Shown here: positions 1 to 34,978 of the stretch, one piece after another
How positions within the stretch are numbered: position 1 is the stretch's first letter
How the letters are laid out: the number at the start of each line of letters is the position of its first letter
IMG/VR virus record: IMGVR_UViG_3300042516_001234
Coordinates: 1 to 34,978 of that record
Reading direction: 5' to 3' (one strand)
Origin: a virus
Length of the DNA stretch: 34,978 nt
Made by a program: the position numbers and the translations under genes
The notes under the pieces: generated by a model
What the model saw: the letters and a program-made list of their open reading frames with translations, nothing else
The model's database searches: none
What the model was told of the DNA's origin: nothing

Positions 1-167
1 ACACCGTCCTTTGTCACTGTTATACCACCCACATGGTGCTCTGACTCGATTAATACTGTGCGCCCTCGCGCACCTAATGTACTTTTGACTGCTCCAGCGA
101 TCGTCTTGATGCCTTTCTTGAGCTTTTGTTGGCCATCTTGGCCTAAATGAACATGTTTTACTACCAT
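1..167 (-). CDS. groL: GroEL/Cpn60 chaperonin, N-terminal fragment cut by window edge
   Basis: Reading leftward from the ATG at 167-165, 55 codons run off the start of the window. The peptide has the hallmarks of the Cpn60 N-terminus: a KKGIKTIAGAVKSTLGARGR segment matching the GroEL stretch GVNxLADAVKVTLGPKGR, then a nucleotide-binding VTKDG motif (TITKDGV in GroEL). GroEL forms a double-ring ATP-dependent folding chamber. Phage versions are known from a minority of tailed phages and are presumed to fold capsid or other virion proteins. It lies in the leftward block after the 406-aa basic protein but has its own promoter (-7 box at 185-192). Only about a tenth of the family's usual ~540 residues is visible, so completeness and any groES partner cannot be judged. 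Identity as a chaperonin is confident; that it is phage rather than host DNA is inferred from the neighbours. Confidence 0.86.
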   Translation of the reverse strand, partial: MVVKHVHLGQDGQQKLKKGIKTIAGAVKSTLGARGRTVLIESEHHVGGITVTKDG

Positions 168-184
168 TTTATTATATTTTGTCA

Positions 185-220
185 CAAATATAGCAGATTT
201 TCGTGACAAAAACAAAAAAA
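185..220 (-). promoter_or_regulatory. Bacteroidetes-type promoter for the chaperonin gene
   Basis: On the minus strand, a TATATTTG box (185-192) matches the Bacteroidetes -7 consensus TAnnTTTG. It lies 20 nt downstream of a TTTG at 213-216, the expected -33 spacing. The start codon follows 17 nt after the -7 box. The -33 element is supplied by the T-tract of the upstream terminator. An inverted repeat GTCAC (181-185)/GTGAC (203-207) brackets the -7 region and could be an operator, but it is short. Confidence 0.6.
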
Positions 221-236
221 CCCTCCGATTGGAGGG
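213..236 (-). terminator. Rho-independent terminator of the leftward 406-aa gene
   Basis: On the minus strand, CCCTCC-AATC-GGAGGG (236 to 221) is immediately followed by seven T residues. The hairpin begins 5 nt after the stop codon of the 406-aa gene. The T-tract runs straight into the promoter of the chaperonin gene. Confidence 0.8.
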
Positions 237-241
237 CTATT

Positions 242-1462
242 TTATCTATTTTTTGGCATTGTTCGTTTAGTTGGGCCTAAATTTCTTACTTTTTTAGTTT
301 CAGTTAGCATTGATTGCCTTGATTGTTCTGTAGATCCCTTCATAGATTCTGGAGTAAAAGTTCTAACTACTCTTTTTGGCTTGTTTTTACCTTCTGGTAG
401 TTTTTCGTTTTCTACATTTCTACGTATATCATCTTTTGCTACACCAGCAGAAGATTGATATTTGTTAGGTAAAGACTCTACGTATTTCTGAGCTAGTTTG
501 GCTTCTCTGATATCTTTCCTGCTTGATTTAATATCTTTTTTGATAGACCTTTTTTCAGACGCGTCGGAAGAAGCTCTCTTTTCAGATTTCAAACTTTTTA
601 TATCTTCCTTACGTGTTTTTTGGAAGTCTCCTAAAGCACCACTAGTTGCATATCTTCCTTCCTCACCTAGAACATCACCAATAGCACCATAGTAAGCAGC
701 AGCCATTTTTCGCTCTTTGCCGTATGTGTAGCCTTTTTGACGTTCAGATGTTGATTTTTTAACAGGTATCTTTTGAGTCATCAATTTACTACCTCCGCCC
801 CTAGTTCTTGTAGGTGAAGCCCATGATTCAACTTCATCTTTTTTAATTCTTCCAACTGTAGTTGTTTTAGGTTGAACTAATTTAGGCTGTTCTGGAGCTT
901 TACCTGGACTACCTGGATCAGCACCTGGATCCTTGTACATTCTTGTTACATTCATTGGACCTTTAAATCCAGTCTTTTTTTGCTCCTCGTAATCATGCAC
1001 AAGTATACGCTCATTTGGTAAGCGACTTTGTTTAAAAGACTTATTAGATGGAGCATTGTAGAAGCTCTCTAACTCTGATCCAGATAACTCCTTCTTACCA
1101 TAAACAGACATCTCTTGCTCTTCAGTCATATCTTCAAGAGTTCCTTTTGCTTTTCTTGTCGGTTTACTTTTTAAGAATTCGTCATATGCAGCTTTTTGTT
1201 TGTCGTAAGACGATTTAGCCTCAGACTTTTGTTTGTACTCAGAAGATGCCTTACTGTAAGACTCTTGAGCCATTTTGTTTCTCTTTGAAGTTTCAGCTAT
1301 ATCACCCTTTCTAGCAAATGTTCCAACAAATGGATCGTCTTTAGGACCACTTACCTTTACTTGCTGTAAATCGCTCATTGCTTTAGCAACATCCTGTCGT
1401 CTAGTAGGAAGACTTGGTGGGTCACCCATCATCATTTTACGACCAGTTCTCATTAATGCCAT
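242..1462 (-). CDS. Basic, low-complexity putative virion-associated protein (406 aa)
   Basis: No family is recognised. The sequence is very rich in Lys, Arg, Ser, Glu and Pro and looks mostly disordered. Residues ~60-105 are a charged helical stretch (repeated K/S/Y/Q), a Pro-rich linker lies near 180-200, and a second charged stretch near 285-325 alternates KSLKSEKR/KKDIKSSRKD. The only compact-looking part is around residues 245-275 (AAAYYGAIGDVLGEEGRYA). No signal peptide or membrane segment is seen. It is downstream of two small basic genes and upstream of a strong terminator, so the leftward mini-operon ends here. A packaged DNA-binding or scaffold-like role is plausible in a late phage block but unproven. 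M1, M4 and M10-M12 are alternative starts; M1 overlaps the preceding small gene by 10 nt. Confidence 0.75.
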   Translation of the reverse strand: MALMRTGRKMMMGDPPSLPTRRQDVAKAMSDLQQVKVSGPKDDPFVGTFARKGDIAETSKRNKMAQESYSKASSEYKQKSEAKSSYDKQKAAYDEFLKSKPTRKAKGTLEDMTEEQEMSVYGKKELSGSELESFYNAPSNKSFKQSRLPNERILVHDYEEQKKTGFKGPMNVTRMYKDPGADPGSPGKAPEQPKLVQPKTTTVGRIKKDEVESWASPTRTRGGGSKLMTQKIPVKKSTSERQKGYTYGKERKMAAAYYGAIGDVLGEEGRYATSGALGDFQKTRKEDIKSLKSEKRASSDASEKRSIKKDIKSSRKDIREAKLAQKYVESLPNKYQSSAGVAKDDIRRNVENEKLPEGKNKPKRVVRTFTPESMKGSTEQSRQSMLTETKKVRNLGPTKRTMPKNR

Positions 1463-1587
1463 AATAACATAATTTTAAAAATTAACAAATTGAGATGAAA
1501 CTCATTGTCTAAACCTTCCTCAGCCTTGTAATACTCAAAACCAACATTAAGGCCGTAAGGCATACTAAACTGTAGGAGTACTGTCAT
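1453..1587 (-). CDS. Small conserved-looking phage protein (44 aa)
   Basis: This ORF starts at the ATG at 1587 and shares an ATGA overlap with the stop of the 80-aa gene (1584-1586). It ends 10 nt inside the start of the 406-aa gene, a tight translational-coupling layout. The peptide contains YGLNVGFEYYKAEEGLDNEF followed by a hydrophobic HLNLLIFKIMLLWH tail. The acidic/aromatic front and beta-strand-like tail resemble small proteins common in flavobacterial phages, but no function is known. There is no other way to account for the 1463-1583 gap in the leftward operon. Confidence 0.65.
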   Translation of the reverse strand: MTVLLQFSMPYGLNVGFEYYKAEEGLDNEFHLNLLIFKIMLLWH

Positions 1588-1826
1588 CCTTTCCTCCACC
1601 TCTTATTATTTATAACTCCAGGCATATCTGGATCAATTTTTCTGTTTGTTTTTGTTTTTGTAACACCGTTCTTAGTAACTGTTGTAGTTTTTACTGGAAC
1701 TTCATTATAATACTTTGTAGGTAGACCTGATGGAGTTTTTTTGATAGGTCTGAATGGATTAGGAACAGCTACAAACTTATTTGCTGTAGTACGTTCAACA
1801 GTCTTTATTTTTTTATCGTTTGGCAT
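1584..1826 (-). CDS. Small basic hypothetical protein (80 aa)
   Basis: A Lys/Thr-rich protein with no recognised domain. A central VPVKTTTVTKNGVTKTKTNR stretch resembles the QPKTTTVGRIKKDEV stretch of the 406-aa neighbour, so the two may share a repeat-like linker or be functionally linked. The C-terminus RWRKG is basic. It is coupled to the 44-aa gene by an ATGA overlap. It is probably a small nucleic-acid-binding or virion protein, which is inference from composition alone. Confidence 0.65.
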   Translation of the reverse strand: MPNDKKIKTVERTTANKFVAVPNPFRPIKKTPSGLPTKYYNEVPVKTTTVTKNGVTKTKTNRKIDPDMPGVINNKRWRKG

Positions 1827-1918
1827 GACTTTATTTTTTGTAAAGATAATGAATTATTTTTTATACGATCTAAGTTCTTCTTGATCGTGTTCTTCCGTTT
1901 GATGTGTTTTTTAACCAT
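1805..1918 (-). CDS. Possible leader microprotein, highly basic (37 aa)
   Basis: The ATG at 1918-1916 lies only 4 nt after a TATATTTG -7 box (1923-1930), so a transcript from it would be almost leaderless. The peptide begins MVKKHIKRKNTIKKNLDRIK: 15 of 37 residues are Lys, Arg or His. It ends inside the start of the 80-aa gene. It may be a real basic microprotein or only a translated leader; no homology is known to me. Confidence 0.4.
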   Translation of the reverse strand: MVKKHIKRKNTIKKNLDRIKNNSLSLQKIKSCQTIKK

Positions 1919-1922
1919 ATAG

Positions 1923-1930
1923 CAAATATA
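1923..1930 (-). promoter_or_regulatory. -7 box of the leftward promoter
   Basis: TATATTTG on the minus strand matches the Bacteroidetes TAnnTTTG consensus and is identical to the box in front of the chaperonin gene. No TTTG is seen at the usual -33 position. Instead a small palindrome GGGTAATACCC (1941-1951) and the 12-bp palindrome CTGGCGCGCCAG (1956-1967) sit just upstream, suggesting activator or repressor control. Confidence 0.5.
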
Positions 1931-2370
1931 CGGAATTTTTGGGTAATACCCCCATCTGGCGCGCCAGCCCGATCGACCGAAACGACTGGCAAATCGATAG
2001 GGGGGTATGCATTTCGGAAAGTTCGGTCGGACTTTTTGGCTTTTTGCCTAGCGACCTACCTACCTGCCTACCTGTACGCTACGCGCACGTGTGTAGGGGT
2101 GGGTGTGCTTGTGCGCAGGGGTGGGGTGGTGTGTTGTTATCTGAGACCAATTACCCCTACCTTAAAATCGCTAGACAAACTTGTATTATAATTTGCATTA
2201 TGTTAAATAGACCGATAGACCAACCGACCAATCGTCCGTCCGTTCTACGTTTCAGCTCGATTGATTGGAGAGGTGGGGTTATCCCGTCTTGTAATCTTAC
2301 TTCACAAATGAATTTACTGCAAAATAATCTAAATCGATCCCAAACCCAATACCAATAAGGCTTTGCTAGT
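1931..2370. other. GC-rich divergent intergenic region with nested inverted repeats
   Basis: No credible gene is seen. The stretch is much richer in G+C than its surroundings and packed with symmetry: GGGTAATACCC (1941-1951), CTGGCGCGCCAG (1956-1967), ATACCCCC/GGGGGTAT (1946-1953 with 2001-2008), CGACCGAA/TTCGGTCG (1974-1981 with 2022-2029) and GTAGGGGT/ACCCCTAC (2093-2100 with 2153-2160). A C-rich CCTACCTACCTGCCTACCTG tract (2056-2075) is followed by G-runs at 2096-2126 that could form a G-quadruplex. A run of GACCR/CCGACC/CGTCCG motifs lies at 2209-2244. It separates leftward late genes from rightward early genes, so a regulatory, replication or packaging role is likely. Open frames here look like chance reads through GC-rich DNA. 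Confidence 0.55.
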
Positions 2371-2399
2371 CATTACAGCCTTCTCCAATGGTGTCATCA

Positions 2400-2437
2400 C
2401 TACGTATAAACACTTAGATCCTTCTACGTATTAACAC
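2400..2437 (+). repeat. Direct repeat CTACGTATWAACAC x2
   Basis: CTACGTATAAACAC (2400-2413) and CTACGTATTAACAC (2424-2437) differ at one base and start 24 bp apart. A further ACACGTAT lies directly after the second copy. They lie upstream of the early region and may bind a regulator or initiator. Confidence 0.5.
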
Positions 2438-2780
2438 GTATTTTTCATAAGAAGTATAAAAAAAATTGTTATCAATCGAAATAGTTGCCGTTACTTTGGT
2501 GTAAGCAAACGAGCTAATAACAATACTTCTTACTAGAAAACAACACGGAAATAAGGGTGCGACTAGCCTAGTGCATAAAGTCTAAATGAAACCGATAATA
2601 AACACCGAAAGGGAAATGGTTAAAGTGTTATAGGCAATGAATAGTAATTAGATTAATAAATATCGGTCTTTGACATCTTGGAACATGCGTCGCCTACGAT
2701 AACATCAAAAAAGCGGAAGCTGAAAAGCAATTAAGACTACTCCTATTTCACGCATGGTAGGTTACAGATAAAGATAATAT

Positions 2781-2823
2781 CCTTGTGGTGGTTCGATTCC
2801 ACCTATATAAGTGTGGTGCAAGG
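2781..2823 (+). other. T-arm-like hairpin inside a closing stem
   Basis: GGTGG (2787-2791), TTCGATT (2792-2798) and CCACC (2799-2803) form a perfect 5-bp stem with a canonical TpsiC loop (T54 T55 C56 R57 A58 N59 T60). The outer CCTTG/CAAGG pair closes it. I could not find a matching acceptor, D or anticodon arm, so this is not called a tRNA. Confidence 0.45.
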
Positions 2824-2832
2824 TACATTATA

Positions 2833-2890
2833 GCCGTGTTGACTATGAGTCATTAACTGAGAGCGAAACTCAGCACGGCACTAACCATTT
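2833..2890 (+). other. Hammerhead-like but non-canonical hairpin before the first early gene
   Basis: The element reads GCCGTG, then CTGAG-AGCGAAA-CTCAG, then CACGGC, then ACTAACC and an AT-rich leader ending in GCC before the ATG at 2903. The order CTGA/GAG/CGAAAC/TAACC echoes the three true hammerheads downstream, but the seventh core base, stem II and a stem III-UH junction are missing. It occupies the same place relative to its gene as the ribozymes do. Confidence 0.4.
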
Positions 2891-2902
2891 AAATTTATAG
2901 CC

Positions 2903-3016
2903 ATGAAAGTAGTATTTGCAGTTTGGACAAGCAGTTTAGCATTTGGTATTTTGTTCGGTATTGGATATGCCGTCTACCAAATCATAACAGGTCACGTTCC
3001 ACCGATTTACATTTAG
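2903..3016 (+). CDS. Single-pass membrane microprotein (37 aa)
   Basis: A tiny protein that is nearly all one hydrophobic helix: residues ~4-28 (VFAVWTSSLAFGILFGIGYAV) with a short tail ending HVPPIYI. It has no known family. It is the first cistron after the structured leader, and its stop codon TAG ends on the first base of hammerhead ribozyme 1. An early phage inner-membrane microprotein is a reasonable guess, for example one interfering with a host membrane process. Confidence 0.6.
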   Translation: MKVVFAVWTSSLAFGILFGIGYAVYQIITGHVPPIYI

Positions 3017-3072
3017 GTTAACTGATGAGAATTTAGTATTCGAAACGGCATTCACAAGATGCCGTATTAACC
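3016..3072 (+). ncRNA. Hammerhead ribozyme 1 (type I)
   Basis: All elements of a self-cleaving hammerhead are present in order. Stem I is GGTTAA (3016-3021), followed by core CTGATGA (3022-3028). Stem II is GAAT/ATTC (3029-3032, 3038-3041) with loop TTAGT, followed by GAAA (3042-3045). Stem III is CGGCAT/ATGCCG (3046-3051, 3059-3064) with a 7-nt loop, then T3065 and A3066, and the stem I return TTAACC (3067-3072). A3045 pairs with T3065, so the triplet is GUA and cleavage is predicted after A3066. An outer GATTT/AAATC pairing (3004-3008 with 3085-3089) could extend stem I around an internal loop. It would separate the 37-aa and 54-aa cistrons and leave a 23-nt leader on the latter. Confidence 0.92.
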
Positions 3073-3089
3073 AATAAAACATAGAAATC

Positions 3090-3254
3090 ATGTATTACAC
3101 AATAGAAATTTATTTAGAAAAAGGTCAATATGACTATACTGGCGAGATTCAAACAGAAGACAGATATATAATTGTCGATGCGGATGGATTTGATGCATGT
3201 GGTATACACATGACATTAGATGAGGCAAAGAAATTTATCAACGAGGTTGACTGA
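3090..3254 (+). CDS. Small hypothetical early protein (54 aa)
   Basis: An acidic, tyrosine-rich protein beginning MYYTIEIYLEKGQYDYTGEI with a likely beta-rich front and a helical end (MTLDEAKKFINEVD). No family is recognised. Its TGA stop (3252-3254) lies inside the catalytic CTGATGA box of hammerhead 2, and its last codons (GAG GTT GAC) form the ribozyme's stem I strand, so the C-terminal codons are constrained by the RNA. After cleavage at hammerhead 1 its message would begin 23 nt upstream of the ATG. Confidence 0.68.
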   Translation: MYYTIEIYLEKGQYDYTGEIQTEDRYIIVDADGFDACGIHMTLDEAKKFINEVD

Positions 3255-3299
3255 TGAGGTCTCAATGACCGAAACGTGACTACGTGTCACGTCTTAACC
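3245..3299 (+). ncRNA. Hammerhead ribozyme 2 (type I), overlapping a stop codon
   Basis: Stem I is GGTTGA (3245-3250) with TTAACC (3294-3299), including one G-U pair. The core CTGATGA is at 3251-3257. Stem II is GGTC/GACC (3258-3261, 3267-3270) with loop TCAAT. GAAA is at 3271-3274. Stem III is CGTGAC/GTCACG (3275-3280, 3286-3291) with loop TACGT, then T3292 and C3293. The GUC triplet predicts cleavage after C3293. Compared with ribozyme 1, stems II and III are entirely different in sequence yet perfectly paired, while the core and the stem I return strand are the same. The upstream gene's stop lies within the core. Confidence 0.93.
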
Positions 3300-3316
3300 A
3301 ATTTAATTTAATAGCC

Positions 3317-3427
3317 ATGAGCACAAAAATCTTAAAGATTGAAGGGAACTTCGAGGTATGGGGATTCTTTCTAAACGGAACATTAGTTAAGACTAAGAGA
3401 TTATTAATTCCATTCAGAGCGCGATGA
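3317..3427 (+). CDS. Small hypothetical early protein (36 aa)
   Basis: The peptide MSTKILKIEGNFEVWGFF and a basic tail (VKTKRLLIPFRAR) suggest a small beta hairpin, with no family known. It starts 23 nt after the hammerhead 2 cleavage site, the same leader length as the gene after hammerhead 1. It ends in an ATGA overlap with the next cistron, which argues for translational coupling. Confidence 0.6.
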   Translation: MSTKILKIEGNFEVWGFFLNGTLVKTKRLLIPFRAR

Positions 3428-3564
3428 TACTAGTATTTTTTAACCATCGTAGAGAGCAGATAATCATCACGAAGGAATTTGAGAACGAACAACATTTTAA
3501 TAACTACGTAGCTTACATGCAAAAGCGTTACGGCTACCAATTAGACGAGGTATATAACAAATAG
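3424..3564 (+). CDS. Small hypothetical early protein (46 aa)
   Basis: It starts MILVFFNHRREQIIITKEFE and contains an aromatic helix (FNNYVAYMQKRYGYQLDEVY). The ATGA overlap with the 36-aa gene and the 5-nt gap to the 75-aa gene support it as coding. The function is unknown. It shares the hammerhead 2 to 3 transcript segment with its two neighbours. Confidence 0.62.
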   Translation: MILVFFNHRREQIIITKEFENEQHFNNYVAYMQKRYGYQLDEVYNK

Positions 3565-3569
3565 AAATT

Positions 3570-3797
3570 ATGGAAAAGAGAATGAACAACGTAGGCTTTC
3601 ACAAGGCGGAAGGCACTATCAGACAATTGACAATCAGAGAGCAATTGATTCGCAACAAGCAATTCGTTGGCATCAACGACATCAAGCACCCGATACACGG
3701 AATAATATCCGTTGACAGAGACAAGCTAGACGACCTACTCAAGTACGAGGAGGGTCAATTGATTCGATTCAAGGAGAGCATGTTTCACCAAGGTTAA
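3570..3797 (+). CDS. Hypothetical early protein (75 aa)
   Basis: A basic/acidic mixed protein (MEKRMNNVGFHKAEGTIRQL...) with a probable helix-rich first half (TIREQLIRNKQF) and a C-terminal helix (DKLDDLLKYEEGQLIRFKESM). No recognised domain. Its TAA stop (3795-3797) is the end of the 5' stem I strand of hammerhead 3, so the ribozyme follows with no gap. It is the third gene in the segment between hammerheads 2 and 3. Confidence 0.7.
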   Translation: MEKRMNNVGFHKAEGTIRQLTIREQLIRNKQFVGINDIKHPIHGIISVDRDKLDDLLKYEEGQLIRFKESMFHQG

Positions 3798-3848
3798 CTG
3801 ACGAGATTTAAATAATCGAAACAGCACTCCAAAGGTGCTGTCTTAACC
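3792..3848 (+). ncRNA. Hammerhead ribozyme 3 (type I)
   Basis: Stem I is GGTTAA/TTAACC (3792-3797, 3843-3848). The core CTGACGA (3798-3804) uses C at the variable seventh position. Stem II is GATT/AATC (3805-3808, 3814-3817) with loop TAAAT. GAAA is at 3818-3821. Stem III is CAGCAC/GTGCTG (3822-3827, 3835-3840), extendable by one T-G pair, then T3841 and C3842. The GUC triplet predicts cleavage after C3842. A GTTT/AAAC pairing (3782-3785 with 3854-3857) may extend stem I across an internal loop. Cleavage would leave a 24-nt leader on the next gene. Confidence 0.92.
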
Positions 3849-3866
3849 AATAAAAACTTAGAACAA

Positions 3867-4094
3867 ATGAGAGTAATTAGAATCAACACAACAGCATTTA
3901 ATGAAGAAGACTTCTATCTATTAACTACCTTGAACGATGACCAAATCGCTGAAGTCATCCAACCAATCGTAAACGCAGAACGAGATGGAGAGGGCGACTA
4001 CTATGACAATGACATGATACTCCAAGCATTGAAAGATAGATTTCCTTTAGAGTATACAGACATGTACCAAGAATTTGATAAACTAACATTTTAG
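3867..4094 (+). CDS. Hypothetical early protein (75 aa)
   Basis: An acidic protein (MRVIRINTTAFNEEDFYLLT...) with DDQIAEVIQPIVNAERDGEGDYYDNDMILQALKDRFP, of a kind common in flavobacterial phages and without known function. It is the first gene after hammerhead 3 and starts a run (3867-5478) of closely spaced cistrons in which I see no further ribozymes. Confidence 0.72.
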   Translation: MRVIRINTTAFNEEDFYLLTTLNDDQIAEVIQPIVNAERDGEGDYYDNDMILQALKDRFPLEYTDMYQEFDKLTF

Positions 4095-4099
4095 AACTT

Positions 4100-4381
4100 A
4101 TGGCTGAAATAAATTTTCAAAAAGAAAAATCATGGAGCATTAAGGATAAATTTCCTATTAATGTTTATGTTGAGAAATCATGGACGGGAACATACTTCGT
4201 TATCACTGCACCAATCATGAGCATAAGTTATGGTGTGTGGGAAGAATTAGATTCAAATAGAGAGGTAGACATATCAAGATATGAATATGACAATGGTAAA
4301 GCAACATGGACTTCCTACACCCTAGACCAAATAAACAAATGGGGAGAAAAGAATAAAGATAAAATAATTATTAACCTATAA
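4100..4381 (+). CDS. Hypothetical protein (93 aa)
   Basis: Rich in Trp, Tyr, Lys and Ile (VEKSWTGTYFVITAPIMSISYGVWEEL), which suggests a small beta-sheet protein. No family recognised. It begins 5 nt after the preceding stop and ends 3 nt before the next start, so it belongs to the same operon. The base composition is somewhat more AT-rich than 4606-5478. Confidence 0.7.
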   Translation: MAEINFQKEKSWSIKDKFPINVYVEKSWTGTYFVITAPIMSISYGVWEELDSNREVDISRYEYDNGKATWTSYTLDQINKWGEKNKDKIIINL

Positions 4382-4384
4382 CTT

Positions 4385-4600
4385 ATGGACACGATAGACA
4401 GAATAATCGCATACGAGAGCGGAATGCTTGATGGTGCAGAGATGGTATACATGTTCTCTGAACTTGTAAAAAATGGTAGCGCATGGTCGTTACAAGGTCA
4501 TTACGGACGGATGGCATCCCGACTAATTGAGGTCGGGATATTAACCAAGGATGGTGACATAGATGAAATGAGAGCAATAGAATACGGAATTAATATGTAG
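4385..4600 (+). CDS. DUF7417-like phage protein (71 aa)
   Basis: The pattern MDTIDRIIAYESGMLDGAEMVYMFSELVKNGSAWSLQGHYGRMASRLIEVGIL is that of a small phage/plasmid family often annotated DUF7417: an I(I)AYExGxL opening, F..LV..G.AW.LQGHYGR.A..LI..G. It is helical and acidic at the end. No biochemical role is known to me. Family assignment is from memory of the motif. It lies in the mid-early operon. Confidence 0.78.
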   Translation: MDTIDRIIAYESGMLDGAEMVYMFSELVKNGSAWSLQGHYGRMASRLIEVGILTKDGDIDEMRAIEYGINM

Positions 4601-4605
4601 AAATC

Positions 4606-5076
4606 ATGGAAGGAAGTTTTATAAATTGGATGTACTCAACCATCCAAACAATACCAAACAAAGGTGATTGGGCAACAATATGTCTATACACCGACCGACA
4701 AGTAGCTAAGGTACATGACGTATCTAAAGACGGCAAGAGTGTAATCATCCAACACTGCAACACAACAGGAGATGGGACTGAACTACCAATGGGACATCAA
4801 GATTGGAAGCACGAACCAATAGACCATTTCGAGACGATAGTATATAGAAACAAGTCTTGGAGAAAGGAAAGCAAGTCAATCGAATTTGACGACAAGTGGT
4901 ACAAGCAGTATGAGATGTCAGGCGAAAGGTTCAAAGACTATACAAATGGTCTAGACCTTTGGGACGAACAAGGACGTCTCAAGCTAATTGATGGAGTAAC
5001 TAAATTAAAAACAACCTATAGTAAAATAAACATAGTGTTCGGTGTATGTGACTATCACTACGATTGGACATTTTAA
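4606..5076 (+). CDS. Hypothetical phage protein (156 aa)
   Basis: A Trp/Asp-rich soluble protein with no recognised domain. The N-terminal ~55 residues (WMYSTIQTIPNKGDWATICLYTDRQVAKVHDVSKDGKSVIIQ) look like a beta-barrel module; the rest (NKSWRKESKSIEFDDKWYKQYEM) is charged. It is separated by 5 nt from its upstream gene and 12 nt from its downstream one. The overlapping frame at 5064-5276 is judged a shadow. Confidence 0.72.
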   Translation: MEGSFINWMYSTIQTIPNKGDWATICLYTDRQVAKVHDVSKDGKSVIIQHCNTTGDGTELPMGHQDWKHEPIDHFETIVYRNKSWRKESKSIEFDDKWYKQYEMSGERFKDYTNGLDLWDEQGRLKLIDGVTKLKTTYSKINIVFGVCDYHYDWTF

Positions 5077-5088
5077 ATCTAGAAACAA

Positions 5089-5478
5089 ATGCTAAAACAA
5101 TTCAGCCAGTCGCTCTACCCAACGGGACGTTCGGTAAGCCAAGTAAACTACACGTCAAGATACACGACGTTAACCAACACCAAGAAATACATCTGCCTAT
5201 CTGTCGAGGACATCGAAGCAAGTGTTCGAGCGTTCATCCGACAGCACGGCATGACGACCGATATGTTGTTCGGTGAGTTTGATGGGGAAGTCTTAGAGCT
5301 TTCCGTTCTAACAAGCCACAACGACAAACGGTCGGCATATTTCTTCGGCATGTTAAACAGTCAACCAATCGTTGACACTGACACGATGATTGTGACTTCT
5401 CTACCAACGCCTCAAGTAACAGGCACTAACACGCAGAGAATCAGCTACATAAATTATGTCATTGACAACCTGTGTTGA
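5089..5478 (+). CDS. Hypothetical phage protein (129 aa)
   Basis: Begins MLKQFSQSLYPTGRSVSQVNYTSRYTTL and is Ser/Thr-rich, with an IEASVRAFIRQHGMTTDMLFGEFDGEVLELSVL core and a VIDNLC end. No known domain. It is the last gene before the AT-rich repeat region, and its TGA stop (5476-5478) falls inside the first GTGTTGACTTT repeat. Codon use is less AT-rich than in the MKTAVEW cluster further on. Confidence 0.7.
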   Translation: MLKQFSQSLYPTGRSVSQVNYTSRYTTLTNTKKYICLSVEDIEASVRAFIRQHGMTTDMLFGEFDGEVLELSVLTSHNDKRSAYFFGMLNSQPIVDTDTMIVTSLPTPQVTGTNTQRISYINYVIDNLC

Positions 5479-5732
5479 CTTTATGTTAAGTTTGTGTCGA
5501 CTTTTTTCGACCTAACTTACACATTATCAGTCAATTAACCATTTTTGTGTTAACTTTACGACTTTTAGTCCCTAGTGGTAGAATTTTTTTTTCTACTACT
5601 ATATCTATATATATATATTTTTTTTTTTGAAAAATAGAAAAAAGTTGTAAAGTTAACACTTTCCTTATAAACACTAGAAAAAGTTAACACAAAGTCGTAA
5701 TAAAGTCAACACAAAACCCCAAAAGTCAACAC
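5472..5732. repeat. Inverted array of AAAGTYRACAC repeats around an AT-rich core, candidate origin/control region
   Basis: Seven copies of an 11-bp motif are visible. In GTGTYRACTTT orientation they lie at 5472-5482, 5494-5504 and 5547-5557. In AAAGTYAACAC orientation they lie at 5649-5659, 5680-5690, 5702-5712 and 5722-5732. The two sets point toward each other across a very AT-rich core (5581-5640). That core holds an 11-bp hairpin TAGTGGTAGAA/TTCTACTACTA (5573-5583 with 5591-5601, one G-T pair, seven-T loop) and a TATATA/T-run tract. Start-to-start spacings include 22, 31, 22 and 20 bp. Iterons flanking an unwinding element are typical of replication origins; an operator cluster for the next operon is the alternative. 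The last repeat ends 1 nt before the ATG at 5734. Confidence 0.65.
5485..5520 (+). terminator. Imperfect hairpin at the end of the first early operon
   Basis: GTCGA (5496-5500) pairs with TCGAC (5507-5511) around a CTTTTT loop, and an outer G-TAAGTT/AACTTAC pairing (5485-5492 with 5514-5520) extends it. It follows the stop at 5478 and may terminate or attenuate transcription. No strong T-tract follows, so it could instead be a structural part of the neighbouring repeat region. Confidence 0.4.
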
Positions 5733-5733
5733 T

Positions 5734-6471
5734 ATGAAAAAAACAATAGTCGTATGGTTCTCATGTGGAGCCGCCAGTGCCGTAGCTTCAAAACGGACAA
5801 TAGAAAAGTATGGAGAAACTCACAACATTCTAATCGTCAACAATCCTGTTGACGAAGAAGACGAAGACAATCGAAGATTTATGAATGACGTATCAAAGTG
5901 GTTAGATAAACCAATCATCCAAGCAGTCAACAGCACAGCCAACACAACATCAGCTGTTGACATATGGGACAAGCGAAAATACATGAGCGGAATTAATGGT
6001 GCTCCGTGTACACTTGTGTTAAAGAAGGGAGCTAGATATGAATTTGAGAAATCAAACAAGATAGACTACCACGTTTTAGGTTTCACAGCTGACGAGGTAG
6101 GTAGGCATGAGCGATTTGTAAAGCACGAGAGAGATAATGTTCTGCCAGTATTGATTGAGGACGGCATAACAAAGCAGATGTGTTTTGATATCATAACAAG
6201 TGCAGGTATAACTCTACCTAGGGTTTACTCCATGGGATATCCTAACGCCAACTGCATTGGCTGTGTGAAGGCTACATCACCTACGTATTGGAATCATGTG
6301 AGGAGAATGCATCCCGATCAATTTATAGAGAGAGCCGAGCAGAGCCGTAGGCTAGGCGTTAAACTAGTTAGATATAAAGGTAAGCGTATATTTCTTGACG
6401 AGCTCCCTGATAATGCTAAGGGAAGAGGTATGAAGTCTTACGAATGTGGAATTTTTTGCGATACAAAATGA
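5734..6471 (+). CDS. PP-loop ATPase, phosphoadenosine-phosphosulfate-reductase-like (245 aa)
   Basis: The N-terminus has a PP-loop variant, WFSCGAASAVA (residues 8-18), in place of the common SGGxDS. This is the nucleotide-binding signature of the PAPS reductase / ATP-pyrophosphatase superfamily. Later, C174xxC177 (NCIGC) and C238xxxC242 (CGIFC) could hold an Fe-S cluster or zinc, as in several phage-encoded members. Relatives reduce PAPS, load sulfur onto tRNA or act in DNA phosphorothioation (DndC/SspD). No dnd/ssp partner genes are visible, so the substrate is unknown. It is the first gene after the repeat region, with its ATG 1 nt after the last repeat, so expression is probably controlled there. 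It is coupled to the next gene by ATGA. Confidence 0.82.
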   Translation: MKKTIVVWFSCGAASAVASKRTIEKYGETHNILIVNNPVDEEDEDNRRFMNDVSKWLDKPIIQAVNSTANTTSAVDIWDKRKYMSGINGAPCTLVLKKGARYEFEKSNKIDYHVLGFTADEVGRHERFVKHERDNVLPVLIEDGITKQMCFDIITSAGITLPRVYSMGYPNANCIGCVKATSPTYWNHVRRMHPDQFIERAEQSRRLGVKLVRYKGKRIFLDELPDNAKGRGMKSYECGIFCDTK

Positions 6472-6677
6472 ACGAACTAATAAAATTTACAATCGAGAAT
6501 TTAGGTCTGAGCCACATAAAGTTCAACCCTAATCCAAAAATACTTGGAGGGCGTTTAATACTACGCACCAAGTACGACAGCCAATTGGTCAAACGATATG
6601 CCCATCGGTCTGAGATAGACAACTTGACTGGCGAAATAATAATTAAATTTACTAATGTAAAAATCATACTATGCTAG
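6468..6677 (+). CDS. Hypothetical protein (69 aa)
   Basis: The ATG at 6468 is preferred to an in-frame ATG at 6444 because it makes the usual ATGA overlap with the PP-loop gene. The peptide MNELIKFTIENLGLSHIKFN is followed by a basic beta-like region ending KFTNVKIILC. No family is recognised. It overlaps the next gene by 7 nt. Confidence 0.62.
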   Translation: MNELIKFTIENLGLSHIKFNPNPKILGGRLILRTKYDSQLVKRYAHRSEIDNLTGEIIIKFTNVKIILC

Positions 6678-6901
6678 AACAAATTTTTAAGGACATCTTC
6701 ATGGACACCATGGAGAGGTTAAGGGAGATGACTCCAATCGACAGGCATGACGTTCTGTTGTCAGCTTATGACTCAAGGCAGAGAGAGAGCTTCATTCAGA
6801 TGTTAAACGAGCTATCTGAGTGTGCTCTAGACCTTGAGTACTATGAGATATGTGCAACCATAAAAAAGATAAAAGATGAAGAACTATCAGTGGTGGACTA
6901 A
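6671..6901 (+). CDS. Hypothetical helical protein (76 aa)
   Basis: Predominantly helical and charged (MERLREMTPIDRHDVLLSAYDSRQRESFIQMLNELSECALDLEYYEICATIKKIKDEEL). No recognised domain. It overlaps the upstream gene by 7 nt and the downstream 26-aa frame by 26 nt, consistent with a coupled operon. Confidence 0.66.
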   Translation: MLEQIFKDIFMDTMERLREMTPIDRHDVLLSAYDSRQRESFIQMLNELSECALDLEYYEICATIKKIKDEELSVVD

Positions 6902-6956
6902 CTTCAATTGGGAGTTATACATGCAAGTAATAAAAGCCAAAAATGAAAACATATAA
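6876..6956 (+). CDS. Possible aromatic microprotein (26 aa)
   Basis: The peptide starts MKNYQWWTNFNWELYMQVIK, with seven Trp, Tyr or Phe in 15 residues. It bridges the gap between the 76-aa gene (26-nt overlap) and the 56-aa gene (14-nt overlap), which supports translation. It is too short for statistical support and could be a chance frame. Confidence 0.38.
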   Translation: MKNYQWWTNFNWELYMQVIKAKNENI

Positions 6957-7113
6957 CGTAACGACCGATACCAATGACGTTATAAAGGTAACGACGAGCA
7001 ACATAGACGAGACGATAGAGATGATGTCAGCTATGCTTGGCGTAGTCATAATAAGTTATGAAGAATCGGTTGTCCAAATACCTATAATACCATGGGAAAT
7101 ATCATCAAATTAA
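6943..7113 (+). CDS. Hypothetical protein (56 aa)
   Basis: Begins MKTYNVTTDTNDVIKVTTSN, then IDETIEMMSAMLGVVIISYEESVVQIPIIPWEIS: one beta hairpin, one helix and a hydrophobic tail, with no recognised family. It is too short to be conspicuous but fits the operon perfectly, overlapping the following membrane microprotein by 22 nt. Confidence 0.6.
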   Translation: MKTYNVTTDTNDVIKVTTSNIDETIEMMSAMLGVVIISYEESVVQIPIIPWEISSN

Positions 7114-7193
7114 TTTTATTCTTAGCAGTACTATATTCTGCTTCATTTGTTTTACTTATAACTTTAATCTTATGTTTAAATCGATTATTTTGA
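7092..7193 (+). CDS. Single-pass membrane microprotein (33 aa)
   Basis: Residues 4-30 are almost wholly hydrophobic (IIKLILFLAVLYSASFVLLI...), followed by a short NRLF end. It overlaps the gene before by 22 nt and the secreted-protein gene after by 22 nt. The pairing with an exported protein suggests an envelope-directed function. A holin or spanin-like role cannot be claimed from sequence. Confidence 0.55.
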   Translation: MGNIIKLILFLAVLYSASFVLLITLILCLNRLF

Positions 7194-7546
7194 CGGTCGC
7201 TATGATGACCGCGCCGTTCGTTGCCGATGCGCAATGGTCGGTACCTAAAAGAGACTTCAAGAAGGTTAACGAGCACACTCTTGTTCTAAAAGACTTTTCA
7301 AGAAGACGTATACGTTCAATGATTACAATCGTTCTAACAAACCATAACTACATCTTGGACACGATGATATTCAACTCAAAGAGTCCTGTACCTTTCTTTC
7401 AGAGTTGGGAGTCATCAACTGACGTAAATACTATGGCTGTTGTTGAGAACGAGAAAGGTAACTACGACATCTACTTGTTTCATCACAAACGAGAGGAGAC
7501 ATTCTACTTTAGAGTTAATGGACTAAACTACGGATACTTACCATGA
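7172..7546 (+). CDS. Exported hypothetical protein with signal peptide (124 aa)
   Basis: A clear Sec-type signal peptide is present: MFKSIILTVAMMTAPFVADA, with an Ala-x-Ala-like cleavage site before QW at residue 21. The mature ~104 residues (WSVPKRDFKKVNEHTLVLKDF...) look beta-rich, with many Phe, Tyr and His, and contain no Cys. No family recognised. A phage early-region protein sent to the periplasm beside a one-helix membrane protein suggests envelope remodelling or superinfection exclusion, which is inference. It is coupled by an ATGA overlap to the next gene. Confidence 0.7.
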   Translation: MFKSIILTVAMMTAPFVADAQWSVPKRDFKKVNEHTLVLKDFSRRRIRSMITIVLTNHNYILDTMIFNSKSPVPFFQSWESSTDVNTMAVVENEKGNYDIYLFHHKREETFYFRVNGLNYGYLP

Positions 7547-7923
7547 TTAAGGCTTGGGATGAACTAGAGAGAACCGTCTCGCTATTTTGGATAGGTGACG
7601 AAGACAACCCAACATCAAGATGGTATCTTGACATGGGTGTAAAGATAGAGCGCTTTGAGTCAGATGGTCGCATCGTCATACATGACACCATGACAAACAG
7701 CGAGAAGTACAGGCTGATTAACGATGTCCAAGAGTACTACTTCACTGAGTATGGTTGGTATGTAGGCTGTCTAAAGGTAAACATAGACGCTATTGAGGAG
7801 CGTATTGACTGGCTACATCACTGCATGAAATATTCAGATGACAGAGAGTCGATAGAGAAGAGAATCAAAAAAAATACCGACAAACTGTTGGATTATAAAC
7901 AAAAGTTAAATAAATTTGTATAA
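7543..7923 (+). CDS. Hypothetical protein (126 aa)
   Basis: Acidic, Trp/Tyr-rich first half (FWIGDEDNPTSRWYLDMGVKIERFE) and a long C-terminal coiled-coil-like helix (residues ~85-125, RESIEKRIKKNTDKLLDYKQKL). No known domain. It starts in an ATGA overlap and ends 4 nt before the start of the recombination-associated gene. Confidence 0.7.
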   Translation: MIKAWDELERTVSLFWIGDEDNPTSRWYLDMGVKIERFESDGRIVIHDTMTNSEKYRLINDVQEYYFTEYGWYVGCLKVNIDAIEERIDWLHHCMKYSDDRESIEKRIKKNTDKLLDYKQKLNKFV

Positions 7924-7927
7924 AATT

Positions 7928-8401
7928 ATGGCACACTGGAGAAATTTAATGAAAGACAACAAGTACCTCGGAGCATGGGACTTAGAGGTTAACGGCAAGT
8001 ACGAGCCGAAATTAGTAACAATTGACAAGATATACCAAGACACATTTGTTGGTGAGATGGGTAAAGAGGACAAGGTGTTTGTTAAGCTAAAAGAGTTTGA
8101 CAAGCCGATGGTCTGCAACCGATCGAACTTCAAAAGGCTTGAGACATTCTTCAATTCATTTGATCACAACGACTACCTCAACAAGCAGATAGTGTTAGGC
8201 ACTGAGAAGGTAAAGAGTCCTCAAGGCATGGTCGATGCGCTGAGATTCAGCACTCGTCCATTACCAAAGCTACCTCAACTGCCAGACGACAAGCTTGAGA
8301 GTGCTGTCAATGCAGTAAAGGCTGGCTCTACATCGATAGATAAGATACAAAAGCAGTACAGCCTAACTGCCGAACAATTAAAAGCTTTGCAAGATGTTTA
8401 G
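7928..8401 (+). CDS. Conserved phage protein next to recombination genes (157 aa)
   Basis: The start at 7928 (MAHWRNLMKDNKYLGAWDLE) is preferred to an upstream in-frame ATG at 7916, because the family characteristically opens MAHW(K/R).L....LGA.DL. The N-terminal ~110 residues look like an OB/beta domain (KLVTIDKIYQDTFVG...KPMVCNRSN). The C-terminal ~45 residues (SAVNAVKAGSTSIDKIQKQYSLTAEQLKALQDV) look like a small helical DNA-binding module. In many phages such proteins sit directly upstream of YqaJ-type exonucleases, as here (8-nt overlap), so a role in recombination or replication is likely but unproven. Confidence 0.72.
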   Translation: MAHWRNLMKDNKYLGAWDLEVNGKYEPKLVTIDKIYQDTFVGEMGKEDKVFVKLKEFDKPMVCNRSNFKRLETFFNSFDHNDYLNKQIVLGTEKVKSPQGMVDALRFSTRPLPKLPQLPDDKLESAVNAVKAGSTSIDKIQKQYSLTAEQLKALQDV

Positions 8402-9134
8402 GTGTTCAACAGCGTATCCCCTGTTTTTAGGGGATGCTGGCATTACAGCCAAGCAACAGGAGACATTGGACGGTCTACTTGCAAAGATAAAGTTAACTGA
8501 GAAGCAGGCTATACTTCGTGATGAGTTGATGGCAAAGCGTGACGCTCCATACGAGCTGTCTGCTGGAGCTAAGACCTTAATCGAGGAGGCGGTTGAGCAG
8601 GAGCTATGGGGTTACAAGCCATCGTTCAGTAGTCGTGATACGACAAAGGGTAATATGGTAGAGCCTATATCTATAGACCTATACAACCGCTTAAACTTCA
8701 CGAGCCACGTTAAGTCTGAGATGAGTCTATCTTACAAGGGCATACTAACAGGTCATCCTGACATTGCAAACGAGGACACAAAGGTAGTTATAGACATAAA
8801 GTCCCCTTGGTCTAAGAAGACATTTCCTAAGACCATTGAGAAAGCACGTAACTCTCAGTACGAGTGGCAGGTAAAGTTGTACCTATTTATGTTGACAAAA
8901 CAAACGGGTACGCATTGGAGATACGGTCGTATAGCCTACATGTTGGTAAACACTCCAGAGGAGTTGATACCAGAGAGTGAGGACGACAGCCTTCACTACA
9001 TGGACGACCTTTCTGACAACCTAAGACAAATCATCGTGCCAGTTGAGCTAACAGATGACGACATAAAAAAGATAGACGAGCGGTTAGACATCGCTATTGA
9101 ATACGCTAACAAATACAGACAGAGATGGATATAA
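8394..9134 (+). CDS. YqaJ-like PD-(D/E)XK exonuclease (246 aa)
   Basis: Catalytic motifs are visible in order: E90 (GNMVEP), D123 (GHPDI), D134-I-K136 (VVIDIKS) and a Q159xxxY163 box (WQVKLY). This is the arrangement of YqaJ/lambda-exonuclease-type viral recombinases, which resect double-stranded DNA ends for strand annealing. The N-terminal ~60 residues are helical. It overlaps the preceding conserved gene by 8 nt and the following one by 10 nt. Together with the SSB-like gene at 9368 it forms a recombination/DNA-end-processing module. The length is normal for the family. Confidence 0.85.
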   Translation: MFRCSTAYPLFLGDAGITAKQQETLDGLLAKIKLTEKQAILRDELMAKRDAPYELSAGAKTLIEEAVEQELWGYKPSFSSRDTTKGNMVEPISIDLYNRLNFTSHVKSEMSLSYKGILTGHPDIANEDTKVVIDIKSPWSKKTFPKTIEKARNSQYEWQVKLYLFMLTKQTGTHWRYGRIAYMLVNTPEELIPESEDDSLHYMDDLSDNLRQIIVPVELTDDDIKKIDERLDIAIEYANKYRQRWI

Positions 9135-9364
9135 CAAGAGAATGGTTACTAGAGCAAGGCTTCACTGAGCTAACAGGTGATAGATATGAGTTTAAATACG
9201 AGCCAACACTAAGCATAACGGTCGATTTACATGACATAGAGGCTGTGGTATTCGTAAATCAAGACATGGAGAGAATAGGGCCTGATCAGAGTGTGGTCTT
9301 AACGACGGTGAGGACGAGAGCAGAGATAGTGGCTCTGCTGAAATTATTAATTAAAATCAAATAA
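9125..9364 (+). CDS. Hypothetical protein (79 aa)
   Basis: Small acidic protein (MDITREWLLEQGFTELTGDRYEFKY...) with a strand/helix pattern often seen in phage genes between exonuclease and SSB genes; no function known. It overlaps the exonuclease gene by 10 nt and lies 3 nt before the SSB-like gene. Confidence 0.68.
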   Translation: MDITREWLLEQGFTELTGDRYEFKYEPTLSITVDLHDIEAVVFVNQDMERIGPDQSVVLTTVRTRAEIVALLKLLIKIK

Positions 9365-9367
9365 AGT

Positions 9368-9703
9368 ATGAGTAGTTTTAAAATGAAGGGAGTTGTCCAC
9401 AAGGTAGGACAAACGATGATTGTGAGCGAGAAGTTCTCAAAGCGCGAACTTGTGATGGTTGACAACAGCGATGCCAACTATCCGCAGTACGTTAGTTTTG
9501 AGTTCACTCAAGACAAGACAAGTTTACTTGACAACGTGATGGAAGGTCAAGAGATCGAGCTGTCGTTCAATCTGAGAGGTCGTGAGTGGACATCGCCAGC
9601 AGGTGACGTTAAGTACTTCAACACCTTACAAGGTTGGAAGATTGAGGGAGGTCAAGATGCTCCAAAAGTAGAACAAAAACAAGACGACGCATTACCTTTT
9701 TAA
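9368..9703 (+). CDS. DUF3127-family single-stranded DNA-binding-like protein (111 aa)
   Basis: The core SEKFSKRELVMVDNSDANYPQYVSFEFTQDK, plus LSFNLRGREWTSPAG and VKYFNTLQGW, matches the DUF3127 family of Bacteroidetes and their phages, an OB-fold SSB relative. The C-terminus ends in an acidic tip DDALPF (residues 106-111) like the DDxIPF tail that SSBs use to recruit partners. It would coat single strands during replication and annealing with the YqaJ-like nuclease. It is the last gene before the structured RNA region, only a base or two upstream. Confidence 0.85.
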   Translation: MSSFKMKGVVHKVGQTMIVSEKFSKRELVMVDNSDANYPQYVSFEFTQDKTSLLDNVMEGQEIELSFNLRGREWTSPAGDVKYFNTLQGWKIEGGQDAPKVEQKQDDALPF

Positions 9704-9930
9704 ACGCTTAATAGTGCGAAGTACAAGCACCGAGCAGGGAGCGGGGCCTGCTACAAAAATCCACCCTGTGGTAAGATAACCACAGGCCCAGTTCCAGGGA
9801 AGCATACCGTAAGATCTGCTCACTAGTCCTGGACTTCTCTGTATCGGGAAGTTGGACGTGTCCTTATAACTGATACAACCCCCTAGTAAGACTATCTGAT
9901 CAATAGGCACTGCTAGGGGTTCATTAAATG

Positions 9931-9973
9931 GTGAGGTGGCGGAATAGTTTGCACGTTCGAATCGTGCCCTCAC
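9931..9973 (+). other. tRNA-like mini-domain resembling a tRNA-Leu without anticodon arm
   Basis: GTGAGG (9931-9936) pairs perfectly with CCTCAC (9968-9973) like an acceptor stem. The next bases, TGGCGGAAT, reproduce the bacterial tRNA-Leu 5' region (acceptor + TGGCGGAAT). A perfect T arm follows: GCACG-TTCGAAT-CGTGC (9951-9967). Only 14 nt separate acceptor and T arm, so there is no D stem, anticodon arm or variable arm. It cannot decode; it may be a processing signal, a tRNA mimic or a deletion remnant. Confidence 0.65.
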
Positions 9974-10041
9974 AACAAATTTGTTCATGGTGGACAACAG
10001 TTAGGGTTCTGTGGTTAGCCCCCACATAGGTAAAAACTCTA

Positions 10042-10074
10042 GGCAGATGGGTGTGGCCAGTCTGTCTTTTTTTT
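10042..10074 (+). terminator. Rho-independent terminator of the structured RNA
   Basis: GGCAGA-TGG (10042-10050) pairs with CCA-(G)-TCTGTC (10057-10066, one bulge and one G-T pair) around GTGTGG, followed directly by eight T residues (10067-10074). Confidence 0.75.
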
Positions 10075-10088
10075 CTAAATCAAAATAT

Positions 10089-10445
10089 ATGTATAAAAAA
10101 GGAGAGAAAGTTTACATCATCAAATTAATTGATGACAAACGCTACTTTGATAAGTACGAGGTAGTGAGCGTTGAGGACGCTAAAGATAACGGCTGTTGGT
10201 TAACAGGTATCAATCAGCTTGGCAATCAGACAACCAGATGGTACAACAATTCTGAATTTATAAAGTCAGATAGTATTGTCGAGTCACTGGTCAATCAATT
10301 GAGAGATCGATCGGCTGTTGGGATGGCTAAGTACAATACGAATTTAGATCGTAATGACTTAACGATAAAGGAATGGGTTGAGCATGCCAAGCAGGAGGCT
10401 ATGGATCTTGCGCTATATCTTGAAAAAATAAAACAAATGTTATGA
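10089..10445 (+). CDS. MazG-like / phage nucleotide-pyrophosphohydrolase-related protein (118 aa)
   Basis: The start at ATG 10089 (MYKKGEKVYIIKLIDDKR) is used because the in-frame extension to 10011 would read through the terminator. The first ~60 residues form a small SH3/KOW-like beta module seen in many phage proteins. The C-terminal ~55 residues (ESLVNQLRDRSAVGMAKYNTNLDRNDLTIKEWVEHAKQEAMDLALYLEKI) match the helical pattern R..G..KY...L...DL....W..HA..EA.D...Y shared by compact MazG-like dNTP pyrophosphohydrolase domains. Enzymatic activity is not assured because the metal-binding E/D set is short. AT content rises from here onward. Confidence 0.65.
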   Translation: MYKKGEKVYIIKLIDDKRYFDKYEVVSVEDAKDNGCWLTGINQLGNQTTRWYNNSEFIKSDSIVESLVNQLRDRSAVGMAKYNTNLDRNDLTIKEWVEHAKQEAMDLALYLEKIKQML

Positions 10446-10470
10446 AAACATCAGGTTATAAACTGATATT

Positions 10471-10500
10471 TGTCCAGTTTTTTGCACAATAAACTGGACA
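10471..10500. repeat. Perfect 10-bp inverted repeat (terminator or operator)
   Basis: TGTCCAGTTT (10471-10480) and AAACTGGACA (10491-10500) are perfect complements around a 10-nt spacer, in the gap between the MazG-like gene and the MKTAVEW cluster. A weaker ATCAG/CTGAT pair (10450-10454 with 10463-10467) lies beside it. No T-tract follows, so an operator or RNA hairpin separating two transcription units is as likely as a terminator. Confidence 0.55.
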
Positions 10501-10533
10501 TTAAAGTATAATAAACATAAAATAAAAATAATT

Positions 10534-10734
10534 ATGAAAACAGCAGTAGAATGGTTGGTCCAACAACTAAGAAATGGTAAGGAATTTAATGATGAATTAA
10601 TCCAAAAAGCCAAAGAAATGGAATCCAAACAAGCACAAGAATATGCAGAATTTGCAATTAGATGTGACAGAGAAGATATGAAAATTTTAGACTTTGATGG
10701 ATATATGAATTTAGAAACCTTTAAATCACAATAG
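10534..10734 (+). CDS. MKTAVEW-family small phage protein, copy 1 (66 aa)
   Basis: Begins MKTAVEWLVQQLRNGKEFND, has the AKEMESKQ signature in the middle and ends ...ETFKSQ. This layout (MK.TAVEWL ... QAKEME ... TFKSE) is a small helical family common in flavobacterial phages, without known function. Three copies occur in this cluster. The codon AT bias is much stronger than in the replication genes, suggesting a separate origin for the block 10534-11795. Confidence 0.72.
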   Translation: MKTAVEWLVQQLRNGKEFNDELIQKAKEMESKQAQEYAEFAIRCDREDMKILDFDGYMNLETFKSQ

Positions 10735-10735
10735 A

Positions 10736-10786
10736 ATGAAAGCAGTAAGTGTGGTTCTGCATCTAATCACACAAACAAATAAATAA
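10736..10786 (+). pseudogene. Truncated remnant of an MKTAVE-type reading frame (16 codons)
   Basis: Directly after copy 1, the junction ATAGAATGAAAgCAGtA repeats the junction that precedes copy 3 (AATAGAATGAAAACAGCA). The reading frame stops after 16 codons (MKAVSVVLHLITQTNK). It looks like the decapitated start of a lost paralogue. Possible but unproven. Confidence 0.35.
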
Positions 10787-10790
10787 ATAT

Positions 10791-11051
10791 ATGTATACAT
10801 TAAGAAAAATTAGTAAAAAAAGTAAGTATCAAATGAATATTTGCTTAGGAGATGGTTACACTTTAACAACAATGGAAAGTGAAGTAGAATTTAATCAATG
10901 TGCAGAAATGACTGGCTTAGAAAATGATGAAAATGTTTTTGGTTTTATTACTGGAGATTCAACTGGAGTTTTGCCTTTATATAAAACTCAGCATAATTAC
11001 ATCATGACTGAATCTGGATTAACATTTGATAACTTAAATAAATACTATTAA
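10791..11051 (+). CDS. Hypothetical protein (86 aa)
   Basis: Small acidic protein (MYTLRKISKKSKYQMNICLGDGYTLTTMESEVEFNQCAEMTGLENDENVFGFITGD...) with an alternating strand pattern. No recognised family. It lies 2 nt before MKTAVEW copy 2 and shares its AT-rich codon use. Confidence 0.68.
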   Translation: MYTLRKISKKSKYQMNICLGDGYTLTTMESEVEFNQCAEMTGLENDENVFGFITGDSTGVLPLYKTQHNYIMTESGLTFDNLNKYY

Positions 11052-11053
11052 TT

Positions 11054-11371
11054 ATGAAACAAACAGCAGTAGAATGGTTGCAGGATACTTGGTTAAATTA
11101 TCCTGACTTATGTAGTTATGATAAAATACAAGAATGGTTTAAACAAGCCAAAGAAATGGAGAAGGCTGAAAATATTAAAGCGCAGATTGAGGTACTGATA
11201 GATATAAATTTAATGAATGCAAATTTGTTTTATATTGAACGCCCAGTTAAGGAAATTTCAAAAGAAGATTGTATAGAAAGGTGGAACAAAACAGTTTGGG
11301 CTAGAACTTCTCTTAACAAAATAGCTAAACTTGAACAACAACTTAAAGAATTAACCTTTAAATCAGAATAG
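11054..11371 (+). CDS. MKTAVEW-family small phage protein, copy 2 (105 aa)
   Basis: MKQTAVEWLQDTWLNYPDLCSYDKIQEWFKQAKEMEKAENIKAQ shows the family signature, and the end LKELTFKSE matches the other copies. It is longer than copy 1 because of an insertion (residues ~45-90) with a helical WNKTVWARTSLNKIAKLEQQLKEL stretch. The 16-nt sequence encoding AKEME is identical in all three copies (10607-10622, 11145-11160, 11488-11503). Confidence 0.72.
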   Translation: MKQTAVEWLQDTWLNYPDLCSYDKIQEWFKQAKEMEKAENIKAQIEVLIDINLMNANLFYIERPVKEISKEDCIERWNKTVWARTSLNKIAKLEQQLKELTFKSE

Positions 11372-11372
11372 A

Positions 11373-11795
11373 ATGAAAACAGCAGTAGAATATTATAATC
11401 AAGAAATAAAAGAGTTGTTTAATATGCATCAAGATGGAGAAATAAGTGGTAAAATGTTTCATATGTCAAGACTTGTTGCTTTAACTAAAGCCAAAGAAAT
11501 GGAGAAAGAGCAGATAATTGATGCCTATTATCAAGGAGATGCAGATTCGGATAACATACACGTAGATGCAGAACAATACTACAAAGAAAACTTTAAATCA
11601 GAAATCATGACAGCAAAAGAAGAAGCAAAAAAGATATACGAAAGATTTTTAAATATCAGTCACGACATGAGTCCAGAATATGCCAGACGGTCGGCCATTG
11701 AAGCGGTCGATCTTATGTCAAGTGTATGTAACTTATTGTATATAGATTATTATTTAGATATAAAAGAAGAATTAGAAAGTGGCGATTGTATATAA
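11373..11795 (+). CDS. MKTAVEW-family copy 3 fused to a second small phage family (140 aa)
   Basis: Residues 1-70 are the MKTAVE family (MKTAVEYYNQEIKELF ... AKEMEKEQIIDAYYQGDADSD ... YYKENFKSE). Residues 72-140 start with a Met at the point where a separate gene would begin (MTAKEEAKKIYERFLNISHD ... AIEAVDLM) and match another free-standing flavobacterial-phage family of the MTAKEKAKEL/AIEAVDEI type. Copies 1 and 2 stop right after TTTAAATCASAA; here the stop codon is replaced by ATC, fusing the two. Function unknown for both halves. It overlaps the next gene by 17 nt. Confidence 0.72.
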   Translation: MKTAVEYYNQEIKELFNMHQDGEISGKMFHMSRLVALTKAKEMEKEQIIDAYYQGDADSDNIHVDAEQYYKENFKSEIMTAKEEAKKIYERFLNISHDMSPEYARRSAIEAVDLMSSVCNLLYIDYYLDIKEELESGDCI

Positions 11796-12156
11796 CTCAG
11801 CAACATGCCTACAGTGTTTAAAAACATTAGTAAGCAGACACGTCCATGACTTTAATAAGTGTGGATGTCCAAACGAAGCATTTGTAGATGGCGGTTCATA
11901 CTATCAAAGGTACGGTGCAAAAGACATGAAAAAGATACATGCGTATGCTATAAATGACGATGATGACTTTGAGCTTGTACGTCAGTTTGCAACACGAGGT
12001 AGTCGAGGAATAGATGGCAAGCAACCTCTGATATGGATACCAATAGCACATCTAACAGATGATCACATCCAAGCAATACTTGAATATGGTGGTGCAGAAT
12101 GGCACCTTGAATTATTAAAAAAAGAAATTAAATACAGACATGAAAATAGAACTTAA
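11779..12156 (+). CDS. Conserved phage protein with Cys/His pairs (125 aa)
   Basis: A GTG start at 11779 makes a 17-nt overlap with the previous gene. The N-terminus has CLQCLKTLVSRHVHDFNKCGCPNEAFVDGGSYY: two Cys pairs (CxxC, CxC) and RHxHDF, as in a widespread small phage family (VSRHRHDF...C.C....FVDGG) that probably binds zinc. The second half (ATRGSRGIDGKQPLIWIPIAHLTDDHIQAIL) matches the family's G..G.QPL.......T..H..A. pattern. Function unknown. Confidence 0.75.
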   Translation: MAIVYNSATCLQCLKTLVSRHVHDFNKCGCPNEAFVDGGSYYQRYGAKDMKKIHAYAINDDDDFELVRQFATRGSRGIDGKQPLIWIPIAHLTDDHIQAILEYGGAEWHLELLKKEIKYRHENRT

Positions 12157-13264
12157 ATCAAAAATAATTAATGATAAATATACAGACTATGTATATGAAT
12201 CATTTGATATTCAGAACAGAGAAGAAACATCTGTATCTATTCCTATGAGTTTAGGAGAAGCAAAAACTTTTGATTGGAATATAGGTGTTATACTCGGTAG
12301 TAGTGGTAGCGGAAAGACTACAATTTTGAAAAAATGTGGTGAGTTAAAACAATCTAAATTTGATTACAATAAACCATTAATAAGCAACTTTAATTGGCTA
12401 GAGCCAAAAGAAGCTACATTAGTTTTAACTTCAATGGGTTTATCATCAGTACCAACTTGGTTAAGACCATTTAATGCATTAAGCAATGGCGAACAATACA
12501 GGGCAACATTAGCTTACTTGGTTGCATCTGCTAAGGATGGTGAAGTAATACTAATAGATGAATATACATCTGTTGTTGATAGAGATGTTGCTAAAGCTAT
12601 GAGTTTTGCATTACAAAAATACATTCGTAGAGAAAACAAGAGGATTATTTTAGCATCTTGTCATTATGATATTTTAGAATGGTTAATACCAGATTGGACT
12701 TGTTCACCGCAAAAAGGAGGCGTACTCGAAAGGTGCGACTATCGAAGGCACGGCAGACCAAAAATCGAACTACAAATTAGTAGAGTCGAATCTGAAACTT
12801 GGAACCTCTTCAAAAAACATCATTATCTAACAGAAGAAGTAAATAAAAGTTGTAAGTTTTTATTATTTGAATGGCAAAACAAACCTATTGCAATTATTGC
12901 TATAATAAATCAACCAAGGAAAGGTTGCCCTAATGGTTTTGCTATAAGTAGAATAGTTGTCATGCCAGATTTTCAAGGAATGGGATTGGGCGTTAAGTTA
13001 TCTGAATTTGCAGGAGGTATTATAAGAAATGAAGGAGGTCTTTGTTTTATAAAAACAGTAAACCCAGCGTTAGGTGTGTACTTTAACAAAAGTAATAAAT
13101 GGAGACCAACAGTAAATAATGGTAAAAAAAGAACTATAAAAGAAGATACTGATAAAAAAGCATCTAACAGATTAGAAAGAGCTTCTTACTGCCACGAATA
13201 CATAGGAGAAAGCATAAGCGGTTATGAAGAATTATTATTACCAATAAAAGAAATGAGAAAATGA
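12140..13264 (+). CDS. ABC-type ATPase fused to GNAT acetyltransferase domain (374 aa, COG2401-like)
   Basis: Residues ~40-205 form an ABC ATPase: Walker A GSSGSGKT (53-60), a signature-like LSNGEQ (114-119), Walker B VILIDE (136-141) and a switch His (H175). Residues ~210-345 form a GNAT domain: FKKHHYLTEEVNKSCKF, then SRIVVMPDFQGMGLG (270-284), the acetyl-CoA pyrophosphate loop (Q/RxxGxG/A). This architecture is catalogued as COG2401. The GNAT half also resembles enzymes related to Mu Mom, so nucleic-acid base modification is one hypothesis. There is no membrane partner, so it is not a transporter. It overlaps its neighbours by 17 nt and 4 nt. Confidence 0.82.
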   Translation: MKIELKSKIINDKYTDYVYESFDIQNREETSVSIPMSLGEAKTFDWNIGVILGSSGSGKTTILKKCGELKQSKFDYNKPLISNFNWLEPKEATLVLTSMGLSSVPTWLRPFNALSNGEQYRATLAYLVASAKDGEVILIDEYTSVVDRDVAKAMSFALQKYIRRENKRIILASCHYDILEWLIPDWTCSPQKGGVLERCDYRRHGRPKIELQISRVESETWNLFKKHHYLTEEVNKSCKFLLFEWQNKPIAIIAIINQPRKGCPNGFAISRIVVMPDFQGMGLGVKLSEFAGGIIRNEGGLCFIKTVNPALGVYFNKSNKWRPTVNNGKKRTIKEDTDKKASNRLERASYCHEYIGESISGYEELLLPIKEMRK

Positions 13265-13515
13265 AAACAATAATCCAATCGATAATTGATAGAGACAGTT
13301 TAAACTCTCCATCAAGAAAACAGCATCTCGTTCACAAGAGAGCACATCTTTATGTTCAGTTGAGAAAGGCAGGTCTTACATTAAAAGAGATAGGTCAGTT
13401 GTTCAATCGGGACCATAGTGCGGTCCACTATTGGATAAACAAATACGAGTACCTATTATCAGTTAATGACCAATTACTTTTAAACGACATAAAGGAATAT
13501 GATAACATACTTTAA
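13261..13515 (+). CDS. DnaA domain IV-like helix-turn-helix protein (84 aa)
   Basis: Residues ~28-60 (HLYVQLRKAGLTLKEIGQLFNRDHSAVHYWINKY) follow the DnaA C-terminal DNA-binding pattern: a basic helix, then T/S-L-x-x-I-G-x-x-F-x-RDHS/T-x-V. There is no AAA+ domain, so it is a stand-alone DNA-binding module, possibly recognising the repeat region at 5472-5732 or another origin. It sits between the ABC-GNAT gene (ATGA overlap) and the primase-helicase gene (17-nt overlap), which supports a replication-initiation or loading role. Confidence 0.78.
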   Translation: MKTIIQSIIDRDSLNSPSRKQHLVHKRAHLYVQLRKAGLTLKEIGQLFNRDHSAVHYWINKYEYLLSVNDQLLLNDIKEYDNIL

Positions 13516-15841
13516 ATCAATTAACGAAACATCATCACCCTATCACGTAGATGTATCTGTAGCTATCTCAAGGATACGCGATGGTAAGTCTATGCAGTTG
13601 GTAATGGACGTTAGATCTGAGACAGACAAAAACAATCGAAATGAGAAGAAGAAGTTACTTCCAGCGATATGTTTCTCTGGCCAGTTTTCAAAACGTGCAG
13701 ACACTGCTTGCATAAATCATAGTGGTCTAATATGTATAGACTTCGATGGTTTTGATGATGATGTACATCTTTCTAACTTTCGGAAGAAGGTTGAGAGCGA
13801 TGAATACACATATTCATGTTTCTTGTCACCTTCTGGCGATGGGTTAAAGGTTCTTGTAAGGATACCAAAAAATCCCATGCATCATAAGCACTACTTTAAT
13901 GCACTCAAGACGTACTATAACATCCAACAGTTTGACACCACGTCACGCAACATATCAAGGGTTTGCTATGAGTCATACGATCCAGACATATATGTAAATG
14001 AGCTGTCTTCAATATGGACTCAGATAGAGGGTGATGTTGAGGTTCCAGTAGAACGTAAGCCTGTTATGTTTGTTGTTGAGGATCACCAAGAGATAGTTCG
14101 TAGACTTAACTTATGGTGGAACAAAAATCACGGCATGGTGCCAGGACAGCGTAACAATAACTTATTCATACTAGCATCAGCTCTAAATGAGTATGGCATA
14201 AACAAAGAGGACGCTATGGCAGTACTTCATGAGCACGACGTAGATGGATCAATGTCTAGAGAGATACCAACCATCATATACAGCGCTTATAAGAACGTAC
14301 AGCAGTTCAACACGAAGTACTTTGAAGATAAGGACAAGGAGACCTCTATAAAGAATGACATAAAGATGGGTATTCCTGTCGAACAAGTTACTACAAAGTA
14401 CAACATAGAGGAGATTCCATCAGTAGACGATGATTTCTGGACCAAGAGTAGTAAGGGTAAGATAGACCTAGTGCCACACCTCTTTAGACGTTTTTTAGAG
14501 AGGAGCGGTTTCTATAAATACTATCCACCAACTTCTATGAACTTTGTATTTGTCAGAGTGGTTGACAATACGATCAGTGATGTAAACGAAGATGTAATTA
14601 AAGACTTCGTTCTCAAGTACTTATACGATCGTGATGATATGTCAGTGTATAACTTCTTTGCTATCAACACTAAGTTCTTTCAAGAGACATTCCTAAACTA
14701 TGTCTCTAAGATCGATGCTGACTTCATTAAAGACACCCAAGATATAGCATACCTATATTACCTAAACTGCGCTGTTAGGGTGTCGAAGTCAAGCATTGAC
14801 ATGATAGACTACAAAGACCTATCTGGTTATGTGTGGGAGAAGCAGAAGATACAGCGTAACTTTAACCTATCATCTTTTGATGATTGTGAGTACAAGAGAT
14901 TCATCAACAACATAGCTGGTGACACGCCAGACAGACAGCGTTCTGTTGAGTCTACCATTGGTTATTTGATGCATTCGCATAAGCCTGCAAGCTATGCTCC
15001 TGCGATAATACTTAATGACGAGGTGATCAGTGACAACCCAGAGGGAGGTACTGGTAAGGGTATATTCGTAAAGTCTATCAGCCACATGAAGAAGATGGTG
15101 ATAATAGACGGAAAGGGATTCAGCTTTCAGAAGTCATTCCCATATCAACGTGTACAGGTTGACACGCAGGTGTTGGTGTTTGATGATGTCGCTCGTCACT
15201 TTGACTTTGAGAGATTGTTCTCAGTAATTACTGAGGGTATAACACTTGAGAAGAAAAACAAGGATGAGATTAAGCTAGAGTTTGAGGATTCTCCAAAGAT
15301 TGTCATAACTACAAACTATGCCATCAGAGGTGCTGGTAATTCATTTGAGAGACGTAAGTGGGACCTAGAGTTCAAACAGCACTACTCGAAGAACTACACG
15401 CCAGAGAGCGAGTTCGGACACATGTTATTTACTGATTGGTCTGACGATGAGTGGATACGCTTTGACAACTACATGATATCTAATCTACAGCTTTACCTAA
15501 ACAAGGGTTTGATGCAGAGTGAGTTCAAGAATTTAAAAACTCGTAAATTTATTGCTGAAACAAGTGCTGACTTTTGGGAGTGGTGTACATCAAAGGATAA
15601 CATGGGTACAAAAGCTAACATGCCTACACTTGGGAATACTCTATATAACTCATTTGTTTCCGAGTATCCAGACTATGGTAACTATGGTAGGTACAAGATA
15701 TCACAGATAAAGTTCTACCGATGGTTAGATTCATTCGGTGAATATAAGTACGGAATGAAGCCAGAGATTACTCGTGGAGCAAATGGTAAGAATGTAGAGT
15801 TTAAGATTAAGCAAAATGAGCAAAGTAGGTTAAACTTTTAA
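13499..15841 (+). CDS. VirE-N/BT4734-type primase domain fused to SF3-like helicase (780 aa)
   Basis: Residues ~1-175 match the VirE N-terminal/BT4734 family common in Bacteroidetes mobile elements. The features are a GLICIDFDGF acidic motif with D81 and D83, and YSCFLSPSGDGLKVLVRIP, the S-P-S-G-x-G-x-K signature shared with primase-polymerase-like folds. A helical linker spans ~205-450. Residues ~500-640 hold the helicase: a Walker A variant GGTGKG (516-521, G replacing the usual T/S), Walker B VLVFDD (D562, D563) and a sensor IVITTNYAI. It probably primes and unwinds the phage origin. It is preceded by the DnaA-like HTH gene (17-nt overlap). No DNA polymerase is seen in the window, so the phage may use the host replisome or encode one elsewhere. 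Confidence 0.86.
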   Translation: MITYFKSINETSSPYHVDVSVAISRIRDGKSMQLVMDVRSETDKNNRNEKKKLLPAICFSGQFSKRADTACINHSGLICIDFDGFDDDVHLSNFRKKVESDEYTYSCFLSPSGDGLKVLVRIPKNPMHHKHYFNALKTYYNIQQFDTTSRNISRVCYESYDPDIYVNELSSIWTQIEGDVEVPVERKPVMFVVEDHQEIVRRLNLWWNKNHGMVPGQRNNNLFILASALNEYGINKEDAMAVLHEHDVDGSMSREIPTIIYSAYKNVQQFNTKYFEDKDKETSIKNDIKMGIPVEQVTTKYNIEEIPSVDDDFWTKSSKGKIDLVPHLFRRFLERSGFYKYYPPTSMNFVFVRVVDNTISDVNEDVIKDFVLKYLYDRDDMSVYNFFAINTKFFQETFLNYVSKIDADFIKDTQDIAYLYYLNCAVRVSKSSIDMIDYKDLSGYVWEKQKIQRNFNLSSFDDCEYKRFINNIAGDTPDRQRSVESTIGYLMHSHKPASYAPAIILNDEVISDNPEGGTGKGIFVKSISHMKKMVIIDGKGFSFQKSFPYQRVQVDTQVLVFDDVARHFDFERLFSVITEGITLEKKNKDEIKLEFEDSPKIVITTNYAIRGAGNSFERRKWDLEFKQHYSKNYTPESEFGHMLFTDWSDDEWIRFDNYMISNLQLYLNKGLMQSEFKNLKTRKFIAETSADFWEWCTSKDNMGTKANMPTLGNTLYNSFVSEYPDYGNYGRYKISQIKFYRWLDSFGEYKYGMKPEITRGANGKNVEFKIKQNEQSRLNF

Positions 15842-15844
15842 ATT

Positions 15845-16111
15845 ATGAGCGCAATAGCTAGGCTTAAAGAAAAAATAGGTGTTATAGACAAGCTATTGAG
15901 CGTTACTGCTAACAGTACAAGGAGACATGCTGAGTTGAAAGAAATGTATGAAGATTATACAATGACGCATGACTTCTTGTCTGGAGGTAGAGATAACTTG
16001 GACTACAGACCTTACTATTCTATAAGGGAGCTATCACGTTCTAAAAATCAAAACGAATTAAATGAAATCTACGATGAACTTAAGAGACTATCAATCAGAG
16101 ATAGCACATAG
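15845..16111 (+). CDS. Small coiled-coil hypothetical protein (88 aa)
   Basis: Helical and charged (ARLKEKIGVIDKLLSVTANSTRRHAELKEMYEDYTMTHDFL; NELNEIYDELKRL). No recognised family. Its C-terminal ~50 nt overlap the start of the SF2 helicase gene, which may favour the helicase's internal start at 16074 (MNLRDYQ). Confidence 0.6.
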   Translation: MSAIARLKEKIGVIDKLLSVTANSTRRHAELKEMYEDYTMTHDFLSGGRDNLDYRPYYSIRELSRSKNQNELNEIYDELKRLSIRDST

Positions 16112-17312
16112 AGCTGTTAATATACTTTTAAATAAAAACATAGTCTATCTTGCTATGGAGGTTAGGACTGGCAAGACGGCAACATCTCTTGAAACAGCTA
16201 GGATTTATGGAGCTAAAAGAGTTTTATTTCTAACTAAGAAAAAGGCCATAAGATCAATAGAGAATGACTATAGAGACTTTGGATTTTCAGAACACTTTGA
16301 TATCACTGTGATGAATGATGAGTCTATGCATAAGCTAGAGGACACAAACTATGATCTTATCATACATGATGAGCACCATAGGTTTGGAGCTTTCCCAAAG
16401 CCAGGAATGCAGACTAAATTATACAAGCAGATGTTTGCAATTAAGCCAATGATATTTCTATCTGGAACACCAAGCCCAGAGTCATACAGTCAGATATATC
16501 ATCAGTTCTGGGTGAGTGCATATAGTCCTTTTAAACACTACGTTAATTTTTACAGATGGGCCGATGACTATGTCAATAAGTATCAACGGAATATAAACGG
16601 CATACTTATAAATGAGTACGACAAGGGTATAGAGCAGAAGATAATGTCTGCTGTTTCTGAGTACATGATAACCTTCCAACAAAAGCAGGCTGGATTCTCT
16701 ACTGAGATAGAGGAAGAAATATTGCATATCGCGATGAGCGATACCACAAAAAACATAATCAAAAAATTAGAGCGTGATCTAGTTGTTGAGGGTAAGGACG
16801 AAGTCATATTGGCCGACACGCCAGTCAAACTTATGCAAAAACTACATCAGTTGTGGAGCGGTACCGTAAAATTTGAGAGCGGTAACAGCATGATAATAGA
16901 TACTACAAAGGCTGAGTTTATAAAGTCAAAGTTTAAAGACTCAAAGATAGGAGTATTCTATAAGTTTAAAGAAGAGCTGAACGTACTTAAGCAAGTATTT
17001 GGTGATGACTTAACCACAGAGTTACATAAGTTTGATGATGAAGGTTATAAGGTAATAGCCTTACAAATAGTATCTGGTCGTGAGGGTATATCCTTAAAAA
17101 ATGCTGACTATGTTGTCTTTTATAACATAGACTTCAGTGCTACAAGTTATTGGCAGGCCAGAGATCGCATGACCACGATGGCAAGAAAATTTAATAAAGT
17201 TTATTGGATCTTTTCTGAAGAAGGAATAGAAGATAAGATCTATGAGACAGTAAAATCAAAAAAGAAGTTTACAGTAAACATTTTTAAGAAAGACTATGGA
17301 ATCAAAAATTAA
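16062..17312 (+). CDS. SF2 (SNF2/DEAD-like) helicase (416 aa)
   Basis: Motif I is EVRTGKTA (residues 33-40), motif II is D103EHH106, motif III-like is SGTP (134-137). The C-terminal half has SGREGISLKNADYVVFYNIDFSATSYWQARDRM, the motif V/VI region including the Q-A-R arginine finger. The length is near the core SF2 minimum, with no extra domains, like phage UvsW/SNF2-type helicases used in replication restart or recombination. The ATG at 16062 (MKSTMNLRDYQ) or 16074 (MNLRDYQ) can be the start. The YQ pair is the Q-motif-like entry common to this family. Confidence 0.85.
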   Translation: MKSTMNLRDYQSEIAHRAVNILLNKNIVYLAMEVRTGKTATSLETARIYGAKRVLFLTKKKAIRSIENDYRDFGFSEHFDITVMNDESMHKLEDTNYDLIIHDEHHRFGAFPKPGMQTKLYKQMFAIKPMIFLSGTPSPESYSQIYHQFWVSAYSPFKHYVNFYRWADDYVNKYQRNINGILINEYDKGIEQKIMSAVSEYMITFQQKQAGFSTEIEEEILHIAMSDTTKNIIKKLERDLVVEGKDEVILADTPVKLMQKLHQLWSGTVKFESGNSMIIDTTKAEFIKSKFKDSKIGVFYKFKEELNVLKQVFGDDLTTELHKFDDEGYKVIALQIVSGREGISLKNADYVVFYNIDFSATSYWQARDRMTTMARKFNKVYWIFSEEGIEDKIYETVKSKKKFTVNIFKKDYGIKN

Positions 17313-17457
17313 AGCACAGTATCAATTGATTAAGGATATCGAATTTGATATGATCAAGTTAAAAAGATTTAAACTTGAAGCAGAGCAAGAACTTGAGCGT
17401 CTCATATTAGAGGCTGCCGATCAACTAAAAATAAATTTCGATGAAGATATTAAATGA
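17296..17457 (+). CDS. Small coiled-coil hypothetical protein (53 aa)
   Basis: MESKIKAQYQLIKDIEFDMIKLKRFKLEAEQELERLILEAADQL is a continuous amphipathic helix, likely a dimeric coiled coil. It starts 17 nt before the helicase stop and ends 17 nt inside the next gene, so it sits well in the operon. No known function. Confidence 0.6.
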   Translation: MESKIKAQYQLIKDIEFDMIKLKRFKLEAEQELERLILEAADQLKINFDEDIK

Positions 17458-17701
17458 TCCAATGATTGCAAAGTTGATAGAAACTTTCGATCTAGAAGCG
17501 CCAGAACAATTAGTATTAAATGTATGTGACTATGAGTACGTTGATGGAAAAATAATAATAAATTCAATTGAAGTATTGGATGGTAATTTAAAATTCATTA
17601 AGTTTGCTGACCTTCAGAAGGTAACGCCACATATTAATAAATATTATACTACGTTTGGCAACAGAACAGCAGATACAAACAAAACTAATCAAGCAACTTG
17701 A
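17441..17701 (+). CDS. Hypothetical protein (86 aa)
   Basis: Small acidic protein (MKILNDPMIAKLIETFDLEAPEQLVLNVCDYEYVDGKIII...) with mixed helix/strand character and no recognised domain. Its last 47 nt overlap the VRR-NUC gene. Confidence 0.65.
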   Translation: MKILNDPMIAKLIETFDLEAPEQLVLNVCDYEYVDGKIIINSIEVLDGNLKFIKFADLQKVTPHINKYYTTFGNRTADTNKTNQAT

Positions 17702-17918
17702 GAGTGAGGGATATTATGTCATAAAGTTAATTATGACAAATAAGAACGGTATACCAGACCTATTGGCTTTACCAAAGGACTGTAGTGCTTTTTTTGTTGA
17801 GGTAAAGAGGCCTGGACATAAACCTAGGCCTCTTCAAGTTTATAGAATAAAAGAACTAAAATCACATGGCATTAAGGCGACGTATTACAGCGGTGAAGGA
17901 TTTATCGAGGTTGATTGA
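17655..17918 (+). CDS. VRR-NUC domain nuclease (87 aa)
   Basis: A stand-alone VRR-NUC fold (PF08774). It has E4 in the first helix, G32-I-P-D35, E49-V-K51 (FVEVKRPG) and Q61, the metal-binding and catalytic residues of this PD-(D/E)XK subgroup. Phage single-domain versions cut branched DNA such as Holliday junctions and may resolve replication intermediates before packaging. It has a TTG start (MATEQQ) with a 47-nt overlap upstream. It lies near the SF2 helicase, consistent with a junction-processing pair. Confidence 0.85.
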   Translation: MATEQQIQTKLIKQLESEGYYVIKLIMTNKNGIPDLLALPKDCSAFFVEVKRPGHKPRPLQVYRIKELKSHGIKATYYSGEGFIEVD

Positions 17919-18255
17919 TCTGAGACACCAAATAAAGAGAGACATAATAAATGGCGAACTGATTGAAAACCTGCCAAACAAGTACAACATATCATGGCAT
18001 TTTTTAATACACAACTTGGTTCACGCTATAGGACCATCTCACGATACCAAAGGTGAGTTTGGCTACAAGAAAGCAGATGACTTCCTGTCAGAGGAAGAGA
18101 TGTTAAATACAATAGAATATAATTACGAAAATTTAAGTTATGGAGAAAAAGAAATCTATCACGAACGAGAAAAAGATGGCAGCCTTGGTAGGTATTTTGC
18201 CAGTAATGATGGACTATATGGAGGATATCAAGGAGATATACCCGAAGGTATATAG
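17866..18255 (+). CDS. Hypothetical protein (up to 129 aa; start uncertain)
   Basis: The longest frame starts at 17866 and overlaps VRR-NUC by 53 nt. A TTG at 17911 (LIDLRHQIKRDI) would give ~114 aa with only an 8-nt overlap and is plausible. The body (LPNKYNISWHFLIHNLVHAIGPSHDTKGEFGYKKADDFLSEEEML) is unlike any family I know. Its last 116 nt overlap the next gene in another frame. Confidence 0.55.
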   Translation: MALRRRITAVKDLSRLIDLRHQIKRDIINGELIENLPNKYNISWHFLIHNLVHAIGPSHDTKGEFGYKKADDFLSEEEMLNTIEYNYENLSYGEKEIYHEREKDGSLGRYFASNDGLYGGYQGDIPEGI

Positions 18256-18421
18256 TAAGAGAGTAAAAATGTTAGGCAACGACTTTATAAAGGAGGTTGA
18301 GCGAAATGGAGATAATCTTTACAAGCAGATTGCTGGTGAGGACGATAAAGAGTTGATGGCGTTCTATCAACAGATCAATGATTTAGGTGTTGCGTTTAAT
18401 GATTGGCTTAGGAACTTATGA
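18140..18421 (+). CDS. Helical hypothetical phage protein (93 aa)
   Basis: MEKKKSITNEKKMAALVGILPVMMDYMEDIKEIYPKVYSKRVKM..., then LGNDFIKEVERNGDNLYKQIAGEDDKELMAFYQQI, resembles a helical protein family in flavobacterial phages. The recognisable pattern already begins in the part overlapping the previous gene by 116 nt, so the long overlap seems real. A start at M13 (18176) is also possible. It ends in an ATGA overlap with the next gene. Confidence 0.66.
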   Translation: MEKKKSITNEKKMAALVGILPVMMDYMEDIKEIYPKVYSKRVKMLGNDFIKEVERNGDNLYKQIAGEDDKELMAFYQQINDLGVAFNDWLRNL

Positions 18422-18993
18422 TAGACTTGAGATTTATAAAGGCCTTATGGTCTCCATTTAAGCCGTTCAAGTTGAATTGGTATTGTGGTAAAATTGCTAT
18501 GGGTACTCCATATTTCTACCCTCGTAAGTGGGTAAAGGTGTCAAAGAAAATGGCCCATGAAGAGGCTGTTAGAGAACTTGATGAATGGAAAGTACCAAGC
18601 AAGTACAAGCCTACCTACGAAGCTTTATATCAGAGGAACTTAAAATCAAGAATAGCAGTACCAAAGAAGTTCGGATTTAACTTTTGGAATCTTGGATGGA
18701 AAACCAAATGGACAAGTACTGATATACGTTTTGAATATGCGCCAGGACTGTCTTTTGTTTTCTTTAAGTGGCAGATCGTTGTGTCTGTAAGTGCTTGTGA
18801 GCAAGATCATTACTGGGAGTCTTGGATATATTATGAATACTATACAGACAAAACAAAGTCAAAGAGAGAAAGAATTGAAGAATGTATAAAAGGCTTTCCA
18901 CAGATATGGACAAATCAATACGGAAAAATAAACTATTACGAATTAATACTTAGAGATAAATGGATAAAAAAGATCAAATGGTTATCGACATGA
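18418..18993 (+). CDS. Conserved phage protein rich in Trp/Tyr (191 aa)
   Basis: Trp/Phe/Tyr-dense protein with a WKTKWTSTDIRFEYAPGLSFVFFKWQIVVSV core followed by HYWESWIYYEYYTD. This segment recurs in many Bacteroidetes phage genomes as a hypothetical protein (xWKTKWxxTDxRFE...SFVFFxWQ). No signal peptide is seen and the function is unknown. The C-terminal ~60 residues are basic. Confidence 0.75.
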   Translation: MIDLRFIKALWSPFKPFKLNWYCGKIAMGTPYFYPRKWVKVSKKMAHEEAVRELDEWKVPSKYKPTYEALYQRNLKSRIAVPKKFGFNFWNLGWKTKWTSTDIRFEYAPGLSFVFFKWQIVVSVSACEQDHYWESWIYYEYYTDKTKSKRERIEECIKGFPQIWTNQYGKINYYELILRDKWIKKIKWLST

Positions 18994-19217
18994 TCAATGA
19001 GATGTTTAAAATAGCAGGTCATGACGTAACATACTATGATATAAAAGACAGAAAGGACGATTGGTATACAAATTGGACCATGACTGAAGCTCAATATGAT
19101 GAGTGGAAATCTTGGGGCGAAAAGTATTTACGAAAAAAATTTAGAATGAATTCTAAACTGGCAGAACGTCAAATGTCAATGATAGGTTTAATGTGGGGAT
19201 TAAAATTTAATAGATGA
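18960..19217 (+). CDS. Conserved small phage protein (85 aa)
   Basis: MVIDMINEMFKIAGHDVTYYDIKDRKDDWYTNWTMTEAQYDEWKSWG, then YLRKKFRMNSKLAERQMSMIGLMWGL, is a widely repeated small phage family of unknown function: MF.IAGH.VTYDDIK.RKD.W, W..WG..YL.K. It overlaps the upstream gene by 34 nt and the downstream by 4 nt. Confidence 0.76.
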   Translation: MDKKDQMVIDMINEMFKIAGHDVTYYDIKDRKDDWYTNWTMTEAQYDEWKSWGEKYLRKKFRMNSKLAERQMSMIGLMWGLKFNR

Positions 19218-19636
19218 GCTTAGATGTAGATTTAACAAGAAAAAAATGGGTAAGTTATGATGAGTTCAAGACTCATGAAATAGAATATGATACATTATAT
19301 TCTGCAAACATAACTCACAACTTAGGCGAGATGGCTGATAAGGCTGGATTGTATGAGGCTTTATGGAGACCTCATAGGCTTATTGATGGTTACAATATTC
19401 CAGAGAAAGACCATAATGCGGAACATGAGTTTGAAGATAAGCAAGAAATACGAGCTAAGGATATTATACCATATATAAAAGAAGGGTTATCTAAACTCCG
19501 TGATAATCCAAACAAGTTTAAAAAGTTTAATCCAGAAAACGGATGGGGATCATATGAAGGTCTTTTAAATTTTACACAAAATTATTTAGACGCTTGTGAA
19601 GAGAATCCAGAATCAATAGTTAAGGTATGGAGATGA
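19214..19636 (+). CDS. Conserved phage protein (140 aa)
   Basis: Carries the pattern NITHNLGEMADKAGLYEALWRPHRL ... AKDIIPYIKEGLSKLRDNPNKFKKFNPENGWGSYEGLLNF...YLDACEENPES, a very common phage hypothetical family (NITHNL..MA...G.Y...WRP). The function is unknown. ATGA-type overlaps with both neighbours support both ends. Confidence 0.78.
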   Translation: MSLDVDLTRKKWVSYDEFKTHEIEYDTLYSANITHNLGEMADKAGLYEALWRPHRLIDGYNIPEKDHNAEHEFEDKQEIRAKDIIPYIKEGLSKLRDNPNKFKKFNPENGWGSYEGLLNFTQNYLDACEENPESIVKVWR

Positions 19637-19866
19637 GAGGAGTTTATTGTGTGAATGTTATTATAAAGGCGGTGCCTTTGTCTAACACAAGTAAGTTAGG
19701 TATTATACTAAAAGAAGAAACAAGAATACCATTGGCACTTGATGAAAATCTAAAGCCATTAGATGAAGACTTTACTAAAAAATACCTAAAGGTTAAAGAC
19801 ACAAGTAAGTATAGAATTACTTACAACATGGATATTATTAAATACATGTCAAACATTAATTATTAA
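19627..19866 (+). CDS. Hypothetical protein (79 aa, start maybe 19633)
   Basis: Small beta-rich protein (VNVIIKAVPLSNTSKLGIILKEETRIPLAL...). The ATG at 19633 (MRGVYCVN) gives the standard ATGA overlap and is preferred, making 77 aa. No family recognised. It is the last gene before a new promoter-like -7 box. Confidence 0.62.
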   Translation: MEMRGVYCVNVIIKAVPLSNTSKLGIILKEETRIPLALDENLKPLDEDFTKKYLKVKDTSKYRITYNMDIIKYMSNINY

Positions 19867-19895
19867 CAATTTACATTTCTTTGATTATAATGAAT

Positions 19896-19903
19896 TATAT
19901 TTG
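19896..19903 (+). promoter_or_regulatory. -7 box (TATATTTG) before the 56-aa gene
   Basis: A third exact TATATTTG box in the window, 8 nt upstream of the ATG at 19912, in a 45-nt gap after the long operon. A TTTG lies at 19880-19883, only 12 nt upstream and closer than the usual -33 spacing, so the match is partial. A very short leader would result. Confidence 0.45.
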
Positions 19904-19911
19904 ATGCGTCA

Positions 19912-20082
19912 ATGGAACACATTAACTATATAAACGGAGTCATGAGAGAGATAAACGATCTTACTGACTGTATATATGAAGATCTTACAGATGCTGACTA
20001 TAAGTCAATGAAGTCAAATGTAGAAAATCTAATCAAAGTACTTAAAGACCTTCTTAAAACACATGAAATACAATCGGAATAG
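19912..20082 (+). CDS. Small helical hypothetical protein (56 aa)
   Basis: MEHINYINGVMREINDLTDCIYEDLTDADYKSMKSNVENLIKVLKDLLKT is a helical, acidic protein. No known family, though similar short proteins occur before phosphoesterase genes in phages. It overlaps the phosphoesterase by 20 nt. Confidence 0.64.
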   Translation: MEHINYINGVMREINDLTDCIYEDLTDADYKSMKSNVENLIKVLKDLLKTHEIQSE

Positions 20083-21178
20083 AATTTTTGATATTTACGA
20101 CAACGTAACTCAAAGTAAAGCAGAAATAGCTAGGATTTTAATAGAAGAAGACCCTACCATCTCTGACAACATAGATACGTTAAGAAAGGGTGTATCTTAC
20201 CACATTAAAAACAGAGGACTTATTGATGAGTGTGAAAGAGTAGGTATAGACGAGTCTAAAGTTAAACACTATTGGTACAAGGGTAAGCACTACAGTATAA
20301 ACGTAAACGGAGGGTCAGATTTTGATCCTAAGGAGTTTATATCTGATCTTGTTAACGAGATAAAGACATGGAGTCCAAAGTACGCTAAGATCGCTCGTAA
20401 CAACTCAATATCTGAGCCTCACTGCCTTGTTTTCGATCCAGCTGACATACACATAGGTAAGATATGCTCAAAGTTTGAAACTGGAGAAGATTACAACAGT
20501 CAGATAGCAGTTCAAAGAGTGTTGACTGGGCTTGAGGGTATACTATCTAAGTCGAAGCCATTTAATATTGATAAAATAATATTCATAGCTGGCAATGACA
20601 TTCTACATGTAGACAACCCAAAACGAACTACAACTAGCGGAACACCACAAGATACTGATGGCATGTGGTATGATAATTTCGTTATGGCTAAAAAACTATT
20701 GATCGATATAATAGAAAGACTTATGTCTGTTGCCGACGTTGAGGTTGTTTACAATCCAAGCAATCATGACTACATGTCTGGATTTATGTTGTTACAATGT
20801 ATTGAGGCTTGGTTTTCTAAGTGTGAAAATGTAAAATTTAATAACGATATGTCCCATCGTAAATATACAGTTTATGGGAATAATTTAATAGGTTCCACAC
20901 ATATGGATGGTGCTAAAACTCAAGACCTGCCTCTCCTTATGGCTCATGAGTCTGGTGCTTGGTGGCATGAATGTAAACACAGATACATCTACGGACATCA
21001 CATCCACCATAAAACTAGTAAGGACTTTATGTCTGTATGTGTGGAAACCTTAAGGAGTCCTTCTGGCACTGACTCTTGGCATCACAGGCAAGGTTATCAA
21101 CACGCCCCAAAAGCAGTAGAGGGATTTATTCATCATAAAGAATTTGGACAAGTAGCTAGACTAACACATATCTTCTAA
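20063..21178 (+). CDS. Calcineurin-like metallophosphoesterase with N-terminal HTH (371 aa)
   Basis: The metal-binding motifs of calcineurin-like phosphoesterases are all visible: D128-x-H130 (DPADIHIGK), GNDxxH (177-182), N234-H235-D236, then GSTHMDG and a GHHIHH motif (the GHxH equivalent, near residues 309-315). The first ~60 residues look like a helix-turn-helix (SKAEIARILIEEDPTISDNIDTLRKGVSYHIKN), suggesting DNA binding. Phage relatives are SbcD/Mre11-like. No SbcC-like ATPase is adjacent, so it could be a stand-alone DNA nuclease. It overlaps the upstream gene by 20 nt and shares a stop/start base with the downstream one. Confidence 0.85.
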   Translation: MKYNRNRIFDIYDNVTQSKAEIARILIEEDPTISDNIDTLRKGVSYHIKNRGLIDECERVGIDESKVKHYWYKGKHYSINVNGGSDFDPKEFISDLVNEIKTWSPKYAKIARNNSISEPHCLVFDPADIHIGKICSKFETGEDYNSQIAVQRVLTGLEGILSKSKPFNIDKIIFIAGNDILHVDNPKRTTTSGTPQDTDGMWYDNFVMAKKLLIDIIERLMSVADVEVVYNPSNHDYMSGFMLLQCIEAWFSKCENVKFNNDMSHRKYTVYGNNLIGSTHMDGAKTQDLPLLMAHESGAWWHECKHRYIYGHHIHHKTSKDFMSVCVETLRSPSGTDSWHHRQGYQHAPKAVEGFIHHKEFGQVARLTHIF

Positions 21179-21342
21179 TGATCACAGTAGAAGAAATGAT
21201 AGCTGTTGTAGAAAATTATATCTACGAGAAAAAAAGAGTAAGGGTGCATATCGAATTACGATACCACCCTTTTATTATTCAGTCAGATTTAGATAAGCTA
21301 AACTATTGTTACGGAGTCGCTCTTGATTATTTTAAGAAGTAA
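21178..21342 (+). CDS. Small hypothetical protein (54 aa)
   Basis: Starts in a TAATG overlap with the phosphoesterase stop. MITVEEMIAVVENYIYEKKRVRVHIELRYHPFIIQSDLDKLNYCYGVALDYFKK has an N-terminal helix, a basic strand and an aromatic end. No family known. It is the last rightward gene, and its stop abuts the bidirectional terminator. Confidence 0.66.
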   Translation: MITVEEMIAVVENYIYEKKRVRVHIELRYHPFIIQSDLDKLNYCYGVALDYFKK

Positions 21343-21356
21343 GGGGCTATTGCCCC
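21343..21356. terminator. Bidirectional terminator between early and late regions
   Basis: GGGGC (21343-21347), a TATT loop, and GCCCC (21352-21356), with T-rich sequence following on both strands. The stem overlaps the stop codon of the leftward giant gene (21347-21349) and begins right after the rightward gene's TAA (21340-21342), so convergent transcripts end on one 14-nt hairpin. Confidence 0.65.
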
Positions 21357-24300
21357 TCTCTTATTTTCCCTTCTCTAACAGTTCCCTTTCTAACTGTTCC
21401 TTGTCTTGTAGTTCCAGTTCTACCTTTTACTATTCCTTTATTCTCGGCAATTCTTCTTATTATATCCTCTGCCGTCATTCCTCCCTTAATCATTTGAGCG
21501 AATTTCATACTAGGTTTACTAATTGTTCTTCTAAGTTTTGCGTATTCAGCCTCCTGTTTTTCATCAAATCCTCCAAGCTTATCTATCATTTTCATTTCCA
21601 TAGCTATCTTCCTTGGATCTGAGTTCTTGCCGATCAATACTTTTTCAATTTTACCAACAGGACGATTTGTTAATTTTTCAACCTCGTCTATTTTTGTTTT
21701 TTGATTTTCTGTATATGATCTCTTTTTAATATTACGTATACCTTTATTTGGAATCTGACCAGCCTCTCTCGGTAACAAACCTAAAGCTTGTGGTATCTGG
21801 AAGAATAATCCATAAGCAACTTTCTCTCTATCTTCATCAGATATATACTTAATTGTTTTTCTTCCTTGATACTCATCTTCATACTTTCCAGTCATTGCTA
21901 AGTCTATAGCATCTTTTAATTCGCTATATGTTTTCAATGCAACTCCTGGGGCACCAGGTATATATCTTTCCCATCCAGTAGCTTCCATATTTTCATACAG
22001 TTGGAATGTTCTTTTTTTCTTCTCCTCTTCAATAAAATCTGCCTCTTGTTTTTCAGTCATAGGTTTATCACCGTTTGCTATTCTTATATCATTTTCAGCC
22101 TTAACCAACTCTGCTATCTCATCATCACCAACTAGTGGGTACATTTCAAATAGATTATTAAATCCAGTAATTAAGAATTCATCTGTTAGGCCAGGAAGAG
22201 GTGAGAATAAATCCACCAATAAGTTTTTGATAGGCATCTTAAATTCCTTAACATCATCTTCAGTGACTTTCATTCCAAACACATAGAACAATACTTCTTC
22301 CTCTTCATCATCATCTTCTCCGTAGAAGTAATTTGTTATAGCGTCTATTGTTTTTCTTATTGCTGCACCTAATAAGTTAAATACTACAATCTCTGCTGGA
22401 AGGGCAGCTAGTGATCTCATAGCTATTATCTTATCTTCCTTTGATGATACTTTAGATCCTAATATTTGCATATCATTTATCATCCTAGCTCTCTGGTTCC
22501 AAACAAATGATGTAAATGGCATGAAAAGTTTTGTGATCATTTTTTTAGTAGCATCTTCAGTTGCAAATAGTTCTCCAGTTAGTAAAGGATCAGATACGTT
22601 CTGTTGTCTATCAACTTGCATTTGAGCATATTCAGCTGCCTTTTTATTTACCTCGTGGTTGTTCCAATCTATATTAGTGCTAAGACCTTGATCTCTTAAA
22701 CTCTTTAAGTAGTAAGTAATAAATGAAGATTTAGCTACATAAGCATCTGGCGATTGTATTAATGCCTTCAACCACATGTCACCTATCTTACCTACACCAT
22801 CATAAACTTTACCAACAGCTGAATCAGCCAAAACATTAACTCTCTTGTCTATAGTATCAATATTAGCTTCTGATTTTATACCACGGTTAGATATAGGCAT
22901 GCCAAGTCTGTCGATCCAAGCATTACTGTTAGGAGTTAAACTTGTAAATCTACCTGCATTTAGCAATGTATTTATTACAGGAGAGAACTGCTTAATTGCA
23001 GAACCAATTCCACCTAAAGCTCTAATAGTACCAGCCTTAGCTATTGCATTAAAATACTTCATAATGTCATCAGCGCTACTTCTAGGTATCATCCTCTTAC
23101 CCTTCATTCTTTTCACGTAAGAGTTCACTCTTGACTTTATCAATGAAGACTCATCTCCAGCTAATTTATCAAAGTTATTAGAGTCCATGAAGCCTTTTAC
23201 TTGTCTAATAGCGGCAGCTGTATTTATGTCAACAAGTGCATTTCTTAATGAGTTAGCGTTATTCATATCAAAGTTTAGATCAACGTATCTATTCTTTGGT
23301 TTCTTTCTAACATTTTCCATCAACACACCAGCTTTTTTTGTATCTGTGTACCCAAGAGATGATACAAATCCGCTATCTGAGCTAGTTATGTCGTCATCTT
23401 GTGCCTTAGAAGCCATAAGCTTCATTTTATCTGGAGTATAGTTTATATCACTACTTAACATAGTGTTGTAAACAGACAAACTGACATCATATAAATCTGT
23501 ATAGTGTTGTTTCCATTGATCTACCCACCAGTCAACAGCTTCTCTGTTTGACTTAGATGAGTTAGCTCTTATGATATCAATGTCTCTAGAATTTACTTTT
23601 AACTTAGAGAATGCATTCTCATACATTTCAGCTAGTTTCTGCTCATCGCTATTTCCTTCTTTTAGTTGTTCAATACTCTCAGATATAGCGTCAATTCTCC
23701 TATTTAGTTCTGCTTTAACTTGAGCGTTATCACCATTAACATTTCTCATAAGATATGCAAGCATACCTCTTTCTATGATGTTCTGTTGAGTCATAAAGTC
23801 CTTTCCGTAGAAATCTTGCTTTGTGTACGATTCAAGTATTTTGTTGTATATAAGTTCAGCTTTATTTTTGCCGTTAACCATATCCAACAATCCCATATCA
23901 CTCATTATTCTAGTACCAATGGTAGTACCTCTAAATAATTTTTCAAATAATAAAGGTATGCTAAGTATCTCAGTAGATGCTATCTTAGAAGCTTTTGTTT
24001 TTATACCAACAGATTTAACGCCAGCATTTACAAGAGCCTTAACTTTCATGGCTCCAACATATGACTGTACATTAGACTCAAGACCGCTTGTTATTCCGTT
24101 ATTTAGGAAGTTATCTACAGATTCAGATAGATAGATCAAGCTTCTTGTATCAAGTTCTTTTAGATCCATCTTCATTATAGCTTTTAGGATATCTTTGTTT
24201 TTATCAGATACCTCCATAGACTCTCCAGTGATTGGATTGATTCCATTTCTAATAATAGACTCTACAATACCAAGCATCATGTCTAGTCTTCTCTCAACAA

Positions 24301-27300
24301 AGTCTTTAACGTCATCGTTGATATCAGTATCTGTAGACTTCATGTCCTCTATGATCTTTCTTATCTCATTTAGAGTCATGTCTTTAGATATCAATCCAGC
24401 ATCCTTAAGATAGTCATACTCGGCCAATAGTTGGTCCTTTTTGATTTCTTCTTGTCTAGATATCTCATCCATAGTGTATTCATTCACGTCAGCTATATTT
24501 GCTGGCTGCTTGAATTTTACTTGCTCTCCCCTTACAACAGATGGAGCCATAGCATTTTTAATTGAGTCAGCTATCTCGTTATATGTATCGATGTCCTCAA
24601 CCATTGATGGGTCGATATTCAAGAACGCCTTAGCCATACCGATAACCTCGGCTTGGTTGTTTGACTTGGTAAGTCTTCTTATCGCTCTTCTTGCAGAGAA
24701 TGCATTGCTTAATTTTTCTTGATAGTTAGCATCAGCGAAAACCTTAGCAACGTAGTCTAAAAATCTTTGTACAATTACTGGGTTGTCAAGATTTATACTG
24801 CTAGCTCTATCTGTAATAACAGCAGACTGTTTGGTTGTTATTTTGCCAGATCGAACCATTGACTTGATTATTGCTCCAATGGCCTTTCTTTTGGAATTTA
24901 GATCGGCCTTTGCTTCTCTTGACGCTTTGTTCCAAGCAGTAAAGAATTCTTTTCGTAAGGCATCAACGGTTTTTGTTTGCGTCTCTGGTTTTGGTTTACC
25001 TAAAATCTTAGCGACAGATGGAGCCTTCTTAATCTTCTCACCAAAGAAAGCCTTGATCTCTCTAACTGCATCTTCTCTAGCTGTATCGTCAGCGTTTGCA
25101 AACCAATTAGACTTTTGCAAGTCACCAAGAGCAGCGGCTACGCCTTGCTCGTGAGAATTACCTCTCTTCTCTACAGACAGTTCGTACTTATCCTTGGCCT
25201 TTTGAATGGCCTCTTGTTTGGATGTTGGTTTTTGTTTTTTGAATTTTTTTATTGAATATACTACACTTCCATATTGAGCATTATCTAAATCTGTACCTCT
25301 TGAATCTACACCATCAAATCCCAACGATTTCATAACCACTGTTGATGGAGAATCAACATTATTATTATTTATTTCATTTATTATTGATTCTATTTTATTT
25401 TTTTGATTTATTTCACTTTGAACATAAGATTTAAATTCTAGTTCAGAATAATCGCGACTTAATTTGGTAACTTCTGATTTACCTAGGTAATTTAATAAAT
25501 TTTCAATTCTAGATTTTAATTTATCTATATTTTTATTTTTGCCTATAGAATTGTTATTGATATCTTTTAATAAATCATGAAGTTCAATAGTTCCTTTTGC
25601 TAAATTATATCCATCTAAATCAATAGTACTTGTAGCTCGTTCACCATATTGATCTGCTTGGTTTTTAGTTCCAAAAAAATAAAATCCAGTTCCAAAATGA
25701 CCAGTGCTTCTATCACTTCCTTCGAATTTATCTTTAGTTTCTGCTTTTTTTATTAAATCCCCAGATCTATATCCAGTATTATCTTTCTGTTTTTTAAACC
25801 TAGTCCCCTCTTCAATAGCAAAATCTGGCAATATACCAACCTTTTGATCGGCAAATTTCATCTCCTCATATACCTCGCCTACCAATCTATCAGCCTCTTC
25901 TATCTTACCTTCTTTACGAAGTTCTCTAGCCTTATCTCTCTTCTTGAATGCAGCGTCATTTACACCACTAAAATTAACCCAGCTATTTTGACCTCTTGTC
26001 TCAGATGTCATAGCCTTTCTAGCTTCTGGAGAATACATCTCAGAGTGGACTCTCCAAGCATTCTCTTCTCCTACTGGACCAAAACTGTTGCCTAGTTTGG
26101 CGTGACCAAAGAAGTCATGCACAAATCTAAACACGTCATTGATCAACAAAGTCTCACCATTTACATCCTTTCTTCCAGAGTCTTTTAATAATAAATTTTC
26201 AGATCTCTGCTCTTCAGTTATAGGCTCATCTCCAAAACCAGATTCTGTAGAGAATATTTTCATCCTCTTATTATCCTTAAGGTCTTTTATCATAGCTTCA
26301 GAGTTTGAGTAAGGCTCGTTATTATTTATCTCAACATTGTAGCCTTCTTTAACTATAGCGTCATACTGATCTAATGTTTCCTTAGCCATAGCCTCATAAG
26401 CAGCCTTTACCTTCGGATCGTTTGGATTATTTTCCATCTGATCGTAAGCGTCAGATATTCTTTTTGAAAGACCTTCATCTAGTTTTGTTATCTTTTCTAC
26501 TGGTATGTATTCCATACCGATAGATTGCATGTAAGATCTAGCTATATTTTCAGCATCCTTTAAAGGCTCATTGAACAACTTGTTTCCAGCTACTGGTGCA
26601 GTTATTTTTTCACCTTTGTGTTTTTTGAATTTTTTACTTGAATCTAAATCAAGAAATCTTATTGACTTATCATCTGGATCTTTTGAAAATCCTAATTTAT
26701 CTTCCCAGTATTTTGCAGCATTCAAAGATAGTACATCATCTGCAATAATTTTTTTAACACCGTCTTCTTTTGATTCTGATATTAATGTATTTATTAAATC
26801 TGTACCATAACCATTAACTCCTTCTACATAAAGGATAATCATATTATCTTTTTCTAATACATCTGATTTATCTCTCCAAAAAGAAATAATTGCTTTTTTA
26901 CCATCCTTATCAACAGCCTCTATTCTTCTTACAAATTTTTTCTTACCAGGATAACTTAAATTTATTTCTTTAGCCGATAATTCTAATATATTTCCATTTG
27001 ATGAAGTCATTTTACCAATAGATATATTTTCTGAAGACTTATCTAATGGTATTTCAGATCGATTGATTCCTATATCAGATGTTAATACTTTTTGTTTCTT
27101 TAATTTTTTACTTGAATAATTAGTATTTATATATCCATCTCCATATCCATTTGACGCCCTTCCTAATACTTTGCCATCAAAACTTTTACCTAATTCATCA
27201 ATATTTTCATTAGAAGAAGACAACATAACGTCACGTCCATTCTGTCTATTTTCAAGAAGTATTAATTTAGGTGCTTTTCCATTTTTTTGTTTAATATGAA

Positions 27301-30300
27301 AAGGATAACTTTGATGAGAATCTTTACTAACTTTAACCTCATCATTGACTTCTATGATTGCATATATATCGCCACCATTAAGTCCTTTTGTTAATTCTTC
27401 TCTAGAGACACCAGCTATTAAATCTATTACTGATTGACTTGTTTTTGTATTTTTTGATGTTTCCGACCAACCAATATTCTTAGAAGTGTCACCACCTAAG
27501 AATTCAATAATTTTGTTACTGTTGATTTTTGTTGATTCTGTTTTTCCAAGTTCAACTATTATTGATTTCAACAGTGTACCTCTGTTGTCAAATGAAGATT
27601 TACTTACATCATCAAACAATGAATCTACCGCTGATATCATATCAGAAGAGCTTAATTTTCCAGAAAAATTTATTTTTGCTTTTGTATCTTTATTATTTTG
27701 TAGTGCAGAAATTACAGCTTTTCTAAAATCAGAAGGAGATATTAATCCATCAGAAACCAAAGATTCAACAATCTTTAAACTAGAAGAAGCGCCTTGAGGA
27801 CTACTTATTAATTTAGCATCAGTTCCTTTTACCAAAACTAAATATCCTTTTCCTCCATTAATTTCTAAAGATTTATTTATTCTATTAGCTATTTGGTCAG
27901 CTACAATTTTATTAGATGATGCCCAAACATCACCAAACTTAGTTACAAAAAATAGCCCTCCATTCCCTTGAGCTTTTAAATCTCCATTTATAAATATATT
28001 ACCTACTAACATATCATCAGGAGATGTTGTAGCAACATATTTTCCGTTGAAAACTGATATATCTTTTACTTGCTCAAGCAATCCTTTATCAATTAACTCT
28101 TGCATCCTATCTTGCTCTACATATACTATTTCTATTTTAGTTTTACTGGATCCTATAATTTTACTTTTTTTAATTTTATCTATAGGATTTTTTATTTCTT
28201 GAGTATTGCTTTCGTATATTATTTCCTCACCAGTCCTCAAAGATTTAGTCAAACTATTAATAAAGTCAACAGCGTTCTCTGAATTCATAGCATTCAAGAA
28301 AGGAACCATAGATTTAGGTAGTCCTAACTTTTGGAATATTCTAGCGATAAGCGCTTTAAACTGATTGAACTTTGTTGTAGTTAGTTCGATCTCAGCTTCA
28401 GCCATTATGGCCCCTAGTTCTGACAAATACTCTTCAGCTTGGTCAGATGTTTTATATTGAGATATGAAATCACTTAACCATTCCTTTAACTTCTTGTCAG
28501 TAATTATTCTATTAAGACCGTTAGCTAAATCAAGTATAGCTCCACTGTCCATACCTTTCTTTAGTAATGCATGATGGATAGCCTCATGGAATACAGTTTG
28601 AGCGTTACCTCCAGCTGCTAAATTAATGTGTATAGCTCCTTCTTGTGTATCGTACGCTCCTCTTTCTCCATCTTCATACTCTTCACCTATTGCAGCAGAG
28701 TACTCTTCGTTTGTCTTGTGAATATATATCTTAACGTCAGGAAGAGCATTCAATACCAACTTAGTAGCTGTAGCCGTTCTTTTGTCTGCAACCTCTTCTA
28801 CATTCTCAAGTGTTACTAGGTTTTGTTGCGTAGGTGCTGCAAAACTAGGAGTTCTTCCTTCGTTAAGAGCTTTAGCTATCTCTTTAAATTGTTCGTCAGT
28901 AAATTGTGTAGGATTAACTCCAGTACCGCCAGTCTTTACATTCTCAAATGTAGATAAATCAAACAGAGACTCTTGATCAGCAGCTTTTGCAAACTCAATG
29001 GCTTGCTGTCTTGATGACTCTGGAGCAACGATATTTAGGTCTATCGATACTTTGTTACTGTTAGGAAATTTATATATACCAACCTTAACTGTATTTTGAT
29101 CTCCAATTTTGCTTGAATGTTTTTCAACAAAGTCGGATATCATCTCTGGGGTAATCTCTTCAACAGTAGTATTTTCGCTAACAATAGGAACAACCAAACC
29201 GCCTCCCTCGTACTTAGTTCCATCTATGTTAAATGTAGCACCATCTTCAGTCTCCATATCAACAGACTTAACTCTATCAAGTTCGGCCGTTGTGTTTGTA
29301 GCAATGATAGGTTTATCTATTGTTACTTCTTTACCTTCTTTGGTAACTTCTTCAAGTTTTGTTTCGGGTTCTCTTCCCTCCACTTCTTCGCCAACTCTGG
29401 CTTCTGGCTGTACAGGAACTTCACCTGTTGCTTGCTTTTGAAAGGCATCTTTACTAATTTTTTGTAGTTCGTTATCAATCTCTGTTATTCTTTCCTTTTG
29501 AGCGGCAACAAGAGATTGATCCTTGCCGTCAATTTCTTTTTCAAGTCTTTGCTTTTCAGCCATAAGGTTTACAGACTTAACTTGGTCCTCAACACTTAGG
29601 TTGTCAGGCATAGCATTAAATATAGCGCCAACCTTATCAAGAGCGTTCAATTGATTTTGTGCCTCTGCCTTTGTTGTCTTTCCAGATAACATATCGCTCT
29701 TAAGTTTTATCACAATCATCTTTCTTAGCTCGTTGTCAGTTGAAACAGTTTTCAAAAAGTCAACATCTTCATTATCATAAAGAGATATATTCCCATTTAT
29801 AACCTTTTGAGATATAGCTCCAGCACCACTCATAACCATACCGCCAATACCTTCAGCTATACCATCCTCTATAACCATCTTTAGACCATCCATAAAGCTA
29901 TCTGGAGTATCAAAAAACTCACCTCCAGTTAGTTCGCTTGCTAGTCTATCGTCTTTTTTTATTTCGTTGATCAAACTCTTATATCCAATATCAAGAACCA
30001 ACGACTGAGTAGCTCCAGTTTCAGCCTCGGTTAGTGCACCACCGACTATTCTTAAACCAAACTTAGCCATATTCGACTTGATCTCTTTGTCTAGTACATT
30101 TTGTAAAAGTTCTGCCGATCCTTTACCTGCTGTCTTTTTAACAGCTCCTTGTATAGACTTCATTATAAGAGACTTAGCAAGAGGGTTTTTAGACATAGCT
30201 GCACTAAGACCAATCTTTTCCAATATTCCCATACCCATAGCATATGGTAATGCTATTAAGTTCATCTCTGTAAGTGACGTTGTTTCAAAATCTGGATCAT

Positions 30301-32800
30301 TTAACATCTCATCCTCTAAAGATGAATATGCTTGAGCTGACAATGATCCAAAACCAACGTATGGATTAATAACTGATGTAGCCATTGCTGGAAGAGATTC
30401 TGCAAGACCAAACAATGCTTTACTAACAATACCTCTATCTTCAGACTGTTGGTACTGTTTAGTTGTAGCTAGATCACCAATAGCGGACTTCATCCTGTTA
30501 GAAAGATCTTCTTTTGATTCCTTCCAAGCTTTATTAGCCTCTGCTATTTTAATCTCTTCTAATGAATATCCTTTTGTTTTATAGTATCTCTTTTCCTCCT
30601 CTGTCATGTTGTCTGCAATCTGAGAACCCTTTGTCTCTGCTTGCAACCTTCCAACAACATCTCCCGTCTTTATCATTTTTGATATACCGTCTGAGAAGCT
30701 ATTCATCAACCCACCAATAAATCCACCTTCTTTAGCTACGTCAACAACATACTTACCTGTTAAATACTCAAGCTGCTTGGCTTCAGTTGTAACAGCCTTT
30801 TGTCTTCTAACTAAGTTAGATCGATCTACATCAAGCTGTAGCGCCATTTTGTCAAGTTGTTCTTTCTTAACTCTTATTTGTTCTGGCGTTAAATTTGACG
30901 TATTTAATTTTTGAAGTTCTGCATTGTATTCGTCATATCTGGTCTTTAAAAACTTAGCAGATTGATTGATGTCATTTAACATTGCGTTGTACTCAGTTCT
31001 TGTTTTATCTAAATATTTATCAGATAAGAACATTCTAACCTTTTGTCTAGCTCTTGAATTAGGACCTGGATCTAACTTAACTTCATCATATAGTGATTGC
31101 ATTTTCATTCTTTCGAGTTCAAATGCTTCTTTCTTTTGTTTTTGATATTGTTGATACATAGGAGATTTTTTAAACGTCTCCATGTCTTTAAATACCTGTG
31201 AGCTATTAACCCCAGGTTTGTTCATCAAGCTTCTATATTCCCCTATCCTTTGGTTTACCTCTTGTTCTAGTTCACCGTAAGGCAAATTTTGAGACCATAT
31301 CTTATAGTCCTCATCGTTAAATAACTCTTGTAAATCTTTATAAAGCGACGGGCTATTACTGCCATTGTTAGAATAGATAAGCCGTCTGTCTCTATTTATA
31401 AGCTCTGCATATTTTTGATTACCAGATTCATAAGCAGATGGGTCTTGATTAACTATTAAGAAATCTTGAAGTCTTAAATTCTGTGATGGATCTTTAGTAT
31501 CAAGATTGATCAATATTTCTCTAGATCCATCTTTTGTTCTTACGATCATCTCATCACCAGCTCCAGATTCTATAAACTCAAATCCAAATCTACCGAACTG
31601 ATTTGTAAGCATTTTTACAGCCTCTTCTTCTTCAAGATTAGCTATATTGTTAGTTGTCACATACCTTTGAACATTTTCCTCAAAAGATTTTACACCTCTT
31701 CTTCTTGCTTCTTCAGCGTTTACAACTTGACCCATCATTGTCTGAGGGTAAAGTGTTTGAAACCAACCTGTATTCTCTACTGATTTCGGAAGTCCAAAAG
31801 TAGGCTCTCCATCTGGAAGTAGTTCTCTTTTTAAGACTCCAGAACCTCCTTCTTGTCCGTATGTCTTGTTTAATATCTGGTAATCAGTTAAGTTATCAGC
31901 TTGTTTAGGAACAGAACCATACCTACCACCATAACGCTTGTTTAATTCTTTAGCCATGGCTTCTGTAACTACAGACCATACAGAGTCTACACCTGGTTTG
32001 ATTTGCATCCAAGTATTTGTTCTATCATTCTTTTTAAATCTAAGCCCTCTAGTATTCTCGTCCCATCCTCCAAAAACATCATACAGATCATCCTCTGGTT
32101 TGACTGCTTTATCTAAAACAGATGGTATTTTTGTATCTATTCCAGTTTTAATTAACTTCTGATCGGTATCAAAACCAGCGTTAGGTAATTTTACTTTTTC
32201 ACCAAACTCAATGTTTAAGCTCTCTACTTTTTTAGGATCATTTATTTTATAAAGATCAGAGCCTTCAAGACTTACTACACTTTCGTTTACTATATTTTTT
32301 GACATATCTTTAGGAAATGCCACCTCGTACCAATTATTACCTTCTACCTTGTAGAAAACGCCATCCTTACCTCTTCTCAGTTTAAGGTCAGAGTATTCAA
32401 TAACTGGAGCCTCTTCCATAGCAACAGCTTTTTTACCAGCAGCTATTTGTTCTGGCGTATAATCAAACCCAGTTTTCTTTCTCTCCTCCTTGGTCATTCC
32501 TTTCTGAGTCTCTTCTACTATATCCCAAGTTCTGAAATCATCTTTTCTGTAATTCAATCTACCTGCACTTTCCTTCTCAGTTACTTGTCTCCATTTTTGT
32601 TTACTTTGATTAGATCCAAAATAAGAATCTCTAAATGAATTAGGATCCAGATCAGTCATTCCATTTGACTTTAAATATCCATACAGCTTATTTAATTTTG
32701 AGCTATCTGTTCTATATGTATCATAGAAAGACTGAGCGTCTAAGTCAGTCATTCCGTTTGATTTTAAGTAATTGTAAAGCTGATTAAACTTGTCGTTCAT
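21347..32800 (-). CDS. Giant polyvalent/ejection-type virion protein (3,817 aa)
   Basis: The third gene of a likely ejection-protein operon; internal virion proteins of this size recall T7 gp16. (a) Residues 5-29 and 36-60 repeat LYxYLKSNGMTDLD. (b) ~785-960 hold hydrophobic segments that could insert into membrane. (c) A zincin motif HEAIH (1405-1409). (d) ~1540-1890 an unrecognised domain. (e) A GNAT-like core near 1985-2035 (VNGYGTDLINTLI...AAKYWEDKLGF). (f) An HDFFGH domain (H2228-H2233). (g) An ADP-ribosyltransferase-like domain: GHFGTGFYFF near 2366, GFDGV...VVYS near 2495-2515. (h) The rest is helical and charged, with a hydrophobic helix near 3460-3485 and a basic TRQGTVRKGTVREGKIREGQ tail. 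Motifs KK(L/F)KK(Q/H)K at ~1896, 2054, 2333 (RFKKQK) and 2517 mark boundaries of domains e-g. The family name is inferred. Confidence 0.8.
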   Translation of the reverse strand: MNDKFNQLYNYLKSNGMTDLDAQSFYDTYRTDSSKLNKLYGYLKSNGMTDLDPNSFRDSYFGSNQSKQKWRQVTEKESAGRLNYRKDDFRTWDIVEETQKGMTKEERKKTGFDYTPEQIAAGKKAVAMEEAPVIEYSDLKLRRGKDGVFYKVEGNNWYEVAFPKDMSKNIVNESVVSLEGSDLYKINDPKKVESLNIEFGEKVKLPNAGFDTDQKLIKTGIDTKIPSVLDKAVKPEDDLYDVFGGWDENTRGLRFKKNDRTNTWMQIKPGVDSVWSVVTEAMAKELNKRYGGRYGSVPKQADNLTDYQILNKTYGQEGGSGVLKRELLPDGEPTFGLPKSVENTGWFQTLYPQTMMGQVVNAEEARRRGVKSFEENVQRYVTTNNIANLEEEEAVKMLTNQFGRFGFEFIESGAGDEMIVRTKDGSREILINLDTKDPSQNLRLQDFLIVNQDPSAYESGNQKYAELINRDRRLIYSNNGSNSPSLYKDLQELFNDEDYKIWSQNLPYGELEQEVNQRIGEYRSLMNKPGVNSSQVFKDMETFKKSPMYQQYQKQKKEAFELERMKMQSLYDEVKLDPGPNSRARQKVRMFLSDKYLDKTRTEYNAMLNDINQSAKFLKTRYDEYNAELQKLNTSNLTPEQIRVKKEQLDKMALQLDVDRSNLVRRQKAVTTEAKQLEYLTGKYVVDVAKEGGFIGGLMNSFSDGISKMIKTGDVVGRLQAETKGSQIADNMTEEEKRYYKTKGYSLEEIKIAEANKAWKESKEDLSNRMKSAIGDLATTKQYQQSEDRGIVSKALFGLAESLPAMATSVINPYVGFGSLSAQAYSSLEDEMLNDPDFETTSLTEMNLIALPYAMGMGILEKIGLSAAMSKNPLAKSLIMKSIQGAVKKTAGKGSAELLQNVLDKEIKSNMAKFGLRIVGGALTEAETGATQSLVLDIGYKSLINEIKKDDRLASELTGGEFFDTPDSFMDGLKMVIEDGIAEGIGGMVMSGAGAISQKVINGNISLYDNEDVDFLKTVSTDNELRKMIVIKLKSDMLSGKTTKAEAQNQLNALDKVGAIFNAMPDNLSVEDQVKSVNLMAEKQRLEKEIDGKDQSLVAAQKERITEIDNELQKISKDAFQKQATGEVPVQPEARVGEEVEGREPETKLEEVTKEGKEVTIDKPIIATNTTAELDRVKSVDMETEDGATFNIDGTKYEGGGLVVPIVSENTTVEEITPEMISDFVEKHSSKIGDQNTVKVGIYKFPNSNKVSIDLNIVAPESSRQQAIEFAKAADQESLFDLSTFENVKTGGTGVNPTQFTDEQFKEIAKALNEGRTPSFAAPTQQNLVTLENVEEVADKRTATATKLVLNALPDVKIYIHKTNEEYSAAIGEEYEDGERGAYDTQEGAIHINLAAGGNAQTVFHEAIHHALLKKGMDSGAILDLANGLNRIITDKKLKEWLSDFISQYKTSDQAEEYLSELGAIMAEAEIELTTTKFNQFKALIARIFQKLGLPKSMVPFLNAMNSENAVDFINSLTKSLRTGEEIIYESNTQEIKNPIDKIKKSKIIGSSKTKIEIVYVEQDRMQELIDKGLLEQVKDISVFNGKYVATTSPDDMLVGNIFINGDLKAQGNGGLFFVTKFGDVWASSNKIVADQIANRINKSLEINGGKGYLVLVKGTDAKLISSPQGASSSLKIVESLVSDGLISPSDFRKAVISALQNNKDTKAKINFSGKLSSSDMISAVDSLFDDVSKSSFDNRGTLLKSIIVELGKTESTKINSNKIIEFLGGDTSKNIGWSETSKNTKTSQSVIDLIAGVSREELTKGLNGGDIYAIIEVNDEVKVSKDSHQSYPFHIKQKNGKAPKLILLENRQNGRDVMLSSSNENIDELGKSFDGKVLGRASNGYGDGYINTNYSSKKLKKQKVLTSDIGINRSEIPLDKSSENISIGKMTSSNGNILELSAKEINLSYPGKKKFVRRIEAVDKDGKKAIISFWRDKSDVLEKDNMIILYVEGVNGYGTDLINTLISESKEDGVKKIIADDVLSLNAAKYWEDKLGFSKDPDDKSIRFLDLDSSKKFKKHKGEKITAPVAGNKLFNEPLKDAENIARSYMQSIGMEYIPVEKITKLDEGLSKRISDAYDQMENNPNDPKVKAAYEAMAKETLDQYDAIVKEGYNVEINNNEPYSNSEAMIKDLKDNKRMKIFSTESGFGDEPITEEQRSENLLLKDSGRKDVNGETLLINDVFRFVHDFFGHAKLGNSFGPVGEENAWRVHSEMYSPEARKAMTSETRGQNSWVNFSGVNDAAFKKRDKARELRKEGKIEEADRLVGEVYEEMKFADQKVGILPDFAIEEGTRFKKQKDNTGYRSGDLIKKAETKDKFEGSDRSTGHFGTGFYFFGTKNQADQYGERATSTIDLDGYNLAKGTIELHDLLKDINNNSIGKNKNIDKLKSRIENLLNYLGKSEVTKLSRDYSELEFKSYVQSEINQKNKIESIINEINNNNVDSPSTVVMKSLGFDGVDSRGTDLDNAQYGSVVYSIKKFKKQKPTSKQEAIQKAKDKYELSVEKRGNSHEQGVAAALGDLQKSNWFANADDTAREDAVREIKAFFGEKIKKAPSVAKILGKPKPETQTKTVDALRKEFFTAWNKASREAKADLNSKRKAIGAIIKSMVRSGKITTKQSAVITDRASSINLDNPVIVQRFLDYVAKVFADANYQEKLSNAFSARRAIRRLTKSNNQAEVIGMAKAFLNIDPSMVEDIDTYNEIADSIKNAMAPSVVRGEQVKFKQPANIADVNEYTMDEISRQEEIKKDQLLAEYDYLKDAGLISKDMTLNEIRKIIEDMKSTDTDINDDVKDFVERRLDMMLGIVESIIRNGINPITGESMEVSDKNKDILKAIMKMDLKELDTRSLIYLSESVDNFLNNGITSGLESNVQSYVGAMKVKALVNAGVKSVGIKTKASKIASTEILSIPLLFEKLFRGTTIGTRIMSDMGLLDMVNGKNKAELIYNKILESYTKQDFYGKDFMTQQNIIERGMLAYLMRNVNGDNAQVKAELNRRIDAISESIEQLKEGNSDEQKLAEMYENAFSKLKVNSRDIDIIRANSSKSNREAVDWWVDQWKQHYTDLYDVSLSVYNTMLSSDINYTPDKMKLMASKAQDDDITSSDSGFVSSLGYTDTKKAGVLMENVRKKPKNRYVDLNFDMNNANSLRNALVDINTAAAIRQVKGFMDSNNFDKLAGDESSLIKSRVNSYVKRMKGKRMIPRSSADDIMKYFNAIAKAGTIRALGGIGSAIKQFSPVINTLLNAGRFTSLTPNSNAWIDRLGMPISNRGIKSEANIDTIDKRVNVLADSAVGKVYDGVGKIGDMWLKALIQSPDAYVAKSSFITYYLKSLRDQGLSTNIDWNNHEVNKKAAEYAQMQVDRQQNVSDPLLTGELFATEDATKKMITKLFMPFTSFVWNQRARMINDMQILGSKVSSKEDKIIAMRSLAALPAEIVVFNLLGAAIRKTIDAITNYFYGEDDDEEEEVLFYVFGMKVTEDDVKEFKMPIKNLLVDLFSPLPGLTDEFLITGFNNLFEMYPLVGDDEIAELVKAENDIRIANGDKPMTEKQEADFIEEEKKKRTFQLYENMEATGWERYIPGAPGVALKTYSELKDAIDLAMTGKYEDEYQGRKTIKYISDEDREKVAYGLFFQIPQALGLLPREAGQIPNKGIRNIKKRSYTENQKTKIDEVEKLTNRPVGKIEKVLIGKNSDPRKIAMEMKMIDKLGGFDEKQEAEYAKLRRTISKPSMKFAQMIKGGMTAEDIIRRIAENKGIVKGRTGTTRQGTVRKGTVREGKIREGQ

Positions 32801-32809
32801 TTTGTTTTA

Positions 32810-34414
32810 TTAGTTAAATTTTACGCCTCCTCCTCTAGATACAGAACCACCTCCCATCAAAGCTCTTTCTGAAGCATCCCATTCGTCAAATGCTGTTGAA
32901 GATGTAGCACCTGTTCCGCTAGCAAATCCTACTATTGGAGCCAAATCTCTTGCATTTTGGAAATATCCAATCTCAAAATCTTGAGCGACTTGACCTCCAG
33001 ATCCATCTGACACGTATCTAGTTTCAGATACAAAAACACCTGGCTGGTTAGGCTTAAATTCAAACCTATATTTACCTCCACTAGCCGCTGCTAATTTAGC
33101 GGCTCCAGCAGGAGTTCTATCATTAAATCCACTTACTATTTGTTGATATAATGCGGTATTTGGAGCTCCTCCGCTACCTTTTGAGCTACCGCCACCACCA
33201 CCTCCACCAGATGATCTGGTTACTGGGGTTATTTGAACACTTTTAGGTAATTGAGATTCTATACTAGCATCCAATATAGCGTCAGCTTGCTGTAACTGAT
33301 ATTGAGTTGGTTGTGGTTGATAAACACCATTTTCATCAAGAATAGCTGGAATAAGTTTTGATTGAGCATCCTCTATGAATTTTGTTTGCTCTTCTAACGT
33401 CATATCACCAACAGTCTCAGACTCAAGTTTATCTCTGTATTGTTCTAATTGTGCAGTTGTAGCTTTCTTATTATTCTTTTTATATTGCTCTATTTTTTTA
33501 GTTATTTCAGAACTACTGTATTTCGGTGTAGTTTTCCTTGACTCCATTTCAGCAGACAGCATTTGCTGTAATTTATTTTTTCTGTCATCATCATCAAAAT
33601 AAATATCATAATCACCGTCTCCGTTATCAACGAGTATACTTGTAACCATTCTATTGTTAGATAATACTCCAGCCTTAAAGTTATTTTTAGCTTTTGATAA
33701 GAATGGATTTTGTCTAGCATCTTGAACAGTCTTACCTGGATTTGATACAGACCAATCTTTAAATGTTTTTGCTAAATCACTAGTCAAGTCAACAACGTCT
33801 ACTCTATTGTCTAACATATTTGATACATTACCAATAGACATGGCATCAATTAATGTATTTGGATCGTATTGCCCAGTATTAGGATCTAATGACCCCATAT
33901 ATACCTTTCCGCTCTCATTGTCTATAGTTATTTTTTTGTTTCTCAAATCACCTAACGAAGCAATTTTTTGATTGACAGAAGCTTCAAAACCAGAACCAGC
34001 GATCTTACCATCTTCTCCTGGTTGTTGTCTTGACATAATGTCTTGCATTCTTGTGTCAAATGTTTTCATATTGTTAGCAAAAGCCTTCCAATTTTCAGTT
34101 AGATTGTTCATCCTGTTTTTGTATTCTTTTGCTGTTATCTCACCTCTCTTTAGAGCTTTATGCCACTCAAGCATTTTCATCTTAGCGTCATCAGCACCAG
34201 AAAGAACAAGTTCATTTAGAGCTTGAGTTTTACCTCTCTCTGTGTTTGTTACAAGAGCGTCATTAGTCGTCTTTATTTGGTCTAACTCCTCTCTTACTTT
34301 CTCCCTGTTTCCGTAAGCGTCAGTTATTGTTTTGGCAAGATCTCCCGTCATTTTACCCCAGTCGATCCTCGTCTCTGACGGTATATATCCAAAGTAGTCG
34401 TTTCTAGTTGCCAT
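32810..34414 (-). CDS. Putative internal virion/ejection protein, T7 gp15-like position (534 aa)
   Basis: A largely helical, Lys/Asp-rich protein (residues ~20-130 and 285-400 look coiled-coil). The tail contains a long glycine linker (SSGGGGGGGSSKGSGG, ~404-420) followed by a small beta domain (GGKYRFEFKPNQPGVFVSETRYV). No recognised family. It lies between a 183-aa Ala/Gln-rich protein and the giant protein, the T7 order gp14-gp15-gp16, which suggests a virion core/ejection role. The stop of the upstream gene overlaps its ATG by 1 nt; 9 nt separate it from the giant gene. Confidence 0.68.
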   Translation of the reverse strand: MATRNDYFGYIPSETRIDWGKMTGDLAKTITDAYGNREKVREELDQIKTTNDALVTNTERGKTQALNELVLSGADDAKMKMLEWHKALKRGEITAKEYKNRMNNLTENWKAFANNMKTFDTRMQDIMSRQQPGEDGKIAGSGFEASVNQKIASLGDLRNKKITIDNESGKVYMGSLDPNTGQYDPNTLIDAMSIGNVSNMLDNRVDVVDLTSDLAKTFKDWSVSNPGKTVQDARQNPFLSKAKNNFKAGVLSNNRMVTSILVDNGDGDYDIYFDDDDRKNKLQQMLSAEMESRKTTPKYSSSEITKKIEQYKKNNKKATTAQLEQYRDKLESETVGDMTLEEQTKFIEDAQSKLIPAILDENGVYQPQPTQYQLQQADAILDASIESQLPKSVQITPVTRSSGGGGGGGSSKGSGGAPNTALYQQIVSGFNDRTPAGAAKLAAASGGKYRFEFKPNQPGVFVSETRYVSDGSGGQVAQDFEIGYFQNARDLAPIVGFASGTGATSSTAFDEWDASERALMGGGSVSRGGGVKFN

Positions 34415-34965
34415 TATGATTTGCGTATAAAAGTAGATAAACCGTTCGGATTCATGCTATTATTCCAATCATAAGATGATGAAGGGGTATTGGATTTTTT
34501 AGATTTGTTCATTTTAAACATATCAGCAAAAGAACCATAAGGATTTGACTCAAAGTAATCCCCCATTAGCCCAGCTGCTGAATTTAAAGATCCAGCTATA
34601 CCCATTACAGAAGCATTTCTATTTGTCTCAGCGTCAGCTCTTCTTAGTTCAGCACTTTGAGCTTGTTGAGCTCCAAGCATCCAATCTCTTTCAGCTTGTC
34701 TAGCTTGAATACCAGCCTCAGCTTCAGCTTGCATGGCATCTCTCTTGAATTGAGCTTCGTTTAACATAGCTGCGTTTTCAAGACCTTGACCAATATTAGC
34801 TTGCAACACATTTCCAACACCACCTATAGCGCCTTCAGCTCCAGTGCTCTGTAATGTACTTAATGCACCCATAGTGGCCCTATCTAATGATTGTTGAGCT
34901 AGTTGACTACCTAATGTAGGAACTTGAACTTGTTTGAACGGATTTATTTCTTTTATAGCCTTCAT
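34414..34965 (-). CDS. Putative internal virion protein, T7 gp14-like (183 aa)
   Basis: Ala/Gln/Glu-rich protein with an amphipathic helical centre (QQSLDRATMGALSTLQSTGAEGAIGG; EAQFKRDAMQAEAEAGIQARQAERDWMLGAQQAQ) and a disordered C-terminus. Low-complexity Ala/Gln helices with a conserved ERDW motif are typical of gp14-like internal virion proteins. The assignment rests on position (first of three genes before a giant protein) and composition. The start ATG (34965) lies 13 nt from the window end, so any upstream gene is cut off. Confidence 0.68.
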   Translation of the reverse strand: MKAIKEINPFKQVQVPTLGSQLAQQSLDRATMGALSTLQSTGAEGAIGGVGNVLQANIGQGLENAAMLNEAQFKRDAMQAEAEAGIQARQAERDWMLGAQQAQSAELRRADAETNRNASVMGIAGSLNSAAGLMGDYFESNPYGSFADMFKMNKSKKSNTPSSSYDWNNSMNPNGLSTFIRKS

Positions 34966-34978
34966 TTCTTGATAGGCT

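Follow-up and report, generated by a model that had tools for sequence, protein, structure and literature searches.

Predicted compact type I hammerhead ribozymes between small genes of a probable Bacteroidota phage

Clustered prophage hammerheads were described by Perreault et al. in 2011 (PMC3088659). They flank single genes or short gene blocks, and the paper proposes that they divide long phage transcripts into mRNAs the length of an operon or of a gene. In vitro, the products of three tandem arrays were those expected, and activity in E. coli was seen for one. In a 2017 review, the role of prokaryotic hammerheads is an open question (PMC6155905). The locus presented here resembles the published arrays in that several hammerheads lie within a phage gene block, between genes and on the coding strand. 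A preliminary description of this DNA had left open whether the arrangement had a precedent, and the intercistronic phage arrays of PMC3088659 settle that doubt. What appears to be new, judged from sequence, is a compact subtype, stop codons built into the ribozyme and uniform leaders; the mRNA-processing proposal itself is already published. The words "stop codon", "translation" and "ribosome" are absent from the main text of PMC3088659. Members of the compact subtype may be present in Dataset S1 of that paper. Literature text searches covering top-ranked matches and few subscription papers did not find the compact subtype, and searches of the same scope found no report of stop codons within hammerheads or of uniform leaders. 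Among top-ranked matches no paper dealt with such hammerhead arrays in Bacteroidota phages.

The window, meaning the whole stretch of DNA that was analyzed, is IMG/VR record IMGVR_UViG_3300042516_001234, positions 1 to 34,978 (34,978 bases). Its primase contains a BT4734-like domain and has relatives in 32 records, mostly Flavobacterium phages and also phages of Polaribacter, Cellulophaga, Maribacter and Bacteroides; the best relative, from an uncultured podovirus, is 50% identical. From these relatives we infer that the window belongs to a Bacteroidota phage. A search with positions 2400-5600 returned no nucleotide relatives among named phages. ARAGORN finds no tRNA or tmRNA in the window, which nevertheless contains a T-arm-like hairpin. 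From 2903 onward, small plus-strand genes form a block that runs into replication-type genes, and it is this gene order only that suggests early expression. The block opens with g1 (2903-3016), which encodes a small hydrophobic protein of 37 residues, followed by g2 (3090-3254, 54 residues), which has no PHROG match. Next come g3 (3317-3427, 36 residues), g4 (3424-3564, 46 residues, overlapping g3 through ATGA), g5 (3570-3797, 75 residues) and g6 (3867-4094, 75 residues).

Direct sequence reading and covariance models place three predicted type I hammerheads on the plus strand of this block, giving the order g1, HH1, g2, HH2, g3-g4-g5, HH3, g6 and onward. HH1 (3015-3073) consists of stem I GGTTAA/TTAACC bounded by an A on each side, core CTGATGA/GAAA, stem II GAAT/ATTC with loop TTAGT, and stem III CGGCAT/ATGCCG. 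Its triplet is GTA, with the predicted cut after A3066, and the TAG stop of g1 (3014-3016) overlaps its first two bases. HH2 (3244-3300) combines stem I GGTTGA/TTAACC and core CTGATGA/GAAA with stem II GGTC/GACC, loop TCAAT and stem III CGTGAC/GTCACG; the predicted cut follows C3293 in a GTC triplet. The stop codon of g2 (3252-3254) is the TGA of the HH2 catalytic core. HH3 (3791-3849) has stem I GGTTAA/TTAACC, core CTGACGA/GAAA, stem II GATT/AATC, loop TAAAT and stem III CAGCAC/GTGCTG, with a GTC triplet and a predicted cut after C3842. Here the TAA stop of g5 (3795-3797) falls inside stem I. With cleavage sites taken from hammerhead chemistry, the predicted plus-strand leaders are 3067-3089 for g2 (23 nt, 5′-OH UUAACCAAU...), 3294-3316 for g3-g5 (23 nt) and 3843-3866 for g6 (24 nt).

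In all three elements the core C3 U4 G5 A6 N G8 A9 / G12 A13 A14 A15.1 / U16.1 H17 is complete, stems II and III are loop-closed, and stem I opens to the transcript. The pattern CTGANGA-N8..30-GAAAC occurs three times on the plus strand of the window and never on the minus strand; read backwards, it occurs once. A covariance model built from 34 relatives, with no rows from the window, recovers the three elements at E values of 4.2e-14, 1e-13 and 7.8e-12 and, with default filters, nothing else in the window at E ≤ 10. With filters off, a 46-row model containing the three window elements gives a next best match of only 10.5 bits (E 1.6), which we reject as a fourth hammerhead, and this search places no ribozyme at any further gene junction in the window. 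Much of the preliminary description is thus borne out: the three type I hammerheads, the change of stem II between them with a different stem III in each, the leaders of 23-24 nt, and the placement after single cistrons (HH1, HH2) or a group (HH3). Its limits for the elements need one amendment, as the positions are correct but each unit also takes in one unpaired A per side.

The three predicted elements are members of a compact, widespread type I subtype in which stem I has 6 bp and an A on either side, stem II has 4 bp and loop II is mostly U-N-A-N-U. Two scans of viral contigs each found the subtype in at least 120 viral stretches; the first prescribed stem I but neither stem II nor stem III, and the second prescribed loop II and most of stem II but put no constraint on stems I and III. 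Among the matches listed in the second scan, a 6-bp stem I is present in all 101 non-redundant elements, compared with 13.3% of randomly mated halves. Each of its six pairs varies in those matches; variation is lowest in the outermost, which is G-C in 96 of 101. At the position after stem I (position 7), A faces A in all 101. The matches listed in the first scan have a 4-bp stem II in 90 of 114 cases (11.2% when mated) and a 4-bp stem III in 105 of 114 (8.4% when mated); redundancy removal compares only elements of equal length, so some relatedness remains in the stem counts of both scans. The other stem II cases among those matches comprise 14 with an extra base after A9, 5 bulged and 5 unpaired. 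By eye, two of the unpaired cases (L019, L088) resemble chance hits within coding regions. The stem I met most often in the stem-I-free scan is GGTTAA (25 of 117 among the matches listed). The first-scan sub-pattern with N7 = A has a complete count of 43 stretches, compared with 9 of 106 loci among the matches listed, and a rough extrapolation puts the GGTTAA form in several hundred contigs.

RNAalifold recovers the hammerhead from 46 rows, with 13 of 16 pairs changed on both sides, in an alignment whose rows were preselected for pairing. A strict structural descriptor gives 300 matches in 2.0 Mb and none in the same sequence reversed; the 300 are not a frequency, since nearly all of these loci were fetched by hammerhead patterns. 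Invariance of the core in relatives is likewise imposed, every search having demanded it, and is not evidence. Loop II supplies a separate signal. It has five bases in 240 of the 261 strict-descriptor elements, and among these 240 the first base is U in 238, the third A in 227 and the fifth U in 216. Where base 5 is U, the 3′ flank of stem I is A in 216 of 216 cases, which were partly preselected because the second scan pattern prescribed loop II; the flanking bases stood in neither pattern. Where base 5 is A, the 3′ flank is U in 11 of 13, drawn from 6 loci, with 6 of the 11 from L238; where it is G, the flank is A in 8 of 11, G in 2 and C in 1. Base 1 and the 5′ flank are U-A in 238 elements and A-U in 2. 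This tertiary covariation between loop and flanks suggests that loop II docks on the flanks of stem I, and it agrees with the hammerhead loop contacts covered in PMC6155905. Together with the pairing tests in which the tested stem was left free, it supports the earlier claim of compensatory variation, and the sequences support type I hammerheads whose three helices are kept by compensatory change.

The preliminary description had also looked to the Rfam hammerhead models, treating the lack of a hit above threshold as grounds for refutation. At gathering thresholds, Rfam 15 indeed has no match in the window. Under relaxed limits applied to positions 1800-6000, RAGATH-1-hammerhead (RF03152) scores one element at 23.8 bits against a threshold of 56.3. 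The same models miss intact relatives: no hammerhead is called in eight relative loci with intact copies, nor in a set of ten phage loci, several of which were picked for the element upstream of g1 discussed below, and Hammerhead_1 (RF00163) gives relative L051 19.9 bits against a threshold of 34. The Rfam result therefore does not refute the hammerheads, and we do not use its thresholds as arbiter. The Hammerhead_1 and RAGATH-1 models share the core and type I topology of the window elements, but the RAGATH-1 consensus differs from these elements by an additional hairpin upstream and a stem I of 5 bp. Standard RNA-family models overlook a whole class of such motifs.

Gene context was examined for 235 testable elements, the 261 minus 26 that were duplicates or near contig ends. 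An upstream ORF end and a downstream ATG are both present in 167 of these, compared with 7.9% of 4700 same-strand positions drawn at random, a control in which intergenic location was not kept. Separately, an ORF of at least 35 codons ends between −60 and +15 of stem I in 191 of 235, and an ORF of that minimum length with an ATG start begins within 60 nt past the cut in 204 of 235. The flanking ORFs are short, with medians of 83 codons upstream and 80.5 downstream, and the predicted cut lies a median of 24 nt from the ATG (interquartile range 21-27). The position of the elements strongly implies that transcripts would be cut between cistrons. Shine-Dalgarno-like leaders follow 96 of the 235 elements, so the compact family probably extends beyond hosts that lack this signal. 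We also considered whether UUAACC in the leader is a translation signal that forces the GGTTAA stem; this idea is weakened, as leaders lacking an obvious Shine-Dalgarno sequence occur, by eye, with other stems I.

Of the 191 elements with an upstream ORF, 131 overlap the stop codon of that ORF. This stop coincides with the core UGA in 44, lies at stem I positions 4-6 in 41 (40 of them UAA), and starts at −2 in 36, of which 34 are UAG completed by the putative docking A and the first base of stem I. The window has one stop of each kind (UAG 3014-3016, UGA 3252-3254 and UAA 3795-3797). Stop frame counts are 70, 104 and 17, a bias that is partly forced, as two frames meet a built-in stop.

Outside viral contigs, a bacterial-genome scan returned 44 stretches, of which 11 loci pass the structure check. 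These come from Mucilaginibacter (2), Flavobacteriales (3), Daejeonella and Aquimarina, and from bins called Bdellovibrionales, Burkholderiales, Verrucomicrobia and Aliivibrio. A further locus, L254, has a longer stem III and was accepted by eye, and the other 32 stretches fail the check, which is strict about bulges. The stem III domain was considered as a known riboswitch and rejected, with no meaningful Rfam match for L174 and none at gathering threshold for L254. Of two scans for further copies of this domain, one found none and the other gave two matches, L174 itself and L318; the latter looks like a chance terminator. A single hammerhead copy occurs in each of the two Pelagibacter phages, HTVC019P and HTVC131P, with no annotated start directly after it. 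The three primase-related phage records searched (MW202828, Leef_1 and Panino) gave no model match.

Energy-based folding is less decisive. For isolated elements, the probability of the exact hammerhead fold is 0.08 for HH1, 0.47 for HH2 and 0.25 for HH3. The hammerhead is the minimum-energy fold of isolated HH2 and HH3 and lies 0.8 kcal/mol off for HH1; with about 30 native nucleotides on each side, no element has the full hammerhead as its minimum-energy fold. These models ignore docking and co-transcriptional folding. The calculated energies appear lukewarm and may be taken as a fair warning on predicted activity.

We consider it very probable that the elements are active compact type I hammerheads and that they cleave a polycistronic transcript of the phage in cis, at points between genes. 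The transcribed RNA would cut itself 3′ of GUA or GUC. Each upstream message would keep its whole ORF and end in the stem III hairpin with a 2′,3′-cyclic phosphate, while the downstream message would start with 5′-OH UUAACC, released from the short stem I. The resulting A/U-rich leader of 23-24 nt would suit initiation without a Shine-Dalgarno sequence. Three cuts would yield four messages: the 5′ leader RNA with g1; g2; g3-g5; and g6 onward. Since each upstream stop is within the ribozyme or adjoins it, ribosomes terminating there should sit over stem I and the core, and translation and cleavage would compete.

A stronger form of this scheme is conceivable and, in our estimate, unlikely: the ribozymes would be gated by termination, at a stop in the core UGA, the stem I UAA or the UAG, and a further element would process itself into a UAACC leader for g1. 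If so, a ribosome at the stop would hold the ribozyme unfolded and message cutting would be coupled to translation. The further element, element 0 (2833-2886, plus strand), is a putative three-way-junction RNA directly upstream of g1 that ends in ACTAACC, like the start of the hammerhead leaders. It was rejected as a degenerate hammerhead, as no stem II/III arrangement fits by eye, and most of its relatives carry AGCGAUA, not GAAA.

Comparison of orthologous sites, where the preliminary description had suggested searching related phages, bears on other explanations. At the g3 site, a hammerhead lies directly upstream of the g3 homologue in 10 of 15 inspected loci, its stems differing but still pairing; the 15 include L105, which is near-identical to the window, and leave out L065, a weak match, as well as L029 and L006, which represent the phages of L105 and L015. 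Element 0 occupies this position in four other loci (L050, L093, L064 and L048), and L033 has neither. At the g6 site, the window and L105 have a hammerhead in front of g6, but none is found in the eight other loci by a strict script that misses inserted-base variants, which counts against the hammerhead reading. This variation at the two sites, and the prevalence of GGTTAA among the matches listed, could be read as recombination boundaries, with small cassettes between near-identical GGTTAACTGA / TTAACCAA shuffled among phages and cleavage secondary. Homologous DNA boundaries would not, however, require that stem I be free to change as long as it stays paired, and the putative docking contacts are kept as well, which makes this reading very unlikely.

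Seven records of cultured Flavobacterium elemo phages, examined out of a list of 63 Flavobacterium records, carry one hammerhead at one orthologous site. Its stem II is GACT/AGTC in two records, GGTT/AACC in three and a mismatched GACT/AACC in two, elemoD and elemoF. The mismatch counts against an absolute constraint at this site. In six of the seven records, a minus-strand gene is annotated over the hammerhead. In phages such as T7, a host RNase processes the early transcripts at hairpins between cistrons. With this precedent, the strong stem III hairpin and the broken stem II in two of seven elemo records, the motifs might instead be hairpins recognized by a protein or RNase (RNase III-like or terminator-like) with no self-cleavage. 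Yet every catalytic base is present in the three window elements, the kept 6-bp stem I, 4-bp stem II and loop-flank covariation fit only the hammerhead fold, and a terminator scan lists no plus-strand site in 3000-3900; we regard simple hairpins as highly improbable. Gene-length RNAs between consecutive ribozymes could also be ligated into circular messages through their 5′-OH and 2′,3′-cyclic phosphate ends, and tandem HH1/HH2 and HH2/HH3 would free 3067-3293 and 3294-3842 with such ligatable ends. Against this, PMC3088659 reports that neither spliced nor circular products were seen (data not shown there), and among the window proteins searched, part of its ORFs, none was recognized as a ligase; circularization merits hardly any credence.

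If the elements are transcript-cutting hammerheads, as we favor, the compact subtype offers a handle on their role, being common, fixed in position between stop and start, furnished with a fixed leader and present in cultured phages. The elemo phages, with two compensated versions and one mismatched version at one site, would serve as a natural control. In the hammerhead of Schistosoma mansoni and relatives, stem I is longer and an internal loop within it is the partner of loop II. Here, by contrast, stem I ends at 6 bp and the putative partners are single flanking bases. Both are type I, and in the Schistosoma ribozyme loop II contacts the stem I region through non-canonical pairs (PMC6155905). 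The theta ribozymes of gut phages are also small self-cleaving phage RNAs, but as described in PMC10879173 they have an HDV-like fold and often lie beside tRNAs, whereas the elements here lie between protein genes. The arrays tested in PMC3088659 come from Clostridium, Azorhizobium and Agrobacterium, and many forms there are pseudoknot-stabilized. Compared with these, the window has one compact type I form, with fixed stems, overlapping stop codons and uniform leaders.

Immediately 5′ of g1, the 37-residue gene at 2903-3016 on the plus strand, lies a three-way-junction RNA at 2833-2886, here called element 0. Its stems are P1 (GCCGTG/CACGGC), P2 (GACT..AGTC) and P3 (CTGAG-AGCGAAA-CTCAG), and its 3′ end, ACTAACC, is followed by a leader of roughly the same length as the hammerhead leaders. 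Seventeen viral stretches match element 0, with relatives at loci L009, L048, L050, L064, L091, L092, L093, L095, L100, L274-L284 and L315. Judged by eye, the stems change in concert across these relatives, which keep the loop AGCGATA and CACTAACC; L048 carries CACGAACC instead, and L108 deviates. Rfam gives no match to element 0. The element is a candidate for an unknown ribozyme or regulatory RNA, occupying the same slot as a hammerhead.

Upstream of element 0 is a conserved non-coding stretch (about 2398-2822), in which neither ARAGORN nor Rfam found anything. It includes the hairpin AGC-AAACGA-GCT at 2504-2515 and, at 2787-2803, a hairpin resembling a tRNA T-arm (GGTGG-TTCGATT-CCACC), the stem of which differs between relatives when compared by eye.

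Among the viral loci of the first scan, a single additional base follows A9 of the core and precedes stem II in 14 of the 114 non-redundant hammerhead elements. This recurrent core variant takes the form CUGANGA-U-GGAU..., as exemplified by L009, L048, L072, L092 and L100. A large domain on stem III is shared by the hammerheads of L254 (2157-2268), L238 (1328-1438) and L174 (about 2478-2592). The L254 and L238 domains are 98.6% identical across 70 nt, and L174 has a divergent version with AAAAGCCTAA..AAAGCTCCC. These three could be natural ligand- or protein-sensing hammerheads. L238, a 5.8 kb contig from an Aliivibrio bin, contains eight matches to the covariance model; because its leaders look Bacteroidota-like, it may be a misbinned phage.

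For the cultured Flavobacterium elemo phages, a hypothetical minus-strand gene is annotated directly across the hammerhead in six of the seven records examined (MT497017, MT497067, MT497069, MT497071, MT497072 and MT497091); MT497068 is without it.

Elsewhere in the window, nested inverted repeats with arms of 36, 20 and 14-16 nt and the motif GTGTTAACTTTA lie between two genes (5471-5716), and are possible origin or regulator sites. A single minus-strand ORF of 3817 residues (21347-32800) spans one third of the window. Finally, the plus-strand protein encoded at 12140-13264 joins an ABC-type ATPase region and a GNAT acetyltransferase domain, and matches PHROG 11143, a family of unknown function.
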